From positions 6,076,001-6,140,000 of the forward strand of contig NZ_CP082164.1 in assembly GCF_023101685.1 (NCBI RefSeq): a DNA stretch of 64,000 nucleotides, read 5' to 3'. Shown here piece by piece: positions 1 to 64,000 of the stretch (within the stretch, counting starts at the first letter, position 1; every line of letters begins with the position of its first letter). The notes under the pieces are model-generated. The model ran no database searches and was not told the origin of the DNA. It worked only from the letters and a program-made list of their open reading frames with translations. Source of the DNA: Bradyrhizobium sp. 186. Its GTDB lineage: Bacteria; Pseudomonadota; Alphaproteobacteria; Rhizobiales; Xanthobacteraceae. The translations under genes and the position numbers were made by a program.

Positions 1-1085
1 GCATCCTCGACCGTCGGCTCGTTGACGTCGATCTTCTGGAAGCGCCGCACCAGCGCGCGGTCCTTCTCGAAGTGCTGGCGGTACTCCTTGTAGGTCGTCG
101 AGCCCATGCAGCGGATGGTGCCCGAGGCAAGCGCGGGCTTGAGCAGGTTCGATGCGTCCATCGCCCCGCCCGACGTCGCGCCAGCACCGATCACGGTGTG
201 GATCTCGTCGATGAACAGGATGGCGTTGGGATGGGCCTCGAGCTCCTTCAGCACCTGCTTGAGGCGCTCCTCGAAATCGCCGCGGTAGCGCGTGCCGGCG
301 AGCAGCGTGCCCATGTCGAGCGAGAACACGGTGGCAGCCGCCAGAACCTCCGGCACTTCGCTGTCGACGATACGCTTGGCCAGGCCTTCCGCGATCGCGG
401 TCTTGCCGACGCCGGCCTCGCCCACGAACAGCGGATTGTTCTTCTGCCGGCGGCACAGCACCTGGATCGCACGGTTGATCTCGGAATTGCGTCCGATCAC
501 CGGATCGATCTTGCCGTCGCGAGCCTTCTTGTTGAGGTTGACGCAATAGGTCTCGAGCGCCTCGCCCTTCTTCTTGGCGTCCTCGCTGCCCTTGGCCTCG
601 GTCTCCTCGTCGACGCCGCGCACGGGGCGCGCCTCGGAGACGCCCGGCCGCTTGGCGATGCCGTGGCTGATGTAGTTGACGGCGTCGTAGCGCGTCATGT
701 CCTGCTCCTGCAGGAAATACGCGGCATGGCTCTCGCGCTCGGCGAAGATCGCGATCAGCACGTTGGCGCCGGTCACCTCTTCGCGACCGGAGGATTGCAC
801 GTGGATCACCGCGCGCTGGATCACGCGCTGGAAACCGGCGGTCGGCTTGGCGTCGTCGGCGCCGTCCGTCACCAGATTCTCGAATTCGGTCTCAAGATAA
901 TTGACCAGGCTCGTGCGGAGCTTGTCGAGATCGACGCTGCAGGCGCGCATGACGGCGGCTGCATCGGAGTCGTCGATCAAGGAGAGCAAGAGATGCTCGA
1001 GCGTCGCGTATTGGTGATGACGCTCGTTTGCGATCGCCAGTGCACGATGCAGGGATTGTTCAAGGCTTTGAGAAAAAGTCGGCAT
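1..1085 (-). CDS. clpA: ATP-dependent Clp protease ATP-binding subunit ClpA (partial, cut by left edge)
   Basis: Reading leftwards from an ATG at 1083-1085, about 361 codons are open and run off the window edge, so only the N-terminal half is visible. The first ~150 residues match the Clp N-domain (start [10 protein letters not shown]). They are followed by the first AAA+ domain, with Walker A GEAGVGKT near residue 220 and Walker B LFIDEIH. ClpA is the unfoldase that feeds substrates to the ClpP peptidase in the cytoplasm. clpS lies just upstream on the same strand, about 280 bases away, which is the usual clpS-clpA order and supports ClpA rather than ClpB. The second AAA+ domain lies outside the window. 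Confidence 0.96.
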
Positions 1086-1369
1086 TCGCGTCCTCTATGG
1101 CCCCCACCATCATGATCGCCATCGCCCGGTCAGGCAACAACAACCTTTGTCACATATAGTTATCCAAGATCGCGGCGAAAGACCGGTTCCGCGACTCGGC
1201 GGCGACACACCTGCGGCACTTTCGATGCAAAACCCGTTCCGATTTGGGCGGGATCGGCGCTGACGCAAATTTTCGCAAGTTCACCGGCCGAGACGGGCAT
1301 CGCGCAGACGTCACGCGACGATCACAATGCGACATGCACAGGCCGGCTCCGAACAAGCCGCGACGAAGA

Positions 1370-1702
1370 TTACTTCTTTTCCATCACGCATTGCAGCGGG
1401 TGCTGGTGCTTGCGGGCGAAATCCATCACCTGCGTCACCTTGGTCTCGGCGATCTCGTAGGTGAACACGCCGCACTCCCCGATGCCGTGATGATGGACGT
1501 GCAGCATGATCTTGGTCGCGGCCTCGATGTCCTTCTGGAAGAACTTCTCAAGCACGTGGACGACGAATTCCATCGGCGTGTAGTCGTCGTTGAGGATCAG
1601 CACGCGATACAGGTTCGGCCGCTTGGTCTTCGGTTTGACCTTGGTGATGACGGACGTGTTCGGAGCGGAGGGACCGCCGGGGCGGTTCTCGTCATTGCTC
1701 AT
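1370..1702 (-). CDS. clpS: ATP-dependent Clp protease adaptor protein ClpS
   Basis: A 110-residue protein from the ATG at 1700-1702 (MSNDENRP). The frame stays open to 1762, but that longer version only adds a low-complexity alanine-rich leader, so I prefer the inner start. The family core is clear: the [10 protein letters not shown] segment, then [22 protein letters not shown]. ClpS binds the ClpA N-domain and delivers N-degron substrates to ClpAP in the cytoplasm. Length and the basic N-terminal tail ([12 protein letters not shown]) fit alphaproteobacterial ClpS. It is immediately upstream of clpA on the same strand, so co-expression is likely. Confidence 0.95.
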
Positions 1703-2388
1703 CCGGGGAGCGTGGGCGGCGGCCGCCGCGGGCAGGTCAAGTTTGGAAGACAGTTGCGGCATGGCTCAGGCGTTCAAATTCCCCACGGAAGCGTATGACG
1801 GTCCGCCGCGCAGCCCCACCCTTCGGAGCTTCGCACAGGCGCGCCGCCTTGTTGGATCGCCGCTTCCAACCGATCCGGTCCAAGCCGGATCGATTGCAGG
1901 GAATATGGGCCTGCCCCCGGCTCGCCGCAAGCATGCAAGGTCCGGCCATGCGGCCATGGCGGTCCCGATTCCCGGTTCGGGCGATCCTGGCCAAGGTTAA
2001 TCAATCCGGACCGATTTGACAAAAACTTCCGCCCCGACCCTTTAGAACATGTCGACCAGGAACCCGCCGTAACGCGGCTGCGACGCTTTCGCGTGGGGAT
2101 ACGTCCGGATTTCTACGGTGCAAGCATGTCGTGAATGCGCCGGCCAAGGATACCAGCTACACCTACAAGGACGCGATCGTGCTGCTCTACGACGGCCTCA
2201 ACACGCAGCGCCGCTGATACAGCAATGCGTCGAGATCACGCTCGGCAGAAGACGCGATCGTCGCGGCGCTCAAGGCCATCGGCGCCCCGCTGTCGAAGCT
2301 GCGCGTGGCGCGCGGACGGATATCTCGCCCGCAAATAAAAAAGCCCGGCTGATTCAGCCGGGCTTTTCGATTCCAGGAGTCCGCAAGG
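1703..2388. other. intergenic gap, possible decayed short reading frame
   Basis: No convincing gene is present between clpS and the phasin. One frame from a GTG at 2131 reads about 28 codons (ending LLYDGLNTQRR), meets TGA at 2215-2217, and then stays open for about 43 more codons. Neither half was recognised. This may be a pseudogene or chance. The right end of the gap holds the terminator hairpin described separately. Confidence 0.35.
2336..2374. terminator. rho-independent terminator hairpin
   Basis: An A-run, then AAGCCCGGCTGA/TTCAGCCGGGCTT, then a T-run. The stem is a near-perfect GC-rich inverted repeat, and it would terminate in either direction. It lies just after the stop of the leftward phasin gene, so it probably ends that transcript. 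Confidence 0.8.
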
Positions 2389-2727
2389 TTAGTGAGCGGC
2401 CGGGGTGAACTTGGATGCGATGGTCTCGACCGGCTTGAAGGCCTGCTTCGCGAGGTCGTTGTAGAGGCCGGCGATCTTCTGCGATTCAGCGACGAAGGTC
2501 TCGTAGGCGGTGCGGGCGAAATCGGTCTGCGCTTCCAGCGCCTTGTCCAGCGACTTCACGCCGGAAAGCTTCTCGACGAAGGACTTGGTGTCTTCGAACG
2601 ACTTCTTGGTGTAGTCGCCATAGGCGCTGGCGATCGCCTGGATGCCGTGCTGCATCGAGCTCGCGGAGGCAACGCAGGTCTCGAACTGCTCTTTCCCGTA
2701 ATTCTGAAAGTCTTCAACCTTGAACAT
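2389..2727 (-). CDS. phasin family protein (PHB granule-associated)
   Basis: A 112-residue all-helical protein, MFKVEDFQNYGKEQ..., with the classic phasin pattern: an amphipathic helical region with no transmembrane segment, then QTDFARTAYETFVAESQKIAGLYNDLAKQAFKPVE. Phasins coat polyhydroxybutyrate granules and control their size and number. The start is an ATG preceded by an AAAGGATCC-like ribosome site. Upstream lie two palindromic TGC/GCA operators (2791-2832) of the type expected for the PHB-responsive repressor PhaR, so expression probably tracks PHB content. It is transcribed alone and ends at the hairpin at 2336-2374. Confidence 0.9.
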   Translation of the reverse strand: MFKVEDFQNYGKEQFETCVASASSMQHGIQAIASAYGDYTKKSFEDTKSFVEKLSGVKSLDKALEAQTDFARTAYETFVAESQKIAGLYNDLAKQAFKPVETIASKFTPAAH

Positions 2728-2790
2728 CTTGGATCCTTTTCCCTGGCGTTTCGTCGGGAAGCTTGGGCCCCCTGACGCTGCCCATAATTA

Positions 2791-2832
2791 GTGCAACGCA
2801 CAAAAAAGTCAAGAATCTTGTGCGACGCACAA
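2791..2832. promoter_or_regulatory. tandem PhaR-like palindromic operators upstream of phasin gene
   Basis: Two inverted repeats, GTGCAACGCAC at 2791-2801 and the perfect TTGTGCG-A/C-GCACAA-type palindrome at 2818-2832, sit about 65-105 bases upstream of the phasin start. PhaR proteins of PHB-making alphaproteobacteria bind TGC-rich palindromes at phasin promoters. Assigning these sites to PhaR is inference. Confidence 0.6.
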
Positions 2833-3115
2833 AAATAAATACAAGTCGCTGAGATTCCCGGGGTTTCCCGCAATGGTTCCTTAAGCTTTTGGAAACCGCG
2901 GCCCCCTACCCTGATTCCCTGGACGTGTTCATCTTCCGCGAGCGGCCAAAAGCCGTTTTAGAACACCACCTTAGCCAGAACAGCGGCTCAGGCCCAACGT
3001 CCCCCGCAGCGAACACCAGCGGAGGGGCAGCTTGAGCAGGTAATGATCCCGGGTCCGCAGGGCACAATTTCGCCTCACGAGCCGGTGATCAAGTCAGAAA
3101 CGGGGACGGGGTTTC
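2833..3115. other. intergenic region, divergent promoters
   Basis: About 280 bases between the phasin operators and the carboxypeptidase start. It must contain the carboxypeptidase promoter. I see no gene and no clear repeat. Confidence 0.5.
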
Positions 3116-4963
3116 ATGCTTCGTAAAAACTTGTCTTCCTCGCGCTTGGCGCGGGTTGGGGTTTTCGGGCTTCTTACGATCACCACCGCGGTCATCTTCA
3201 CCACCGATGCTGCCGAGGCGCGGCGCCATCGGCATCGCTCCTACGCGCACCACCGGGTGCAGCGCGATGCCTCCGAAAGCTACAGCCCGCAATTCGCATC
3301 CATCATCGTCGATGGCAATTCCGGCGCGGTGCTTCAGTCGACCAGCCCCGATGGGCTGCGCCATCCCGCATCGCTCACCAAGATCATGACGCTCTATCTG
3401 CTGTTCGAGCGTCTCGAGTCCGGCAAGATGAAGCTCGACACCGAAATGCCGGTGTCTCAGCACGCCGCCGCACAGGATCCGACCAAGCTCAATTTGCGCC
3501 CCGGCCAGACCATCCGTGTCGAGGACGCGATCAAGGGTCTTGTCACCCGTTCCGCCAACGACGCAGCCGTGGTGATCGCGGAAGCGATCGGCGGCGACGA
3601 GGATGATTTCGGCCAGATGATGACGCGCAAGGCGCGTTCGCTCGGCATGTCCAAGACCGTCTATCGCAACGCCTCGGGCCTGCCCAACGACGAGCAGGTG
3701 ACGACGGCGCGCGACCAGGCCACGCTCGGCCGCGCCATTCAGGAGCGCTTCCCGCGCTATTACCGCTACTTCTCGACCGCCTCGTTCAATTTCCGGGGAC
3801 AGTCGATCCGCAACCACAATCACCTGCTTGGCAGCGTCGAGGGCGTGGACGGCATCAAGACCGGCTACACCCGCGCCTCCGGCTTCAACCTCGTGACCTC
3901 GATGCGCCGCGGCAACCGCCATCTGGTCGGCGTGGTGCTGGGCGGCCGCAGCGGCGGTTCGCGCGACGCCATCATGCGCAACCTGCTCGCGGAGAACCTG
4001 GACAAGGGCGCCTCGACCCGCACCGTTGCCGCGATCACTGAGCGCAGCGGTTCTGACAACATCGAAGTCGCCGATGCTTCGGATACTCCGGTCCGCCCGG
4101 CGCCGCAGGCCCAGGCTGCGGCCGCACCTGCTCCCGAAACGGCTGCACCGCGTCCCGCCTCTCGCCCGTCGGCGCTTGCGGCAGCGACCGCGGCAATGCC
4201 GCCGGCGCAGCCCAAGCCTGACTTCAAGGCAGACGCCAGGCAGGCCGAGGCCAAGATCGAGCCCGCTCCGCTCACCAGCGGCGTCATCGCGAGCCAGCCG
4301 CTCTCCATCATGCCGGGCTCGTCCGAGCCGATGAAGCCGGTTCGGGTCAAGACGGTTCAGGTCAAGGCCGGTGCCGCAAAGGTTGCCTCCGCCGCCCCGA
4401 CGCAGGCTGCGCCGCAGGTCACCAATACCGTTTCGTCCCGCTCCGATGTCGCCGAAACGTCTAGCGCCGTCGTCGCCCGGGCGGATCTCATCAACAAGCC
4501 GGAGATCGTCAGCCAACCGGAGGCGCCGAAGGCCGAACTCGCCCGTACCGAACTGCCGCGACAGCCGGCGGGCTTCGGCACCGGCAACGGCATCCTCGGC
4601 GTGCTGCCGGCCGCAACCGCCGCCGCACCCGTCCCGGCTGCTCCGAAGCTCGCCTCCGCCGATCCGGCGCCACAGCCGATCCAGATGAGCGCCACCACCC
4701 GGTCGGTCGTCACCCACAGCGGGTGGATCGTCCAGGTCGGCGCCCTCGAGAGCGAGAACGAAGCCCAGCAGCGCATCGATGCCGCGCGCAGCTCGGCCCG
4801 AGGCCTGCTCAGCAAGGCCGATCCGTTCACCGAGCCGGTCCTCGCCAAGGATAATCGCAAGCTCTACCGCGCCCGCTTCGCCGGGCTCGAGCGGGACCAG
4901 GCCGAAGCCGTCTGCCGCGCCCTGAAGCGCGCCGATATCTCCTGCATCACCGTCCGTAACTGA
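3116..4963 (+). CDS. D-alanyl-D-alanine carboxypeptidase with C-terminal SPOR domain
   Basis: A 615-residue low-molecular-weight penicillin-binding protein of the peptidase S11 family. Residues 1-35 form a signal peptide. The three active-site motifs are present: SLTK (S86-K89), SAN (146-148) and KTG (248-250). Residues ~310-530 are an Ala/Pro-rich linker. The last ~80 residues (GWIVQVGALESENEAQQRI...) form a SPOR domain, which binds denuded glycan at the division septum. The enzyme trims the terminal D-Ala from peptidoglycan stem peptides in the periplasm, and the SPOR tail would focus it on the septum. It is a single gene closed by a strong terminator at 4982-5018. The linker is unusually long for the family. 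Confidence 0.95.
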   Translation: MLRKNLSSSRLARVGVFGLLTITTAVIFTTDAAEARRHRHRSYAHHRVQRDASESYSPQFASIIVDGNSGAVLQSTSPDGLRHPASLTKIMTLYLLFERLESGKMKLDTEMPVSQHAAAQDPTKLNLRPGQTIRVEDAIKGLVTRSANDAAVVIAEAIGGDEDDFGQMMTRKARSLGMSKTVYRNASGLPNDEQVTTARDQATLGRAIQERFPRYYRYFSTASFNFRGQSIRNHNHLLGSVEGVDGIKTGYTRASGFNLVTSMRRGNRHLVGVVLGGRSGGSRDAIMRNLLAENLDKGASTRTVAAITERSGSDNIEVADASDTPVRPAPQAQAAAAPAPETAAPRPASRPSALAAATAAMPPAQPKPDFKADARQAEAKIEPAPLTSGVIASQPLSIMPGSSEPMKPVRVKTVQVKAGAAKVASAAPTQAAPQVTNTVSSRSDVAETSSAVVARADLINKPEIVSQPEAPKAELARTELPRQPAGFGTGNGILGVLPAATAAAPVPAAPKLASADPAPQPIQMSATTRSVVTHSGWIVQVGALESENEAQQRIDAARSSARGLLSKADPFTEPVLAKDNRKLYRARFAGLERDQAEAVCRALKRADISCITVRN

Positions 4964-4981
4964 TCGTCTCATCGTTCCGTC

Positions 4982-5018
4982 AAAATGCCCGCGCCTTCGG
5001 CGCGGGCATTTTCGTTTT
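4982..5018 (+). terminator. rho-independent terminator of the D,D-carboxypeptidase gene
   Basis: AAAATGCCCGCGCC / GGCGCGGGCATTTT forms a perfect stem around a TTC loop and is followed by CGTTTTT. It starts 19 bases after the stop codon. Confidence 0.9.
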
Positions 5019-5187
5019 TGGGGACGCAATGATGCGAAGGCTGTTCCACGACAACCTCTCGTCAAGAATTTACGGTTAAAACTTTGCTCAAGGGATCGAC
5101 CACGCCGGCAATGGCGGGCATCGGGGCGACGGCAAACAGAGCAAGCGGAGCTCACGCGGTACGGGCGTTTGTAGCGTGGTGCCGGAG

Positions 5188-5916
5188 TTAGCCGTTATGC
5201 GTACGAAGCAGAGTATCCTTGGCCTCGTTTACACGGGCAGCGAGGTACGTCGAGCCCCCCTGGTCGGGATGGAGTTTCTTCATCAGCGACTTGTGAGCCC
5301 GGCTGATGTCGTCGCGCCCCGCCCCCGGCTGCAAGCCAAGGATCTGATAGGCTTCCTCCGCCGTCATTTTGCTGCTCGGCGCCGTGCGGCGCTGCCCCCC
5401 TGCCGCATCGCCCTGCGCGTGCTGACGCCAGGCGGGAAACCGGCGGTCCAGATAGCTTTCGAGTAAGGCCACGCTCTCAGCGTCGAACGTCGGGACCATC
5501 GCCAGCAGACTCGCGAGATCAAACTCGTCGAGAGCGCGCCCTGCGTGAGGCCCGGCGACGATCTGTCCCGCGAGCTGGCCAGAGTCGTGGTCGAGCCGCA
5601 TGTCGAGGAATTGCGAGCGCACGCGCGAGGCCTGTCCGGAAGTGCGCGCCGCGCCACCGCCGAACAGCCCGCCGATATTGCCGAAGCCGGAGTTTGCCAG
5701 CGGCGTCCAGCCGAGCAGGCCGGCGCCGAAGATCCCGAGCGGGATCGCCACCGCCAGTTCGCCCCGCAAGCCCGTGAACGCCGCGACCGCCAGCGCCACC
5801 ACGCCGCCGCCGATCTTGACGGCGCGCGCGAGCACCGCCGGATTGGCGGCGCGGAACATCTGGAGCAGCAGATAAATCGTGACAACGGCGACAGCGCCGG
5901 CGATCAGGGTCGGCAT
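5188..5916 (-). CDS. membrane-anchored DnaJ-like (type III J-domain) protein
   Basis: A 242-residue protein. The N-terminus holds two or three hydrophobic segments (residues ~1-25 and ~33-75). A middle region (~80-170) is conserved but unnamed. The C-terminal J-domain (~180-242) carries AYQILGLQPGAGRDDISRAHKSLMKKLHPDQGG with the essential HPD tripeptide. The arrangement of membrane anchor plus C-terminal J-domain resembles mitochondrial Pam18/Tim14 and alphaproteobacterial DjlA-like co-chaperones. It would stimulate DnaK ATPase at the inner membrane. The VWA gene lies 64 bases upstream on the same strand, so a two-gene operon is likely. Confidence 0.87.
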   Translation of the reverse strand: MPTLIAGAVAVVTIYLLLQMFRAANPAVLARAVKIGGGVVALAVAAFTGLRGELAVAIPLGIFGAGLLGWTPLANSGFGNIGGLFGGGAARTSGQASRVRSQFLDMRLDHDSGQLAGQIVAGPHAGRALDEFDLASLLAMVPTFDAESVALLESYLDRRFPAWRQHAQGDAAGGQRRTAPSSKMTAEEAYQILGLQPGAGRDDISRAHKSLMKKLHPDQGGSTYLAARVNEAKDTLLRTHNG

Positions 5917-5980
5917 CGCCCATATATAGTCCCCTCGCGCCCAAAAAGCATGCCGTCGTATCTCGCCAGGCGAACCCGCT

Positions 5981-6730
5981 TCACTTCATCTGGCCGATCA
6001 GCTTCGCCGCGCCGCTCGTCGTCTTCGACAATTTGAGCAGCGCCTCGCGGCCGCCCGCCGCATAGGCCGCAGCCGCACGCAAGAGGTCGCGCAACTGCGC
6101 TGCTGCGCCAGGATCGAACCGGCACCAGGCACCGCCGGTCAGGCGCGCGATCTCGCGAAATGCCTGCTCGGCCACGTCGTCATGGCCTTCCTGAAACAGG
6201 AACACGGGCACTTTGAGCATGCCGAGCTCACCAGCCTTGGCGCAGAGCTCGTCAACTTTCTCCTCCATGGCATCGCCGACGAAGACCACGGCACGCACGC
6301 CCGAATCGACCGCCTCCCGCCGTGCCTCACTCAGCACCTTGCCGATCTGGGTGTCGCCGCCGCGGCAGTCGATCTTGCTCATCAGCGTTGCAAGTTTGGC
6401 GCTGTCGGAGATCCAGCCCGTGGCGCGGCACTCGTTGAACCCGCGATAATAGACCAGCCGAATGTCGAGGCTGCCGATTGCCGCCGCCTCGCGGAACATG
6501 TCCGCCTGGAGCCCGCAGGCCATGTCCCAGGTCGGTTGCCGGCTCATCGTCGCATCCAGCGCGAAGATCAGCCGCCCGTTCGCACCGGGCGCATGCGGGG
6601 ACAGCGCACGTGCCTTGGCGACGAAGGCGGCGATATCGTCCGTGGTCGACGTGTTGGCCTGCGGCAGTGCGCCGCCTGCTTGCGCCGAGACGGCATCGCG
6701 GCCGCGCGGTTTGATAGGTTCGCCCGACAT
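5981..6730 (-). CDS. VWA domain-containing protein
   Basis: From the ATG at 6728-6730 (MSGEPIKPRG) the product is 249 residues. A longer version starts at 6775 but its first residues are basic and uninformative. After a low-complexity head (1-50) comes a von Willebrand A-like Rossmann fold: LIFALDATMSRQPTWD (metal-site residues D59, T61, S63), then DIRLVYYRGF and AVVFVGDAMEE. The family is widespread and uncharacterised in alphaproteobacteria. I infer a metal-dependent protein-binding role in the cytoplasm, since there is no signal peptide or membrane helix. It is upstream of the J-domain gene on the same strand, which hints at a shared protein-quality role. Confidence 0.8.
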   Translation of the reverse strand: MSGEPIKPRGRDAVSAQAGGALPQANTSTTDDIAAFVAKARALSPHAPGANGRLIFALDATMSRQPTWDMACGLQADMFREAAAIGSLDIRLVYYRGFNECRATGWISDSAKLATLMSKIDCRGGDTQIGKVLSEARREAVDSGVRAVVFVGDAMEEKVDELCAKAGELGMLKVPVFLFQEGHDDVAEQAFREIARLTGGAWCRFDPGAAAQLRDLLRAAAAYAAGGREALLKLSKTTSGAAKLIGQMK

Positions 6731-6790
6731 CCCTGCTCGCACCTTGCGTGAGCGGCTAATGTGGTTAGCGGGCACTGCCCGGTCAATGTG

Positions 6791-6824
6791 AAAAACCTCC
6801 GCCGGCGGGCGCCAGCGGAGGCTT
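6791..6824 (-). terminator. rho-independent terminator downstream of the serine hydrolase gene
   Basis: Read leftwards, GCCTCCGCTGGC and GCCGGCGGAGG pair around a short loop and are followed by TTTTTCAC. It lies 47 bases beyond the stop of the leftward gene at 6871. Confidence 0.75.
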
Positions 6825-6870
6825 CGAACATCTGTTGCTGACCAGGAGCGAAGCGTCAGCTCTTGGAAGC

Positions 6871-7731
6871 TCAGCTCTTGGCAGGTGCCATCAGGGCGAC
6901 CGGACCAGGCTCGAGGATCTTGGGCGGGGACGAGCTGGTGTCAACCGGCGCCACGTCGCTGTCAGCCGCGCTCAGGAACTTGTCGAGCATCCCCTGGATG
7001 GAGTTCTTGGCGCCATCCGGGCCGGTGTCGCGCATGTCGTTGTGCTGGAAGTCCGTCTTGACGACCTGAATTCCGGCCTTCTCGCACTCCTCGTCCGTGG
7101 GGATCACACCCGGATCGGTTTTGAACTGCGGATCCTTGGAGCGGAACGACAGGATCTTGAACTTGCCGGCGGTGACGAAGGGAACGCGGAGATTATCCAG
7201 CGTGACGACCTTCTTGACCTCGTCCGGATACTGCTTGGCGAAATACATCGTGATGTCGCCGCCCATGGAGTGGCCGACCATCGTCACCCTGGCGTAATCG
7301 GCGTTGGGCTGAACCTTTTTCATCTCCTGCATCGCGAGATGGATGTTGGCGACGCCGCGCAGGATCTGCGGCAGCCGACCGACATAGAGCTCGCCGGGCT
7401 TGGTCACCATCGGAGGATCGGTCGGCAGGTCATGCTGCGGACTGACGACGAGATAGCCGCGTGCCGCGAAGATGTTGGCGAGGAAGCCGTACTCGGTATT
7501 CTTGACGGTGTTGCCGTGATTGATCACCGCGACCGGCATCGTGATCATGCCGGCATTGGCCTGCATTTCCTTGTCGCGACGGATCGCGATATCGACGGGC
7601 ACCGGACGATTGTCGCGCGAGGCATCGTAGAAAGTGACGGTCTCGTGCCTGATAGCCCACTTGCTCGCCGTGAAATAGGCGACGCCGCAGAGGGCAGTAA
7701 CCGAAACCAGAACGGCAATTCCACGCTTCAT
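6871..7731 (-). CDS. exported alpha/beta-hydrolase (serine hydrolase)
   Basis: A 286-residue protein with an N-terminal signal peptide or anchor (MKRGIAVLVSVTALCGVAYF). The catalytic nucleophile elbow is GHSMGG (153-158, S155). An oxyanion-region NHG (71-73), D/E residues after PFVTAGKFKIL and a late FQHNDM histidine complete a plausible triad. The closest family feel is dienelactone hydrolase/chlorophyllase-like esterases acting in the periplasm; the substrate is unknown. It is transcribed alone. A palindrome identical in core to the phasin operator lies 154 bases upstream (7885-7897), so a link to PHB control is possible but unproved. Confidence 0.78.
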   Translation of the reverse strand: MKRGIAVLVSVTALCGVAYFTASKWAIRHETVTFYDASRDNRPVPVDIAIRRDKEMQANAGMITMPVAVINHGNTVKNTEYGFLANIFAARGYLVVSPQHDLPTDPPMVTKPGELYVGRLPQILRGVANIHLAMQEMKKVQPNADYARVTMVGHSMGGDITMYFAKQYPDEVKKVVTLDNLRVPFVTAGKFKILSFRSKDPQFKTDPGVIPTDEECEKAGIQVVKTDFQHNDMRDTGPDGAKNSIQGMLDKFLSAADSDVAPVDTSSSPPKILEPGPVALMAPAKS

Positions 7732-8071
7732 TTTCGTCCTCAGCCTCAGGCTTGTCTGGCCTGAAGTCCCTGTCGAAACCGTGCTTGTTCGGGAAGCTCT
7801 TTGGCTCCCTCGCGCCTATTCCCTAATATATGTCACAGCCGCGTGACAGGAAGGCCAAATTTTGTGAACTGGCAGCCCTTTCATTGTGCGACGCACACGT
7901 TTCTTGAGCATCCCGTCCCCCTACAGCTACGTCAGGGTGCACGTCACCATCCGACGCAACCGGTCTCGATCTGGTTCAACTTCGCAGTAAACACGAGATG
8001 AAAACGGGTTTTCGCGGGGTCGGTTCCAGCGGGAACCGGCTAGGAAGCTTCGACCGGAAGTAGCGACGTGG
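7732..8071. other. intergenic region with operator-like palindrome
   Basis: 340 bases between mipZ and the serine hydrolase. It contains TGTGCGACGCACA at 7885-7897, matching the core of the phasin operator. A perfect 7-bp hairpin CGGTTCC/GGAACCG at 8021-8038 lies just past the mipZ stop and may act in mipZ termination. I see no gene. Confidence 0.55.
7885..7897. promoter_or_regulatory. palindromic operator, same core as at the phasin promoter
   Basis: TGTGCGACGCACA is an inverted repeat with the same sequence as the core at 2819-2831. It sits 154 bases upstream of the leftward serine hydrolase. The shared sequence is seen directly; a common regulator is inference. Confidence 0.5.
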
Positions 8072-8995
8072 TCAGGCGCCGAGGATGTCGTGAATCTCGA
8101 GCGGCTTGGCGACCTGGCTGAACCACTCGGCCCTATTGGCCGCACGGCGGCGGCCGCGCTCGTCAAGCGGAAGCTTGAGCTGGCGGAGCAGGCTCGTCAC
8201 CTCTTCCCGCGCGGTGAGATGGCCGAGATTGGGCCGCATGCCCAACGTCGCCTCGTCGATCTCGTCGAGGGCCGTCAGGCCGCGCGGAAAGAACTCGCGG
8301 TAAACGACGCGCTCGGCGAAGCCGTCGACGTAGCGGAAGCCGAGCCGCAGCGACAAATCCTTCAGTCCGTTGGCGACGAGCTGCTTGTTGCGGGAGCCGA
8401 GCATCGACAGGCGGTTGCGCACGACGATCCAGTCAGTCGTCGAGCCGTCGAGCTGGCGGCGCTTGCGGCGGGTATCCAGCACCATCTCGGCGTAGTGGCT
8501 CTCGCCCGTCACCGCATAGTTGGCAGGATCGACAGTGCCGAGCACGTCGAAATCGAGGAAGCTGTCGTTGATCGGCGTGACCAGCGTATCGGCCATCGAG
8601 TGCGCCAGCCGCATCAGGTAACTGTCGGTGCCGGGAGTGTCGATGACGATGAAGTCGAAACTGCTCTCGACCGCTGAAACCGCCTCCATGAACTGCTGGA
8701 ACTCGGAATTCTCGTTCTCGGCGATCTGCATGGTCTCGCCAAGCTTGATGCAGCGATGCACCGGCAGCTCGAGGTCGAGCTTGGTGCGGCGCGCCCAAGC
8801 GGAACGGTTGTTGATGTAGCGGGTGAAGCTCTGCTGACGGCAGTCGAGATCGATGGTGGCGACGCGCTGGCCGGCCTTCAGAAGCGCGACCGCGATGTGC
8901 AGGGCGGAGGTCGACTTGCCGGAGCCGCCTTTCTCGTTGCCGAGCACGACCACATGCGCCGAGCCGGATTGGCCTTGGCTAGCCTGCACAAGCAT
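8072..8995 (-). CDS. mipZ: cell division positioning ATPase MipZ
   Basis: A 307-residue ParA-superfamily ATPase. The ATG at 8993-8995 has GAGG six bases upstream, which I prefer over the GTG at 9010. The deviant Walker A KGGSGKST is at residues 22-29, followed by VATIDLDCRQQSFTRYINNR and the switch region FIVIDTPGTDSYLMR. This layout and the C-terminal LPLDERGRRRAANRAEWFSQVA match alphaproteobacterial MipZ rather than plasmid ParA. MipZ forms a bipolar gradient by binding ParB and DNA and inhibits FtsZ assembly away from mid-cell. It is monocistronic, and the divergent panC starts 285 bases away. Confidence 0.94.
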   Translation of the reverse strand: MLVQASQGQSGSAHVVVLGNEKGGSGKSTSALHIAVALLKAGQRVATIDLDCRQQSFTRYINNRSAWARRTKLDLELPVHRCIKLGETMQIAENENSEFQQFMEAVSAVESSFDFIVIDTPGTDSYLMRLAHSMADTLVTPINDSFLDFDVLGTVDPANYAVTGESHYAEMVLDTRRKRRQLDGSTTDWIVVRNRLSMLGSRNKQLVANGLKDLSLRLGFRYVDGFAERVVYREFFPRGLTALDEIDEATLGMRPNLGHLTAREEVTSLLRQLKLPLDERGRRRAANRAEWFSQVAKPLEIHDILGA

Positions 8996-9280
8996 AGCGA
9001 TCCTCAACACCCCTACGGAATATCTTCGAGTTGGCCGCGTCGGCGGTCAAGTGAAATGCGTGACAGGAAATGCAAATCACACTGCGCCGTGCTTCATCAT
9101 GAATCGCGGCGCCATCTTTCGTCTGTGATCCAGCCCACAATGTCGCGACATACTGCGCGGCTTCACAGGCAACGCTGTGCCGCATCCGGATGCATGGCGT
9201 CCACGATCGCCGCTTGTTAGGGTTAGCCTCTCGGGCGCCGGGACGCGTCCGCCTCCATTCCCAAACCCCGTTGAGACCTG

Positions 9281-10132
9281 ATGTCACGAAGCCCCTTGAT
9301 CGTCCGCACGGTCCCCGCCCTGCGACGCGCCGTCGACAATCTTCGCAAGCGAAAAGCCACGATCGCGCTGGTGCCGACCATGGGAGCACTCCATGACGGG
9401 CATGTGTCGCTGGTGCGCCTGGCCAGGCGACGCGCCAGCCGCGTCGTGGTCTCGATTTTCGTGAACCCGACCCAGTTCGCTCCGACCGAGGATTTCGGCG
9501 CCTATCCGCGAACCTGGAAGGCCGATATCGCCAAGCTCGCGGCCGAAGACGTCGAGATCGTCTGGCACCCCGGCGTCGAGGCGATGTATCCGGAAGGCTT
9601 CGCCACCCGCATCGTGCCGGAGGGGACCGCGCTGGCCGACCTCGAGGACCGCTTCCGCCCGCACTTCTTCGGCGGCGTCGCCACCGTCGTCGGCAAGCTG
9701 TTCACGCAATGCCGGCCGGATGTCGCGATCTTCGGCGAGAAGGACTTTCAGCAATTGCGGGTGGTGACGCAGATGGCTGGGGATCTCGACCTCGGCGTCA
9801 AGGTGATCGGCTCCCGCACGGTGCGCGAGCGCGACGGCCTCGCGATGTCCTCGCGCAACGTCTACCTCTCGCCGGAGGAGCGGAAGACCGCCACCACGCT
9901 CTACCGCGCCATGAAGGAGAGCGCCGCGCGGATCCGCGCCGGCGAGGCCATTGCCCGTGCGATGGCGCGCGGCGCCGAGATGATCAAGGCCGCCGGCTTT
10001 GCGCTCGATTATTTCGAGGTCCGCCACGCCGAGACGCTCGCGCCGGCCACCTCACGCAAGGATGGACCCCTGCGGATCCTGGTCGCAGCCAAGCTCGGCA
10101 CGACCCGGCTGATCGACAATATCGCGGTCTAG
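9281..10132 (+). CDS. panC: pantothenate synthetase PanC
   Basis: A 283-residue protein, the usual length for the family. It shows the nucleotidyl-transferase motif [14 protein letters not shown] (with the HxGH-like HDGH), [13 protein letters not shown], the FGEKDFQQL segment and the [20 protein letters not shown] signature. PanC condenses D-pantoate and beta-alanine with ATP in the cytoplasm to give pantothenate for coenzyme A. panB and panD are not adjacent. Its TAG stop (10130-10132) shares the tetranucleotide CTAG with the stop of the convergent DUF1489 gene. Confidence 0.97.
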
Positions 10133-10569
10133 AGCAATCCGAGATCGCGCAGCTCGCGCCGCATCGGCTCCGGCATCGCCGCGATCGTGCCCGCGGCGGA
10201 CTTGCCGAGATCGGGCGGCACGGCGCTGTCGGCAAGATAGCGCCAGCCCTGGAACGGACGCATCGGCCGCGGCGACACCGAGATCACCTTCGGCTGCATC
10301 ACGATCCGGCAGCGGCCGATGCCGTCCTTGTCACGGAACGGCTCGATGCCGATGATCTTCTCGCGCGCGGCGATCTCGCCCTTGATGACCCAATAGAGCG
10401 AGCCACCCGAGAGTATCTCGGCGTCGCGCTTGGGGACCATGCGGGTGATGTGGACGTGGTGTTGCGGCAGGCCCCTCTTCTTGGCCGTCTGCATCCGTTC
10501 GGCGATCCACCCCTTCAATTCCTTGACGGAGTCGCAGCCGACGGCGAGTTTGATCAGATGTAGTGGCAT
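10129..10569 (-). CDS. DUF1489 family protein
   Basis: A 146-residue soluble protein, [18 protein letters not shown]..., with the family's conserved [32 protein letters not shown] and [20 protein letters not shown] segments, at full family length. The family is conserved in alphaproteobacteria with no assigned function. It converges on panC, and the two stop codons overlap by a shared CTAG. Confidence 0.88.
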
Positions 10570-10611
10570 GCCCCAGCATTAGCGGGCCTGCCGCGAGTTT
10601 TCAAAGCTGAT

Positions 10612-11598
10612 CTACTCGTTATCCGCAGCCGCGGGAGCCGGCGCCGCGGTCGGCGGCGCGAGCGGAACCGGCGGGGCGGGCGCGCGCGCAGCCTTCGGAG
10701 CCGGCGGCTTCTTCGCGGCCGGTGCCGCGGGTGCAGCAGCCTGTGCCGAGGCTGGAGCCGGCGTACGCGGCGCCGGCGCGGCGTTGGCGGCGGGCGCCTG
10801 ACGCGTCGCTGCCGTCGGCGGCTCCGGATTCATGATGCTCACCGGCGGCGTCGACGAGGCGCTCGGGAACTCCGCATTGGTCGGCTTGCCCGTCGGCATC
10901 GATGGCGGCAGCGCCGCGAGCGCACCAGAGCCCTGCATCGCAGGCGCTGCTGCGGGCGCGTACCAGCTCGGCGCATAGCGCGCGACCAGCGTGTCGTAGA
11001 GATGGGCGTCCATGTTGGCGGCGACCCGCTGCTGATCGGTCAGCGAGCGGAAGGCGGCGCAGTCGAACTGCGTGCAGCCGTCGCGTGCGACCAGCACCTG
11101 CGCGACGAGACCGTAGCGATCGTGCTCCAGCGACTTGCGCAGCACCTTCATGTCCAGCGTCAGGCTCTTTTCGGCCGTCGCTGCATCGCCGAGCTCGGTC
11201 AGCCGGTCGATTCTGGCGGCGGTGTAGGAGACGGCGGCAGCCGCCGCATCGGGCGAGCCGAACAATGCCTTCTCGCAGCCGGCGGCCACCAGGTCACCGG
11301 CGAGATCGTCGAGGCAGGACAGCGCCGGGAGGCTCGCGGTCACCGCAGCCTGCGCACGCGCCTCGATCGGGGATCCCTGCCCCACCGGTCCGTAGACACG
11401 CACGGTGGCGGCCACCGCGATGGCGATGGCGAGCAGCGTGATCACCGACAGCGCGCCATTGGCGACCGACCTCTCGGCGCGCAGGAGCGTGGTCAGGAGA
11501 ATCAGTCCGAAGAAGCCGGCCGCCGCCAGCGTCATCCACATCGGAAAGGCCGGCGAGAGCCAGATTTGGTCGAGCGAAGTGGCCCATGCCCAGTTCAT
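10612..11598 (-). CDS. hypothetical inner-membrane protein with Ala/Pro-rich tail
   Basis: A 328-residue protein with two hydrophobic helices (about 17-38 and 48-70), then a soluble region with several cysteines (~85-215, including LSCLDDLAG and DGCTQFDCAAF) and a strongly Ala/Pro-rich C-terminal tail (~225-328). I recognise no named domain. The topology suggests an inner-membrane anchor with a periplasmic domain; the tail may span the periplasm or be disordered. The start ATG is supported by GAGGGGAC upstream. It lies alone between the DUF1489 gene and a small conserved gene. Confidence 0.75.
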   Translation of the reverse strand: MNWAWATSLDQIWLSPAFPMWMTLAAAGFFGLILLTTLLRAERSVANGALSVITLLAIAIAVAATVRVYGPVGQGSPIEARAQAAVTASLPALSCLDDLAGDLVAAGCEKALFGSPDAAAAAVSYTAARIDRLTELGDAATAEKSLTLDMKVLRKSLEHDRYGLVAQVLVARDGCTQFDCAAFRSLTDQQRVAANMDAHLYDTLVARYAPSWYAPAAAPAMQGSGALAALPPSMPTGKPTNAEFPSASSTPPVSIMNPEPPTAATRQAPAANAAPAPRTPAPASAQAAAPAAPAAKKPPAPKAARAPAPPVPLAPPTAAPAPAAADNE

Positions 11599-11753
11599 GC
11601 GCGATGTCCCCTCACGCGAGCAAAGAGCGAATGGTCAAAGCGAGCACCGCGAGTCGGCAGCTGCCCCCGGTCCACCTTGTCGAGGTGAAGCGGGCCTTTT
11701 GACGGCGAGCAAGCAAATTTCTCCGCAACGTCAATGTGCGGGGCCGTCATCCC

Positions 11754-11957
11754 TCAGGAGAGTGCGAGCTGGCTTTCCTTGGCGACGCGTTCGAAGGCTT
11801 CGGTCGAGCTCTTGATGCGGTACTGGCAGTCGTCGCCATCGGTTGGCAGCAGGCGGATGACCTCATACGAGCCGCTGGCAGCCGGGCGCGCAACGTTGCT
11901 CGCAGTAAACAATACGTGCGTGCCGATAGGAAATTTATGCTTCAACGCCCTCTCCAT
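11754..11957 (-). CDS. small conserved hypothetical protein
   Basis: A 67-residue protein, MERALKHKFPIGTHVLFTASN..., with a predicted small beta-barrel pattern: FPIGTHVLF, then GSYEVIRLLPTDGDDCQYRIKSS. I recall proteins of this type as common small rhizobial genes, but the function is unknown. A GGAGAGGGCG-like ribosome site precedes the ATG. The fold pattern suggests an SH3/KOW-like nucleic-acid or RNA-polymerase contact, but that is only inference. Confidence 0.7.
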   Translation of the reverse strand: MERALKHKFPIGTHVLFTASNVARPAASGSYEVIRLLPTDGDDCQYRIKSSTEAFERVAKESQLALS

Positions 11958-12138
11958 GACTCAAACAACGCCTGCCGTGCCCAGGGTCCCACTGCGACGG
12001 CCGGCCGAAAACCCGGCCTGCCCTATAGCACGCGGCGGGCCGTTTTGGCCAGCAGTATCCAGCATGGCAAACGTACCAATTTTGCAGTCATTTCAGAGTG
12101 ATGCCCCCCGGCCGCCGAGACCGCCGGAACCCGATCCG

Positions 12139-12507
12139 TCAGACCGTGTGGGGCAGCTTTCCGTCGGGGCTCGCGTGATCCACGGCCTTGGGCAGTTCCT
12201 GGGCCAGAATCTGGCCCAGCTGGTCGACCGGGATGTTGTAGCGGGCAGCCAGCTGGCGGACCGTGTCGTTGCCCAGCACGGCGCGGAGCTGGTCTGCCGA
12301 GATCGGCAGGTTCTGGCTATTGCCGAGCCAGGATTTGACCTGGTCGCCAAAGCCCGCCTGCTGGAGCTTTGCGACGATCGCGCTGAGGCCGCCCTGATTG
12401 TTGCTGCCGAGCACCTCGTTCAGCACACCCGGCAAGACCGCGGCGCCGAGCTGGCCAAGCGCGCTGCGGAGCGCGGGGTTGTTTTCCAGCGAGTCCAGGA
12501 TTCCCAT
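12139..12507 (-). CDS. YidB/DUF937 family protein
   Basis: A 122-residue protein from the ATG at 12505-12507 (MGILDSLENNP), preceded by AGAGGGCACGGCC. The frame remains open far upstream, but that part lies over the GST gene and is spurious. The sequence shows the DUF937 pattern of short helices with Gly-rich turns: GGLSAIVAKLQQAGFGDQVKSWLG, NLPISADQLRAVLGNDTVRQLAARY. The family is abundant in proteobacteria and of unknown function. It probably has its own promoter in the gap before the GST gene. Confidence 0.85.
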   Translation of the reverse strand: MGILDSLENNPALRSALGQLGAAVLPGVLNEVLGSNNQGGLSAIVAKLQQAGFGDQVKSWLGNSQNLPISADQLRAVLGNDTVRQLAARYNIPVDQLGQILAQELPKAVDHASPDGKLPHTV

Positions 12508-12593
12508 GGCCGTGCCCTCTCCTAAGCCGATCATTCCACCGTGATTGAGCGCCGGCCCGTTCGCCGTCAAGCCAGCCTCAATCACATTCGCGA

Positions 12594-13256
12594 TCAGACA
12601 TTCTCGAACTTTTCGATGACGAGCGTCTCGGCGAGCCCGTCGCGGGTCCATTCCTGGAACGCCGGCAGCGCCATCATCGTGTCCATGTAGGCCCTGGCCT
12701 CGGGCTCGACCTCGATCGCAAAGGTGCGGAAGCGGTGCACGACCGGCGCATACATCGCATCCGCCGCGCCGAAGCCGCCGAACAAGAACGGTCCCTCGGC
12801 CTCGTAGCGCGCGCGGCATTCGCGCCAGATCTCCTGGATGCGCGCGATGTTGGCCAACGCATCCGCCGACAGCGCCACGGGGCGCACGGGGCGATGCAGA
12901 TTCATGCCGCATTCGCTGCGAAGCGGCACGAAGCCGGAATGCATCTCGGCGCACACCGAACGGGCATGCGCGCGGGCGGCGGCGGCGTCGGGCCACAGCT
13001 TCTTCTCGGGGTGGCGCTCGGCAATGTATTCGATGATCGCGAGCGAATCCCACACTGTGATGTCGCCGTCGATCAATACCGGCACCTTGCCCGCGCGGCT
13101 GAACGAGAGGATCTGCTCCTTGTCCGCCGGATTGTCGGTGTAGAGCGGGATGACGGTCTCCGCGAACGGGATGTCGTTGGCGCGCAGCGCGAGCCAGGGC
13201 CGCATCGACCATGACGAGTAGTTCTTGTTGCCGATCGCAAGCTTCAGCGCAGCCAT
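12594..13256 (-). CDS. glutathione S-transferase family protein
   Basis: A 220-residue protein with an N-terminal thioredoxin-like domain (LAIGNKNYSSWSMRPWLALRANDIPF, then GKVPVLIDGDITVWDSLAIIEYIAERHP, where the VP and DSLAI motifs bind glutathione) and an all-helical C-terminal domain from ~90. The SSWS active-site region resembles the YfcF-like and other Ser-type GSTs. It is cytosolic and probably involved in detoxification or reductive dehalogenation; the substrate cannot be told from sequence. Upstream of a short gap is the divergent DUF599 gene. Confidence 0.9.
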   Translation of the reverse strand: MAALKLAIGNKNYSSWSMRPWLALRANDIPFAETVIPLYTDNPADKEQILSFSRAGKVPVLIDGDITVWDSLAIIEYIAERHPEKKLWPDAAAARAHARSVCAEMHSGFVPLRSECGMNLHRPVRPVALSADALANIARIQEIWRECRARYEAEGPFLFGGFGAADAMYAPVVHRFRTFAIEVEPEARAYMDTMMALPAFQEWTRDGLAETLVIEKFENV

Positions 13257-13377
13257 GTGACTAGTCCTTCCCGAGTCTGCTGGATGCGGCTGCTTTTAGC
13301 GCCATCACCTGCCGCCAATCAATCGTTGCCGCGCCGGAGCATGCGTGGCAATCGTTGCGACCTGCGAGGAGAGAGAC

Positions 13378-14103
13378 ATGAGCAGGCATTGGGTCGACAT
13401 CACCGCGGTCGGCTTCTTCATCATTGAGTGGCTGGTCTATGCCCTGACGCTGGAGCACTCGGCCTATGGCCGCGACAGCCTGTCGGCGCGCATGAACGGC
13501 TATCGCGAGGTCTGGGTGCGCCGCCTGCTCGACCGCGACACCCGCATGGTCGACATGCAGATCATGGCCTCGCTCCAGAACGGCACCGCCTTCTTCGCCT
13601 CCACCAGCCTGTTCGCGATTGGGGGTGCGCTGGCGCTGCTGCACGCCACCAGCGACGCCATCACCATCTTGAGCAAGCTGCCGATCGACCTCAGCCCCTC
13701 GCCCGCGCTGTGGGAATTGAAATGCGTCGGCCTCGTGCTGATCTGCGTCTACGCCTTCTTCAAGTTCGCCTGGGCCTATCGCCTGTTCAACTACGTCGCG
13801 ATCCTGTTCGGCGGCATGCCGCCGGCCTCCCAGCGCGATACGCCGCAGGCCGAGGCGCACGTCATCCGCACCTCGCGCCTGTTCGAATCCGCCGGCCGCC
13901 ACTTCAACCGCGGCCAGCGCGCCTTCTTCTTCGCGCTCGGCTATCTCGGCTGGTTCGTCAGCCCCTGGGTGCTGTTCGTGACCACGGCCGCGGTGGTGAT
14001 CGTGACATGGCGGCGGCAGTTCGCGTCGAGCGCGTGGGCGGCGATGGCGCCGGAGGTGGTGGTGGATGGCGAGGAGACGCGGAAGCGCGGTCCTCAAGGA
14101 TGA
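13378..14103 (+). CDS. DUF599 family integral membrane protein
   Basis: A 241-residue protein from the ATG at 13378, which has GAGGAGAGAGAC upstream. The frame also opens at 13345 but lacks a good ribosome site there. It carries four hydrophobic helices (about 7-25, 75-95, 118-135 and 183-215) and the family motif RMVDMQIMASLQNGTAFFAST. DUF599 proteins are inner-membrane proteins without assigned function. The C-terminus is hydrophilic. A repeat-rich gap follows. Confidence 0.85.
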   Translation: MSRHWVDITAVGFFIIEWLVYALTLEHSAYGRDSLSARMNGYREVWVRRLLDRDTRMVDMQIMASLQNGTAFFASTSLFAIGGALALLHATSDAITILSKLPIDLSPSPALWELKCVGLVLICVYAFFKFAWAYRLFNYVAILFGGMPPASQRDTPQAEAHVIRTSRLFESAGRHFNRGQRAFFFALGYLGWFVSPWVLFVTTAAVVIVTWRRQFASSAWAAMAPEVVVDGEETRKRGPQG

Positions 14104-14126
14104 ACGCGCAGCGCGCTTCTCGCCAT

Positions 14127-14275
14127 CCGTCATCCTGAGGTGTGAGGGGCGCAGTGCGCTCGCACTGCGTTCCGAGCCTCGAAGGATGAACGGCCCCTAT
14201 GCAGCCGGGCCGTCGCCCTTCGAGGCTTGCCCTGCAGCGCGATGCGCTGCAGGGCAAGCACCTCAGGCTGACGGT
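14127..14275. repeat. REP/BIME-type intergenic palindromic repeat
   Basis: The element starts CGTCATCCTGAGGTGTGAG and ends GCACCTCAGGCTGACGG, so the two ends are inverted copies. Inside are GCAGTGCG/CGCACTGC and a perfect long hairpin GCCCTGCAGCGC/GCGCTGCAGGGC, plus CCTCGAAGGATG and CCCTTCGAGGC, also inverted. I recognise CATCCTGAGG...CTCGAAGGATG as a frequent intergenic repeat in Bradyrhizobium and Rhodopseudomonas. Confidence 0.85.
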
Positions 14276-14390
14276 GATGGATTGGTGCTTGTTGCAAATC
14301 TACGTCCATTTCAATCAGACACACCTTCGCATCCTCGCGGCTGATTTCGCCCGAGCTTTGCTTCATTCCTCACCCCCTTCAATCAAGAGG

Positions 14391-14505
14391 GCGCAGGGAA
14401 GGCCGGGTGCCGGCTGGCACCCACTCATCCGCTGTGCGCGTGTAGCGCATTGGAAAAATGCACAGCGGTCAACAGGTGTAGCCGCACACACGGCCTTCCC
14501 TGCGC
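14391..14505. repeat. structured dispersed repeat with nested inverted arms
   Basis: The outer arms GCGCAGGGAAGGCCG (14391-14405) and CGGCCTTCCCTGCGC (14491-14505) are perfect inverted repeats 85 bases apart. Nested inside are a GGGTGCC/GGCACCC hairpin (14405-14422) and GCTGTGC/GCACAGC (about 14431-14466). This resembles a repeat that is common in Bradyrhizobium genomes. It could fold as a stable RNA. Confidence 0.7.
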
Positions 14506-14959
14506 AGTGGGCCTACGGCCGCAACCCGGCTCGCGAAACGTGACGACGCGCGATCGCCCCTCTTGGTGAGCCGGGATGAGCGACACATACGACATTTCCG
14601 AATTTCGGCAAAGTGGAATATTTTCGAGGAAAGAACTTGACAGGATTCGGAAACGACGCAGGTGTTTTGCCCGCCACCCGGCAGGCTATTTGCCGGGTGC
14701 AGCCCCTTGCCGCTTGTTCCGCGCATATCGCCGGCGTTACTTGACAGCGCCGTCGACCATCGCTTCCTGCCGGCGTCCGGCAAGCTTCGTCATGACTTGC
14801 AACTACCGGGAATTCTGGCAGCCTTCACCTGGCTTGCGAACGACAGCCGAACATGAGCGTGAGGCCTGTCCACAGCACGCAGGATGGATGGAGCGCAGCG
14901 ATACCCGTCGATTCCAGGGACGCGGATAGATTTCGCAAGGGCTCAACCCATCCCACAAG

Positions 14960-15985
14960 CTACCCCCCGCCAAAATCCCGCGGCGAGAACGGCAAGTCCA
15001 TCACCTTCCATTCCCCGTACTTGTCGGCCGGCAGCATCTTATAGGGCTGGCAGGCTTGCAGCGCGCTCATCGCGGACTGCACGAGGGCCACACCCTTCGC
15101 GGATGGCGGGGCTTCGATCAGGATCGGGTGGCGGGCCAGCGTGCCGTCGGTGGCGAGCACCGTGCGCAGCTTGATGTGCAAATTGTCGGTCGGCGCGACC
15201 CCGGCCGGCAGTTTTGCGCAGCTCTTCAGGTGGCGGCGAAGCTCGGCGATCACCTCGGCCGGCAGCTTGGCTCCGATCGAATCCTTGGCATCGCCGCCGT
15301 CGTCCTTGGGCGCGTCCTTCGGCTCGGGCGGCAATTCCGGCGGCAGGCCCAGCATCACGCCGTACTTGACGGTCACGTCAGGCTCCGGCGCCTGATAGGC
15401 CGGCGGCGCGGCCTGCGGCTGCGGCATCGCGGGTGGTGGCTGCGGTGCCGACTGATGCTGCTGCAGCGACTGGGGCGGAGGCTGTTGCGGCAGCAACTGG
15501 GATTGCGGCGGCTGGGGTTGCGGAGGCTGTTGTTGCGACGGTGGCGCTTGCGGCGGTTGCTGCTGCACGTTGGCCTCGCGCTGCTTCGGCGCCTGCGAGG
15601 GTTCCGGCTGCGGCTGTTTCTGCTGCATCGGCTGCTCAGGCGACGCCTGCTGCTGCGATGGTTGCGACGCAGCCTGCTGCTTGGCCGCAGGCTTCGCCGC
15701 TGCGTCGGCTTTGTCGGTGAAATCCAGCTTCGGAAGTTTCAGGTCGGGCGTCGGCTCCGGTGGCTTCTCCTTCGCCTCTTGCTTCACCTCTTCCTTGGCC
15801 TTCTCCTCGGCTTTCGCCTCCTCCTGCTTCACCTGCTCCGGCGTGACGATGTCGACCGACACCGTTTCGGGCGCCGCGAGGTTAAACAGATGGACCTCGC
15901 TGATCAGGATGATCAGCCCCACCAGCGTCAGATGCGCGATCGCCGACGCTGCAATGTCCGTCCGTATGATCTTCCGCAGTTCCAT
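14960..15985 (-). CDS. TolA/TonB-like cell envelope protein
   Basis: A 341-residue protein. A short cytoplasmic head is followed by one transmembrane helix (about 14-38: SAIAHLTLVGLIILISEVHLF), a Lys/Glu-rich helical stretch (48-75), a long Gln/Pro/Ala-rich region (~90-205) and a C-terminal globular domain (~210-341) with LRRHLKSCAKLPAGV and LHIKLRTVLATDGTLARHPILIEAP. This order of anchor, periplasm-spanning rod and TonB-like C-terminal domain is that of TolA. No tolQ, tolR or pal lies adjacent, so it may be an accessory energy-transducing or envelope-linking paralogue rather than the main TolA. Confidence 0.8.
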   Translation of the reverse strand: MELRKIIRTDIAASAIAHLTLVGLIILISEVHLFNLAAPETVSVDIVTPEQVKQEEAKAEEKAKEEVKQEAKEKPPEPTPDLKLPKLDFTDKADAAAKPAAKQQAASQPSQQQASPEQPMQQKQPQPEPSQAPKQREANVQQQPPQAPPSQQQPPQPQPPQSQLLPQQPPPQSLQQHQSAPQPPPAMPQPQAAPPAYQAPEPDVTVKYGVMLGLPPELPPEPKDAPKDDGGDAKDSIGAKLPAEVIAELRRHLKSCAKLPAGVAPTDNLHIKLRTVLATDGTLARHPILIEAPPSAKGVALVQSAMSALQACQPYKMLPADKYGEWKVMDLPFSPRDFGGG

Positions 15986-16034
15986 CGCCTGGTCTTGGGT
16001 TGCCGACTTGCTCCTAGCATACGGCAGCCCGCTC

Positions 16035-16853
16035 TCAATCCCATTTCGGCGCGAAGCCGAAATCCGTCAGGCGGCCCTTCGGACTGGCCAGCGCCGAGAC
16101 CTGCGCCATCTCTTCGTCCGCCAGCTCGAAATCGAAGATCTCGATGTTTTCCGACAGGCGCTCGACGCGCGAGGTGCGCGGGATCGCGGCAACATTCTGT
16201 TGCACTAGCCAGCGCAGGCAGATTTGCGCCGGCGTCTTGCGATGGGCGCGCCCGATTGCCGCAAGCGTCTGGTCGGACTTGATGCGGCCCCTGGCGATCG
16301 GGCTGTAGGCGACCAGCGCCAGCCCGTGCCGGTCGCAGGCCGCCCTCACCTTGGCTTGGTCGAGATAGGGATGGTATTCGACCTGGTTGCAGACGAGCGG
16401 TTCCGGGCACAACGCGACCGCCTCTTCGATCAGGGCGACCGTGAAATTGGAGACGCCGATGTGGTGCGCCAGGCCCATGCGCTTGGCGTGCGCCAGCGCG
16501 CCCAGCGTCTCCGCCAGCGGCACATGCGAATTGGGCCAGTGCAGCAGCAACAGATCGACGGATGGAAGCCGCAGCCGCGCCAGGCTCTCCTTGACCGAGC
16601 GCTCCAGATCGTGGGGCCCGTAATGGTTGGTCCAGACCTTGGTGGTGAGGAAGATGTCTTCGCGCCGCACTCCCGAGGACCGCAGGCCGTCGCCGACCTC
16701 GCGCTCATTGTCATAGACCTGCGCGGTGTCGATATGGCGGTAGCCGAGCCGCAGCGCCTGCTCGACCACGCGCGCGCAGGTCCGCTCGCTCAACTCCCAG
16801 GTCCCGAGCCCAATCGCCGGGATTTTTGCGCCATTGGCCTCGACGAACAGCAT
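16035..16853 (-). CDS. aldo/keto reductase (2,5-diketo-D-gluconate reductase-like)
   Basis: A 272-residue protein from the ATG at 16851-16853 (MLFVEANGAKIPAIGLGTWEL), after a GAGAGGATTCC ribosome site. The longer upstream version is less likely. The AKR signatures are all visible: GYRHIDTAQVYDNEREVG with catalytic D and Y, then the K in FLTTKVW, the H in LLLHWPN, and the C-terminal NADPH loop RTSRVERLSENIEIFDFEL. It reduces aldehydes or ketones with NADPH in the cytoplasm; the DkgA/DkgB-like group has broad specificity. It stands alone with a rhizobial palindromic repeat upstream. Confidence 0.93.
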   Translation of the reverse strand: MLFVEANGAKIPAIGLGTWELSERTCARVVEQALRLGYRHIDTAQVYDNEREVGDGLRSSGVRREDIFLTTKVWTNHYGPHDLERSVKESLARLRLPSVDLLLLHWPNSHVPLAETLGALAHAKRMGLAHHIGVSNFTVALIEEAVALCPEPLVCNQVEYHPYLDQAKVRAACDRHGLALVAYSPIARGRIKSDQTLAAIGRAHRKTPAQICLRWLVQQNVAAIPRTSRVERLSENIEIFDFELADEEMAQVSALASPKGRLTDFGFAPKWD

Positions 16854-16955
16854 GAGGAATCCTCTCTGTCGCAGTCGCCCCAGGTTCATTATGGACCCGG
16901 TCGGTGACACTGCCAACGAAGGCCGCGACGGTCGGAGCGGTTATTCAGCGCAATG

Positions 16956-17056
16956 CTAAAGCGCGATGAGATGACAATGAACCATCATCGCGCTTTAGGT
17001 TGTTGTTTGAGCATGATCTTTTCGGAAAACCGCTTCGCACTTTTCCGGATCATGCT
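16956..17056. repeat. RIME-like rhizobial intergenic palindrome
   Basis: Two adjacent inverted repeats: CTAAAGCGCGATGA (16956-16969) with TCATCGCGCTTTAG (16985-16998), and AGCATGATC (17010-17018) with GATCATGCT (17048-17056) around CTTTTCGGAAAACCGCTTCG. This two-palindrome unit is a common intergenic mosaic element in rhizobial genomes. It lies between the XRE gene stop and the aldo/keto reductase start, and could terminate or stabilise the XRE transcript. Confidence 0.85.
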
Positions 17057-17073
17057 CTGGCGGTGTGTTGGCG

Positions 17074-17376
17074 TCAGGCTTTGGCAAGCGCCTGGAACAC
17101 CGTGTCCGGCGCATGCGCTATCACCGCGAGCAGCGCGCGGGCGGGTCCCCGCGGGGCGCGCTTGCCCTGCTCCCAGTTGCGGATGGTCTCGACGGGCACA
17201 CCTAACTTGGCGGCGAACTCCATCTGGGTGAGGCAGGCGCGGCGGCGCAGGTCGCGCACGGCAAGCGAACCGGTGTCAGCCGGCGTGGAAGCGCTCGTGG
17301 GCTGGAGCGGAAACTCCTGCCCGTCCCGCAATTCGACGATCCGCCCATCCGCCTTCAGCCGCAACCGCATGCTCAT
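17074..17376 (-). CDS. XRE-family helix-turn-helix regulator
   Basis: A 100-residue protein. The N-terminal 35 residues (MSMRLRLKADGRIVELRDGQEF) are variable. The HTH spans ~42-95: LRRRACLTQMEFAAKLGVPVETIRNWEQGKRAPRGPARALLAVIAHAPD. This is the compact form seen in solo XRE regulators and in HigA/MqsA-type antitoxins. No toxin gene is adjacent (mgtE follows on the same strand; the repeat and AKR gene precede it), so I call it a lone DNA-binding regulator with an unknown target. Confidence 0.85.
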   Translation of the reverse strand: MSMRLRLKADGRIVELRDGQEFPLQPTSASTPADTGSLAVRDLRRRACLTQMEFAAKLGVPVETIRNWEQGKRAPRGPARALLAVIAHAPDTVFQALAKA

Positions 17377-17441
17377 TCCCCCAAGCCGGGCGATGATGCG
17401 GCAACCCGCTTAAGTTCGGATTAACGATAGCGGCGTGCGGC

Positions 17442-18863
17442 CTATTTCAGGCCGAACCACAGCGTTGCGATGCCGAGGAAGGAGAAGAAACCGACGACGT
17501 CGGTCACGGTCGTGACGAACGTGCCGGATGCCACCGCCGGATCGGCCCGCACCCGGTCCAGCGCCATCGGGATTAGGATGCCGCCCAGCGCACCCGCAAA
17601 GAGATTGCAGATGATCGCGAGCCCGATGACGATACCGAGGCCCGGGATCTTGAACCAGACCACCGCCGCGACGCCCGTGATCACGGCAAAGGCCAGGCCG
17701 TTGACGAGGCCAACCAGCGTCTCCCGCATCACCACGCGCCAGGCATTGGAGGAGCCGAGCTCGCGTGTCGCGAGCGCGCGTACCGCAACGGTCATGGTCT
17801 GGGTTGCGGCGTTGCCGCCCTGGCTTGCGACGATCGGTGCAAGAACGGCCAGCGCCACCATCTTCTCGAGCTGGCCCTCGAACAGGCCGAGCACGGAGGA
17901 CGCCAGGAAAGCGGTGGCCAGATTGACCAGCAACCAGTTGAACCGCGCCCGCGCAATGGTGAACACGGTGTCGGAGAGTTCTTCGTCGCTGTTGACGCCG
18001 CCCAGCGCCTTGAGGTCCTCGTCCGCCTCCTCCTCGATCACGTCGACGACGTCGTCGACGGTGATGACGCCGACGAGGCGATCCTGGGTATCGAGCACGG
18101 GCGCGGCGACGAGGTTATATTTGCCGAACATGCGCGCCACCTCCTCCTGGTCCTCCAGGACGGAGACGCGGCGGCGATCCTCGTCGGTCAGCTCGGCAAG
18201 CGCCACCGGGCGGCGGGCGCGAAGCAGGACGTCGAGCGAGACTGCGCCCTGCCAGTGCTGATCCTTGTCGACGACGTAGATCTCGTAGAAGCGGTCGGGC
18301 AGATCCGGGGTCTCGCGCATGTAGTCGATCGCCTGGCCCACGGTGAAATCCTGCGGCACCGCGATGAACTCGGTCTGCATTCGCCGGCCGGCGGAATTTT
18401 CCGGATAAAGCAGGCTGCGCTCGAGCGCGACGCGCTCGCGCAACGGCAGCTTCTCGAGGATCTCCTCCTGCTCCGCCTGGTCGAGCGTTTCCAGAAGCTC
18501 GACCGCGTCGTCGGATTCGAGCTCTCGGACGCCCTCGGCGACCGTCTCCGGCGGCAGCTCCTCGAGGATCTCCTCGCGCACGCCCTCGTCGAGCTCGTTC
18601 AACGCCGAGAAATCGAAGTCGCGCCCCGTGAGCTCGACCAGGCGAACGCGCTCGTCGGGCTCGAGAGCGCCGATCAGATCGCCGAGATCGGCCTCGTGCA
18701 GTTCGGCGACGGTGGCCCGCAAAAGCGCGCTGTCGGCGGCCTCGATCGCATGCGCAATCTCCTCGACGAATTCGTGACGAATTTCGCCGTCTTCATTGCG
18801 CATCGGAACGTGGTCGAGTACCGAGGCCTCCGCGGAGGGGGCAACGTCCATATGTTCATCCAT
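17442..18863 (-). CDS. mgtE: magnesium transporter MgtE
   Basis: A 473-residue protein from the ATG at 18861-18863 (MDEHMDVAPS), preceded by GGAGAGGCGCGCC. Domains in order: the cytosolic MgtE N superhelical domain (~20-150, rich in LEEL/LETLDQAEQEEILEKLP repeats), two CBS domains (~155-285, with MRETPDLPDRFYEIYVVD and GVITVDDVVDVIEEE), a connecting helix, then five transmembrane helices (~310-473) with the conserved PIVASQGGNAATQT signature. It is a Mg2+ channel gated by cytosolic Mg2+ through the N and CBS domains. Divergent from the deacetylase pair. Confidence 0.95.
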   Translation of the reverse strand: MDEHMDVAPSAEASVLDHVPMRNEDGEIRHEFVEEIAHAIEAADSALLRATVAELHEADLGDLIGALEPDERVRLVELTGRDFDFSALNELDEGVREEILEELPPETVAEGVRELESDDAVELLETLDQAEQEEILEKLPLRERVALERSLLYPENSAGRRMQTEFIAVPQDFTVGQAIDYMRETPDLPDRFYEIYVVDKDQHWQGAVSLDVLLRARRPVALAELTDEDRRRVSVLEDQEEVARMFGKYNLVAAPVLDTQDRLVGVITVDDVVDVIEEEADEDLKALGGVNSDEELSDTVFTIARARFNWLLVNLATAFLASSVLGLFEGQLEKMVALAVLAPIVASQGGNAATQTMTVAVRALATRELGSSNAWRVVMRETLVGLVNGLAFAVITGVAAVVWFKIPGLGIVIGLAIICNLFAGALGGILIPMALDRVRADPAVASGTFVTTVTDVVGFFSFLGIATLWFGLK

Positions 18864-18946
18864 GGCGCGCCTCTCCGTTTGACAGGTCGGGTCAGGTGGT
18901 CTGAGCTGATGGTTCAGGCAATACCCACAAGGCAACAGCGAGCGCA

Positions 18947-19750
18947 ATGGCAAAGATGCATCGGCCGAAATGGATATCGATGTCGGTAGGCGCGGCGCTC
19001 GCCGCCCTCATCGGCACCGCCTCGGCTGATGCCGCCGACTGTCCGCGCAAGGACGCGCTCGGCACCTCGCGCCTGCTCAGCGTCGATGCCAAATCCACGC
19101 CGCGCGTGGGGCTGAAGAGTTTTACGCAAACACTGCCGCTCGCCGATCACGAGGTCGTGCTGACCTTCGACGACGGCCCGCATCCGCCGACCACCTCGAA
19201 GGTGCTGGCCGCACTGGCGCAGGAATGCGTGCGGGCGACCTTCTTCCTGATCGGCCTGCACGCCTCCGAGCATCCCGACATGGTCAAGCGCATCGCCCGC
19301 GAGGGCCACAGCATCGGCCATCACACCTGGTCGCATCCGTTCATGGCGCGGATCCCGTTCGACAAGGCGAAGAATGAGATCGACCGCGGCATCGCGGCGA
19401 ACGAGACGGCGCTGCACGGGACGTCGACGACAACGCCCTCGACGCCGTTCTTCCGCTTCCCCTATTTCGAAGCGACGCAAGCGCAACTCGACCTGCTCCA
19501 GTCGCGCGGCATCGTCGTGTTCGGGGCCGATCTGTGGGCCAGCGACTGGAACGAGATGACGCCGGATCAGGAATTGAAGCTCATCACCGAGCGCCTCGCC
19601 GCTGCCGGCAAGGGTATCATCCTCTTCCACGATCCCAAGGCGCGCACGGCCGCGATCATGCCGGCCTTCCTGCGGTATTTGCGTCAGAACGGCTATCGCG
19701 TCGTTCACGTGGTGCCGGCGGGCGCGGCGAAGAATGCCGACGCGCATTGA
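18947..19750 (+). CDS. polysaccharide deacetylase (NodB domain), secreted
   Basis: A 267-residue protein with a signal peptide ending near residue 30 (ASADAADC). The NodB fold follows: motif 1 TFDDGP (73-78; D75/D76 as base and metal ligand), motif 2 HTWSH (metal-binding H-x3-H), motif 3 FRFPYFE, and a final HD near FHDPKART. It is a Zn/Co-dependent N-deacetylase acting on extracellular or periplasmic glycans such as peptidoglycan, chitin oligomers or exopolysaccharide; the substrate cannot be told. It is not the symbiotic nodB by context, as no nodA or nodC is near. A second deacetylase follows 161 bases downstream. Confidence 0.9.
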   Translation: MAKMHRPKWISMSVGAALAALIGTASADAADCPRKDALGTSRLLSVDAKSTPRVGLKSFTQTLPLADHEVVLTFDDGPHPPTTSKVLAALAQECVRATFFLIGLHASEHPDMVKRIAREGHSIGHHTWSHPFMARIPFDKAKNEIDRGIAANETALHGTSTTTPSTPFFRFPYFEATQAQLDLLQSRGIVVFGADLWASDWNEMTPDQELKLITERLAAAGKGIILFHDPKARTAAIMPAFLRYLRQNGYRVVHVVPAGAAKNADAH

Positions 19751-19911
19751 TGCCGGAATGTCACGCCGGCGCAAAATGGGGTGATTTTGACCCTATTAAC
19801 AGTCTGTTCATGCTACGCCATGCAAACATGGAAGAGGTCTTGGGCCTGAACCGTTTCTCGGCGTCTCCGACCTACTATGGCGGCAATCGCGTATGAGGGC
19901 AGACCGGGTTC

Positions 19912-21165
19912 ATGATCAGAAGCAGCGTTGTTGTTCGGACGCGATCGTGGATCGTCCTCTGCCTGGGCTTGCTGACCACTGCCTCGCCGGCGGCATTGGC
20001 GGCCAATTGCCCGGGTCACCCGGACGCGCTCGGCACCTCCCGCACCCTTGTGGTCGACCCGCGCGCGCATCCGCGCATCGGCACCATGCAGTACCGCGAG
20101 ACGCTGCCGCTGAAGGACCATGAGGTCGTCCTGACCTTCGACGACGGTCCGCTGCCGAAATACTCCAACCAGGTGCTCCAGATCCTGGCCGACGAGTGCA
20201 TCAAGGCGACCTTCTTCATCATCGGCGGCCAGGCCAAGGCGAACCCTGAGGGCGTGCGCAAGCTGGTGGCGGCGGGCCACACCGTCGGCACGCACAGCAT
20301 GAACCATCCGCTGACGTTCGACAGGATGCCGATCGAGAAGATCGAGACCGAGATCAATGGCGGCATCGAGTGGACGTCGGCTGCGATGACCGATCCGTCC
20401 GCGCTCGCGCCGTTCTTCCGTATTCCCGGCCTGATGCGCGCCCAAGGCGTCGAAAACCATCTGATCTCGCGCGGCATCCAGGTCTGGAGTGCCGATTTCC
20501 CGGCCGACGACTGGCGGCACGTGTCGTCCGATCGCGTCTACCAGCTCGCGATCCAGCGGCTCGAGGCCAAGGGCAAGGGCATTTTGCTCCTGCACGACAT
20601 CCAGGCCCGCACCGTCGCGGCGCTGCCCAAGATCATCCGCGATTTGAAGGCGCGCGGCTATCGCATCGTCCATGTGGTGCCGGCCACCGCCGACCGGCCG
20701 GCGACGCCGACCGAGGCGGTGGAATGGCTGCTGCGTCCGCCGTCGGAGAGCGTGCCGATCGCACGCTGGCCGGCCGTGCCCAATTTTGTCTACACACAGG
20801 CATGGACGCTTCCGGCACCTGACCTGGCTGATCTCAACGCGCAGCCGGCGCATGAGCCGCTGTTGCCGCGCCGGACCATGGCGCAGGCGGATGTCGCCGC
20901 CACCCTGCCCGTGCCCGACCGCGATCTCTTCGCGATCCCGGAAGGCTCGATCGAGGTGCTGCTGTCCACGACGCTGTCGCGGCGAGCCGCGACGCGGCTG
21001 GCCATGGCGGCTGAGACGCCTCATGCCTCCAAGGGCAAGGCTGGCAAGTCACCAGGACGCCGGACGGCGCATGCCGTGCATGGCGCACCGAAGCATGCCG
21101 CGCAGACCACGGGCGCTACCCCGCATCCGACCCGCGTCGCCAGCCTGAAGAAGCGGACGCAGTAA
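19912..21165 (+). CDS. polysaccharide deacetylase (NodB domain) with C-terminal extension
   Basis: A 417-residue paralogue of the preceding gene. Signal peptide 1-30 (ending SPAALAANC), then TFDDGP (75-80), the metal motif HSMNH and FFRIPG. The first ~265 residues align with the upstream deacetylase. About 150 extra residues follow; they are disordered and rich in Ala, Thr, Arg and Lys (ending SLKKRTQ), which suits binding to a negatively charged wall or polysaccharide. Both proteins share the N-terminal CP...DALGTSR and the late GYRIVHVVPA segments, so they arose by tandem duplication. A leftward membrane-protein gene ends only four bases beyond. Confidence 0.9.
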   Translation: MIRSSVVVRTRSWIVLCLGLLTTASPAALAANCPGHPDALGTSRTLVVDPRAHPRIGTMQYRETLPLKDHEVVLTFDDGPLPKYSNQVLQILADECIKATFFIIGGQAKANPEGVRKLVAAGHTVGTHSMNHPLTFDRMPIEKIETEINGGIEWTSAAMTDPSALAPFFRIPGLMRAQGVENHLISRGIQVWSADFPADDWRHVSSDRVYQLAIQRLEAKGKGILLLHDIQARTVAALPKIIRDLKARGYRIVHVVPATADRPATPTEAVEWLLRPPSESVPIARWPAVPNFVYTQAWTLPAPDLADLNAQPAHEPLLPRRTMAQADVAATLPVPDRDLFAIPEGSIEVLLSTTLSRRAATRLAMAAETPHASKGKAGKSPGRRTAHAVHGAPKHAAQTTGATPHPTRVASLKKRTQ

Positions 21166-21168
21166 GCT

Positions 21169-21543
21169 TTACTGCCGCACGATATTGGCGACGCAGAGCA
21201 GCACAATCAGCGCCAGGAAGAACAGGTCCATATAGGCCTTCAGCTCGCCGTCGCGGCGCAGCCGGGCCACGTCGGCCACGACCTGCTTGCGCGTGCTGGT
21301 TCCGCCGCTGCCGTCATTGATCGGACCTTGCAGGCGCCGCGTCTCGGCCTCGAGCTTCTCGATCTTCTGGAAGAAGTAGAACGAGCGCAGCGTCGAGGCC
21401 GCGCGCATGGCGGTATAGACCAGCACCAGGATCGCGAGGATCGCCCGGTTCGGATACTTCTCCATGAAGTTCAGGCTGAAATATACCACTGCCATGAACG
21501 CGAAGTTGGTGAAGAAGCGGTAGACGAAGCTTAGAAGGACCAT
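21169..21543 (-). CDS. hypothetical small membrane protein with coiled-coil
   Basis: A 124-residue protein with two or three hydrophobic helices at the N-terminus (~5-25 and 30-50), a charged coiled-coil-like middle (FFQKIEKLEAETRRLQ, then VVADVARLRRDGELK) and one C-terminal helix (LFFLALIVLLCVANIV). I do not recognise the family. It ends four bases from the stop of the convergent deacetylase and starts 290 bases from the next gene. Probably an inner-membrane protein of unknown role. Confidence 0.7.
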   Translation of the reverse strand: MVLLSFVYRFFTNFAFMAVVYFSLNFMEKYPNRAILAILVLVYTAMRAASTLRSFYFFQKIEKLEAETRRLQGPINDGSGGTSTRKQVVADVARLRRDGELKAYMDLFFLALIVLLCVANIVRQ

Positions 21544-21833
21544 GCTGGCTCAGCCTTGAGGAGTCGCGCAACCAGACCGTGGTGCGAATTCGGGGATACG
21601 GGCGCAGACCGGAACAGCCGGCCTGAATGCCGCGCAGGCCCGTCTACGCCAACTTCGTTGCAGCAAAGATAAGATCACCCGCCTGCCGAGCGCCTTTTAG
21701 CCACGCTCGGCTATCATGCAACAGAGCGTGGCAGCCCGCCCGTTCCACACGCACGCACCCGGGCAACGGCTCAATGGAGATTCGGCCAAAGCCGCGATAG
21801 ACTATCGCCGCCACTCGCATGCGGGGTTTGCCG

Positions 21834-22091
21834 ATGCCGAAGAAGGGAATCACGGGCCACGACGAATGGGTCCTGACCGAGGCGCTTGCGACCGCACTGG
21901 TCGCGCTGGAGCAGCTTGAGCCGAAGCACCAGCCGCGCGCGCATATGGACGATATCCGGAAAATGCTGTCGAGCGGCAAGGAGCCGGCGGCCGTGAGCCT
22001 GCACCTCGCCCAGGCCAAATGCCGCCTGTTCCCCGACCTCGATCCCCTGGAAATCTACCGGAACTACGGCATCGGCGAGGAATATGGCTGA
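21834..22091 (+). CDS. small conserved hypothetical protein
   Basis: An 85-residue soluble protein from ATG 21834 (MPKKGITGHDEWVL); the frame also opens five codons earlier. It is mostly helical (EALATALVALEQLEPKHQPRAHMDDIRKML) and has a C-terminal DLDPLEIYRNYGI. No named domain. Codon use and the strong reading frame support a real gene. Transcribed towards the malonate regulator, with which it converges. Confidence 0.65.
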   Translation: MPKKGITGHDEWVLTEALATALVALEQLEPKHQPRAHMDDIRKMLSSGKEPAAVSLHLAQAKCRLFPDLDPLEIYRNYGIGEEYG

Positions 22092-22113
22092 ACGGGCCTG
22101 CGCGCGCCCCCCT

Positions 22114-22797
22114 CTACCTGCCCGCTCCACTCCTGGTGCTAGCCGGCGCAGATCGGTCCTGCGTGAGCCCCAGCACCATGTCCGAGAAGCGCTCACCCTG
22201 TACCAACACGTGGCTATGAAGGCGGCTCGCGGCGAGCTGCTCGTCGCCGGCGCGGATCGCTTCGAGAATCCCGGCGTGCTCCTGCAGCGATTGCAGCAGA
22301 CGGTTACGCGCGCGAAGCTGGATGCGTCGATAGGCGCTCAAACGCTTATGCAGGGCGAACGCCTGATCGGCTAGGAAGCCGTTGCGGCTCGCACGGTAGA
22401 TCGCTTCGTGAAAATTGCGGTTGTCGGCGTAGTACTGCTCGCTGTCGCCTTGCCGCGCGGCGACCTCGCACGCGCGGTGCGCGGCCTCCATCGCGGCGTC
22501 GTTCTCCGGTGTGAGCCGGCGCGCGGCCAAGCGCCCGCAGGCGCTTTCGATCTCGGCCATGGTCTCAAACATTTCGAATAGCCGGGTCGGTGAAGGAACG
22601 CTGACGATCGCCCCGCGCCGCGGGCGGACATCGATGAAGCCTTCGGCGCCGAGCTGAAGCAGCGCCTCCCGGATGGGGGTCCGCGACACCCCGAATCGCT
22701 CGGCCAGCGAGGCCTCATCCAGGCGATCGCCCGGTCGAAATTCCCCAGCCATCACAGCGTCTTCGATCGACTGTTTCAGTCTGAAGGCTTGGCTCAT
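22114..22797 (-). CDS. matR: GntR-family (FCD) transcriptional regulator of the malonate operon
   Basis: A 227-residue protein from the ATG at 22795-22797 (MSQAFRLKQSIEDAV), with AGGTG eight bases upstream; the frame stays open to 22845. The N-terminal winged helix (~10-70: LDEASLAERFGVSRTPIREALLQLGAEGFIDVRPRRGAIV) is typical GntR, and the C-terminal FCD all-helical ligand domain carries EIESACGRLAARR, RNFHEAIYRASRN and LHSHVLVQGERF. Divergent from matPQMAB, where rhizobial malonate operons usually have their GntR repressor (MatR). A TGTATACA palindrome (22798-22805) abuts the start codon, so autoregulation is likely. The inducer, malonate or malonyl-CoA, is inferred. Confidence 0.85.
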   Translation of the reverse strand: MSQAFRLKQSIEDAVMAGEFRPGDRLDEASLAERFGVSRTPIREALLQLGAEGFIDVRPRRGAIVSVPSPTRLFEMFETMAEIESACGRLAARRLTPENDAAMEAAHRACEVAARQGDSEQYYADNRNFHEAIYRASRNGFLADQAFALHKRLSAYRRIQLRARNRLLQSLQEHAGILEAIRAGDEQLAASRLHSHVLVQGERFSDMVLGLTQDRSAPASTRSGAGR

Positions 22798-22912
22798 TGT
22801 ATACACCTGATCTTTCAATCCCATACCACACACTTGACAAAACATACAACATGCAGTTTACTAGCGATTGTATGCAATATCATAATTAAAAAATGCAATA
22901 CGTGACGGGAGG
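22798..22912. promoter_or_regulatory. divergent matR/matP control region
   Basis: Visible elements: the perfect palindrome TGTATACA (22798-22805) next to the regulator start; a -35-like TTGACA (22834-22839) pointing right with a weak -10 about 17 bases on; a second operator-like ATTGTATGCAAT (22867-22878) downstream of it; and GGGAGG just before the matP ATG. FCD-GntR operators are often TTGTATACAA-like. The layout suggests one repressor controlling both directions. Confidence 0.6.
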
Positions 22913-22918
22913 TATGGA

Positions 22919-23938
22919 ATGAAGGTTTCAAGACGCCAAGCCCTGGCCCTCGGGATCGCCGCACCGGCGCTGCTTCGGCTCGGACCAGCGCGCGCGGCCA
23001 CAGCTTTGAAGATCTCGCACCAGTTTCCAGGCGGCACGCCAACCGACGGCGATTTCCGCGACCGGCTCTGCCGGCGCTTTGCGGCCCTGATCCAGGAGCG
23101 CAGCAAGGGATCGATGACCGCCGAGATCTATCCGGGCTCGTCGCTCATGAAGACCAACGCGCAGTTCTCGGCACTACGCAAAGGCGCGCTCGACATGAGC
23201 CTCATCCCGATCTCCTACGCCGGCGGCGATCTTCCCGAGCTCAACATCGGCCTGATGCCGGGCCTCGTCACCGGCTACGACGAGGGACTCGGCTGGAAGA
23301 ACAAGCCCATCGGCCAGGAGTTCAGCAAATTCCTTGCAGCCAAAGGCGTCGTCATCATCACCTGGATCTGGCAGGCCGGCGGTGCCGCCAGCCGCTCGCG
23401 TCCATTGGTCGAGGTCGCCGATGCCAAGGGCATGAAGATCCGCGGCGGCTCGCGCGAGATGGACCTCGTGCTTCAGGCTGTCGGTGCCTCGGTCCTCTCG
23501 CTCCCGTCCAATGAACTTTACGCGGCCATGCAGACTGGCGCCTGCAAAGCCGCCCTCACCTCGTCCACCAGCCTGACCTCGTTCCGGCTGGAAGAGCTCG
23601 CCAAGCATCTGACGACCGGACGCGCCAAGAGCTACTGGTTCATGCTCGAGCCCCTCGTCATGTCCAAGGCGGTGTTCGACCGGCTTTCGAACGAGGAGCG
23701 CGAGATCGTCGTATCGGTCGGCGCCGAGCTCGAAGAGTTCGGCCGCGCTGCGGCGGTGGAGGACGATGTTCGCGTGGCGAAGGTCTACCAGGCCGCCGGC
23801 GCGACCGTGCACGATCTCGACGCCAAGGTCGTTCAGGCGTGGCGAGACCTCGCGCGCGATACGGCCTGGAAGGATTACGCCAACAAGAACGAGAACTGCG
23901 CCCGCTTGATCAAGCTTGCCATGGAGGCCGGCTCATGA
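22919..23938 (+). CDS. matP: TRAP transporter substrate-binding protein, malonate (DctP family)
   Basis: A 339-residue periplasmic binding protein. A signal peptide with twin arginine (MKVSRRQALALGIAAPALLRLGPARAA) suggests Tat or Sec export. The DctP fold is clear: LKISHQFPGGTPTDGDFRDRLCRRFAALIQERS, then KGMKIRGGSREMDLVLQAVGASVLSLPSNELYAAMQTGACKAAL with the conserved arginine (in MKIRGG) that usually binds the substrate carboxylate. Its stop overlaps the matQ start as ATGA. The operon ends in malonyl-CoA enzymes, so malonate is the inferred ligand. A malonate TRAP operon of this gene order has been described in Sinorhizobium (from memory). Confidence 0.92.
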   Translation: MKVSRRQALALGIAAPALLRLGPARAATALKISHQFPGGTPTDGDFRDRLCRRFAALIQERSKGSMTAEIYPGSSLMKTNAQFSALRKGALDMSLIPISYAGGDLPELNIGLMPGLVTGYDEGLGWKNKPIGQEFSKFLAAKGVVIITWIWQAGGAASRSRPLVEVADAKGMKIRGGSREMDLVLQAVGASVLSLPSNELYAAMQTGACKAALTSSTSLTSFRLEELAKHLTTGRAKSYWFMLEPLVMSKAVFDRLSNEEREIVVSVGAELEEFGRAAAVEDDVRVAKVYQAAGATVHDLDAKVVQAWRDLARDTAWKDYANKNENCARLIKLAMEAGS

Positions 23939-24492
23939 GCGCGCACGGCGTCGATCTCGGCCATCCTGTCGTGGTGACGGCAGCGCGCCCGGGTTCTCCC
24001 ATGGCGCGGATCAACCGTGCCATGGCCCTGCTCAACAAGACCATCGTCGTCGTCTGCTCGATTGCCCTCATCGTCGCGAGCGTAATTCTGAGCTACAGCG
24101 TGGCTGCGCGTTACTTCTTCAACGCGGCAACCTATTGGCAGGACGAAGCGGCCGTCTTCCTGCTGGTCGCCGCAACGTTCCTGTCCACCGCCTTCGTGCA
24201 GGCCGGCCGCGGCCATATCGGCATCGAAGCCCTCACCGGCTACCTGTCCAAGCGCGGCAACGCGATCCGCGTCCTCGTGGTCGACACCACGAGCTTCCTG
24301 TTCTGCTGCTTCTTCTCCTGGAAATCCTGGACGCTGTTCCACGAGGCGTGGGTCGACGGACAGGTGTCCGGATCGACCTGGGCCCCGCCTCTGTGGATCC
24401 CCTACAGTATGATGGCGCTCGGCATGACGCTACTGACGCTGCAGATCGCACTTCAACTCGCTGCGGCGATCGGCGGATGGAGGAGCAAATGA
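23935..24492 (+). CDS. matQ: TRAP transporter small permease, malonate (DctQ family)
   Basis: A 185-residue inner-membrane protein starting at the ATG inside ATGA, four bases back from the matP stop. It has four transmembrane helices (about 30-55, 70-92, 110-128 and 152-175) and the DctQ motif YWQDEAAVFLLVAATFLSTAFVQAGRGHIGIEAL. The small permease pairs with the large DctM subunit and the binding protein in a Na+-driven uptake system. It overlaps matM by four bases (ATGA), so the genes are translationally coupled. Confidence 0.9.
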   Translation: MSAHGVDLGHPVVVTAARPGSPMARINRAMALLNKTIVVVCSIALIVASVILSYSVAARYFFNAATYWQDEAAVFLLVAATFLSTAFVQAGRGHIGIEALTGYLSKRGNAIRVLVVDTTSFLFCCFFSWKSWTLFHEAWVDGQVSGSTWAPPLWIPYSMMALGMTLLTLQIALQLAAAIGGWRSK

Positions 24493-25844
24493 GCACGCTT
24501 GCCGTTGGACTGATGTATGGCGGCGCCACGCTTGCCGTCATGGCATCGGGCATGCCGATCGCGCTGGCGCTCGGTGCCGTAGCCGTCGTCTTCATGTACT
24601 TCTTCATGCCCTCCGCATCGCTCGATACGGTGACGCAGAACGTCTACGAGGAAATGGCTTCGATCACGCTGCTGGCCATCCCGCTCTTCATTCTCAAGGG
24701 CGCTGCGATCGGCAAGTCGAAGGCGGGACAGGATCTCTACAGCGCGCTGCATGTCTGGATGGGCCGCATCCCGGGTGGGCTCGGAATCGCAAATGTCTTT
24801 GCCTGCGCGCTGTTCGCGGCGATGGCCGGGTCGTCTCCGGCAACCTGCTCGGCGATCGGCTCGGCAGGGATTCCCGAGATGCGCAAGCGGGGATATTCCG
24901 GCGGCTTTGCCGCAGGCGTGATCGCAGCCGGCGGCACGCTCGGCATCCTGCTGCCGCCCTCGATCACGATGATCCTGTATGCGGTCGCGGCGGAGCAGTC
25001 GCTCGGGCGTCTGTTCCTCGCAGGCATCGGTCCTGGCCTTCTCCTGGTGGTGCTGTTTGCAACCTACGCGGTGCTGAGGTTCAAAGCGGAATACAAGGCG
25101 GCGCAGCGGGCCTATGCGGCAGACCCCGCGCAGCATCCGATCCTTTCGAACGAGCGCTTCACCATGGCGATGCGGTTCGGTGCGCTGCCGCGTGTCCTGC
25201 CCTTCGTCGTGCTGCTCAGCGGCGTGATGGTTGCGCTTTATGGCGGCTACGCCACGCCCTCGGAGACAGCGGGCCTCGGCGGCATCCTGGCGCTGGTTCT
25301 GATCGCCTCCATCTACGGCGTGTGGCGCCCACGGGATCTCGGCCCGATCCTGGAATCGACGCTGAAGGAATCGACCATGCTGATGCTGATCATCGGCATG
25401 TCGCTGCTCTACTCCTACGTGATGAGCTATCTCCACATCAGCCAGGGGGCGGCTCAAGCCATCGTCGCCATGCAGCTCTCGCGATGGGTGCTGCTGGCAG
25501 CTATCCTGGTGCTGGTGGTCGTGCTCGGCTTCTTCCTGCCGCCAGTTTCGATCATCCTGATGACCGCGCCGATCATCCTGCCGCCGCTCAAGGACGCAGG
25601 CTTCGACCTGATCTGGTTCGGGGTGGTGATGACGATCGTGATGGAGATGGGTCTCATCCATCCACCGGTCGGCCTCAACATCTTCGTCATCAGGAACATC
25701 GCGCCCGACATCCCCTTGCGGGACGTGATCTGGGGAACGCTGCCCTTCGTGCTCCTGATGGCGTTCGCCGTGGTGCTGCTTTGCCTGGCGCCCTCGATCT
25801 CAACCTGGTTGCCGAACCTGGTGATGGGCGCACCAACGCGTTAA
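24489..25844 (+). CDS. matM: TRAP transporter large permease, malonate (DctM family)
   Basis: A 451-residue protein from the ATG at 24489, inside the matQ stop overlap (ATGA), with GGAGG upstream. Ten to twelve transmembrane helices and the DctM signatures: PLFILKGAAIGKSKAGQDLYSALHVWMGRIPGGL, SSPATCSAIGSAGIPEMRKRGY, and GTLGILLPPSITMILYAVAAEQS. It is the ion-coupled translocation subunit. The family length and position between the small permease and malonyl-CoA decarboxylase fix its role in malonate uptake. matA follows after 17 bases with an AAGGAGG ribosome site. Confidence 0.93.
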   Translation: MSTLAVGLMYGGATLAVMASGMPIALALGAVAVVFMYFFMPSASLDTVTQNVYEEMASITLLAIPLFILKGAAIGKSKAGQDLYSALHVWMGRIPGGLGIANVFACALFAAMAGSSPATCSAIGSAGIPEMRKRGYSGGFAAGVIAAGGTLGILLPPSITMILYAVAAEQSLGRLFLAGIGPGLLLVVLFATYAVLRFKAEYKAAQRAYAADPAQHPILSNERFTMAMRFGALPRVLPFVVLLSGVMVALYGGYATPSETAGLGGILALVLIASIYGVWRPRDLGPILESTLKESTMLMLIIGMSLLYSYVMSYLHISQGAAQAIVAMQLSRWVLLAAILVLVVVLGFFLPPVSIILMTAPIILPPLKDAGFDLIWFGVVMTIVMEMGLIHPPVGLNIFVIRNIAPDIPLRDVIWGTLPFVLLMAFAVVLLCLAPSISTWLPNLVMGAPTR

Positions 25845-25861
25845 CCAAGGAGGCATGAACC

Positions 25862-27271
25862 ATGCTGAACGATACGAGGCCCGGACGCATCACGGCGCCC
25901 GAATTCCTGCAAGGACTCATCGACACGTTGACGCAACGTGGCCGCGCGGTTCTCGGTATCAAGCCCGAACGCAATGTCGGCGAGGATCGTGATCTCGAGC
26001 TTCTGGGCGAGGCGCTGCTGTCTCGGCGCGGTGAAGCCTCCGGCGTCGCGATCGCGCAATCGCTGCTTGCGGCGTTCGAGCAGGCGGCAGAGCCGCAGCG
26101 GCTGAAGTTTCTCTCCTCGCTCGCCGACCGGTTCGGGCCGGACCGTCGCGCGATCGAGCTCGCGATCGCGGCCTACCAGCGCAAGGAGGACGGCGACGGC
26201 GGCAAGCTCGAGGCGCTCCACGCCGCGGCGGAGCCGCGCCGGCAGGAGCTCATCCGCCGCCTCAATCTTGCACCCGGCGGGACGGCCTCCCTCGTGCGCA
26301 TGCGACGGGTACTGCTTGCGCTCCTGCGCGAGCATCCCGAACTCCAGCCGGTCGACGACGATTTCGTCCATCTATTCTCGTCCTGGTTCAACAGGGGTTT
26401 TCTCGTGCTGCGACCGATCGACTGGACGACGTCAGCCAACATCCTCGAGAAGATCATCAGGTATGAAGCCGTCCATGCCATCCAGGACTGGGATGATCTG
26501 CGCAGCCGGCTCGAGCCGCCGGATCGCCGCTGCTACGCGTTCTTTCATCCCCAGCTGGTCGACGAGCCGCTGATCTTCGTGGAGGTCGCACTCACGAAGG
26601 AGATTCCGGGCGCGATCAATCCATTGCTCGACAAATCGCGCCAGCCGATCGCGGCACGTGACGCCACGACCGCCGTATTCTACTCGATCTCGAATACGCA
26701 AAAGGGCCTCGCCGGCGTCTCCTTCGGCAACTTTCTGATCAAGCAAGTGGTCCAGGACCTCGCCCGCGAGCTCCCGAACCTGAAGACCTTCGTCACCCTG
26801 TCGCCCGTTCCCGGCTTTGCCGGCTGGATTCGGCGCGAGCTCAAGACCGAGGCCTCCGGCGCCATCGACGATGACACAAGGCGTGCACTGACTGCGCTCG
26901 AGGACGGCGGCGACACCGCGCAGGCAAAAGAGGCCATCACCGCCCTTGCCGCCTATTACTTCCTGAAGGCGAAGCTTCCGTCAGGCAAGCCGGTCGATCC
27001 GGTCGCCCGCTTCCATCTCGGCAACGGCGCGCGCCTGGAGCGGCTGAATTTCCTCGGCGATGCTTCGCCCAAGGGCATCAAGCAATCCTACGGCCTGATG
27101 GTCAACTATCTCTACGCACTCGACCACATCGAGGCGAACCATGAAGCGTTCGCGGAGCACGGCACCGTCGTGGCCTCCGACAAGGTGAAGAAGGCGCTCC
27201 GCGCCAAGCTGTCGTCCCGCGACCTTGTGCCCAGCTCACAGACCAACTCTCAGCGGAAGATCTCGTCATGA
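25862..27271 (+). CDS. matA: malonyl-CoA decarboxylase MatA
   Basis: A 469-residue protein, usual family length, preceded by AAGGAGGCATGAACC. An N-terminal helical domain (~1-130) is followed by the GNAT-fold catalytic domain: RFGPDRRAIELAIAAY, then HPQLVDEPLIFVEVALT, ISNTQKGLAGVSFGNFLIKQV (the CoA-binding region with a catalytic serine/histidine set), and HLGNGARLERLNFLGD near the C-terminus. It decarboxylates malonyl-CoA to acetyl-CoA. Stop overlaps the matB start (ATGA). With MatB it forms a cycle that turns malonate into acetyl-CoA. Confidence 0.95.
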   Translation: MLNDTRPGRITAPEFLQGLIDTLTQRGRAVLGIKPERNVGEDRDLELLGEALLSRRGEASGVAIAQSLLAAFEQAAEPQRLKFLSSLADRFGPDRRAIELAIAAYQRKEDGDGGKLEALHAAAEPRRQELIRRLNLAPGGTASLVRMRRVLLALLREHPELQPVDDDFVHLFSSWFNRGFLVLRPIDWTTSANILEKIIRYEAVHAIQDWDDLRSRLEPPDRRCYAFFHPQLVDEPLIFVEVALTKEIPGAINPLLDKSRQPIAARDATTAVFYSISNTQKGLAGVSFGNFLIKQVVQDLARELPNLKTFVTLSPVPGFAGWIRRELKTEASGAIDDDTRRALTALEDGGDTAQAKEAITALAAYYFLKAKLPSGKPVDPVARFHLGNGARLERLNFLGDASPKGIKQSYGLMVNYLYALDHIEANHEAFAEHGTVVASDKVKKALRAKLSSRDLVPSSQTNSQRKISS

Positions 27272-28791
27272 CCTGGAATCTGTATGACCGCCTGCTTGGC
27301 TCCGCGCACTCCGATCAGTCCATTTGCATCGAGAAGGACGACGGCGCCACCCTGACCTACGCCGAGCTCGCCGCGCTTAGCGGCAGGTTCGCGAATTTGC
27401 TCGCCAGCAACGGCATCGGTCCTAGCCACCGTGTCGCTGCAAAGGTGGAGAAATCCGTCGAGGCTGTCGCGCTCTATCTGGCGACGCTCCGCTCCGGTGC
27501 AGTCTATCTGCCGCTCAACACCGCCTATACGCCGGCCGAAACCGAATACTTCATCCGCGACGCGCAGCCGAGCCTGATCGTATGCGACCCCAAGGAAGAA
27601 TCCGACCTGCGCGCCATTGCCGCAAAAGCAGGCGGACGTGTCGAGACGCTCGATCAGGAGGGTCACGGGTCGCTGGTCGGTGCCGCAGGCGGTTTTCCAG
27701 CGGATTTCGACACGGTGCCGCGCGCGAAGGAGGATCTGGCGGCGATTCTCTACACCTCGGGCACGACCGGCCGATCAAAGGGGGCGATGCTGACGCATGG
27801 CAATCTGGTCTCGAACGCGCTGACGCTGGTCGAGCAATGGCGCTACACGCAACGCGACGTGCTGATCCACGCGCTGCCGATCTATCATATTCACGGCCTG
27901 TTCGTGGCCGGCAACGTGACATTCGCCGCGCGTGCGCGAATGCTGTTCATGCAGAAGTTCGAGGCAGAGCGGATTCTCTCGGAGATGGCGCGATCGACCG
28001 TCCTGATGGGTGTGCCGACCTTCTATGTCCGCCTGCTTCAGAGCCAGAATTTGAGCGAGCGCACGACCGCGCATATGAGGCTGTTCGTCGCTGGGTCCGC
28101 GCCGCTGTTGGCCGAGACCCACCGCGCCTGGAAGGACAGGACCGGTCACGAGATCCTCGAACGCTACGGCATGACCGAGACGGGCATGATCGCCTCCAAT
28201 CCCTATGATGGTCCGCGTATTCCGGGTTCGGTGGGACGCCCGCTGCCCGCCATCGAAGTCCGCATTACGGATCCCGAGAGCGGTGCCGTGCTGCCCCCGA
28301 ACGAGGTCGGCATGATCGAGGTTAAGGGACCAAACGTCTTTGCAGGCTACTGGAATATGCCGGACAAGACTGCCGCCGAATTCCGCGCTGACGGCTTCTT
28401 CATGACCGGCGACCTCGGCAAGCTCGATGCGAACGGCTATCTGTACATCGTCGGCCGGGGCAAGGATCTCATCATCACCGGCGGCTTCAATGTCTACCCG
28501 AAGGAGATCGAGACGGAAATCGACGCTGTCGCAGGTGTGTTTGAAAGCGCGGTCGTCGGCGTGCCGCATGCCGACTTTGGCGAAGGCGTCACCGCTGCCG
28601 TCGTCCGGTCGGCCGGCTCATCGGTGGACGAACGCGCCATCCTGGAGGCGCTTTCCGGACGGCTGGCAAAATTCAAGCAGCCAAAGCGCATCATCTTCGT
28701 AGATGCGCTACCCCGCAACGCCATGGGCAAGATACAGAAGAACCTGCTGCGTGCGCGCTTTGCCGATCTCTATTCGGCCAAAGTCGAGTGA
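27268..28791 (+). CDS. matB: malonyl-CoA synthetase MatB
   Basis: A 507-residue acyl-CoA synthetase of the ANL superfamily. The AMP-binding P-loop is YTSGTTGRSKGAMLTH (~165-180). Further motifs are YGMTETGM, GSVGRPLPAIEVRI, the hinge-region FMTGDLGKLDANGYLYIVGRGKDLIITGG and the C-terminal PRNAMGKIQKNLLR with the catalytic lysine. MatB activates malonate with ATP and CoA to malonyl-CoA, which MatA then decarboxylates. Starting inside matA's stop, it is the last gene of the operon; no terminator hairpin was obvious after it. Confidence 0.95.
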   Translation: MTWNLYDRLLGSAHSDQSICIEKDDGATLTYAELAALSGRFANLLASNGIGPSHRVAAKVEKSVEAVALYLATLRSGAVYLPLNTAYTPAETEYFIRDAQPSLIVCDPKEESDLRAIAAKAGGRVETLDQEGHGSLVGAAGGFPADFDTVPRAKEDLAAILYTSGTTGRSKGAMLTHGNLVSNALTLVEQWRYTQRDVLIHALPIYHIHGLFVAGNVTFAARARMLFMQKFEAERILSEMARSTVLMGVPTFYVRLLQSQNLSERTTAHMRLFVAGSAPLLAETHRAWKDRTGHEILERYGMTETGMIASNPYDGPRIPGSVGRPLPAIEVRITDPESGAVLPPNEVGMIEVKGPNVFAGYWNMPDKTAAEFRADGFFMTGDLGKLDANGYLYIVGRGKDLIITGGFNVYPKEIETEIDAVAGVFESAVVGVPHADFGEGVTAAVVRSAGSSVDERAILEALSGRLAKFKQPKRIIFVDALPRNAMGKIQKNLLRARFADLYSAKVE

Positions 28792-29422
28792 ATGCATCTG
28801 AAGGCGTGCAGCAAGCTGGCCGGACGCCAGCTTTGGGGACTACGCCGGGGTCCACCAGTGGAGCAAGGGCCGAAATCCGCCTTCAATAGCGATGCGGCAC
28901 CAGACGCATCGCTAAAACGTTATCGTATCCACAACTTATTGGTTTGGTGCGCTCGGAGGGCGGGCGCATTTGTTGCGATATCAATAGGTTAGAACGATTT
29001 ATCAAACCATAAGGTGCATTTCAAACCCAAAAAGTACCTTTCAAGAAAAGCGCCCAAGGAGCGGCCCTTCCAGTTGCCTTTTTCCACAGAGCGCCCCGTT
29101 CCCACGGCGCGATTAAACTCGGACGGTGTAGCACTTACCTGAAGTGTTGCCCGCCCATATATCGATAGGAGAGGCAGCTACTAACCCCATGTTTTCATAG
29201 ACCCGCCACAGGCTGTGAGCCTGCAAAGCGAGTACATCTTGTCCCAGTGATTTCGTCTCAGTGTCGCTGGTTCGAGTCGGGGGCGCTACATCCACTATCG
29301 CAGGAGTTCTGTCTTATCGGAGGGCAGCTTAGCTCGGCCGGCAAAATCTTGGCAGCGTGCCAAAGATGCCCCCTATGCGCGAACGGGCGCAGTGGGCGGT
29401 TCACATTCAAGGCTATCTGCCC
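28792..29422. other. 631-base gap, no assigned gene
   Basis: No protein is recognised. A 60-codon frame on the minus strand (29113-29295, ending NTSGKCYTVRV) has no known match and no good ribosome site. A TTCGAGTC-like T-loop sequence near 29271 lacks pairing stems. GC looks lower around 28,900-29,020 than in the flanks. Confidence 0.5.
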
Positions 29423-31303
29423 TCATAGAAACACCAGCGATATCGAGGGCACGAAGGTGATCAACAGCAGGCCAGCCAAGAGCCAGGCGAGATAGATCCA
29501 GATGCGGCGCATGCCGGCATCCGGCGGCACGCCACCGATGACGCAAGCGGCGTAGTAGCACAAGCCGAACGGCGGTGCGAAAAGGCCGAGACCCATCGCG
29601 AGGATCACCACCATCGCATAGTGCACCTCGTGGATGCCGAACTGTGCGGCAACCGGGAACAGCAGCGGGCCGAACAGCACGATGGCCGGAATGCCCTCCA
29701 GCACGCTGCCGAGCACGATGAAGGCCACCACCGAGACCATGAGGAAGCCATAGGCGCCGCCGGGAACGCCGGCCATGCGCGCGGCGAGTTCGTGCGAGAA
29801 GCCGGATTGCGCCAGCGCCCAGGCCATGGCGCTCGCGGCGCCCACGATGAATAGGATCGAACCGGAAAGTGACGCGGTCTGCACCAGCATCGGCAACGCA
29901 TTCTTCCAGGTCAGGCTGCCGCGATAGATGATCAGCCCGAGCACCAGGCAGTAGGCGATGCCGATGGTCGAGACTTCCGTGGCGGTCGCATAGCCCTCGA
30001 CCACCGCGCTGCGGATCAGGAAGGGTAGCGCCAGTGCCGGCAGCGCGGCCCACAACGTCCTTGTCACCACCGAGAGCGGCGCACGCGCAACCTTGATCGC
30101 GGCGTTTTCCTCCGCGCCCGCCCGGTAGCGGGCGACGAAGGCGAGCACGATGGCCAACACGATCCCGGGCAGGATGCCGGCGGTGAACAGCGCCGCGATC
30201 GACACGCCGGTGACGGAGGCGATCGCGATCAGCACGATGGACGGCGGAATGGTCTCACTCATAGCGCCGGAGGCCGCGAGCAGCGAGACCAACTCGCCGT
30301 CCTTCATGCCGCGCTTGCGCATCTCGGGAAACAGCACCGGCGCGATCGCCGCCATGTCGGCGGTCTTGGAGCCGGAGATGCCCGACACCAGCAGCATGGC
30401 GCCGAGCATCACATAGGACAGCCCGCCGCGGACATGGCCGAGCAACGATGCCAGGAAGGCGACCATCACGCGCGCCATGCCGGTCTGCTCGACCAATTGA
30501 CCCAGGAGAACGAATAGCGGCACCGCAAGCAGGATCAGCGAGCTCATCCCCTCGTCGATCCGCCCGACCACAACGAGCAGCGGTGTCCGCGTCGTGGTGA
30601 GCAGGAACGCGACGGACGCAAGGCAAAAGGAAAACGCGATCGGCACGCCGGCCGCCACCGCGCAGCCGAGCAGTCCCACGAAGAAAATCAGCAGGTTCCA
30701 GTTGCCGAGCGGCTTGAGCGCGGGGCCTGCGAGATAAAGCGCGCCGCCGATCAGGGCGAACAGCACAGCCACCGCGAGCAGATCCTTCGCCGAACGCTTG
30801 ACGAGCTCGAGGCAGATGCTGGCGAGCGCAATGATGCAGCCGACCGGGATCGCAGCGGCGCGGACCATGCCGGACCAGCCGAGCGCCGGGGTTTCGACGA
30901 AGGCCTGATCCTCCACATAATCCAACGCCGGATGCAGGATGATCGCGAGGAACAGTGCGACGCCGCCGGCCGCAAGCGTGGACGCCCAGGCCTCGGCACG
31001 CGGCGATAGATATGACGTGAAGAAGGTCAGCCGCATATGCGCCGAACGCTGCACCGCGATCGCGCTGCCGAGCATCGCGAGCCAGAGGAATAGGATGGAG
31101 GCGAGTTCGTCCGACCAGATGATCGGCCGGTGGAAGACGCCCCGCGCGACGATGCCGACGAACAGAATGATCACTTCGGCAACCACCGCGATCGCGGCCG
31201 GAATCTCCACCAGCCAGCGCAGCGATTGCTCCAGCCGGCGTCCCCGTACGAGCTGCGTTGCGCCGAGCGCCTCCGCCGGCGGCGCGCCGACGGCCGCGCT
31301 CAT
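29423..31303 (-). CDS. TRAP transporter fused permease (DctQ-DctM)
   Basis: A 626-residue fusion from the ATG at 31301-31303, overlapping the upstream dctP stop as ATGA. The N-terminal DctQ-like half (~25-200, four helices, PIIWSDELASILFLWLAMLGSAIAVQRSAHMRL) is joined to a DctM-like half (~205-626) with LLAVPLFVLLGQLVEQTGMARVMVAFLASLLGHVRGGLSYV, SGSKTADMAAIAPVLFPEMRKRGM and PPSIVLIAIASVTGVSIAALFTAG. Fused QM permeases are a known TRAP layout. The substrate is unknown; the divergent oxidoreductase suggests a sugar acid or other organic acid. Confidence 0.92.
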   Translation of the reverse strand: MSAAVGAPPAEALGATQLVRGRRLEQSLRWLVEIPAAIAVVAEVIILFVGIVARGVFHRPIIWSDELASILFLWLAMLGSAIAVQRSAHMRLTFFTSYLSPRAEAWASTLAAGGVALFLAIILHPALDYVEDQAFVETPALGWSGMVRAAAIPVGCIIALASICLELVKRSAKDLLAVAVLFALIGGALYLAGPALKPLGNWNLLIFFVGLLGCAVAAGVPIAFSFCLASVAFLLTTTRTPLLVVVGRIDEGMSSLILLAVPLFVLLGQLVEQTGMARVMVAFLASLLGHVRGGLSYVMLGAMLLVSGISGSKTADMAAIAPVLFPEMRKRGMKDGELVSLLAASGAMSETIPPSIVLIAIASVTGVSIAALFTAGILPGIVLAIVLAFVARYRAGAEENAAIKVARAPLSVVTRTLWAALPALALPFLIRSAVVEGYATATEVSTIGIAYCLVLGLIIYRGSLTWKNALPMLVQTASLSGSILFIVGAASAMAWALAQSGFSHELAARMAGVPGGAYGFLMVSVVAFIVLGSVLEGIPAIVLFGPLLFPVAAQFGIHEVHYAMVVILAMGLGLFAPPFGLCYYAACVIGGVPPDAGMRRIWIYLAWLLAGLLLITFVPSISLVFL

Positions 31304-32322
31304 GCGAGCGCCCCGACGGCCGCCTCGAGCGTCTTCCAGTTGTCCTCGCCGAACTTGCCGCGCCATTCCTTGTAGAAGCCGGCGGTCGAGAGCCCCTTGC
31401 GGAACGCCTCCTTGTCGGACGCCTCGAAGGTGATGCCCTTGGCGATCAGCTGGTCCTTCAGCATCAGATTGAGTTTTGCGGTATCTGCGCGCTGCTCGAC
31501 CGCGGCCTGGTCGAATTCGTGCCGGACGATCGCCTGCAGCTCATCGGGCAGCGCCTTCACCGAGCGGCGATTGCCGAGGATGAAGAACGGATCCCAGATG
31601 TGGTTGGTCTCGGAGATGTATTTCTGCACCTCGTAGATCTTGCCGGCCTCGATAGTAACGAGGCCGTTCTCCTGCCCGTCGACCAGATGGGTCTGCAGCG
31701 CCGTGTACAATTCGTTAAAGTTGATCGAGGTCGGATTGGCGCCGAGCGATTTGAACAGCGAGGTGAAGATCGGCGACACCGGTACGCGGATGCGGTAGCC
31801 GGCGAGATCGCCCGGCGTCTTGATCGGCTTGGAGAAGGACGAAATCTGCCGGAACGTGTTGTCGGCCGGCTTGGCCATCACAATCACGCCGGTCTTCTCT
31901 ATCTGCGCCGCAATCAGCCTGCCAAGATCGCCGTCCATCGCGTTCCAGACTTGGGTGTAGTCGGAGAAGGCGAAGCCGACATTGGCGATACCGGCGACGG
32001 GCGCCACCGTCGACAGCACAGAGCCGGCGATATTGAGGAAATCGACGCCGCCGCTGCGAATCTGCGTCAAGAGATCGGTGTCGGAGCCGAGTTGCGAAGC
32101 CGGAAAGAATTTCAGCTCCAGCCGCCCGCCGCTCGCTTCCTTGATCCGCTTCACCGCCTGGTCGAGACGGGTATTGATCGGCTGGGTCAGCGACTGGCCG
32201 GTCGCGAGCTTGTATTCGAACTCCGCCGCCTGCGCCGGCCTGCTGCGGATCGCGACCAGTGGAATGGCAGCCGCGCCAGCCATGAAGCTGCGGCGCGAGA
32301 TGGTGTGGCGCTGAACCGACAT
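31300..32322 (-). CDS. TRAP transporter substrate-binding protein (DctP family)
   Basis: A 340-residue periplasmic protein from the ATG at 32320-32322 (MSVQRHTISRRSFMAG), with AGGGGAGGAC upstream. A Tat signal (SRRSFMAGAAAIPLV) ends near AQA. The DctP domain includes EYKLATGQSLTQPINTRLDQAV, GYRIRVPVSPIFTSLFKSLGANPTSINFNELYTALQTHLVDGQENG (with the family arginine in YRIRV) and EVQKYISETNHIWDPFFIL. It feeds the fused QM permease, whose start overlaps its stop. Divergent from the LysR gene, so probably controlled by it. Ligand unknown. Confidence 0.92.
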   Translation of the reverse strand: MSVQRHTISRRSFMAGAAAIPLVAIRSRPAQAAEFEYKLATGQSLTQPINTRLDQAVKRIKEASGGRLELKFFPASQLGSDTDLLTQIRSGGVDFLNIAGSVLSTVAPVAGIANVGFAFSDYTQVWNAMDGDLGRLIAAQIEKTGVIVMAKPADNTFRQISSFSKPIKTPGDLAGYRIRVPVSPIFTSLFKSLGANPTSINFNELYTALQTHLVDGQENGLVTIEAGKIYEVQKYISETNHIWDPFFILGNRRSVKALPDELQAIVRHEFDQAAVEQRADTAKLNLMLKDQLIAKGITFEASDKEAFRKGLSTAGFYKEWRGKFGEDNWKTLEAAVGALA

Positions 32323-32603
32323 CGTTAGTCCTCCCCTGATGCTTTTGTGCGACGCCCTGTCGGCGCGCATATTCGTTGCCGCCGGCGCATGTCTTGCGGC
32401 GGCGGTGTCGTCAGAATCGCTTTGAAAGGGCCGTTCGAAGCCTTGCGTTCCTTCCCCCGGGCGGACTGGCTGCTGCGCCGTCCTGTTTCCTCTCGGCGCC
32501 CGTCTGTCGCGGGTTGCCTCAGGGAAGGAAACCTAGATCGCTGGTCATGGGCGACAATTGAATTATATTCGCCGTCACTTTAGCTGACCTAAAAGGTTTC
32601 CCG

Positions 32604-33497
32604 ATGCAGATACCGTTCCGCGCCATTACCGTCTTCCACGCGGTGGCGCGCGCGGGCAGCATTTCGCGGGCGGCCGACGAATTGCGGGTGACGCCGTCGG
32701 CCGTCAGCCAGCAGATCCAGGCACTGGAGCTGCATCTCGGCACCGCACTGACCTCGCGGATCGGGCGCAACATTACGCTAACGGAGGCCGGCGAACGCTA
32801 TTTCGAGATGATCAGCCGCGAGATCGAGCACATCGCCGACGTGACGCAGCATGTGCGCGGCATCCGCTCCGCGACCACATTGACCGTGCGCGCCGCACCG
32901 AGCGTGTCGAGCAAATGGCTACTGCCGCGGCTTGCGAGCTTCGTCGACGCCAATCCCGACATCGAATTGCGGCTCGACGGCACCAATGAACCGACCGATT
33001 TCCGCAAGGAGAATGTCGATCTGGAAATCCGCCATGGCGAAGGCGGCTGGCCCGGCCTGTTCGTCGAAAGCCTCGGCAAGGAGCGGTTCTTTCCGCTCTG
33101 CGCGCCGTCGTCCTTTGCGGCGGGCAGTCTCTCCGCCGAAGATCTGCTCAAGCAGCGGCTGATCCATTCGGTGAAATCGCAGCTGCAATGGCCGCGCTGG
33201 TTCATGGAGGCCGGTATCGAGTCGGCCGAGCGCTGGAAGCGCGTGCTGTTCGACCGCAGCCATATGGCGATCGACGCCGCCGTCGATGGCCTCGGCATCG
33301 GGCTCGAAAGCGAGCTCCTAGCCTGGCGCGAATTAAGCGATGGAAGGCTGGTTTGCCCGGTGCAGGACCCACCGGAGGTGACGCTCTCGACGCAATGGAT
33401 CGTCTGTCCCCACGGCCATCTGCGCCACCGCAAGACCCGCACCTTCCTCGACTGGCTGCGGCGCGAGCGCGATAGCTGGCGCGAGCGAATTGTTTAG
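32604..33497 (+). CDS. LysR-family regulator (GcvA-like)
   Basis: A 297-residue protein. The N-terminal winged HTH (1-65: FHAVARAGSISRAADELRVTPSAVSQQIQALELHLGTALTSRIGRNITLTEAG) and a substrate-binding domain with TTLTVRAAPSVSSKWLLPRLASFVDANPDIELRLDGTNEPTDF and LVCPVQDPP resemble the GcvA subgroup. It probably controls the divergent TRAP genes and/or the downstream oxidoreductase. The intergenic region (32,323-32,603) includes an AT-rich patch TTGAATTATATTCGCC near 32,557 that could be the operator or promoter. Confidence 0.9.
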   Translation: MQIPFRAITVFHAVARAGSISRAADELRVTPSAVSQQIQALELHLGTALTSRIGRNITLTEAGERYFEMISREIEHIADVTQHVRGIRSATTLTVRAAPSVSSKWLLPRLASFVDANPDIELRLDGTNEPTDFRKENVDLEIRHGEGGWPGLFVESLGKERFFPLCAPSSFAAGSLSAEDLLKQRLIHSVKSQLQWPRWFMEAGIESAERWKRVLFDRSHMAIDAAVDGLGIGLESELLAWRELSDGRLVCPVQDPPEVTLSTQWIVCPHGHLRHRKTRTFLDWLRRERDSWRERIV

Positions 33498-33640
33498 CGC
33501 GCCTACATCGTTGCAGCTGATAAACTGAATTGCCCTCGGATTCAGCGATGCCTAACGTTCCCTGCGAACAGGCGGACGTAACCGGACCTCACGGTTGCAA
33601 CAACCCGCCGTTGTCAGAGGAACGTCAGGGAAATCCAAAA

Positions 33641-34996
33641 ATGAATCTCCATCGCATGTTGCTGGAACGCAAGGCGGCCGGCAAGCCGGTCACCATCGGC
33701 CTGATCGGAGCCGGAAAATTCGGCCTGATGTTCCTGTCACAGGTGCGCCACACCGACGGCATGCATCTGGTCGGCGTCGCCGACCTGAACACGGCCCGCG
33801 CCCGCGCGCAGCTCAAGCTCGGCTGCTGGCCGGAAGAGCAATATGCCGCCACTAGCATCGACGACGCGCTCAGGCACGGCCGCACCGTCATCACCGACAA
33901 CGCCGACGCCCTGATCACCCATCCCGCCATCGAGGTGATCATCGAGGCGACCGGCGATCCCGGTGCCGGCATCCGCTTCGCGATGAAGGCGATCGAGCAC
34001 GGCAAGAACATCGTGATGGTCAATGTCGAGGCGGACGCTGTCGCAGGTCCCATCCTGGCGCGCAAGGCCAAACAGGCGGGCGTGGTCTATTCGCTGGCGT
34101 GGGGCGACCAGCCGGCGCTGATCGCCGATCACGTCGACTGGGCGCGCGCGGCCGGCTTCAAGGTTGTCGCCGCCGGCAAAGGCACGCGCTACCACCCGAC
34201 CTATCACCAGTCGACGCCGGATACGGTCTGGGACATCCTCGACAAATACATGAAGATCAAGGACCGGAATTCGATCAACCCGAAGATGTTCAACTCCTTC
34301 GTCGATGGCACCAAGTCAGGCATCGAGATGACGGCGGTCTGCAACGCCACCGGGCTGCATGCGCAGAGCGAGGGCCTTTCCTTTCCGCCCGCCACCCGCT
34401 TCGAGCATGCCGAAATCTGCAAGCCGAAGTCGGACGGTGGCGTGCTGGAGAAATCTGGCGTCACCGAGGTCACCTCCTCGGTCTATCGCGACGGGACCGA
34501 CGTGCCGCAGAGCCTCGTGATGGGCACCTATGTCGTGTTCGATACCGACAGCGCCTATTCGGAGGAATGCTTCCGCGAATACAGCATGCTGCCGGACAAG
34601 ACCGGCAAATATGCCTCGCTGTACCGGCCGATCCACATGATCGGGCTCGAGCTCGGCATCTCCGTTGCCTCCGCAGCACTCCGCAAGGAGCCGACCGGCG
34701 CGCCGATCATGTTCAATTCGGACGTCGTCGCGACCGCCAAGCGCAAGCTGAAGGCTGGCGAGATGCTCGACGGCGAAGGCGGCTTCTGCGTCTGGGGCAA
34801 GCAGACCCCAGCGGACGCATCGCTCAAGCAGGGCTACCTGCCGCTCGGGCTTGCCCACCACGTCAAGCTCAAGACGGACATCGAGGAAGGTCAGCGCCTG
34901 AAATGGGCGGACGTGGAATACGATCCGGACAGCCTCGCCGTGCGAGTCCGCCGTGAGATGGAAGCGGCCTTCCGCCAACCGAACCGCGCCCCCTGA
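33641..34996 (+). CDS. NAD(P)-dependent oxidoreductase with SAF domain
   Basis: A 451-residue protein from the ATG at 33641; the frame is open 37 codons further upstream without a good ribosome site. The Rossmann N-terminal region has VTIGLIGAGKFGLMFLSQVR and VIIEATGDPGAGI, as in homoserine dehydrogenase-like and Gfo/Idh/MocA enzymes. The C-terminal ~80 residues (AGEMLDGEGGFCVWGK ... LPLGLAHHVKLKTDIEEGQRLKWADVEYD) form a SAF domain. Proteins with this layout occur in sugar-acid catabolic operons, often beside TRAP or ABC transporters. It would oxidise or reduce the acid imported by the divergent TRAP system. The exact substrate is unknown. Confidence 0.8.
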   Translation: MNLHRMLLERKAAGKPVTIGLIGAGKFGLMFLSQVRHTDGMHLVGVADLNTARARAQLKLGCWPEEQYAATSIDDALRHGRTVITDNADALITHPAIEVIIEATGDPGAGIRFAMKAIEHGKNIVMVNVEADAVAGPILARKAKQAGVVYSLAWGDQPALIADHVDWARAAGFKVVAAGKGTRYHPTYHQSTPDTVWDILDKYMKIKDRNSINPKMFNSFVDGTKSGIEMTAVCNATGLHAQSEGLSFPPATRFEHAEICKPKSDGGVLEKSGVTEVTSSVYRDGTDVPQSLVMGTYVVFDTDSAYSEECFREYSMLPDKTGKYASLYRPIHMIGLELGISVASAALRKEPTGAPIMFNSDVVATAKRKLKAGEMLDGEGGFCVWGKQTPADASLKQGYLPLGLAHHVKLKTDIEEGQRLKWADVEYDPDSLAVRVRREMEAAFRQPNRAP

Positions 34997-35795
34997 GTGA
35001 GCGGCCGTAGGCGTCCCCGCCTCCGCGACGGAAGGCCAAGAACGTTAGCTGAGGGGCTCCAGTCAGCCTCGAAATCGCGGGGGCCGCATTCTCGAAACAG
35101 AAGCGTGGGCTGTCCTCCGGTCCCGGTTGGTAGCGCGGAGCGCTACCAACCGCCGCTACAAGGATTCCTCGTTCTGACCAGCAGTTCCACGAAAGCGCGA
35201 TGATGGGTGTGACGCCCGCGCCATTACATTTCCGCCCACGGTCGTAAAAATATCAAACGACAATTTCACTGCGAGAAGCTTCTCTGGATGTTCTGTCGAA
35301 TGCAGACGTCCACCCCTTCCCTGTGGAACCCTGTAGGGTCAATCGGCGTGGCGAACTCGAGATTGACAGGCCGCGACTCAAGGCCGTCGCATGCGAGTGC
35401 TACAAGGTCATGAGCCGCAGGATCGACCGGATTTTTTCGCAGGAAAGCCGCGCGGCTTCTTCACGCCCCGCCGGCGCGAAACGACCGCCGGGCGCCGGAT
35501 CCCGCGTTCGCCAAGACGGTCTCGTAGAGCCAAACCTCTCTGCCAAACCACTCGTGCGTCGCCGCACAAATCCGGCAATGGGTGCGCGAGAAGGACACAG
35601 CTCTGCAGCGAAACCGTTCGCCACCCGCCTCGATGCCCGCCGGAATGGCGCTTCCTCCGGGCACCTGGTCCTGATCTCCTCCAGCTTGGCGCCGCTTGCA
35701 GCAAGGACGGGCCGCCATCGGCTGGACCGCGCCTCTTCTTGCGGAGACGCTCGTGGAGCCGATCCGCGCGGCTGGTGGCTTCGATGTCAGACAGC
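34997..35795. other. 799-base gap with one hairpin and a possible Cys-rich fragment
   Basis: No gene is supported. A perfect 12-bp hairpin, CGGTTGGTAGCG/CGCTACCAACCG (35124-35152), lies 128 bases after the oxidoreductase stop and may mark the transcript end, though no T-run follows. On the minus strand a frame at 35461-35718 reads a short Cys/His motif (HCRICAATHEWFGREVWL) that could be a zinc-ribbon remnant. Confidence 0.5.
35124..35152. terminator. GC-rich hairpin downstream of the SAF oxidoreductase
   Basis: Twelve perfect base pairs with a CGGAG loop, but no T-tract. It could stabilise the mRNA end or be a short palindromic repeat rather than a rho-independent terminator. Confidence 0.4.
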
Positions 35796-36278
35796 CTATG
35801 CGAGGCCCCGGTTGAAACTCTTCTTAATCGGCGCGGCCGTTTCGGTCGCGACCCTCTGGACGAGCTCCCAAAGCTCCCGGTTCTGGGCGGAGGCGGCTTC
35901 GAACGACTTTCGGCTCTGGGCGGTCGACAGATTCACGAAATCGATTAGCGACCTGGTGTCCGCGAGCCGGGACAGGAATTCGAGGGTGGCGCTGGTATTG
36001 ATGTTGGAGATCTCGATGACCTTCGCACCGTAGTCAGCGGCGCCCTTGGCGTTCATCGAACAGGCTTCGCGGAGAACGTCGCTGATCTCCTCGGAGGCTG
36101 CCTTTAACTTCTCGAAACCCTCCTTGGTCCGTGCGGTGCCCTGCTCGGAAAAACCGCCGAACAAGCCCTGGATGTTGAAAAAGGGTATGTCGAACTTGAG
36201 CTTTGCAGTTCCATTTGCCGTCTCATTCAGCGGATCGGCGTTCGTCTCGACTTTCACATTGGCATCATTCACGAGCAT
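35796..36278 (-). CDS. phasin family protein (second copy)
   Basis: A 160-residue helical protein with the phasin core KAASEEISDVLREACSMNAKGAADYGAKVIEISNINTSATLEFLSRLADTRSLIDFVNLSTAQSRKSFEAASAQNRELWELVQRVATETAAPIKKSF. It is longer and diverged from the phasin at 2389. It has a short N-terminal tail with FDIPFFNIQGLFGGFSEQG. It probably coats PHB granules or serves as a granule-related accessory. No close operator copy of the 2818 type was seen upstream. The ATG follows GGATGA, a modest ribosome site. Confidence 0.88.
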   Translation of the reverse strand: MLVNDANVKVETNADPLNETANGTAKLKFDIPFFNIQGLFGGFSEQGTARTKEGFEKLKAASEEISDVLREACSMNAKGAADYGAKVIEISNINTSATLEFLSRLADTRSLIDFVNLSTAQSRKSFEAASAQNRELWELVQRVATETAAPIKKSFNRGLA

Positions 36279-36421
36279 TCATCCTTTCAAGCGAAACCAG
36301 ATAATGGATTGAAGACTCCCCCGACCGCTCCCGGCACGTGCTGCACCAGGAAACCAGTGCCCCTATTCTCGGCATGGTGGGATGCTACTGCGGATCAACC
36401 GCTCCCCCCGGCCGAAGCCAA

Positions 36422-36712
36422 CTATGATCGATTAAAGTCCAGCCATCCGTTCGGACACTCGTTGAAATAATTCGATGTGTTGCCACCAGGTGGCGCGGAC
36501 ACGAGCTTTGCGTCTGTGAAGTTGCAACGACCGCTCACTTGCCCTCTGAGCTCGCTCGCTTTCCGAAGATAACCCGGCTTGCGCGAGTCGCGCTTCTCTT
36601 CTCGACCTACTCGGTCCCTGAGACTCTCAAGTTCTGCGAGTTGGGAAACAAGCGCTTCGAGGCGCTGGCGAAGAACAGCAGCAGGATTGTCCGCTCGAGC
36701 GCGGATGCTCAT
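36422..36712 (-). CDS. hypothetical small coiled-coil protein
   Basis: A 96-residue frame. Residues 12-45 (AVLRQRLEALVSQLAELESLRDRVGREEKR) form a coiled-coil. The rest (RKPGYLRKASELRGQ... to DFNRS) is unremarkable and may have drifted. A second short frame with the same pattern, LRQ..EALI.QF.ELQNLRSRV, starts at 39563, which supports a real gene family. Function unknown; no adjacent operon partner. Confidence 0.5.
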   Translation of the reverse strand: MSIRARADNPAAVLRQRLEALVSQLAELESLRDRVGREEKRDSRKPGYLRKASELRGQVSGRCNFTDAKLVSAPPGGNTSNYFNECPNGWLDFNRS

Positions 36713-37060
36713 GGCAGATCTCCTAATCGATATGTCCGGGAGAATTCACCCAGTCTCGATAGCCGGGAAAAATATGCAATCGCTACGGACAAACGCGCAC
36801 TAACATTTGGCATGCTGCGTCGCCAATAACGACGCGGCAGCGCGTTAAGAAAGAGCCAGGGTGCCCAGGCGCGCGGCACGCGCCCTTTCGGGCCAGGCTG
36901 TTCAGCATGCGACAACGGCGGGACGAGTCATGGTTTTGGGACAATCAACCGGGCCTCCAGCTCTGGTCAACTCGCGCGAATTGCCGCCGCAGCATCCGGC
37001 GTGCCTAGCCGCCTACTGGGCACAGCGCGCGCTGATGCAATGCGCCGTGAGAAGGATGCG
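36713..37060. other. 348-base gap, nothing recognised
   Basis: No gene, repeat or terminator is supported here. The only frame of note (36861-37064, plus) is short, arginine-rich and lacks a recognisable product. Confidence 0.5.
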
Positions 37061-37558
37061 CTAATGCGCAGATCCGGTTGCGCTCGTAACTTGAGTGGTG
37101 GGTCGCTCGCAATCGGGCTTGCGCTTCCGCTCATCGTCGTCTTCATCTGCACAATCGACGCCTCCAGATGCAATTGGACTTTCAGAGCTCCCGCCGGTCG
37201 CAAAAGGCCCTTTACCGCCGCCCCCCCCTCCACCACCGGATCCGCCACCGCCGGACGTCCCTCCAGCACCAGATGACCCACCACGGCGACCGCCAGATGC
37301 TCCACCACCTCCGGGGGATCCGCTACCAGAGCCAGAGGTCCCCGACGCTGCCGCGGACGAGCGATCGTTGTCGAAGAATGACTGGCCCCTGTCGTCGCCA
37401 GGCGTTGCTCCGTTCAGTCCGCCCGAACGCGCAATGGCTGTCGAGGTCAGGGAGGTCGACAGAAGCAGGGTCATGACGGGGGGCGTCACGGCCGCGAATC
37501 TTCCGCAGGTTTTTAAGAATGCCCGCCGGTCGTCATCTTCATTGCCGTCCCGGGTCAC
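37061..37558 (-). CDS. Tat-signal, glycine-rich secreted protein
   Basis: A 165-residue protein from a GTG at 37556-37558 (MTRDGNEDDDRR), supported by GGAGAG eight bases upstream; the frame is open to 37594. The N-terminal 45 residues form a Tat signal: DDRRAFLKTCG, then FAAVTPPVMTLLLSTSLTSTAIA and an AxA-type cleavage region. The rest is low-complexity: Gly/Ser-rich (SGGGGSGGGGGGGG) with an acidic DEDDDERKRKPDCE tail. A paralogue with the same signal sits at 40278-40499. Mature function is unknown; the Gly-rich tail suggests a disordered surface or matrix component. AT-rich DNA lies upstream. Confidence 0.65.
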   Translation of the reverse strand: MTRDGNEDDDRRAFLKTCGRFAAVTPPVMTLLLSTSLTSTAIARSGGLNGATPGDDRGQSFFDNDRSSAAASGTSGSGSGSPGGGGASGGRRGGSSGAGGTSGGGGSGGGGGGGGKGPFATGGSSESPIASGGVDCADEDDDERKRKPDCERPTTQVTSATGSAH

Positions 37559-37570
37559 GATGCGCTCTCC

Positions 37571-37611
37571 ACGATTTAAATATTTATTTATCACTATTAT
37601 ATATTAAATCC
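37571..37611. promoter_or_regulatory. AT-rich promoter island upstream of the Tat glycine-rich gene
   Basis: The stretch has ATTTAAATATTTATTTATCA and ATATATTAAATC in an otherwise GC-rich region. It lies just upstream of the leftward gene start at 37558, so it can carry its promoter and attract AT-binding silencers. Confidence 0.45.
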
Positions 37612-37815
37612 ACCCTCAACCAAGACTTTTGTTTAAATGACGGGAGTTATTTAGCGTGCGCCGGCCGGGCAGCTCGCCGCCATTTTCCACGCCCGTCGAA
37701 ATTCCTGGGGTATCTGCGGCGCAGAGGCTCGAATCTCGACTTGCACTTCAGTATTTAATATAGTTATTTCTGATTTATCATTGAAGGCAACCCGCGACTG
37801 CAACGGATCATTGCC

Positions 37816-38091
37816 ATGCCACTGCAATTTCATCGGCCCGTCGAGGACATGGAGATATGGAGCGCGAGCAGCGATGGCTTCTCGTTTGTGATCAGCTTCG
37901 GGAGCCCCACCGGTCCGGGCTTTCACGGACGTTCCGGCTATTTGGCGAGTTGGCGACCGCTCTACGAGAACAATGGTGCGATCAAGATCACCGGCTCGCC
38001 CTTCCGAACGTTGGCCGAGGCCGAAGGGGCCTGCGGCAACATGGTTGAGCATCTGGCCGCGGTAACCGACCCTCGCCGCTCGGAGGTGTAG
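37816..38091 (+). CDS. small conserved hypothetical protein
   Basis: A 91-residue soluble protein, MPLQFHRPVEDMEIWSASSDGFSFVISFGSPTGPGFHGRSGYL..., with alternating beta-strand pattern and an acidic C-terminal helix (TLAEAEGACGNMVEHLAAV). I recall it as a small rhizobial family without a name. The AT-rich DNA at 37750-37790 (GTATTTAATATAG) precedes it. It converges on the response regulator gene. Confidence 0.65.
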   Translation: MPLQFHRPVEDMEIWSASSDGFSFVISFGSPTGPGFHGRSGYLASWRPLYENNGAIKITGSPFRTLAEAEGACGNMVEHLAAVTDPRRSEV

Positions 38092-38133
38092 CGAGGTTAA
38101 CGGCAACAATATCCAATCAAGTGGGATTTGCAG

Positions 38134-38880
38134 CTAACGCGTACGTTCCGGAAGGACGCTGTTGCGCTTGACGTCCTCGTCATTTCGAACTGCCGGATCC
38201 CGTTGTAGCAGGCCGGAGGGGTCGAGTTCACGTGGCGCTGCACGCTGCTCGTTTTGCGAAATCGCCAATGCCGCGAGAACTGTACGATTGCTGATATCCA
38301 GCTTCTGGAAGATGTGATGAAGGTGGACTTTGATCGTACCGTCGGAAATGTTCAGGCGACGCCCGATCTCCTTGTTGGACAGCCCCTCCGATACGAGGCG
38401 CATGATCTGCCGCTCCCGGTCCGTCAGTTGTGTCAGGGACTTCTCCTCACCTGCGCGAGGCTCCTCACTGACCTCCCCACCAGTGCTCGGCGAGCGCGAT
38501 GCCAGTCCTTGGCTCTGTGCAACCTTCCGCAGGGTCGCGACCAGCATCTCCGGCTTCGCATCCTTGGTGAGGACCACGCAGGCGCCGTCCGCGGCCTGCC
38601 TTTGCAACTCGCGATCGACGGCCTTACCGGCGAAGAAAATGACCAGGGTGCCCAGGCCCGCGGTGTTTGCGAGAGCAAGGAGGTCCGGTCGGCTGATGTC
38701 GGGCATTGCAATATCGACGAGCGCAATGTCCGGCACAAGAAGTCGGATTGCCTCAATGCAGCTTGCAGCATCGCCGCAGGAGCCCACGATCGTAAAATCG
38801 TGCTGCGTCGCAAGGACGCTGCTGATCCCCTGCAAAACGATCGGATGCCGATCCGCGATGACAATTCTGATGCGGCGCAT
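38134..38880 (-). CDS. NarL/FixJ-type response regulator with LuxR HTH
   Basis: A 248-residue protein from the ATG at 38878-38880 (MRRIRIVIADRHPIVLQGI); the frame opens a little earlier. The receiver domain (1-115) has the acidic pocket IADRHP, the phosphoacceptor-type D in ALVDIAMPD, and the switch lysine in VLTKDAKPEML. The C-terminal LuxR HTH (~155-215) reads LTDRERQIMRLVSEGLSNKEIGRRLNISDGTIKVHLHHIFQKLDISNRTVLAAL. No histidine kinase is adjacent, so it is an orphan regulator. It may control this accessory region; targets unknown. Confidence 0.92.
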   Translation of the reverse strand: MRRIRIVIADRHPIVLQGISSVLATQHDFTIVGSCGDAASCIEAIRLLVPDIALVDIAMPDISRPDLLALANTAGLGTLVIFFAGKAVDRELQRQAADGACVVLTKDAKPEMLVATLRKVAQSQGLASRSPSTGGEVSEEPRAGEEKSLTQLTDRERQIMRLVSEGLSNKEIGRRLNISDGTIKVHLHHIFQKLDISNRTVLAALAISQNEQRAAPRELDPSGLLQRDPAVRNDEDVKRNSVLPERTR

Positions 38881-39048
38881 GCTTCCCTTGCCTATTGCTA
38901 ACAACCCCCCGTGCGGCAGTTTAATCCAACGTTCTCTCTAGAGACGCGCGCGGGAGGCATAACGAATCCGTTCTGCCAAAACGTCGCACCGCCAAGTCCG
39001 CCACGGCACGTATCGGCAACGCTTGATGGCTGCGTCACCGTAACTCGC

Positions 39049-39210
39049 TTAGAGAATGCGTGCAGCACCGTAAGAATGCGGAGTTCCAAGGAAAATCCGA
39101 AACGCCAATTCATCGACGAAACAGCGATTCTTCAGCAATTCTGGATAGATTCGATCTATAAATTCTTTCACAGATTGTATTGGTGCAGTGATCGGCTGCT
39201 TTGTTAGCAT
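39049..39210 (-). CDS. candidate 53-residue protein with a good ribosome site
   Basis: From an ATG at 39208-39210, with GAGGAG seven bases upstream, a 53-residue frame reads MLTKQPITAPIQSVKEFIDRIYPELLKNRCFVDELAFRIFLGTPHSYGAARIL. It is amphipathic (SVKEFIDRIYPELL) and not Arg-rich, unlike chance frames in GC-rich DNA. No family is recognised. The region is AT-rich, so a chance frame cannot be excluded. Confidence 0.4.
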   Translation of the reverse strand: MLTKQPITAPIQSVKEFIDRIYPELLKNRCFVDELAFRIFLGTPHSYGAARIL

Positions 39211-39562
39211 GGCTAACTCCTCACCGGCCACTTATTACAAACGATATATAGGGACATTCACGATTCAAATCTAACATTCAACAAAGTTTCACCGGAGCGA
39301 GGCAACCTGAAAAGCCTCGACCCAGAGCAGAGGAGGCGCAAAAAAGTAATACTATTCATCAAGACCAAGACGAGGACTGGTCACCAGGGCATGAGGGCAC
39401 CGAATTTTTCCCAGCCACATGATCTGACATCTCGAACGATAACTGTTCTGCTTCAGTAATAGCACCGATGAAAACCTGGTCCGCAAAGTTGGGCGGCATT
39501 TTTGTTAACCCAGCAACCTCAATGCGCATCACGGTCATCGTTGATAATGAGTAGGTGGTCAC
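39211..39562. other. AT-rich 352-base gap, no gene assigned
   Basis: The DNA is markedly AT-rich (e.g. around 39,235-39,360). A 78-codon minus-strand frame at 39359-39595 reads MRIEVAGLTKMPPNFADQVFIGAITEAEQ but has no recognised family; it could be a small gene. Promoters for flanking genes may lie here. Confidence 0.4.
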
Positions 39563-39748
39563 ATGTATTCTTCGATTGTTTTGCGTCAAACGCATGAGGC
39601 TCTAATCGTTCAATTCACCGAATTGCAGAATTTACGTAGTCGCGTGTTGATGGCCGAGCAGAGATTGCTTGGCCCAATGCGAAGAGTCCAGCGGCGGAGA
39701 GCGGCTGGGAGGCGACCGCTCGGTCGGAGGCACGGAGCCGGCCGGTAG
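39563..39748 (+). CDS. small coiled-coil protein, possibly truncated
   Basis: A 61-residue frame, MYSSIVLRQTHEALIVQFTELQNLRSRVLMAEQRLL..., matching in pattern the coiled-coil of the gene at 36422. After residue 38 it turns Arg/Gly-rich (RRVQRRRAAGRRPLGRRHGAGR), as a frame-shifted or eroded C-terminus would. Real function unknown. It may be a decayed paralogue. Confidence 0.4.
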   Translation: MYSSIVLRQTHEALIVQFTELQNLRSRVLMAEQRLLGPMRRVQRRRAAGRRPLGRRHGAGR

Positions 39749-39870
39749 CACCAAGAGCGCCGCGTTGCACACTGGCGGCCTACGCGCGAGCCGATGGTGC
39801 TTGCCCGACCCGGGCTCGACCTGATAATCCCCCCTTCTATTTCAAATCGGAAGTAGTGGGGACGGCTTCC

Positions 39871-40212
39871 ATGGAGAAGGACGACTGGGCATCGGGGACC
39901 ACAGCCGAGCTGTGGCGGCTTTACGATGAGGTAACGACTGTTCTTAGTCGGAGAATGACCGCGGAAAAAGCCAAGCTCGAAGAGCGGCTTCGCAGGATAG
40001 ACGGCACTGCCGGCGTCCAGAACGAGGAACGTGCGCGCCGCCCCTACCCGCCTGTGCTGCCGAAGTATCAGAACCCGAAAGACCCATCCGAAACCTGGTC
40101 CGGTCGCGGTAAGCAGCCCCGATGGCTGAAAGCGCAGCTTCGGGCCGGCAAGAAGCTGAACGATCTACTGATCAACCGCTCATCCGGGCAAAGGCGCCGC
40201 CGGACCGGATGA
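39871..40212 (+). CDS. H-NS family DNA-binding protein
   Basis: A 113-residue protein from ATG 39871, with GGGGA upstream; a GTG at 39856 is an alternative. An N-terminal coiled-coil (~12-45: LWRLYDEVTTVLSRRMTAEKAKLEERL) supports oligomerisation. The C-terminal DNA-binding segment YPPVLPKYQNPKDPSETWSGRGKQPRWLKAQL is the H-NS/HvrA signature, with the GRGKQPRW core that inserts into the minor groove. It is a xenogeneic-silencer-type nucleoid protein. Several AT-rich islands lie in the surrounding 30 kb, the kind of DNA that it binds, so it may silence this region. Confidence 0.88.
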   Translation: MEKDDWASGTTAELWRLYDEVTTVLSRRMTAEKAKLEERLRRIDGTAGVQNEERARRPYPPVLPKYQNPKDPSETWSGRGKQPRWLKAQLRAGKKLNDLLINRSSGQRRRRTG

Positions 40213-40277
40213 GCCCCGGCCGTCGCCACGACGGCGTTCACACCGCAATGGCGCGCCTGTCCGTTTGACCGCAACCT

Positions 40278-40499
40278 TTAGCGATCGCGATCTTCTTTAC
40301 CGTTAGGACTGCCGTCACCGCCGCCATTGCCGAAGCCATTGTTGCCATGCACAATATTACCGCCTGAACTGGCTATGGCGGATGAAGTCAGTGAGGTGGA
40401 CAGCAACAGCGTCATAGCTGGAGGGGTAACGGCGGCAAATTTTCCGCAGCTCTTCAAGAACTCACGACGATCTTCGCCGTCGGTATCAAGGTGGGTCAT
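40278..40499 (-). CDS. Tat-signal, glycine-rich small protein (paralogue of 37061-37558)
   Basis: A 73-residue protein from the ATG at 40497-40499 (MTHLDTDGEDRR). Residues 9-42 form a Tat signal (EDRREFLKSCG, then FAAVTPPAMTLLLSTSLTSSAIA) nearly identical to that of the gene 3 kb away. The mature tail is only ~30 residues, Gly/Asn-rich (GNNGFGNGGGDG) with a charged end KEDRDR. The start is backed by AGGATG upstream. Function unknown. Signal conservation with divergent tails suggests an export leader shared by different cargo peptides. Confidence 0.7.
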   Translation of the reverse strand: MTHLDTDGEDRREFLKSCGKFAAVTPPAMTLLLSTSLTSSAIASSGGNIVHGNNGFGNGGGDGSPNGKEDRDR

Positions 40500-40968
40500 C
40501 GGGATCATCCTACAACAATCCAGCCTATCTTCAAAAATAAACCAAAATAGTCGCAGCACAACTGAAATATATGTTAATTTAACAATTTAATTTCTCGAAC
40601 CCTCGATCACAGTGTGTATCGGACCCGCAAAGCGACAGATTGAAGAACATTCCTACCCCAGGACGCACACGTCGAGCCAGATCCGCCGAGGTCGACCGCC
40701 ATGCGCGGCGACTCGAGGCGCTTAAGCACCTCCGGCCTCGCCCTACGCCTTCTCGGACATAGAGGGCGCGTGATCCCAGTTACGATGCCCCATATTTTTG
40801 ACATTTATTCCAATCCGATCAATTATCCATTTTAACTAGACTGTTTAAGTTGGGATTATCTTCGCTCATAACCCTATTCAGCGCACGACGAGCTCAGGCC
40901 AGCTCGATTACATATGCCGCACACAAAAGCACCGCGAATTCTCAAGCCCCGAACACGAAAGGCAGTTT
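40500..40968. other. 469-base gap with AT-rich patches
   Basis: AT-rich stretches lie at 40,561-40,595 (ATATGTTAATTTAACAATTTAA), just upstream of the Tat gene start, and at 40,800-40,860. I see no convincing gene; a 65-codon frame at 40607-40804 (minus) is unremarkable. Confidence 0.5.
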
Positions 40969-42048
40969 ATGACCGGAACCGAGGCCGGAGCAGCATTCAG
41001 GCACCTGCGACCAGGATTCTCACTGCCGCGTCTGCGAGCCCTGATGAGCCGTGCCGTTACGGAAACTCGCTTAGACCTTTCGGGACTAACAGTTCTCACC
41101 GAAGCTGCGACCGGCGCGTATGCCGTGACGGCCGTCCTCGCAGCGATGGCCGGAGGCAAGCGCGTCTATGCCTTCACGAGACCTACGCGGCACGGCACAC
41201 CAGCTGACGCCAGGCAACAGACTCTGGAGCTTGCAGATTCGGCCGGCGTGGCCGATCGCATCGAAGTCTTGGAGCAGATCACCCCGGATATCCTCCATCA
41301 AACGGATATTGTAACCAACAGCGGCCATCTTCGGCCTCTTACCGCTGCGCTCATTGATAAGCTACCAAGGGAGGCCGTCATTGCCTTGATGTTTGAGGCT
41401 TGGGAATTTCGCCCCGAGGACCTCGACATGGAAGCATGCTTACGGCGCGGAATTCCGATTGTCGGCGTGAACGAACGCCACCCGTCAGTCGATGTCTTCT
41501 CGTTTCTCGGTCCGCTGTGCGTGAAGCAACTCCACGATTGCGGTTTATCCGCTTACAAGAACCGCATTGCTGTGCTGTGTGACAACGACTTTGTTGGCCC
41601 GCTCCGCGCCGGTCTCGCGAGCTCTGGAGCGAGCGTGGACACGTTTGACAACGTCCAGGCTGTGTATCGCGACGAGTGGGACGCAATCATCGTCGCGCTG
41701 CGACCGGCGGCTGAGCCTCGTATCGGTTCGCCGGAAGCAATACACCTCGCGGCTTGCGCGCCCCCCGGTGCCATTGTCGTGCAGTTTTGGGGCGACATGG
41801 ACCGGACCGTATTGTCAGCAAATGGATTGGGCGTTTGGCCAACAGCGCCTCCGGGATTGGGGCACATGGGCATTCTCCTGTCGGAGATTGGCCCTGAACC
41901 GGTCGTGAGACTGCAGGCAGGCGGCCTCCGCGCGGCTGAGTGCGTTCGGCGCAGCAGAACTGTTTCGACTGACGGATTCGCGCAGATTGTTACTGAGACC
42001 ACCCCGACCGAGCTTCCGCCAATTCACACTAGGTCCTCGCCTCGATAA
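40969..42048 (+). CDS. unrecognised Rossmann-like protein in the FkbH cluster
   Basis: A 359-residue protein. Two Rossmann-like halves seem present: LDLSGLTVLTEAATGAYAVTAVLAAMAGGKRVYAFTR, then DIVTNSGHLRPLTAALIDKLP, and later KNRIAVLCDNDFVGPLRAGLASSGASVDTFDN followed by WDAIIVALRPAAEP. The layout recalls NAD-binding dehydrogenases such as S-adenosylhomocysteine hydrolase-like folds, but I cannot assign a family. Its last 20 bases overlap the convergent VOC gene. It may supply an oxidation step for a glyceryl unit loaded by FkbH, by analogy with methoxymalonyl-ACP pathways; that is inference. Confidence 0.65.
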   Translation: MTGTEAGAAFRHLRPGFSLPRLRALMSRAVTETRLDLSGLTVLTEAATGAYAVTAVLAAMAGGKRVYAFTRPTRHGTPADARQQTLELADSAGVADRIEVLEQITPDILHQTDIVTNSGHLRPLTAALIDKLPREAVIALMFEAWEFRPEDLDMEACLRRGIPIVGVNERHPSVDVFSFLGPLCVKQLHDCGLSAYKNRIAVLCDNDFVGPLRAGLASSGASVDTFDNVQAVYRDEWDAIIVALRPAAEPRIGSPEAIHLAACAPPGAIVVQFWGDMDRTVLSANGLGVWPTAPPGLGHMGILLSEIGPEPVVRLQAGGLRAAECVRRSRTVSTDGFAQIVTETTPTELPPIHTRSSPR

Positions 42049-42427
42049 GCTCGATGAGCGTGCGCGTCCCGGAGGCTAGAAACACGATACGACGCATGTC
42101 GAACGCGACTGCAGGCGCAGGTGACGATACGGGAAGATACTGCCGCGCCCTGAAGTAAGCGATTGCATCGTCGAGTTGGCTCACTTCGTAAGCAAGATGA
42201 TAAAATTTGCTGCCGCGCTTCAAAATACCCTCCACTGGCGATTGTGCGCCAGCCGGCTCGATCAATTCCAGGCGGGGACCGCCGCCTGACACGAACTGAA
42301 TCCGAACCTGCTGGATCGGATCCTCAAATATAGGTCCTTCGGGCCGGTAGCCAGCTATCGCGAGTTCCGGTAGCTCAACCGCAATCTGTCGGCACGCCAT
42401 TCCCAAATGATGAAAATGCAAATCCAT
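42029..42427 (-). CDS. VOC (glyoxalase-like) family protein
   Basis: A 132-residue protein, MDLHFHHLGMACRQ, with the VOC beta-alpha-beta modules: HHLGMAC (metal His at the start), the central RLELIEPAG (acidic ligand), KFYHLAYEVSQLDDAIAYF (second His) and RTLIELIE at the end. This arrangement is that of the methylmalonyl-CoA epimerase-like Glyoxalase_4 subgroup. Substrate unknown. Its ribosome-binding site and start codon are duplicated in tandem upstream (19-bp repeat at 42424-42461). It converges on the Rossmann-like gene, overlapping by 20 bases. Confidence 0.85.
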   Translation of the reverse strand: MDLHFHHLGMACRQIAVELPELAIAGYRPEGPIFEDPIQQVRIQFVSGGGPRLELIEPAGAQSPVEGILKRGSKFYHLAYEVSQLDDAIAYFRARQYLPVSSPAPAVAFDMRRIVFLASGTRTLIELIEART

Positions 42428-42461
42428 CTGCTATTCCTCCGTCCATCTGCTACTCCTCCTT
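42424..42461 (-). repeat. 19-bp tandem duplication of a translation initiation region
   Basis: Two adjacent copies of CCATCTGCTATTCCTCCGT-like sequence (42424-42442 and 42443-42461), each giving GGAGGA..AGCAGATGG on the minus strand. Thus the VOC gene has two Shine-Dalgarno/ATG units in tandem; the upstream ATG is out of frame by one base. Confidence 0.7.
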
Positions 42462-42756
42462 CCGTTGCGAGCTCAATAGCCACGCGTGCGTCGGGCCGGC
42501 GGATTGCTAGGCAAGAAAGAAGCCCTCGGCAGGAGCTAGAAATACCAGAGCTGTCGAGGTCTTTGCGACCACTCGCATTAAACAACACGAATTTCTGTCG
42601 GGCGCCCTCGCAGATAACAAGAAGCAAAGGGTCGGCGATCAACGCCCGGCCAATGAGGTGCTCCTGGACAGACAACAGGCTCCATCTTGTGAATCCGTCG
42701 CCTCCAGAAGCGCCGATACACTGCTCCCGCTAGTCTGGCGGAGTTGGTCGCGGCAG
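42428..42756. other. 329-base gap between VOC and GNAT genes
   Basis: Apart from the duplicated initiation site (42424-42461), I see no gene or repeat. The short frame at 42407-42733 (plus) is chance-like. Confidence 0.45.
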
Positions 42757-43380
42757 CTAACTTTCGCGCGCATCCAGGAGCAGCGCCGACCAGGCCTGTT
42801 TCAACCGCGGATAGTCTTCCCGCGACATCCGAAACGTAATTACGTCGTCGCCATTCCACCAAGCGTTGGGCGAGATCTTTTCGACTTGGAAACCCAGGCG
42901 AATATGGAAGTTCTTCGCGGGAGCATTCCTGCTTTGCACGTTGGCCACGACGGTTGAAAGCCCTAGCTGAGCGAACGCGAACGCGAAAAGCAGATCGAAA
43001 ACCTCGACCAGAAAGAGGCGCGCACCCGGATCGACGATCAATCGCGCCACCTCGCCGCATTTCGCCACGAGATCTAGGTTCGCAAGGGCGATGCTGCCGG
43101 CCGGTTTTTTCGAGCGCTTGAACTCGGCAATGAAATAGTAGTCGTCCGCCCTAGCCTGGTAGTTTCGGAAAAACTCTTCCTGCTGGGTCAACGTCAGCTT
43201 TTCTCGGGTCATGAACTTGCCGAGAACGGGATCGTTCCGCCAAGCGACGATTTGCGCGGAGTCCTCCAGCCGGATCTCTCGCAGGGCCAAGTTATTTCCC
43301 TCCGGAAGCCGTTGGAGATTCTCAGCCTTGGTGGAAAGGGTGGCCAAGCCCGGCGGCTCCAATCCCATATGCGCCGTCAT
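42757..43380 (-). CDS. GNAT family N-acetyltransferase (RimL-like)
   Basis: A 207-residue protein. The GNAT fold is visible: LALREIRLEDSAQIVAWRNDP (RimL-type opening), PAGSIALANLDLVAKCGEVARLIVDPGARLFLVEVFDLLFAFAFAQLGLSTVVANVQSRNAPAKNFHIRLGFQ, the last part being the acceptor-region motif of acyltransferases. Unusually, the Q/RxxGxA acetyl-CoA motif is weak (GARLFLVE), so CoA binding should be checked. Divergent from the FkbH gene across an AT-rich promoter region. It may acylate the product of the neighbouring ACP pathway. Confidence 0.82.
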   Translation of the reverse strand: MTAHMGLEPPGLATLSTKAENLQRLPEGNNLALREIRLEDSAQIVAWRNDPVLGKFMTREKLTLTQQEEFFRNYQARADDYYFIAEFKRSKKPAGSIALANLDLVAKCGEVARLIVDPGARLFLVEVFDLLFAFAFAQLGLSTVVANVQSRNAPAKNFHIRLGFQVEKISPNAWWNGDDVITFRMSREDYPRLKQAWSALLLDARES

Positions 43381-43404
43381 CTATTCATTATACCTTAATT
43401 CGAG

Positions 43405-43450
43405 GCATTTAAATATATTTAATTGACCTGAACGCTAGCATTATTTAGGT
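43405..43450. promoter_or_regulatory. AT-rich divergent promoter island between GNAT and FkbH genes
   Basis: ATTTAAATATATTTAATTGACC followed by TTATTTAGG within 46 bases. It is located between the starts of two divergent genes (43380 and 43517), so it probably contains both promoters. Confidence 0.5.
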
Positions 43451-43516
43451 TGAGTGACAATCAAATGATGCTGCTTTCCTTGGTGGAGGTTCGCTATTCT
43501 CGCTGCTGCACCCGTC

Positions 43517-45391
43517 TTGCCGGACCGGCACGTAAATGATGCCGAACTCAAGTCCTTGGCGCTATCCGGCGATGCCGCGTTCTGGGGACACCTCGCCGCC
43601 CGCTCGCGGCAAGCGGCGAGTTTTTCCGAACTGTTCTTTCTGTCGACGCTTCGAAAAAAGGCGAAGCTACCTACGACCGAAAGTGTCCAGCCAAAGCTCC
43701 GCCTCGCCTTGATCGGCGGCTACAACCTGTATCCGCTGCACGAACTGGTTGCACATCTCTTGGCTATTCGTGGTGTCGAGTGCGAACGCTTCCTCGGCGG
43801 GTACGATAATTTCGTCTCGGAAATCCTCGACGGCTCAAGCCCATTGTACGCCTTCAAGCCGGATCTCGCCTTCATTCTGCCGAACGCGAGTCACTGCCGG
43901 TTTTCCGGCTCGCTCCTCGATGCCGTGGAGCATCAGCGCGAAGCTGCAGTTGGCGCCGCGGAGCACCTCCTCAACCTCGCTCTGACTCTGATCGAGCGCT
44001 CGGATGCGGCGGTGATTCTCGCCAATCTTGCGCTGCCCGGCGACCTCGATCTCGGCTCGTTTCGTTCACGCACGCTTGTCGCCGATTGGAGTTTCCGCAA
44101 GGCGGTAAACCTTGAGCTCGGGCTCCGGGCCCCGGCGGGGGTGCAAATCTGCGACGTCGAGTTCCTCTCGGCACGCCGAGGGATCACGGCCGCGGAGGAT
44201 GCGCGAGCGTGGTACGAATCGAAGCAGCCCGGCTCACCTGATTTTCTAGTGGACGTCGCGCAAGAGCTAAGCCATCTGATCGCCTCCCGCAAGCAAGGCC
44301 CCAAGAAGGTGCTGGCCGTCGATCTGGATCACACGCTATGGGGCGGCGTGATCGCGGAGGATGGTATCGAGGGAATCGAGCTTGGCGACTCTTCTCCCCG
44401 CGGCGAAGCTTTCAAGGCCTTCCAGAAGTACCTCCTTGCGCTTTCCGAACGCGGCGTCCTGCTTGCGGTATGCAGCAAGAACGACCATGCGCGTGCGGTC
44501 GAGGTCTTCGAGAGGCATCCCGAGATGGTTCTCCGCCTGGAGCACTTCGCGGCCTTCAAAGCCAACTGGGATCCGAAGTCCGACAACTTGCAGCGGATCG
44601 CGGATGAGCTCCGCGTTGGCCTGGACAGCTTCGTCTTCGCCGATGACAACCCGGCCGAGATCGAGATCGTGCGCCAGTTTCAGCCCCTGGTCGAAGGCGT
44701 GCTCCTCGGGCCGGACCCCGCCGAATTCATCGGTCGCCTTCAGGCCGGACGCCATTTCGAGCCACGGAACGTCACAGAGGAGGATCTCGAGCGGACGGCG
44801 CAGTATAGGCAGGAACGGCGGCGTACGGAGCTCGCGGCGAGCGTGACCGACATGCCAGCCTATCTCGCCTCGCTGGAGATGAGAGGCACGATTAAGGAGT
44901 TCGACTCGCTCGACCTACCCCGCATTGCCCAGCTGATCGCGCGCAGCAACCAGTTCAACCTGACTACGGTCCGTCGATCCGAAACCGACATCCAGGGGCT
45001 CTTAAGAAGACCGGACTACCGGTGCTTCACGATGCGGCTCGAGGATCGGTTCGGTGATTCCGGGCTCATCTCTGTGGTCATTGCAAAGATCGAGGGCGGC
45101 GTCTTCGTTCTCGATACCTGGCTCATGAGCTGCCGCGTCCTTAAGCGCCAGGTTGAGGACGAGATCATGAATGAGATCTTTCGGCTTGCAGAGGTCGCCG
45201 GCTGCGCAAGAGTGCGCGGCATCTATCTTCCGACGGCCAAAAACGGGATCGTTGCCAGCATCTACGAGGAGTTTGGCTTCGTGCACACGGAAGACTCCGC
45301 CGCCCGAAAGGAGTTCGAGCTCAAGGTGGAGAAGTATCAGAGGCGTTCGACAAAGATCCGCGTAACCCGGAGGGCTTATGAAGCAAGCTGA
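43517..45391 (+). CDS. HAD-IIIC family FkbH-type enzyme (glyceryl-ACP forming)
   Basis: A 624-residue protein, with a TTG start placed at 43517; no in-frame ATG exists before the upstream stop, so the true start is uncertain. An N-terminal SGNH-like domain (~60-250: LRLALIGGYNLYPLHEL, LPNASHCRF) precedes the HAD domain with LAVDLDHTLWGGVI (nucleophile D269 and D271), CSKND and FADDNPAEIE. The C-terminus is GNAT-like (GDSGLISVVIAKIE ... YLPTAKNGIVASIYEEFGF). FkbH enzymes take 1,3-bisphosphoglycerate and load a glyceryl group onto an ACP. Its 3' end overlaps the ACP gene by 14 bases, a strong coupling sign. Confidence 0.9.
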   Translation: MPDRHVNDAELKSLALSGDAAFWGHLAARSRQAASFSELFFLSTLRKKAKLPTTESVQPKLRLALIGGYNLYPLHELVAHLLAIRGVECERFLGGYDNFVSEILDGSSPLYAFKPDLAFILPNASHCRFSGSLLDAVEHQREAAVGAAEHLLNLALTLIERSDAAVILANLALPGDLDLGSFRSRTLVADWSFRKAVNLELGLRAPAGVQICDVEFLSARRGITAAEDARAWYESKQPGSPDFLVDVAQELSHLIASRKQGPKKVLAVDLDHTLWGGVIAEDGIEGIELGDSSPRGEAFKAFQKYLLALSERGVLLAVCSKNDHARAVEVFERHPEMVLRLEHFAAFKANWDPKSDNLQRIADELRVGLDSFVFADDNPAEIEIVRQFQPLVEGVLLGPDPAEFIGRLQAGRHFEPRNVTEEDLERTAQYRQERRRTELAASVTDMPAYLASLEMRGTIKEFDSLDLPRIAQLIARSNQFNLTTVRRSETDIQGLLRRPDYRCFTMRLEDRFGDSGLISVVIAKIEGGVFVLDTWLMSCRVLKRQVEDEIMNEIFRLAEVAGCARVRGIYLPTAKNGIVASIYEEFGFVHTEDSAARKEFELKVEKYQRRSTKIRVTRRAYEAS

Positions 45392-45620
45392 AGTACTGGC
45401 GAAGTTGCAGGAGGTATTCGACGGCATCTTCCTTGAGAAGGTCGCGGCCAAGCCCGAGCTGTCGGCGGCCGACGTCGAGGAGTGGGACTCGCTCATCCAG
45501 ATCTCGCTCGTCATCGCCGTCGAGCAGAAGTTTCGCGTGCGATTCCGCGTTGGCGAAGTCGAGGCGGCCCGGAACCTGGGTGAGTTCGCCGACCTGATCG
45601 CGAAACGGATGGAGCCATAA
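45378..45620 (+). CDS. acyl carrier protein (partner of FkbH enzyme)
   Basis: An 80-residue protein with the carrier-protein four-helix pattern and the phosphopantetheine site EEWDSLIQISLVIAVEQKF (S38). Starts 14 bases inside the end of the FkbH gene with AACCCGGAGGGCTT upstream. Proteins of this kind receive the glyceryl unit as a thioester. It is not the fatty-acid AcpP, since the surrounding genes are not fatty-acid genes and the sequence is diverged (VEEWDSL rather than DLGADSLD). Confidence 0.9.
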   Translation: MKQAEVLAKLQEVFDGIFLEKVAAKPELSAADVEEWDSLIQISLVIAVEQKFRVRFRVGEVEAARNLGEFADLIAKRMEP

Positions 45621-45944
45621 GAGCTGCACATCGTCAGCCTGTTCGGGGCTGGCAACGAAGTGCGAAGCCGCTTCATCCAAATTGTGGGCGCCTCTTCTCC
45701 CCGGGATCGCGGGACGCGGAGCTGGTGCACGAGGTCCGTGACGCGCGCCCGCTTCCTTCAAGTTCAAGAGAAATTGACGAGCGTTGCTCCAACAGCTAAA
45801 AAACAACTTCTATTTAATTACATTTTATGTTATTTAAAATTATTAATTCGAATACCACGGCAACCGCGCTGACGCTGCACCCCACATAGGTCGGCCGGAA
45901 GTTTAGGTCGTGGCAATTAACTTGGCCAGCCGGGGGAGTACAAC
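45621..45944. other. 324-base gap with AT-rich island
   Basis: Holds an AT-rich patch at 45,811-45,850 (TATTTAATTACATTTTATGT, TTATTTAAAATTATT) about 100 bases upstream of the large repeat gene, likely its promoter region. No gene is recognised. Confidence 0.5.
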
Positions 45945-48900
45945 GTGGCTGTCACTCTGTTCACCACCCAAGCGCCCTCCATCACCAATGCCACCGACGG
46001 GACAGGGGCGGATTATGAGCTGGGCATGCGCTTCTCCAGCGACACGTCCGGCGAGATCCAGGCGATCCGGTACTACAAGGCCTCGAACGAGACCGGCACC
46101 CATATCGGCCACATCTGGTCGGCAACGGGCCAGGAGTTGGCGACGGTCACGTTCACCAATGAAGGCGCTTCGGGCTGGCAGCAGCAGGCGCTCGCCACCC
46201 CGCTCACCATCGCGGCCGGCACGACCTACGTGGTCTCGGTCAATATCAACAGCTACTACGTCTCCACCCCGCAGGGCTTCGCGTCGGGCATCAGCAATGG
46301 TGGCCTGAACGCTCCGGCCGGCGCCGGCGTCTTCGACTACAGCGCGGGCGTCTTCCCGACCACCGTCTATCAGAATACAAACTACTTCCGCGACGTCGTG
46401 TTCGCTGCTAGCTCGACCAAACCCAACAATCACCCCGGCACGGTAAGCGTCAGCGGGACCCCGACGCAGAACCAGACGTTGACCGCGACGGTGAGCGATA
46501 CGGACGGAGTGCCCGGTACCATCTCGTATCAGTGGCAACAGAGCACGAACGGCAGCACGTGGACCAACATCACTGGCGCGACCGCGAAAACGCTGACCCT
46601 GGGGCAGGCCCAGGTCGGCAACTTCATACGCGCCACGGCCTTCTACACGGACCTGCTGGGCAGCAGCGAGACTCCGGTGAGCGCCGCGACCGCAACGACA
46701 GTGGCCAACGTCAACGACGTCGGCGTCGTCACGATCAACGGCACGGCGACCCAGAACCAGACGCTGACGGCCAGCGTCACGGATCCTGACGGCGTCCCGG
46801 CGAGCATCACCTATCGATGGCAGAGCAGCCCCGACGGCACCACGTGGACGAATCTCGCCACCACAACATCGAGCCTCACCCTCGACAGCAGCCTGGTCGG
46901 CAAGCGCGTCCGGGTGAACACCACCTACACCGACCAGCTCGGCACCAGCGAGAACGTGACCAGCGCGGCCACCGCGACGGTTGCAGCTGCGAGTTCCGGC
47001 ACCACTCTGTTTACCACCCAGGTCCCCGTCCTGACCAACAACACGGATGGGATAGGGGCGGATTATGAGCTGGGGATGCGCTTCACCAGCGACACGTCCG
47101 GCGTGATCCAGGCGATCCGGTACTACAAGGCCTCGAACGAGACCGGCACCCATATCGGCCACATCTGGTCGGCCACCGGCCAGGAGCTGGCGACGGTCAC
47201 GTTCACCAATGAAGGCGCCTCGGGCTGGCAGCAGCAGGCGCTCGCCACCCCGCTCACCATCGCGGCCGGCACGACCTACGTGGTCTCGGTCAATATCAAC
47301 AGCTACTACGTCTCCACCCCGCAGGGCTTCGCGTCGGGCATCAGCAATGGCGGCCTGAACGCTCCGGCCGGTGCCGGCGTCTACGACTTGACAAAAGGCA
47401 TTTTTCCGACCGCCATCTATCAGAATACAAACTACTTCCGCGACGTCGTGTTCGCTGCTAGCTCGTCAAATCCCAACAATCACCCCGGCGCGGTGAGCGT
47501 CAGCGGGACGCCGACGCAGAACCAGATTTTGACCGCGACGGTGAGCGATACGGACGGAGTGCCCGGTACCATCTCGTATCAGTGGCAACAGAGCACGAAC
47601 GGCAGCACGTGGACCAACATCACTGGCGCGACCGCGAAAACGCTGACCCTGGGGCAGGCCCAGGTCGGCAACTTCATACGCGCCACGGCCTTCTACACGG
47701 ACCTGCTGGGCAGCAGCGAGACTCCGGTGAGCGCCGCGACCGCCACGACAGTGGCCAACGTCAACGACGTCGGCGTCGTCACGATCAACGGCACGGCGAC
47801 CCAGAACCAGACGCTGACGGCCAGCGTCACGGATCCTGACGGCGTCGCGGCGAGCATCACCTATCGCTGGCAGAGCAGCCCCGACGGCACCACGTGGACG
47901 AATCTCGCCACCACAACATCGAGCCTCACCCTCGACAGCAGCCTGGTCGGCAAGCGCGTCCGGGTGAACACCACCTACACCGACCAGCTCGGCACCAGCG
48001 AGAACGTGACCAGCGCGGCCACCGCGACGGTTGCAGCTGCGAGTTCCGGCACCACTCTGTTTACCACCCAGGTCCCCGTCCTGACCAACAACACGGATGG
48101 GATAGGGGCGGATTATGAGCTGGGGATGCGCTTCACCAGCGACACGTCCGGCGTGATCCAGGCGATCCGGTACTACAAGGCCTCGAACGAGACCGGCACC
48201 CATATCGGCCACATCTGGTCGGCCACCGGCCAGGAGCTGGCGACGGTCACCTTCACCAACGAAGGCGCCTCGGGCTGGCAGCAGCAGGCGCTCGCCACCC
48301 CGCTCACCATCGCGGCCGGTACGACCTACGTGGTCTCGGTCAATATCAACAGCTACTACGTCTCCACCACCCAAGGCTTCGAGTCCGGCATCAGCAATGG
48401 TGGCCTGAACGCTGCGGCCGGCGCCGGCGTCTACAACTCCACCGGCGGCGCCTTCCCCACCGCCGTCTATCAGAACGCAAACTACTTCCGCGACGTCGTG
48501 TTCGCCCCAGCCAACGTCATCTCACTACTTAACAGTTCCACAATCTATGTCAGCGAAGCGGCGGGCACAGCCACGATCACCGTCGCGCGCTCTGGCGACC
48601 TTCAGTCTCAAACGACCGTGGAGTATACGACGAATGAAATCGGCACCGGTGACACGGCTACGGCGGGACTGGACTACACCCAGCCCACGTTCAATGGTCG
48701 AACGAACACCGGCCAGATCGTCTTCGGACCCGGGGAGAGCACCAAGAGCTTCACCATCCCGATTGTGAACGATCAGCTCACCGAGGGCACTGAGACGTTC
48801 GCTGTCGGGCTTCAGAATCCCAGTTCCGGCTCCCTTGGAGCCCCCCGTACTGTGCTCGTCTCCATCGTCGACGACGACTCACCCATCTCCATCGCAATGG

Positions 48901-50591
48901 CGGACGCCGCCGTGAGCGTTGCCGAGAGCACACCGACAGCGACGATCACGCTGCTGCGCAGCGGCAATGCCAGTCAAGCTGCCACGGTCGGCTTCACAAC
49001 AAGTAACGGCAGCGCGGTCTCGGGATTGGACTACACAACCACGTCCGGCACGGTGACCTTCGCCGCTGGCCAGGTGACCCAGACCATCACGGTCCCAATC
49101 ATCAACGATACGACACCGGAGAGCGACGAGACCTTCACGGTCACCTTGAGCAACCCGACGGGCGCCACTCTCGGCGCACAGGCGACGACGACAGTGAAGA
49201 TCCTGGATAATGACAACCCCGACCTCGGCAATTTGGTGGGCCAGACGGCCGTGACAGGGCTGAATGAACCAACGGCGATCGATTGGACTCCCGACGGCCG
49301 CTACATGCTCGTCGCGCAGAAGGACGGCGTGGTGCGCGTGGTGGACAACGGCACCCTGCGATCTACGCCGCTCATCAACCTGTCGAGCGAGGTAAATGAC
49401 GTCAGCGATCGCGGACTGCTGGGCATCGCGGTGAACCCAAATTTCTTCGCAGGCAGCCCCTATGTCTACCTGCTCTACACCTACGATCCGCCTGAGACGG
49501 CGGGCCAGACGGGCCTCGCAGGACCCGATCAGGCCGGAAACCGACCTTCTCGTCTGGTGAGGGTGACTGTCGACCCTACCACCATGGTCGCCGATCCGGC
49601 GAGCGAGTTCGTGCTGGTCGGCAAGAACAGCAATTGGGCGTATACGAGCCGTCCGGACTTGGACAGCAACGGCGATCCCAGCATTCCTCCATCAGGTATC
49701 GTCAACGGCACCACCATAACGGCGCCCGCCAGCCAGATAGAGATCGGAGCGCAGGACAACGATCCGAACCACGACGGGGTTCAGAATCAAAACATTCGCG
49801 ACTATCTGGCGTCGGACGGCGATTCGCATACCATCGGTGCCGTTCATTTTGGCCCTGACGGCTATCTCTACCTCACCGTCGGCGATGGCACGTCATATAA
49901 TTTCGCGGACCCTCGCGCAGTGCGGGTCCAAGACATCCACAATCTCTCCGGCAAGCTGCTGCGGATCGACCCGAGCACAGGTGAAGGAGCGCCCGGAAAT
50001 CCATTCTATCAGGCCAGCGATCCCAACAGTAATCAGTCGAAGGTCTTCTACTACGGCGTTCGCAACTCTTATCGCTTCAGTTTCGATCCGGTCACCAATC
50101 TGCCCGTGCTCGGAGATGTGGGTTGGGACAGCTGGGAGGAGCTCGATACCGGCCCGGCCGGATCGAACTTCGGATGGCCCTATCTCGAGGGTCCGAACAA
50201 AACCGCCAGCTACCAGGACCTCGCCCAGGCGATCACCTTCTACAACAATGGCAACCGCAACAATACGACCGACCCGCCTGCCGTAGCTCCCATCCTAGCT
50301 GAGAGCCACGGTGCTCCGGACAATTTCCACGTGATAACCGCGGGAGATTTCTACAACCAGAACATCATTTTCTTCGACGATGTCTACAACGGAACGATCT
50401 TCGCTGCGACCTTGAACGCAAGCCGGCAAGTTGCCAGCGTCCAGTTGGTGGACAACAACGCACCAGGCATCGTCGACCTGCAGAAGGGCCCCGACGGATG
50501 GCTCTACGGAGCCGATATATTCGATGGCACGATCCGACGTTGGGTTGACCCCTCAGCCGCCCCCGCTTTGGGGCTCGCGGTGGGGTCCTGA
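45945..50591 (+). CDS. giant DUF4082 / Ig-like / Calx-beta / sugar dehydrogenase-propeller protein
   Basis: A 1548-residue protein from a GTG start with GGGGGAG upstream. Order of domains: DUF4082 (~3-155), two Ig-like domains (~160-350), DUF4082 (~353-505), two Ig-like domains (~510-700), a third DUF4082 (~703-855), two Calx-beta domains (~858-980 and 981-1092) and a C-terminal six-bladed glucose/sorbosone dehydrogenase-type beta-propeller (~1093-1548: GLNEPTAIDWTPDGRYMLVAQKDG, HTIGAVHFGPDGYLYLTVGDG, LRIDPSTGEGAPGNPFY). No signal peptide and no RTX tail, so its export route is unclear; type I secretion is likely given the locus. The propeller may bind PQQ and a sugar. DNA repeats of 1050 bp are described separately. 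Confidence 0.9.
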   Translation: MAVTLFTTQAPSITNATDGTGADYELGMRFSSDTSGEIQAIRYYKASNETGTHIGHIWSATGQELATVTFTNEGASGWQQQALATPLTIAAGTTYVVSVNINSYYVSTPQGFASGISNGGLNAPAGAGVFDYSAGVFPTTVYQNTNYFRDVVFAASSTKPNNHPGTVSVSGTPTQNQTLTATVSDTDGVPGTISYQWQQSTNGSTWTNITGATAKTLTLGQAQVGNFIRATAFYTDLLGSSETPVSAATATTVANVNDVGVVTINGTATQNQTLTASVTDPDGVPASITYRWQSSPDGTTWTNLATTTSSLTLDSSLVGKRVRVNTTYTDQLGTSENVTSAATATVAAASSGTTLFTTQVPVLTNNTDGIGADYELGMRFTSDTSGVIQAIRYYKASNETGTHIGHIWSATGQELATVTFTNEGASGWQQQALATPLTIAAGTTYVVSVNINSYYVSTPQGFASGISNGGLNAPAGAGVYDLTKGIFPTAIYQNTNYFRDVVFAASSSNPNNHPGAVSVSGTPTQNQILTATVSDTDGVPGTISYQWQQSTNGSTWTNITGATAKTLTLGQAQVGNFIRATAFYTDLLGSSETPVSAATATTVANVNDVGVVTINGTATQNQTLTASVTDPDGVAASITYRWQSSPDGTTWTNLATTTSSLTLDSSLVGKRVRVNTTYTDQLGTSENVTSAATATVAAASSGTTLFTTQVPVLTNNTDGIGADYELGMRFTSDTSGVIQAIRYYKASNETGTHIGHIWSATGQELATVTFTNEGASGWQQQALATPLTIAAGTTYVVSVNINSYYVSTTQGFESGISNGGLNAAAGAGVYNSTGGAFPTAVYQNANYFRDVVFAPANVISLLNSSTIYVSEAAGTATITVARSGDLQSQTTVEYTTNEIGTGDTATAGLDYTQPTFNGRTNTGQIVFGPGESTKSFTIPIVNDQLTEGTETFAVGLQNPSSGSLGAPRTVLVSIVDDDSPISIAMADAAVSVAESTPTATITLLRSGNASQAATVGFTTSNGSAVSGLDYTTTSGTVTFAAGQVTQTITVPIINDTTPESDETFTVTLSNPTGATLGAQATTTVKILDNDNPDLGNLVGQTAVTGLNEPTAIDWTPDGRYMLVAQKDGVVRVVDNGTLRSTPLINLSSEVNDVSDRGLLGIAVNPNFFAGSPYVYLLYTYDPPETAGQTGLAGPDQAGNRPSRLVRVTVDPTTMVADPASEFVLVGKNSNWAYTSRPDLDSNGDPSIPPSGIVNGTTITAPASQIEIGAQDNDPNHDGVQNQNIRDYLASDGDSHTIGAVHFGPDGYLYLTVGDGTSYNFADPRAVRVQDIHNLSGKLLRIDPSTGEGAPGNPFYQASDPNSNQSKVFYYGVRNSYRFSFDPVTNLPVLGDVGWDSWEELDTGPAGSNFGWPYLEGPNKTASYQDLAQAITFYNNGNRNNTTDPPAVAPILAESHGAPDNFHVITAGDFYNQNIIFFDDVYNGTIFAATLNASRQVASVQLVDNNAPGIVDLQKGPDGWLYGADIFDGTIRRWVDPSAAPALGLAVGS
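45954..48510 (+). repeat. 1050-bp near-identical tandem repeats within the giant gene
   Basis: Units begin at 45954, 47004 and 48054 (exact 1050-bp spacing = 350 codons). Each encodes DUF4082 plus two Ig-like domains; the third stops after DUF4082. Long stretches are identical at DNA level (for example 46561-46700 against 47611-47750), even at synonymous sites, showing recent duplication or gene conversion. Confidence 0.92.
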
Positions 50592-50798
50592 CGGGCGCCG
50601 GCCATAGTGAGCGTCGAACTGCGACTGTTCGGGGACGCGATCGTTCGTCCCGCGTGGAATGGCATGGATATCGATGTCCGGGAAGCTGACCCTGATGCGG
50701 CCAATGGTGGTTTTTCTAAACTCAATTGTGAGCCCTGCGATCTTCTATCGAACTCCAGTTGCGCGAAAAGCTGCAGTCGAGGCCGTTTAGGGGGACTG

Positions 50799-51791
50799 AT
50801 GAGAGTCGCAGAAATATTGACGTCCATCGCGTCGATCTCTTTGAGTTTGGGGATCGGAGCAATGTCGCCGAGCGCCGCGGCTCAAGAGCAGAAATCATTT
50901 AGATTTTCAACTTCATCCATACCGCCGAGGTTTAACCTTGGTTCACTCGGTGGCCCCCTGCTTGGCACTCAACCTGCCGGGGTTTACGATAAACTCGTCG
51001 CTGGTCGGGCAAGCGCAAACGGCTATATCCCATGGCGCATCGCTCACGATAACGGCGTAGATGGTCCTCGCGGTAACGACAATTCCAATCCTCCCCCAGC
51101 TAGCTCGTCGCCGGCTCCTGCAGCAGTCTCCGCTCCTGCTCCTGAACCCGCTCCGTCATCGATACCTTCAAGTGGACCGCCGCTTTCCTTCAACGATGCG
51201 CGATTTACCAGTGCTATCTCCTACAGCCGTCTGGATAATGGCGTACCGGATGGCGGATCACTCACAGATCGAAGCTATATCTATTACGAAGTCGGCGACA
51301 ACACGGTTGGCTGCTGGGGCAGCTGCACCTTAAGAAGACTCCGAATCCAATCGCGCGAATGTATCCGAGCGATTAAAGGCAATATCGTAATTGCGGATTC
51401 ATATCTTGAGGCGACAGGACAAGGCGATGACCATGCCGATGTGATTCAGGCCTATGGTCCCGGCAATCACGGAACGATCACTCTACGCAATACTTCCATT
51501 GTCGCGCACAACACCTCCGCAACCGCCGGGATATTTGTCGCCGACAGTTGGAAGCCCGATTTGATTGATCTGGAAAACGTCATGGTCCAGGGGGGCCCGT
51601 TTGGTCTGCGTCTTCACGCCGATGGTTACATGAACGCACACTTGCGAATGAAGAATGTGTGCTTTGTCGGACCGTTCCCCTTCCGCAAGTTTTTCATCAC
51701 CGACTTTATCATCGATGAGTGGACGAACGTGAATGACTGCGTCATTCAAAATGGTCAACTTGTTATTGTAAAATCAATTCGGCGTCCCTGA
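50799..51791 (+). CDS. secreted beta-helix protein, paralogue of the T1SS substrate N-domain
   Basis: A 330-residue protein from the ATG at 50799, which has GGGGGA upstream; the frame is open to 50607. Signal peptide 1-29 (MRVAEILTSIASISLSLGIG, AQEQ after SAAA). A disordered Pro/Ala stretch (~95-125) precedes a right-handed beta-helix (~135-330) with DSYLEATGQGDDHADVIQAYGPG and IVAHNTSATAGIFVADSW. That block resembles residues ~60-150 of the 809-residue RTX protein at 61352. Cysteines (VGCWGSCTLRRL) suggest a disulphide in the oxidising exterior. Role: glycan-binding or glycan-degrading surface protein, inferred only. Confidence 0.8.
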   Translation: MRVAEILTSIASISLSLGIGAMSPSAAAQEQKSFRFSTSSIPPRFNLGSLGGPLLGTQPAGVYDKLVAGRASANGYIPWRIAHDNGVDGPRGNDNSNPPPASSSPAPAAVSAPAPEPAPSSIPSSGPPLSFNDARFTSAISYSRLDNGVPDGGSLTDRSYIYYEVGDNTVGCWGSCTLRRLRIQSRECIRAIKGNIVIADSYLEATGQGDDHADVIQAYGPGNHGTITLRNTSIVAHNTSATAGIFVADSWKPDLIDLENVMVQGGPFGLRLHADGYMNAHLRMKNVCFVGPFPFRKFFITDFIIDEWTNVNDCVIQNGQLVIVKSIRRP

Positions 51792-52417
51792 CAGCTCTTT
51801 GAGAGAACGCAAGATTTCCCGAGGACTCCGTACCTACACAGAGTCCCCAATTCCTTTTAGGAAAAAATGAATTTAAAATGCTACGGCGGACAGAGATTTG
51901 TTACGTGCCTGAACCGCCTGAACGGGATTTCGGTGCGGCCCGGCCGCGATCCAGCAGGATTCCTGCCGCCGACACGTGCGCCGCGGCCCGTGATCCGGGC
52001 AGCCTCGGCGGCGTTCCTTGTCGGAAGACCGAGGGCCTGAAGGAAGTCGATGCGGGCACTCTCAAGAGCGGCCCTCTCTGAAGCGATATTGTCGGACGAG
52101 CCACAGAGGGGGCTGGATTGGCCTGAGCGGCCCGTGGCGAGCCGCTGGGCAGTTGGATGGCGGCGGCCAGGCGGAAATGACAAGCCATGCCGCCGAACGC
52201 CACCAGCCGTCCTCACCCCCGCAACATCCGAAAGCGTCCAGGCTCCTGAATTTGGTCCAACAGGCGACCGTGACTAGATATCGCACGGTGAATAAGCAGC
52301 TAACTAGCAGTTAAGAATGAACCAATATCCTGTTTCCGGAGTTGACTCATGCGCGATCCGAGCAAGCACGGTTATTGTTTGCGCCGAGGATGAGTTTAGA
52401 ATCTGAGCCGGGACGAC
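51792..52417. other. 626-base gap, no gene assigned
   Basis: A minus-strand frame at 51881-52216 reads LCGSSDNIASERAALESARIDFLQALGLPTRNAAEAARI but is unrecognised and has no clear start. A patch of AT-rich DNA (51,850-51,885) lies after the beta-helix gene. No terminator was found. Confidence 0.45.
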
Positions 52418-52654
52418 ATGAAGGACCTCAGGCCACGATTGGAGAGGCTCCGAGTTGACGCCAGAGACTTTGCCCTTATGAGTCAGCTGGCGACGGACGC
52501 AGAAAAGCGCGAGCGCTTCAAGCGCTTGGCGGATGAACTCGCCATAGAAGCTCTCGAGCTTGAGCTAATCCTGAAACAAACAGAGCATTTGGATCCAAGC
52601 GCCCAGCACCAGGTCGTCGAGTTTAAACCGTCCTCCGAGAGGAAGCGCGGCTGA
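52418..52654 (+). CDS. small conserved hypothetical protein
   Basis: A 78-residue helical, highly charged protein: MKDLRPRLERLRVDARDFALMSQLATDAEKRERFKRLADELAIEALELELILKQTEHLDPSAQHQVVEF. It has no membrane helix. The pattern of short charged repeats resembles a family of small orphan rhizobial genes. It overlaps on the opposite strand the SRAP remnant. The ATG follows CCGGGACGAC, so the ribosome site is weak. Function unknown. Confidence 0.55.
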   Translation: MKDLRPRLERLRVDARDFALMSQLATDAEKRERFKRLADELAIEALELELILKQTEHLDPSAQHQVVEFKPSSERKRG

Positions 52655-52659
52655 CGGAG

Positions 52660-52870
52660 AGAAGACGCTAAGCGCCAGCTTATCTTCCTCATCCGCCCAG
52701 CGCATAACGAGTATATCATCCGAGAACGGCCGCCGCAGCACCTTGGCATCACCCCAAGACACGCGCATCCACACATCGCGCTCCTCATCCGTCGTCCGGA
52801 TTACCGGCATCGCCTTCGGATGGATCGCTCGACCACCGCGTTGGGTATCGGAGTCCCGGCAGCCTGCGGG
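52660..52870 (-). pseudogene. remnant of an SRAP-family (YedK/HMCES-like) peptidase gene
   Basis: The minus strand carries the C-terminal signature of SOS response-associated peptidases: IHPKAMPVIRTTDEERDVWMRVSWGDAKVLRRPFSDD, followed by EEDKLA. The preceding PNAVVE stretch is in another frame (52,831-52,850 region), so a one-base shift separates them. The N-terminus with the catalytic Cys2 is missing upstream. SRAP proteins form DNA-protein crosslinks at abasic sites. This is a decayed copy, likely non-functional. Confidence 0.75.
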
Positions 52871-53086
52871 ACGAGTGTCGATGCGGGGCCAGTTCATCTA
52901 TCTGCTCCGCGAGAGCTTGAAGATGCGCCCGCCCGATCAAGCGAGCCAACGCGGCTAGGAGTAATCGGCTCTCCTTTCATGAGGACCGGATTTCATGAAG
53001 ACCGGAAGACCGGCCAGCGCTGGCAGCCAGGTCGCGGCTGCAGCTGATCTCTGGAACAGCGCGCAGGCCTCCACAAAATCAGCCAG

Positions 53087-53701
53087 TCATGCACTTGGCC
53101 GACTAATCGTCACCCACAGGCGATGATCGTTGGGTATCTGCACGCGAACCCAGTGATAGGGCGTCTTGGACCACGGTTTGATCTGCGGCGTGAGATTGTC
53201 GAGGACGAGATCGCCGCTCCAGGTCCGCACGAGAAGCACCAAATGATGCTCTCCGGAACTAACGACGACCTCGCTCAATAGCAGGGCCCGCGCGGGCCAG
53301 CCGCGTTGCAGCAGTTCATGACGCTTGCTCACTGCGTAGTCGTTGCAATCACCGCGATCGGGGTTAACGATCCACTCCTCACCTGCAAGGCCAAGTTCAT
53401 TAGGCTGCGGAGCAATGGCGCGGTTCACGGCGCGATTGACTGCTTTCAGCTCCGCCCACCGTTCCTTCGTCAACCGGAGCGGCCCGCCGCGGAAGGAGCG
53501 CCGCGGGCGACATTCGGCCTCATAGCGCAGGCAAAACACCGTGTAAGTAACGGGCGGAAGCGTCGGGCGTCCCAACTCGATGTGCTGATTGACTGCTCGC
53601 CGCGTCGCCGGCAGGGCGATGCGCCCTGCGCCCGCCCATTGAATTCCTCCGATCATGATAGCGAGCGCCGCCGCGACGACTGAGCCGTAGGTGCGATACA
53701 T
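53087..53701 (-). CDS. transglutaminase-like cysteine protease (BTLCP, LapG-like)
   Basis: A 204-residue periplasmic protein from the ATG at 53699-53701 (MYRTYGSVVAAAL); the frame is open to 53743. Signal peptide 1-26. The catalytic triad is visible: Cys119 in RGDCNDYAV, His152/His153 in SGEHHLVLLV, and Asp168 in LVLDNL. Bacterial transglutaminase-like cysteine proteinases include LapG, which trims type I-secreted adhesins from the surface under c-di-GMP control. Here no LapD-like receptor or LapA-like N-terminal module is seen. It is a good candidate for processing a surface protein of this locus, as inference. Confidence 0.9.
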   Translation of the reverse strand: MYRTYGSVVAAALAIMIGGIQWAGAGRIALPATRRAVNQHIELGRPTLPPVTYTVFCLRYEAECRPRRSFRGGPLRLTKERWAELKAVNRAVNRAIAPQPNELGLAGEEWIVNPDRGDCNDYAVSKRHELLQRGWPARALLLSEVVVSSGEHHLVLLVRTWSGDLVLDNLTPQIKPWSKTPYHWVRVQIPNDHRLWVTISRPSA

Positions 53702-54111
53702 CTGCCGATCCCCTCGCAAAAGCCAAACTGAGGCTCGGATCAACTGGCGGCGCGGAGACGTTTACTACCGCGGCAACGATATTCTCGTTTAAACGTATTT
53801 AAATTTAACGATTAATTCAATAAAATAAAATAAATTAATAATTAATTTTATCGAGAGCGCTGATACCGCCACGACCTGGTGCGCGCGTAGACGCATGTCG
53901 ACGAATCCTGCAATCGAACCGCTACCTGCACACCGAGCGCCGGTGACGGCCACATCGCCAACTGCGAGGCCGCTCGGCGTGGCCGCGGGCCTTGACCCTC
54001 AGAATTAAGGCAACAATTTAGCGATTCTGGCGATTTAATCGTTGATTAAATGCGACCACTCGGCAAATCGTATTCCGAACGGCCTCTCCTGCCTCAGGAT
54101 CGAGATTGCAC
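53702..54111. other. 410-base gap with the longest AT-rich island
   Basis: Bases 53,783-53,852 are almost pure A/T (TTTAAACGTATTTAAATTTA, TAAAATAAAATAAATTAATA), upstream of the BTLCP start. Likely its promoter and a binding site for AT-binding silencers. No gene is recognised in the gap. Confidence 0.55.
53783..53852. promoter_or_regulatory. long AT-rich island upstream of the BTLCP gene
   Basis: About 70 bases of nearly continuous A/T with TTTAAAT and ATTAAT units; the strongest of several such islands. In a genome that is otherwise GC-rich, this is the type of DNA bound by H-NS or MucR-like proteins. Confidence 0.55.
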
Positions 54112-54213
54112 ATGCCGGAAGAACTGCTCGTCATTCTGGGGGCTGAAGCCATCCTGCTTGTCTTCGTCACAGCAATGACTCTGCACCGTACGCATACGAC
54201 GAAGACCGCCTGA
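54112..54213 (+). CDS. candidate 33-residue single-helix membrane peptide
   Basis: ATG at 54112 reads MPEELLVILGAEAILLVFVT followed by AMTLHRTHTTKTA and stop TGA at 54211. One strong transmembrane helix (residues 4-22) and a basic C-terminal tail. The CGAGATTGCAC upstream gives a weak ribosome site. No family is known. It sits at the border of the IS66 element. Confidence 0.4.
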   Translation: MPEELLVILGAEAILLVFVTAMTLHRTHTTKTA

Positions 54214-54264
54214 TTGACGCATGCGCGCGGGCACGGCGAGCTCTATGATGGCGTTGCGAGAAGG

Positions 54265-55917
54265 TCAGGCAGCCTGCTGATCGGCGGGCTTGTCGGCTTG
54301 GCGCAGGAGCTTCCATTCCCAGGGCAGCAGTTCGTGCAGGTGCGAAGCGGGAAGATCGGCGATACGGGCGAGGACGTCGGCGAGCCAGGCCTTGGGATCG
54401 ACGTCGTTGAGGCGACAGGTCGTGATCATCGTCAGCATGATGGCGGCACGGTCGGCGCCACGCTGGCTGCCGGCGAAGGTCCAGTTGCGCCTTCCCAATG
54501 CGATGCCTCTCAATGCGCGCTCAGCACAATTGTTGGTCAAGCAGATCCTGCCATCGTCGAGGAAGCGGGCGAAGTCGTCCCAGCGCCTGAGCATGTAGTT
54601 GATCGGTTTCAGGACCTCGGAAGAGCGCGAGAGGTTTTCGCGCTCACGCAGCAACCAGACGTGCATGTCCTCGAGAAGCGGCTTGCTCTTTTCCTGGCGC
54701 ACGGCGCGCCGCTCGTCGGCGCCGCGGCCGTTGATGGCGCGCTCGATCTCGAACAACGCATCGAGGCGTCTGACCGCCTCCAGCGCGATCGGAGAGACCG
54801 GTTTGCCCTTCTTACCTTCCCGAGCATTTTTCTCGATGTCAGCCAGCTCGAAGAAGCCCCGCCGCGCATGGGCAAAGCAAAACGCCGGCGTAATCGGCAG
54901 CACCTTCTTCCGCGGGTCGAACAGCGGCTCGAAGCCGTTGTAGCAATCGGCTTGCAGGATACCGGCGAAGGCGGCCAGATGCTTCTGGGGATGCTCGCCT
55001 CGTCGGTCGCTCGAGGCGTAATAGACCGCCGCCGGCGGCGCAGGCCCGGCGAAGGGCCGGTCATCCCGCACATAAGTCCAGATCCGCCCGGTCGTGCACT
55101 TGCCCTTCGCCAGGACACGGATGGTGGTGTCATCGCCATGAAGGCGCTCGGCCGCGAGCACATGGCGTTCGATCAAGTGGAAGAGCGGCATGACGGCGAA
55201 GGTCACGTGGCCGACCTGGTCGGCCAGCGTCGACAACGGCAGGTCGATCCCCTCGCACTTGAAGCGCGCACTCTGGCGGTTGAGCGGGATATGCATGCCG
55301 AACTTGTCGAACACGATCGTCGCCAGCAATTGTGGGCCGATGAAGCCGCGCGGCGTGGCATGGAACGGCGCGGGCGGCTGGCTGATCTTCTCGCAATCGC
55401 GGCAGGTGAACTTCTCGCGTACCGTCTCGATCAGCTTGAAGCGGCGCGGGATCTCCTCCAGCGTCTTGGTCACATCCTCACCGATCTTCGCCAGCCGCGA
55501 TCCACCGCAGCAGGCGCAGGTCGTTGGAGCCTCAATGACGACGCGCTCGCGTTCGATGTCATCCGGCCATGGCTTGCGCACCGGCCGCTTGCGCATGAAG
55601 GGGCGGACGTTCTGCGTCTTCGCCGCTGCGGCCTGCGCGGCAAGCTCATCCTCGCTCGCCGTGGTGACGAGTTCTTCGAGCTCCAACTCCAGCTGCTCGA
55701 GCAGCCGTGCCGTGCGCTCGGAGCGCTGCCCGTACAGTTCGCGTTTGAGCTTCTCGATCCGCAGCTCGAGATGCGCGATCAGCGCCTCGTTGTCCGACAG
55801 CTCCGCCCGCGCACTGGCAGCCACCGCCTCGGCTCGCAGCCGCGCCTCACGCTCGGCCCGCAGCGCCGCCAGGGCACTCACAAGGTCCGATGGAAGATCG
55901 TCTGGCTTCGATATCAT
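54265..55917 (-). CDS. tnpC: IS66 family transposase (TnpC)
   Basis: A 550-residue transposase. N-terminal coiled-coil/leucine-zipper-like region (20-100: LRAEREARLRAEAVAASARAEL, LIAHLELRIEKLKRELYGQRSERT) is followed by the zinc-binding IS66 box (CACCGG-like TCACCGGSRLAKIG, ~C-x-C-C-x-G), then the DDE core with HGDDTTIRVLAKGKC, ADCYNGFEPLF and CAERALRGIALGRRNWTFAGS, whose glutamate is catalytic. Length is typical of full TnpC, with no frameshift. Catalyses DNA cleavage and strand transfer together with TnpA and TnpB. Confidence 0.95.
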   Translation of the reverse strand: MISKPDDLPSDLVSALAALRAEREARLRAEAVAASARAELSDNEALIAHLELRIEKLKRELYGQRSERTARLLEQLELELEELVTTASEDELAAQAAAAKTQNVRPFMRKRPVRKPWPDDIERERVVIEAPTTCACCGGSRLAKIGEDVTKTLEEIPRRFKLIETVREKFTCRDCEKISQPPAPFHATPRGFIGPQLLATIVFDKFGMHIPLNRQSARFKCEGIDLPLSTLADQVGHVTFAVMPLFHLIERHVLAAERLHGDDTTIRVLAKGKCTTGRIWTYVRDDRPFAGPAPPAAVYYASSDRRGEHPQKHLAAFAGILQADCYNGFEPLFDPRKKVLPITPAFCFAHARRGFFELADIEKNAREGKKGKPVSPIALEAVRRLDALFEIERAINGRGADERRAVRQEKSKPLLEDMHVWLLRERENLSRSSEVLKPINYMLRRWDDFARFLDDGRICLTNNCAERALRGIALGRRNWTFAGSQRGADRAAIMLTMITTCRLNDVDPKAWLADVLARIADLPASHLHELLPWEWKLLRQADKPADQQAA

Positions 55918-55964
55918 GAAGCCATTGAATCAGATCAAGCAGCAGATTCAAACCGTAAAAGCGG

Positions 55965-56312
55965 CTATCCGACCCGCGTCGGACGCTGGGTTTCTTGAGG
56001 GTTGCGCCAATCGATCCCGGACAACAGATAGCTCAACTGCGCCGGAGAGATCGTTACCGATTCACCGGCAACCGATGGCCAGATAAACCTTCCTCTCTCG
56101 AGTCTTTTGGTAAACAGGCATGCTCCCTGGCCATCGTGCCAAATGACCTTCAAAAGATCGCCGCGTTTGCCCCTGAAGCAGAAAAGACCGCCGCCCATGG
56201 CGTCGCGCTTGAGCACTTCCTGCACGCGCAGAGCCAGGCTCGGAAAGCCGCACCGCATGTCGGTATGGCCCGTCGCCAGCCACACTCGCACGCCCGTCGG
56301 GATCGGGATCAC
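55965..56312 (-). CDS. tnpB: IS66 family accessory protein TnpB (Orf2)
   Basis: A 115-residue protein from the GTG at 56310-56312, overlapping the tnpA stop (GTGA). It carries the IS66 Orf2 signature: PTGVRVWLATGHTDMRCGF, GGGLFCFRGKRGDLLKVIWHDGQGACLFTKRLERGRFIWP, SPAQLSYLLSGIDWRNP. It is needed with TnpA and TnpC for IS66 transposition; its mechanism is not known. Full length, no defects. Confidence 0.92.
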   Translation of the reverse strand: MIPIPTGVRVWLATGHTDMRCGFPSLALRVQEVLKRDAMGGGLFCFRGKRGDLLKVIWHDGQGACLFTKRLERGRFIWPSVAGESVTISPAQLSYLLSGIDWRNPQETQRPTRVG

Positions 56313-56710
56313 GGTAGTGTCTCCAGCCCTCGCATGATCCGTAGCAAAACCGCGACATCGACGTTGCGATCCACGATCACGCGTCGGCCATTCGCGGTCA
56401 CGACTTCCAGAGTGCCAGTCGCCGCCGGTGCCGCACGCTCCGTCGTCGACTGGACCTCCGACACAATCCGGGCCGGCACAAATCCACCGACCTGACAGCC
56501 GCCAAGCTGTCCTTCGCGATAGGCCTTGCGCCACGAAAACAGAAGCTGTTTCGAAAGCCCATGATGCCGTGCTGTCGCCGACACCAGCCGCGGACCCGAA
56601 CAACTTTCCTCGACAATCCGCAGCTTCTCCGCAGCCGACCAGCGCCGACGCCGACCAGTCTCCACAATTTCAAGGCGACTCACTTGGCGACTATCAGTAA
56701 GGATATCCAT
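56309..56710 (-). CDS. tnpA: IS66 family protein TnpA (Orf1)
   Basis: A 133-residue protein with a Tn-family HTH: RRRRWSAAEKLRIVEESCSGPRLVSATARHHGLSKQLLFSWRKAYREGQLGG. This is the IS66/IS3-type Orf1 HTH that recognises element ends. Stop overlaps tnpB start by four bases. The other half (ARIVSEVQSTTERAAPAATGTLEVVTANGRRVIVDRNVDVAVLLRIMRGLETLP) is also intact. Confidence 0.93.
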   Translation of the reverse strand: MDILTDSRQVSRLEIVETGRRRRWSAAEKLRIVEESCSGPRLVSATARHHGLSKQLLFSWRKAYREGQLGGCQVGGFVPARIVSEVQSTTERAAPAATGTLEVVTANGRRVIVDRNVDVAVLLRIMRGLETLP

Positions 56711-57075
56711 ACCGACAGTCAGCTACAGACCGGATGAACTCGCAAGACGGCCGTCCTCGGACGAGTACTCTGCACCTCAAGCGAATGGATGTGCTGAGCG
56801 GGCTGCACCGCCGGGCGGCTCGCGGGTTCGCCGGCCGGCACAACAAGCCTTTGCCGCACTCGGTCCGTGCGCGCGCATGGGCTTTGCTGCCGCTGGCGAA
56901 GACGTGGATCGGTATTGGAAGGCTCACCCCAGCCAATCTCTGGCGGCTGCTCGGAAGCGCCCAATCAAGTCTGACAAAAGCTGCAAAGCTGTCCACCCTT
57001 GTGGCTCGTACCTGGCGGCCTGAGACCCCTCGAGCCACTCCCTCCAGCTCCAGACGCATTGCAGGGGGCCGGTCG
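56711..57075. other. gap between IS66 and duplicated hlyD tail
   Basis: No gene is recognised in this 365-base stretch. The right end of IS66 must lie in its first part. Confidence 0.4.
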
Positions 57076-57295
57076 TCAGCTCGGTGCTCTTGATGCGGAG
57101 GCCCCTAGTGCCTGATGCACTCGGGGCCTGCGTCATTCCACGTTTGGCAAAGGCTTGGCGTTCCTTGAACACCCGCCCCGCCTGATCATGCGGCGGCTTG
57201 AGAAGGTAGGACAGCGCAGGGCGACGTTGCGTCTTGATGAAGAGCTCGACCGGCATGCCGGACAAAAGCTTGGCCGACCCGAGTTTCACCAGCTC
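57076..57295 (-). pseudogene. duplicated 3' fragment of hlyD with its hairpin
   Basis: On the minus strand this 220-bp block reads KLGSAKLLSGMPVELFIKTQ, then ALSYLLKPPHDQAGRVFKER, matching the end of the HlyD protein (KLGSAKLLPGMPVEVFIKTA, ALSYLLKPLHDQAERAFKER). It includes the GC-rich hairpin AGGCCCC..GGGGCCT (57099-57129) found after the intact hlyD. The stop is altered (KERQAF...). It is a diverged partial copy, not a gene. Confidence 0.85.
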
Positions 57296-57323
57296 ACGTC
57301 CGCAAGCTCTGCGTCGCCCTTGT

Positions 57324-57920
57324 TCAGTTGAATTTCTTTTTCGTCTTGAACATCAATGTTATGCGCAGCAATGGACAAACTCTTGAGATTCCTCTTGCGG
57401 CGTGCGGAACATTCCCCTGGAAAAGCACTAACCGATTTGGACGTGGCAGAATTGCTGCGATGATGTCTGCCGGCGGCTGTTGCGTTAGGAAGACGGTCTC
57501 ACCCGACCAATTAGGGTCCCAAGTTGGATTAGAATAAAAGACTGCCGTGTAATCACTGGGATCGGCTGAATCCAAATGAGCCGAACCTTCGCATCCGTAT
57601 GGATAACCGTTTGCATAGCACCTCATCAGTGTGTGACCTTTGAAGATCGTTTCCTCCAAGAGGCTCCACATTTTCCAGATGACCGGAGCTTCGTTCAACA
57701 AGGCACCTGAACAATCTGACGTGTCGGCTTCGTCGTATCCCCCGGCAAAATGCTTGTACCAATAGCGATAACTGCCGGGTGCCTTGTATGACACTGCTCC
57801 GAATTTCCATGATGTATTTTGCAGATAGTCTTGAACGTCGGCCAACAATTGTTGTTCTAGGACATCATCATAAAGACTAATGACCGGGCTTTGTGAGTAT
57901 ATGATGGGCTGCGATGTCAC
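57324..57920 (-). CDS. 2OG-Fe(II) oxygenase (prolyl 4-hydroxylase-like)
   Basis: A 198-residue protein with the double-stranded beta-helix metal site: H115-x-D117 in GSAHLDSAD and distal H173 in NVPHAARGIS, with a 2OG-binding arginine candidate (R180 or R186). The FYSNPTWDPNWSGETVFL and RPNRLVLFQGN segments are typical of P4H-like 2OG-Fe(II) oxygenases. Cytoplasmic, no signal peptide. GC is visibly lower than its neighbours. It sits between two 220-bp direct repeats of the hlyD tail, so it looks inserted. It may hydroxylate a peptide or protein exported by the adjacent type I system; this is inference. Confidence 0.82.
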   Translation of the reverse strand: MTSQPIIYSQSPVISLYDDVLEQQLLADVQDYLQNTSWKFGAVSYKAPGSYRYWYKHFAGGYDEADTSDCSGALLNEAPVIWKMWSLLEETIFKGHTLMRCYANGYPYGCEGSAHLDSADPSDYTAVFYSNPTWDPNWSGETVFLTQQPPADIIAAILPRPNRLVLFQGNVPHAARGISRVCPLLRITLMFKTKKKFN

Positions 57921-57942
57921 TTGTCGAATAGCTCCTGATCGC

Positions 57943-58160
57943 GAGCTCGGTGCTCGTTGATACCAAGCCCCGAGTACTGGTGCACTCGGGGCTGTGTCAT
58001 TTCGTGTCCGCCAAAGACTCAGCGCTCCTTAAACGCGCGCTCCGCCTGATCGTGCAGCGGCTTGAGCAGGTAAGACAGCGCGGTTCGACCTGCCGTCTTG
58101 ATGAAGACTTCGACCGGCATGCCGGGCAGTAGCTTGGCCGACCCGAGTTTCGCCAGCTCT
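57943..58160 (-). repeat. 3' end of hlyD, intact partner of the 57076-57295 copy
   Basis: This stretch (end of the intact hlyD plus the following 75 bases) matches 57076-57295 in the same orientation. Spacing is about 865 bp. The two copies flank the oxygenase gene as direct repeats. Confidence 0.85.
57966..57993 (-). terminator. hairpin after hlyD
   Basis: AGCCCCGAGT/ACTCGGGGCT stem, 28 bases in total, 26 bases beyond the hlyD stop on the minus strand. No strong T-run follows, so termination strength is uncertain. A diverged copy sits at 57099-57129. Confidence 0.5.
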
Positions 58161-59332
58161 TCCGGCTTCAGCAGGACGCGGCCCGTGTAGTAGCTCGTGC
58201 CGGCGCGCTGATCCTGTGTAATGTCGGCCGAGACCATGCTGACCTCTCCGTCGATTTCGGGGGTGGTCTTCTGGTTGAAGGCGGCGAAGCGCATCGTCGC
58301 GGTCTGCCCCATATAGACCTGGTCGATATCGCGCGGTGCGATCTTGACCTCAACCGCAAGCGAGTCCGCATCGGGCACGATCAGCATGATCTGCTCGCCA
58401 GGAGAGATTACGCCTCCAACCGTGTGGACGCTCAGCTCGTGGACGCGGCCGGTTTGCGGTGCCCTGATATCGATCCGATTCAGTTGATCGACCGCCGCAG
58501 TCTTGCGCTCGCTCAGCTCGGAGAGTTTCGACCGCGTTTCGATCAGATCCTTGCCGACTTCCGTCCGCAGGTCCTGGTCGATCTGAATGATCTGGAGTCC
58601 GATTTCGGCAATCTTGCCCTTCGACTGAGCGATCATTCCTGCCAACTGGCTACGCTCGCCTTCGAGGCGGGCGGAATCGCGCTCGAGGGAGTTGAGCCGC
58701 GTGATCGGCACCAGACTTTTTTGCCAGAGACTGCGCACGCCTTCCAGCTCCTGGCGGATAAATTCGACTTCCTTCTGCTTGGCCTCGGTCTGTCCCGTGA
58801 GGCCCTTGATCTCGTTTTCCAGCTGCGCGCTTTTCTCCTGCAACTGCGCTTTTTGGCCGCTCCTCGCCTGACGACGCAGGTCAAACAGCTTCCGCTCCGC
58901 TGTGATTGCACGGCTCGCCTCGGAGTTACTCTCCCTGGCCCGGTCGAGCAGCACCTTGGGAAAAGTAGCCTGCTCGGCGCCATCGCGCTCGGCCTCGAGA
59001 CGAGCCTGCCGCGCGAACAGCTCGTCGAGGCTGTTTGTGACGATCGTCGCATTCGCGAGCGTCTGGGTCTCGTCGAGGCGAATCAGAATGTCCCCTGCAT
59101 TGACCCGGGCGCCCTCCCGCACGCGCAACTCTCCGACGATCCCACCAGTGGAATGCTGAACCTTCTTGACGCTCGAATCCACCACGACCACGCCTTGGGC
59201 GATCACAGCACCCGACAATTGGGTCGTTGTCGCCCAACCGCCGATCCCGAAGGTTACCAAACCGAACATGATCATACCGACGATCATGTAACGCTGGATG
59301 GATTGCATCGCCGGTGCCACCAGACCGTTCAT
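58019..59332 (-). CDS. type I secretion periplasmic adaptor (HlyD family)
   Basis: A 437-residue protein from the ATG at 59330-59332, overlapping the exporter gene's stop as ATGA. A single N-terminal membrane helix (~10-38: YMIVGMIMFGLVTFGIGGW), a biotinyl/lipoyl-like barrel (GVVVVDSSVKKVQHSTGGIVGELRVREGARVNAGDILIRLDET), a long alpha-hairpin coiled coil (~115-300) and the second barrel half with GRVHELSVHTVGGVISPGEQIMLIVPDADSLAVEVKI. It is the membrane-fusion protein bridging the ABC exporter and the outer membrane TolC-like channel. PrsE/HlyD type. Confidence 0.95.
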   Translation of the reverse strand: MNGLVAPAMQSIQRYMIVGMIMFGLVTFGIGGWATTTQLSGAVIAQGVVVVDSSVKKVQHSTGGIVGELRVREGARVNAGDILIRLDETQTLANATIVTNSLDELFARQARLEAERDGAEQATFPKVLLDRARESNSEASRAITAERKLFDLRRQARSGQKAQLQEKSAQLENEIKGLTGQTEAKQKEVEFIRQELEGVRSLWQKSLVPITRLNSLERDSARLEGERSQLAGMIAQSKGKIAEIGLQIIQIDQDLRTEVGKDLIETRSKLSELSERKTAAVDQLNRIDIRAPQTGRVHELSVHTVGGVISPGEQIMLIVPDADSLAVEVKIAPRDIDQVYMGQTATMRFAAFNQKTTPEIDGEVSMVSADITQDQRAGTSYYTGRVLLKPEELAKLGSAKLLPGMPVEVFIKTAGRTALSYLLKPLHDQAERAFKER

Positions 59333-61263
59333 CGGCTGCCTCCTTGAGCTTCCGCGACGACCTTGAGCGGTACGGGATTTCGCAACACTTTCTTGAGAAC
59401 CTCCTCTCTCTTGCCGAAGGACTGAACCCTGCCTTCGCCGAGGCACAAGACATGGTCCACACCCTCCAGCGCCTTCGGACGATGCGCGACCACGGCGACA
59501 ATTCCTCCCCGCCGGCGCACGTTCAGGATCGCCTCGGTCAAGGCATCCTCGCCCTCGGCATCGAGATTGGAAGAGGGCTCATCAAGTACGACCAGGAACG
59601 GCTTGCCGTAAAAGGCACGCGCGAGCCCGATGCGCTGCCGCTGCCCCGCCGACAGCGCCAACCCTCCCTCGCCGATCTTCGTGCTGTAGCCGTCCGGAAG
59701 CGAGAGGATGAGGTCATGAGCGCCCGCAGCATGCGAGGCTTCCAGAACAGCGGCAGCCGTTGCCTCCGGGTCGAACCGTGCAATGTTCATTGCAATGCTG
59801 CCGTCGAATAATTCGACGTCCTGGGGTAGATAACCGATGTGCTTGCCGAGGGCATCCGAAGACCAGTGATCGAGCGCGGCGTTGTCGAGCCGGATCCTGC
59901 CTCGAATGCACGGCCACACTCCCACCAGCGCACGTGCCAACGTCGATTTGCCGGATCCGCTCGGACCAATGATTCCAACCGCCTGCCCGCTCCGCAGCTG
60001 GAACGACACTTCGCTGAGGGTGGGCCTCTCGGCGTTTGGGGCGCCGATATAGAGGTGCTCGGCGGTCAGGGTTTCGACGGGCGCAGGCAATGCCAAGCGC
60101 TCCTCCTCGTCAGGCAGAAGCTTCAGCAAGCGATCGAGCCGTTGCCCCGATTGCCGCGCGACGACGAATCCTTTCCAGTTCGCAATGGCCATTTCGACAG
60201 GCGCCAGTGCCCGCGCGGTGAGAATCGATCCGGCAATGATGATGCCGGCGGTCGATTCCTGGTTGATGACGAGGACGGCGCCAACGGCAAGAACCAGCGA
60301 TTGCAAGATCGCGCGAAAAATCTTGGAGGCGCCACCGAGTCCGTTTGCGACATCGCTGGCCCGCTCATGGGCGGCGAGATACTTCGCGTTGACGTCCCGC
60401 CAACGTAAGGCCGCCTGTTGCCGCATCCCCATGGCCTGCAGAACTTCGGCATTTCGCCGTCCCTCGAGCGCAAGGGCAGTTCGCGAAACGGCCAGACGCG
60501 AGGACGCCTTTGCCGGCCCTCGGGTGCGCGTTTCCGTGAGCATCGTGATACCGACCAGCACCAGCGCGCCGGCCAGCGCAGTGACGCCGATCCAGAAGTG
60601 AAAGAGGAAGCAGACGCCGAGATAGATTGGCATCCAGGGCAGATCAAAGAGTGCCGTCGGCCCTCCGCTCGACAGGAAGCTACGGACCTGATCAAGGTCC
60701 CGCACCGGCTGCAGGCCATCGCCATCGGCCCGGGTCTTGAGAGGCAGGCGAACAAGCGCGTCGAATATACGAACACCGAGCGTTTCATCGAAATACCGCC
60801 CGACCCGGGCGCTGATCCTGTTCCTGACGAGGTCGAGCCCGCCCTGAAACAGATAAAGCACCGTCGCCAGAACTATCAACCCGATCAGCGTCGGTATGCT
60901 GCGCCCGGGCAGCACCCGATCATAGACTTGCAGCATGAAAAACGAGCCGGTGAGCATGAGGAGATTGCTCATCCCGCTGAAGGCCGCGAGAGCCCAGAAA
61001 ACCCGGCGGCATGACCGCAGGAAAGCCGACAGCTCTGACTGCGACTCCTCATAGTGGTCCGCCGGCCCGGGTCGACGAGCGAATATCCGTTGCCGCAGGG
61101 CTTCGACCGAGCGCCTTGCCCAGCCGATCAGTCGCGGCGTGCGCAGTTCGGCGTCACCCGCCCACTGTCGTCCGGCCGCCCAGAGTCCTGACAAATGCAG
61201 AAGTGAGATTCGATAAAGATTCGCAGGCGGGGGGATCACCCCCCGCCGTCCAAAGTCAGTCAT
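59329..61263 (-). CDS. type I secretion ABC exporter (permease-ATPase, PrsD/HlyB-like)
   Basis: A 644-residue protein from the ATG at 61261-61263 (MTDFGRRGV); the frame opens 13 codons earlier. Transmembrane domain with six helices (~80-330: LMLTGSFFMLQVYDRVLPGRSIPTLIGLIVLATVLY). Nucleotide-binding domain with Walker A GPSGSGKST (~432-440), signature LSAGQRQRIGLARAF, Walker B FLVVLDEPSSNLD and the H-loop VVAHRP. No N-terminal C39 peptidase domain, so it is of the RTX/PrsD type rather than bacteriocin exporters. It probably exports the RTX-type protein encoded just upstream. Confidence 0.95.
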   Translation of the reverse strand: MTDFGRRGVIPPPANLYRISLLHLSGLWAAGRQWAGDAELRTPRLIGWARRSVEALRQRIFARRPGPADHYEESQSELSAFLRSCRRVFWALAAFSGMSNLLMLTGSFFMLQVYDRVLPGRSIPTLIGLIVLATVLYLFQGGLDLVRNRISARVGRYFDETLGVRIFDALVRLPLKTRADGDGLQPVRDLDQVRSFLSSGGPTALFDLPWMPIYLGVCFLFHFWIGVTALAGALVLVGITMLTETRTRGPAKASSRLAVSRTALALEGRRNAEVLQAMGMRQQAALRWRDVNAKYLAAHERASDVANGLGGASKIFRAILQSLVLAVGAVLVINQESTAGIIIAGSILTARALAPVEMAIANWKGFVVARQSGQRLDRLLKLLPDEEERLALPAPVETLTAEHLYIGAPNAERPTLSEVSFQLRSGQAVGIIGPSGSGKSTLARALVGVWPCIRGRIRLDNAALDHWSSDALGKHIGYLPQDVELFDGSIAMNIARFDPEATAAAVLEASHAAGAHDLILSLPDGYSTKIGEGGLALSAGQRQRIGLARAFYGKPFLVVLDEPSSNLDAEGEDALTEAILNVRRRGGIVAVVAHRPKALEGVDHVLCLGEGRVQSFGKREEVLKKVLRNPVPLKVVAEAQGGSR

Positions 61264-61351
61264 GGCATCCGCCCTTGAAACATGCCTCGGAAGATCCCCC
61301 AAGAGATCCCCGAGGCAGTTGTGAGTACTAATCTTGTGGTTGGCCCATCCC

Positions 61352-63781
61352 CTACGCGAAGTGGAAGTCGTGGCTGGTCAACGCATCCAGCTTGGTGTTC
61401 TTCAGCGTGAGCGTGTCGCTCCCCGTCGCGATCACGACGTCGGTGCCTGATTGGGCCGCGTGGGAGAGAACGCTCGCAAAGCTGTCGAACACACTCTTGC
61501 TGAACTCGATCGTGTCGTGCGCAGGTCCACGGGCAACGAAGTCCTTGATGACGTCGTGGCCGAAGTTCGCGCCAAACACGAAAGTGTCGGCCTGGCTGCT
61601 GCCAACGAAGGTGTCATCGCCTGAAGTGCCCTTCAGGGTCGTGTTGCCCGTCGAGGCGACGAACGTACTGCCCGAAGTAGCCACGACCTGACTGGTGGTA
61701 GCGGGTGCGGTGGACGACGCGGCTGTGGTGGAAGCACCGATCTGCCCGTCACCGTTGAGATCCTGATGAAAGCTGGTCTCGAGCGATTTAAGGCCAGGGT
61801 CCGTACCCGACACGAAGCCGCCCGACGTGGAGCCGGTCAGAGTGCTGACGTGGGAAACGTAGTTGCCGTTGTTGTCGGTGTTCCAGGCCGTATACAGACC
61901 GGTGCCATCCTTCCAGACAACCTCATAGCCCGTCGCCGTCTTCTCCGCACCGATCGGTGCCCAAGTGCCATCTGACCCGTCCACAAAATCCAAACCGCCA
62001 TACTTCAGCGAGGGGCCTGATCCGCTACTGCTGTTGAGGTAATATTTGTTGCCACTCTCAACGAGACTTGTCACACCAGCGGACTCGATTTCCTTGACAG
62101 GAGTTGGCGTTGGTGACGTCGGTGTGCCTGCGCTGGAAGCACCGATTTGCCCATCACCGTTGAGATCCTGATGGAAGGTCGTCTCGAGCGATTTAAGGCC
62201 AGAGTCCGTACCCGACACGAAGCCGCCCGACGTGGAGCCGGTCAGGGTGCTGACGTGGGAAACGTAGTTGCCGTTGTCGTCGGTGTTCCAAGCCGTGTAA
62301 TAACCGCTGCCCTCCTTCCAGACCACCTGATAGCCCGTCGCCGTCTTCTCCGCGGCAATCGGTGCCCAAGTGCCATCTGACCCGTCTACAAAATCCACAC
62401 CCTTGTTCTTCAGCGTGGGGCCCGATCCGCTGCTGCCGTTGAGGTAGTATTTGTCGCCACTCTCAACGAGACTTGTCGCACCAGCCGACTCGATTACCTT
62501 GCCAGCAGTCGGCGTTGACGACGTCGGTGGGGTTGGGAGCGTCGAGGTACCGGTGCTGGCCGTGACCGCAGTGGACACCGCGCTGGTGTTGCCTGCGGCG
62601 TCCATTGCCTTCGCAGTGAGGCTGTGCGAACCGGCCGCAAGGGCGCCGGTGGTATAGCCCCACAGGCCACTGCTGTCGGCCGCCGCGGTCCCGATCTGGG
62701 TCGTGCCGTCGAACACCTTTACGACGCTGCTCGCTTCGGCCTTGCCCGACATCACCACCTGATTGGCGCTGTTCACCGTTTGGCTGACAATGGTCGGCGC
62801 AGCCGGCGCTTGGGTGTCGACGGTGACTCCCAACGCAGACGACGCCGCGCTGGTCTGACCCGACGAGTTGGTCGCCGTTGCGGTGAGCGTATGCTTGGCG
62901 TCAGTCAGGACCTTCGTGATGTAGTCCCAGGCGCCGCTTGAGTCCGCAGTCGTCGAACCGATTTGGGTCGTACCGTCGTAGATCTTGACCGTGCTGCCGG
63001 CAGCAGCGGCGCCCTTGAGCTCGATGGCATTGTCGTTGGTGATGTTGTCGCCAGCCGTGCCGCTGTCGGTCGAGAACGAAGCGATAGTGGGTGCATCCGG
63101 TACGGTGGGCGTGGTGGGCGTGGTGGGCGCGGAGGGCGCAGTCCCCCCTTCAACTGGCCATGGGGGTGGAATAAGGTCACCCGGAACGAGTTGACCATTC
63201 ACGATTGTTGCGGAGCGTACGTTTTCCCACTGAGTGATGTGTATGGGCGCATTGGTTTCCTGAAAGACAAACGGCGCCGCCCCAAATGGTCCTACAAAAT
63301 ACACGTCTTTCATTGAGACGTAGATGTCATCCGCATCCGAGGCAATACGCAGGCCATACGGACCACCTTCGAACATCACATTATCGAAATTGAACGTTCC
63401 GCTATAACTATCTGCAATGAACATCCCAGCGGTCGCAGAAGTGTCGTGGGACACAATTGCCGTGTTTGTGATGGTCACATTGCCAGTGCTGCCGGGAGCA
63501 TAGGCCTGAATACCATCGGCGTGGTCGGCCCCCACTCCCGTCGTTTCAATGTACGAATCGTTGATGGTTATATCTCCGCTCCCCCCAATACGCACGCCTT
63601 CCCTTGCATCAATGCGGATGTGGTCGAGGTTGAACGAGCCAAAGCCTCCGACGACCGCATCGCCGCTGAAATCGGTAATACTTGCGTTCGAAAGCGTCCC
63701 GCCATCAGCAATGGCACCCCCACTCGAATTCGTAACGCTGCTAAACATCGGGTCATCCCAGCTCAGAGGAATGGTCGCCAT
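61352..63781 (-). CDS. type I-secreted beta-helix / Ig-like / RTX-tailed surface protein
   Basis: An 809-residue protein. Domains in order: an N-terminal right-handed beta-helix (1-205: NDSYIETTGVGADHADGIQAYAPG, SATAGMFIADSY, FEGGPYGLRIAS); a Pro/Thr linker (~205-235); two Ig-like domains (~236-335 and 336-420, VKIYDGTTQIGSTTADSSGAW); two 135-residue repeats (~427-545 and 562-680, ESAG.TSLVESG, NTD.NGNYVSHVSTLTGS, SLET.FHQDLNGDGQIG); and a C-terminal RTX-type region (~690-809, LKGTSGDDTFVGSSQADTFVFGANFGHD) ending in SHDFHFA, the kind of tail that carries a type I secretion signal. No N-terminal signal peptide. Adjacent to the exporter genes. Confidence 0.92.
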   Translation of the reverse strand: MATIPLSWDDPMFSSVTNSSGGAIADGGTLSNASITDFSGDAVVGGFGSFNLDHIRIDAREGVRIGGSGDITINDSYIETTGVGADHADGIQAYAPGSTGNVTITNTAIVSHDTSATAGMFIADSYSGTFNFDNVMFEGGPYGLRIASDADDIYVSMKDVYFVGPFGAAPFVFQETNAPIHITQWENVRSATIVNGQLVPGDLIPPPWPVEGGTAPSAPTTPTTPTVPDAPTIASFSTDSGTAGDNITNDNAIELKGAAAAGSTVKIYDGTTQIGSTTADSSGAWDYITKVLTDAKHTLTATATNSSGQTSAASSALGVTVDTQAPAAPTIVSQTVNSANQVVMSGKAEASSVVKVFDGTTQIGTAAADSSGLWGYTTGALAAGSHSLTAKAMDAAGNTSAVSTAVTASTGTSTLPTPPTSSTPTAGKVIESAGATSLVESGDKYYLNGSSGSGPTLKNKGVDFVDGSDGTWAPIAAEKTATGYQVVWKEGSGYYTAWNTDDNGNYVSHVSTLTGSTSGGFVSGTDSGLKSLETTFHQDLNGDGQIGASSAGTPTSPTPTPVKEIESAGVTSLVESGNKYYLNSSSGSGPSLKYGGLDFVDGSDGTWAPIGAEKTATGYEVVWKDGTGLYTAWNTDNNGNYVSHVSTLTGSTSGGFVSGTDPGLKSLETSFHQDLNGDGQIGASTTAASSTAPATTSQVVATSGSTFVASTGNTTLKGTSGDDTFVGSSQADTFVFGANFGHDVIKDFVARGPAHDTIEFSKSVFDSFASVLSHAAQSGTDVVIATGSDTLTLKNTKLDALTSHDFHFA
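61742..62551 (-). repeat. 405-bp tandem repeat pair inside the T1SS substrate gene
   Basis: Two units of 405 bp (135 codons), near 61742-62146 and 62147-62551. The DNA sequences are alike with many identical stretches (CACCGTTGAGATCCTGATG begins near both 61750 and 62155). Each encodes one WGxA-like surface module ending in the NGDGQIG loop. Confidence 0.85.
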
Positions 63782-64000
63782 CTAGTTTTTCTCCTGGTCG
63801 CTTTGATTAGATTTGGTCTGGCACGCGCCCAATTCGATTTCCCCGAGCGACGACACCCCAAGTGCGACCCTGCTGGCGCAGCGCCGTTGGGCTCGTCTTC
63901 TCGATGTGCGGAGGCTTTTTTGCGACGACACGACGGCTCACCCAAGGTAATTTCTTAGCTACCCTGGCCAAAGTCGCATCGCAGCAATTTAAATGCGGCG
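63782..64000. other. upstream region of the T1SS substrate gene
   Basis: It includes the AGGAGAAAAA ribosome-site region just upstream of the leftward start at 63781. The end (63987-63993, ATTTAAA) again shows an AT-rich patch. No further gene is seen before the window edge. Confidence 0.5.

Follow-up and report, generated by a model that had tools for sequence, protein, structure and literature searches.

The FkbH, ACP and GNAT genes described here probably serve to place a glyceryl group on an amino sugar: FkbH would make glyceryl-S-ACP, and with this glyceryl the GNAT would N-acylate a nucleotide amino sugar intended for a surface polysaccharide. From sequence comparison, we place the probability of this reading at roughly 0.7. 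The genes lie in Bradyrhizobium sp. 186, within a stretch of 64,000 nucleotides (contig NZ_CP082164.1, positions 6,076,001 to 6,140,000), the whole of which is referred to here as the window.

Locus layout

The sequence-only reading had described a lone FkbH overlapping its ACP, accompanied by GNAT and VOC genes and by an unrecognised Rossmann-like protein of 359 residues (R359), and all five ORFs are where it placed them.

40969..42048, plus strand: R359, unclassified two-Rossmann-domain protein of 359 aa, constant member of both cassette types (see below)
42029..42427, minus strand: VOC protein, methylmalonyl-CoA-epimerase-like (PF13669), candidate glyceryl-thioester epimerase
42757..43380, minus strand: GNAT (PF13302; PseH-like; FdhC relative), candidate amino-sugar N-glyceroyltransferase
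43381..43516, no strand: 136 bp (by gene coordinates) separating the divergent GNAT and FkbH genes, presumed promoter region
43517..45391, plus strand: FkbH-family HAD-IIIC glyceryl loader (TIGR01686 and conserved residues)
45378..45620, plus strand: stand-alone ACP (FkbH overlap, Ser38 conservation), Ser38 of the DSL motif being the presumed phosphopantetheine site

By ORF coordinates, 14 nt are shared by FkbH and ACP. The five genes form more than one operon, since R359, FkbH and ACP are on the plus strand and GNAT and VOC on the minus strand. Compared with eight orthologous loci, dN/dS is 0.16-0.30 for R359 and 0.09-0.18 for VOC; compared with 11, it is 0.15-0.24 for GNAT, 0.11-0.13 for FkbH, and 0.05-0.51 for ACP. 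All five are therefore under purifying selection and look like real genes.

The probable glyceryl loader and its carrier

FkbH scores 304 bits against NCBIfam TIGR01686 (cut-off 146.65) and 20.7 bits against the Pfam FkbH N-domain model, which is under the cut-off of 27. Residues D269, D271, T273, S320, K321, D376-D377-N378-P379, and C539 are identical in 7/7 aligned FkbHs, an alignment that takes in the FkbH of a polyketide synthase (PKS) locus (L109); the catalytic Asp and Cys positions are thus those of the PKS-locus enzyme. We take the DxDxT region to be the HAD nucleophile and C539 to be the catalytic Cys of the C-terminal domain. The ACP matches Pfam PP-binding weakly (18 bits, cut-off 20.8), its DSL serine is kept in all 12 loci compared, and it adjoins FkbH in 14/14 FkbH-type genomes.

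GNAT and VOC

The GNAT fold is clear from PF13302 (51.8 bits, cut-off 25.4), and the score against the PseH equivalog (50.8 bits) is below the cut-off of 93.1. At E<=1e-3, a single relative came up in the PDB, FdhC (5kta, E 2.3e-6), which we take to be a sugar N-acyltransferase of Acinetobacter nosocomialis. FdhC and PseH are the closest solved and named relatives of this protein, sharing the GNAT fold at weak similarity. GNATs, these two included, normally take acyl-CoA donors, whereas the one described here presumably uses glyceryl-ACP.

The VOC protein passes the cut-off of PF13669 (48.3 bits) and scores 27.1 bits, below the cut-off of 114.95, against the methylmalonyl-CoA epimerase equivalog TIGR03081. 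Residues H7, E54, H77, and E126 are invariant in the seven aligned VOCs, presumably as a His/Glu metal-ligand pattern. A VOC gene adjoins FkbH or ACP in five loci (L126, L128, L137, L169, and L193), and in four more (L108, L168, L190, and L194) it lies a few kb from one of them in the same gene run. VOC is found in 10/14 FkbH-type genomes; it is an optional member of the set, a recurrent partner of FkbH and ACP, and perhaps a glyceryl-thioester epimerase.

Two probable acyl cassettes at one site

R359 was found in 24/242 genomes of the genus. FkbH (at least 89% identity) and GNAT (at least 80%) occur together in exactly 14 of these, and a formyltransferase (at least 83%) in exactly the remaining 10; at the same thresholds, none of the three was found in the other 218 genomes. 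The conserved linkage proposed earlier is borne out to the extent that GNAT occurs in exactly the 14/242 genomes with FkbH. The closest PDB kin of the formyltransferase are sugar N-formyltransferases of the ArnA-N/WbkC type, the best being ArnA (3.5e-30) and a GDP-perosamine N-formyltransferase entry (1.7e-22). Because the R359 genomes split 14 versus 10 by module and have flanking genes in common, the FkbH-ACP-GNAT set and the ArnA-like formyltransferase seem to be acyl cassettes swapped at the same chromosomal site. The neighbouring genes, all assigned by Pfam, are as follows.

38134..38904, minus strand: LuxR-type response regulator, left flank (8/8 glyceryl-type, 5/5 formyl-type long loci)
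45945..50591, plus strand: 1548-aa DUF4082/Calx-beta/GSDH protein directly 3' of ACP, possible secreted surface protein
53087..53743, minus strand: BTLCP peptidase (C93), right flank (4/8 glyceryl-type, 5/5 formyl-type)
58019..59446, minus strand: HlyD membrane fusion protein of type I secretion, right flank (3/8 glyceryl-type, 5/5 formyl-type)
59329..61302, minus strand: ABC transporter of type I secretion, right flank (the window and 5/5 formyl-type, 0/8 other glyceryl-type)

The counts cover the named loci with long flanks; among the 8 of glyceryl type, C93 was not found in 4 and HlyD not in 5, and some of these stretches may end too early. Linkage inside one genus is partly common descent.

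The link to an amino-sugar locus

All 24 R359 genomes carry orthologues of the island DegT (at least 74% identity) and Gfo/Idh (at least 65%). These two genes occur together in 45 genomes, 21 of which are without R359, and the hypergeometric probability of finding the R359 genomes within the 45 is 4.7e-21 with genomes treated as unrelated. Where R359 and the Gfo/Idh-DegT genes share a contig, they are 17.5-42.4 kb apart in 18/19 pairs; in G258, R359 and DegT are on one contig, far apart. In the source genome, a Gfo/Idh-DegT-SDR-DegT-hexapeptide-acetyltransferase set lies ~16-25 kb past the right end of the window. These proteins fall under every NCBIfam cut-off listed for them; the exact sugar is therefore a guess.

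The sequence-only reading had the glyceryl group decorating a glycan or protein of the neighbouring surface locus. A surface glycan is indeed the most likely destination, with an amino-sugar/Wzx-Wzy locus just beyond the right edge of the window, and the likely product is an amino sugar bearing the group as an amide, not a modified protein or finished polymer.

The same module recurs elsewhere. In a distant locus (L128, genome G291), FkbH, ACP, GNAT, and VOC are adjacent and co-directional, no more than ~6 kb from Wzx, DegT, and FdtA (PF05523, 196.5 bits), and there is no R359 match in that genome at E<=1e-30; this is an independent recurrence of the four-gene set. Conversely, the acetyltransferase, Gfo/Idh, both DegTs, and R359 occur together in 13/39 named loci (SDR also in 12), and tblastn did not find the formyltransferase, GNAT, or FkbH in those 13. 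R359 is therefore not bound to these modules outside the genus. The five genes had been proposed as one unit, and that proposal must be given up: the module exists without R359, R359 also accompanies a formyltransferase or a sugar-gene run, and VOC is an optional member.

Proposed mechanism

Members of the FkbH family take glyceryl from 1,3-bisphosphoglycerate to give glyceryl-S-ACP, and the enzyme described here would load the overlapping ACP in this way. The VOC protein, where present, may act on the thioester before transfer, perhaps by epimerisation at C2. The GNAT, which we assume to accept an ACP donor, would then attach the glyceryl to a nucleotide-activated amino sugar at a free amine, yielding an N-glyceroyl sugar. 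In sister strains, the ArnA-like formyltransferase would formylate an amine, probably this one. The sugar would come from the Gfo/Idh-DegT-SDR-DegT-hexapeptide-acetyltransferase set and enter the Wzx/Wzy polysaccharide of that locus; by homology, it may be a 3-acetamido-4-amino (tri-amino-type) 6-deoxyhexose nucleotide, acylated at N4, which is the weakest step of the scheme. R359 would belong to this sugar pathway, as an enzyme or an accessory protein, and would be coupled to acylation.

Alternative fates for the glyceryl group

The strongest competitor, though an unlikely one, is O-glyceroylation, in which the glyceryl ends as a polysaccharide ester, as it presumably does in ACP-FkbH-MBOAT loci. 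At more distant Bradyrhizobium FkbH loci, an MBOAT-like gene is the nearby transferase in 7/10 examined (Pfam MBOAT confirmed for one) and a GNAT like this one in 1; FkbH-ACP is therefore not specific for amide transfer. In Sinorhizobium meliloti, a pSymB locus with MBOAT, ACP, and FkbH has rkp/capsule export genes a few kb away. Against an ester in the present case, a Pfam scan of 22 proteins of the window recognised no MBOAT, the transferase is a cytosolic-type GNAT, and its swap partner is nearest to sugar N-formyltransferases.

Protein acylation is less probable still. The GNAT would glyceroylate an amine on a protein such as the DUF4082 protein, whose gene follows ACP in the window and in 8/8 other glyceryl-type long loci (its cluster, c11, is present in 8 loci, the window included), and PF13302 does include protein acetyltransferases. 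However, the DUF4082 gene was not found in the 5 formyl-type long loci, which retain R359 and the flanks; the one solved GNAT relative is presumably a sugar enzyme, and the G291 module is close to FdtA, DegT, and Wzx.

We consider it very improbable that the glyceryl-ACP is oxidised and methylated to methoxymalonyl-ACP for a distant PKS, or condensed into a tetronate. Both routes classically begin with FkbH and a stand-alone ACP (PMC3679948, PMC7489565), and the plasmid-borne FkbH relative at L109 adjoins type I PKS genes. The methoxymalonyl pathways of FK520, bafilomycin, and tetromadurin resemble the present locus in their HAD-IIIC FkbH domain and stand-alone ACP but also require two dehydrogenases, an O-methyltransferase, and a modular PKS, where this cluster has GNAT and VOC. 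The sequence-only reading had found the companion genes unlike the usual methoxymalonyl set, rightly: among the five genes, there is no Pfam or NCBIfam match to an FkbD/FkbI-type dehydrogenase or O-methyltransferase, although the fold of R359 is dehydrogenase-like. Its observation that no PKS lies nearby extends to the genome as far as a ketosynthase scan can show: the scan gave 13 matches, none in an open frame longer than 460 aa, and found no modular PKS. The tetronate glycerate-utilisation operon has FkbH and ACP in common with the cluster (PMC7489565); the FabH-like condensing enzyme and acyltransferase/dehydratase pair of that operon were not recognised here. Moreover, R359 tracks amino-sugar genes in 24/24 genomes. 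That FkbH-ACP and GNAT-VOC are merely unrelated neighbours in a variable island, as their divergent transcription and the failure to find VOC in 4/14 genomes might suggest, has equally little chance of being right, given that GNAT and FkbH orthologues co-occur in 14/14 genomes and that G291 has genes of these four kinds side by side and pointing the same way.

Comparison with known systems

Bacterial amino sugars and polysaccharides are known to carry glyceroyl groups, and L-glyceryl groups have reportedly been seen in gellan. Formylation of the ArnA-N/WbkC type needs one enzyme, with formyl supplied by formyl-folate, whereas the N-glyceroylation proposed here would need a loader, a carrier, and a transferase. 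This division of labour is known from the Dlt system, where DltA, DltC, and DltB are loader, carrier protein, and transferase; its logic resembles that of the ACP-FkbH-MBOAT loci, while the present cluster has a soluble GNAT and glyceryl instead.

More tentatively, and with the odds somewhat against it, FkbH-ACP-VOC could supply glyceryl to surface glycans in bacteria generally and work with exchangeable partners: a GNAT where amino sugars receive amides, an MBOAT where esters form, and a methyltransferase for O-methylglyceroyl. The VOC genes beside or near FkbH or ACP in the loci named above speak for this. VOC would then be the C2 epimerase of glyceryl-S-ACP, so that L-glyceryl groups could arise from a D-glyceryl loader, and R359 the first of a new enzyme family whose substrate is the amino-sugar nucleotide, in a step adjoining acylation. 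Should the N-glyceroylation proposed above be correct, a domain familiar from antibiotic biosynthesis would have a second, recurrent role in surface-glycan chemistry, and the origin of the Campylobacter dimethylglyceroyl sugars and of the L-glycerate of gellan would become directly testable. The natural formyl-to-glyceryl swap at one locus also offers matched strains in which the role of the acyl group can be studied.

The flagellin of Campylobacter jejuni carries a 5-(2,3-di-O-methylglyceroyl)amino-nonulosonate (PMC3068675). The dimethylglyceric-acid sugars of strain 11168 are absent from strain 12664, where the fkbH-domain gene cj1302 is a pseudogene, and from strain 12661, which has no cj1301, 'annotated as an epimerase' (PMC7099621). 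The modification, dimethylglyceroyl-pseudaminate (DMGA), is tied to Cj1295 (PMC3068675), and the accessible text of these two papers contains no assignment of an fkbH gene to it. On published data alone, the system may be likened to ours, with a glyceroyl amide on an amino sugar and genes for an fkbH domain and an 'epimerase'; unlike the sugar proposed here, the Campylobacter one is a nonulosonate, O-methylated and on flagellin. As far as these sources go, the strain data would fit transfer from glyceryl-ACP to an amino sugar. Strains 12664 and 12661 differ from 11168 in further genes, and Cj1295 is also needed there. In the accessible part of the open-access literature searched, we found no enzyme set proposed for the glyceroyl donor.

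The R359 family

Searches with R359 found nothing in Pfam (up to E 10) or in NCBIfam (up to E 1e-3). Its fold is that of two Rossmann domains, as in 2-hydroxyacid dehydrogenase, SAHH, and shikimate dehydrogenase, and a PDB profile search returned weak matches (best E 0.063; quinate/shikimate dehydrogenase, E 0.82). In a consensus of 54 sequences, the GxGxxG/A dinucleotide loop is absent; the first strand-helix turn reads TEAATGAYA and the second CDNDF. The family is unannotated and numbers 1768 matches among 7999 scored candidates. In one locus (L011, R359 at 88% identity), none of the searched acylation genes is present up to the contig end. Fusions of R359 also occur, with a hexapeptide acetyltransferase in P0098 and with a formyltransferase in P0108.

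Composition of the cluster

The five genes that the sequence-only reading had grouped here are real and lie where it placed them:

40969..42048, (+), R359, a 359-aa protein
42029..42427, (-), VOC
42757..43380, (-), GNAT
43517..45391, (+), FkbH
45378..45620, (+), ACP

All are under purifying selection in a host genome of 10.77 Mb. FkbH is a clear member of TIGR01686, and one FkbH from a polyketide locus and three from surface-type loci carry identical residues at its catalytic Asp, Ser/Lys and Cys sites. The ACP gene overlaps FkbH by 14 nt, and its product keeps the DSL serine. GNAT matches PF13302, and PseH weakly; within E<=1e-3, the sole PDB entry related to it in sequence is FdhC, a sugar enzyme. 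VOC matches PF13669, and methylmalonyl-CoA epimerase weakly; its closest PDB relatives, from C. acetobutylicum, are entries titled glyoxalase/lactoylglutathione lyase (E 1.6e-20).

Our main reading, to which we give a probability of roughly 0.72, is that FkbH, ACP and GNAT, with or without VOC, make an N-glyceroyl amino sugar. FkbH would load glyceryl onto the ACP, GNAT would take it from there to an amino sugar of predicted identity, and VOC may act as an epimerase; any reaction given to R359 would be conjectural. The argument draws on FkbH family membership and catalytic positions, and on the co-occurrence, cassette swap and locus context described below. Use of glyceryl-ACP for methoxymalonate by a polyketide synthase was rejected in view of gene content and a ketosynthase scan. 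The cluster is built of known parts and is not a categorically new system.

An amino-sugar locus beyond the right edge

A DegT search of the host genome gave two strong matches 16-22 kb beyond the right edge of the window, and the stretch that holds them was fetched:

L122 and L123, window frame 63001 onward, stretch past the right edge with the sugar locus

It encodes GT2, GT4, a polysaccharide deacetylase, Wzy_C, DegT, an Alg14-like protein, SDR, DegT, a hexapeptide acetyltransferase, Wzx and Gfo/Idh, along with another type I secretion pair and a DUF4082 protein of 2424 aa. Orthologues of DegT (at least 74% identity) and Gfo/Idh (at least 65%) occur in an identical 45 of 242 genus genomes, among them all 24 with R359. 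R359 and DegT lie 17.5-42.4 kb apart in 18 of the 19 genomes that have both on one contig (the exception is G258), and on separate contigs in the remaining five.

The Gfo/Idh is most like UDP-GlcNAc 3-dehydrogenase (165.8 bits, below the cut-off of 450), and the DegTs resemble PseC/ArnB/LegC, all under cut-off. On these weak assignments, the product would be a nucleotide 3-acetamido-4-amino 6-deoxy sugar, N4-acylated. The useful unit is FkbH-ACP-GNAT(-VOC), probably serving this locus just outside the window: the direction first proposed, towards a surface glycan, held up, and the five-gene unit did not.

Proposed alternative acyl cassettes in the genus

R359 was found (E<=1e-30) in 24 of the 242 genomes. 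FkbH at least 89% identical occurs in 14, every one with R359 at 83% or more; GNAT (at least 80% identical) is in the very same 14, and ACP adjoins FkbH in all of them. The remaining 10 R359 genomes are exactly those with an ArnA-like formyltransferase (at least 83% identical), and there R359 is 69-71% identical. Among the named genomes, R359 above 80% identity is confined to Bradyrhizobium. VOC is present in 10 of the 14 FkbH-type genomes; in G167, G262 and G399 the interval from R359 to GNAT lacks it, and in G204, where the assembly is broken at that point, no VOC turned up. The idea of a single five-gene operon is rejected because the strands differ and VOC is missing at these loci. It should be kept in mind that genes at the loci were called by a simple codon-score method, and since it missed real genes (R359 at several loci, VOC in genome G291), absence from its lists is weak evidence.

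Flanking genes were counted at named loci with long flanks, 8 glyceryl-type and 5 formyl-type. LuxR occurs in 8/8 and 5/5, respectively, C93 in 4/8 and 5/5, HlyD in 3/8 and 5/5, and ABC in 0/8 (though present in the window) and 5/5; some glyceryl-type stretches stop short of these genes, and others may be without them. We interpret these patterns as a single site on the chromosome that carries either of two acyl cassettes. L011, a locus in a named genome, is an exception: it has R359 and none of the searched acylation genes up to the contig end. IS66 transposases of the island flank the right edge of the window (window 54265-55917; L122 3972-5708), and are perhaps relevant to cassette exchange. 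Genome G328 carries a degraded FkbH remnant (G328:C54:803447-803818; residues 491-614 at 78% identity, with two stops), with the DegT/Gfo sugar genes present and no R359 match.

Settings of R359

A survey of gene neighbourhoods around R359, as the sequence-only reading had advised, covered 39 loci of named genomes plus additional loci of the genus, and returned three recurrent settings. The first is the glyceryl type, arranged as in the window. The second, the formyl type, is mostly a 2OG-Fe(II) oxygenase, R359 and the formyltransferase. The third (13 of 39 loci; Methylopila, Kaistia, Paracoccus, Chelatococcus and others) is one run of hexapeptide acetyltransferase, Gfo/Idh, DegT, SDR, DegT and R359, with SDR found by tblastn in 12 of the 13 and formyltransferase, GNAT and FkbH in none. 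In flavobacterial MAGs, R359 lies near Gfo/Idh, SDR, DegT and an acyltransferase that is NeuD-like by eye.

Among PDB entries, the formyltransferase partner is closest to ArnA, Gfo/Idh to Gfo/Idh oxidoreductases, SDR to nucleotide-sugar epimerases/dehydratases, and the second DegT to perosamine synthetase and ArnB; the best matches of the first DegT include QdtB and WbpE. Second-protein Pfam domains occur in 2 of 120 listed R359 relatives:

P0098, hexapeptide acetyltransferase + R359 fusion
P0108, R359 + formyltransferase fusion

Three other relatives in the R359 alignment A1 (P0022, P0103, P0120) have an additional N-terminal stretch of ~60 residues. That R359 is a GT-B glycosyltransferase, as its two Rossmann-like domains might suggest, is weakly disfavoured, there being no glycosyltransferase title among the best 50 rows each of Foldseek and VIA. 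A FolD-like role for R359, supplying formyl-folate to the formyltransferase, was set aside, since there are R359 loci that have no formyltransferase. R359 is an unexplained partner, tightly coupled to the FkbH-ACP-GNAT(-VOC) unit.

VOC as a partner of FkbH

A profile of the VOC alignment A4 was scanned against 162 class genomes (limit 1e-12) and 184 phylum genomes (limit 1e-16), samples that overlap in part, and matched in 92 and 46, respectively. Besides the window's own VOC, seven matches reached at least 85 bits. For four of them (G565, G550, G620, G682) the neighbourhood fetched includes FkbH; G686 has ACP and MBOAT nearby, FkbH not being found; and the neighbourhoods fetched from G592 and G639 (same genus) showed neither FkbH nor ACP/MBOAT. 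Within ~1.5 kb of lower-scoring matches, provisionally taken to be ordinary epimerases, FkbH was found at none of 40 fetched loci (27 from the class scan, 13 from the phylum scan). As regards the fetched stretches, L170 and L171 fall outside this reading, L124 and L125 were gene-called only, and L195 is without a match. That the window VOC is a housekeeping methylmalonyl-CoA epimerase is rejected on these counts; the association is supportive rather than independent, because A4 was built partly from loci picked for FkbH/ACP neighbours.

Related modules elsewhere

The module recurs independently in genome G291 (locus L128), where FkbH, ACP, GNAT and VOC are neighbours in one direction, followed by a methyltransferase, with Wzx, DegT and FdtA on the other strand within ~6 kb. 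Its GNAT and VOC are 24% and 47% identical to those of the window, and R359 has no match at E<=1e-30. In G550 (L169), ACP, FkbH, VOC, a GNAT-like protein (by eye; without Pfam match) and a methyltransferase adjoin NeuB, a cytidylyltransferase and genes resembling a nonulosonate set by eye.

FkbH only below 89% identity is found in 53 genus genomes, and wider context was read for 10. Of the nine loci besides G291, 7 contain an MBOAT-like gene and ACP was called in 8 (not L132). FkbH adjoins the MBOAT-like gene, mostly with ACP, in L129-L133, L136 and L137, a loader-carrier-MBOAT layout reminiscent of Dlt. ACP adjoins DegT in L134 and VOC in L137; L135 has FkbH and ACP only.

On plasmids, S. meliloti pSymB has MBOAT, ACP and FkbH a few kb off capsule genes, a Rhodobacteraceae strain has ACP-FkbH-MBOAT plus VOC, Niveispirillum has HAD-IIIC, ACP and a WcbI-family acetyltransferase, and an Acidobacteriota plasmid has ACP-VOC with exosortase and XrtA-type polysaccharide deacetylase. 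The contrast case is a Methylosinus OB3b plasmid record, with FkbH in a PKS setting. The remaining VOC match on a plasmid, in Aureimonas, is a methylmalonyl-CoA epimerase adjoining its mutase.

A class I methyltransferase is often near FkbH/ACP/VOC (L168, L169, L128, L190, L193, L194), and none is among the five window genes. Such companions suggest O-methylated glyceroyl groups.

Published glyceroyl sugars

According to PMC3068675, a 5-(2,3-di-O-methylglyceroyl)amino nonulosonate decorates the flagellin of C. jejuni NCTC 11168, and Cj1295 is tied to this modification. In the portions available of PMC7099621, the fkbH-domain gene cj1302 is a pseudogene in strain 12664, strain 12661 is without cj1301, "annotated as an epimerase", and dimethylglyceric-acid sugars are seen in 11168 and in neither of the others; those portions draw no connection between the two. 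These findings fit the N-glyceroyl reading, with the strains differing in other genes too. Background on FkbH is given in PMC3679948 and PMC7489565. In the literature searched on FkbH and glycans, O-antigen, gellan or Campylobacter, no paper was found that assigns FkbH to sugar acylation, nor was there any passage on FkbH in the accessible parts of PMC13130089 and PMC13317340.

Neighbouring proteins

Other proteins near the cluster are the following:

37061..37594 and 40278..40559, both (-), two small proteins upstream of R359
45945..50591 in the window, 11871..19145 in L123, and in the R359 loci L035 and L046, DUF4082 repeat proteins that also contain Calx-beta, GSDH, cadherin-like or DMFA2_C domains
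61352..63781, (-), 809-aa protein carrying W_rich_C and bacterial Ig domains, adjoining type I secretion genes

At several R359 loci, within Bradyrhizobium and beyond it, large DUF4082 repeat proteins are encoded next to genes for type I secretion. The two small proteins share similar N-termini (RRxFLK, then a stretch to STSLTSxAIA) and Gly-rich tails, and look like paralogous exported peptides. The 809-aa W_rich_C protein is likely a secreted substrate.
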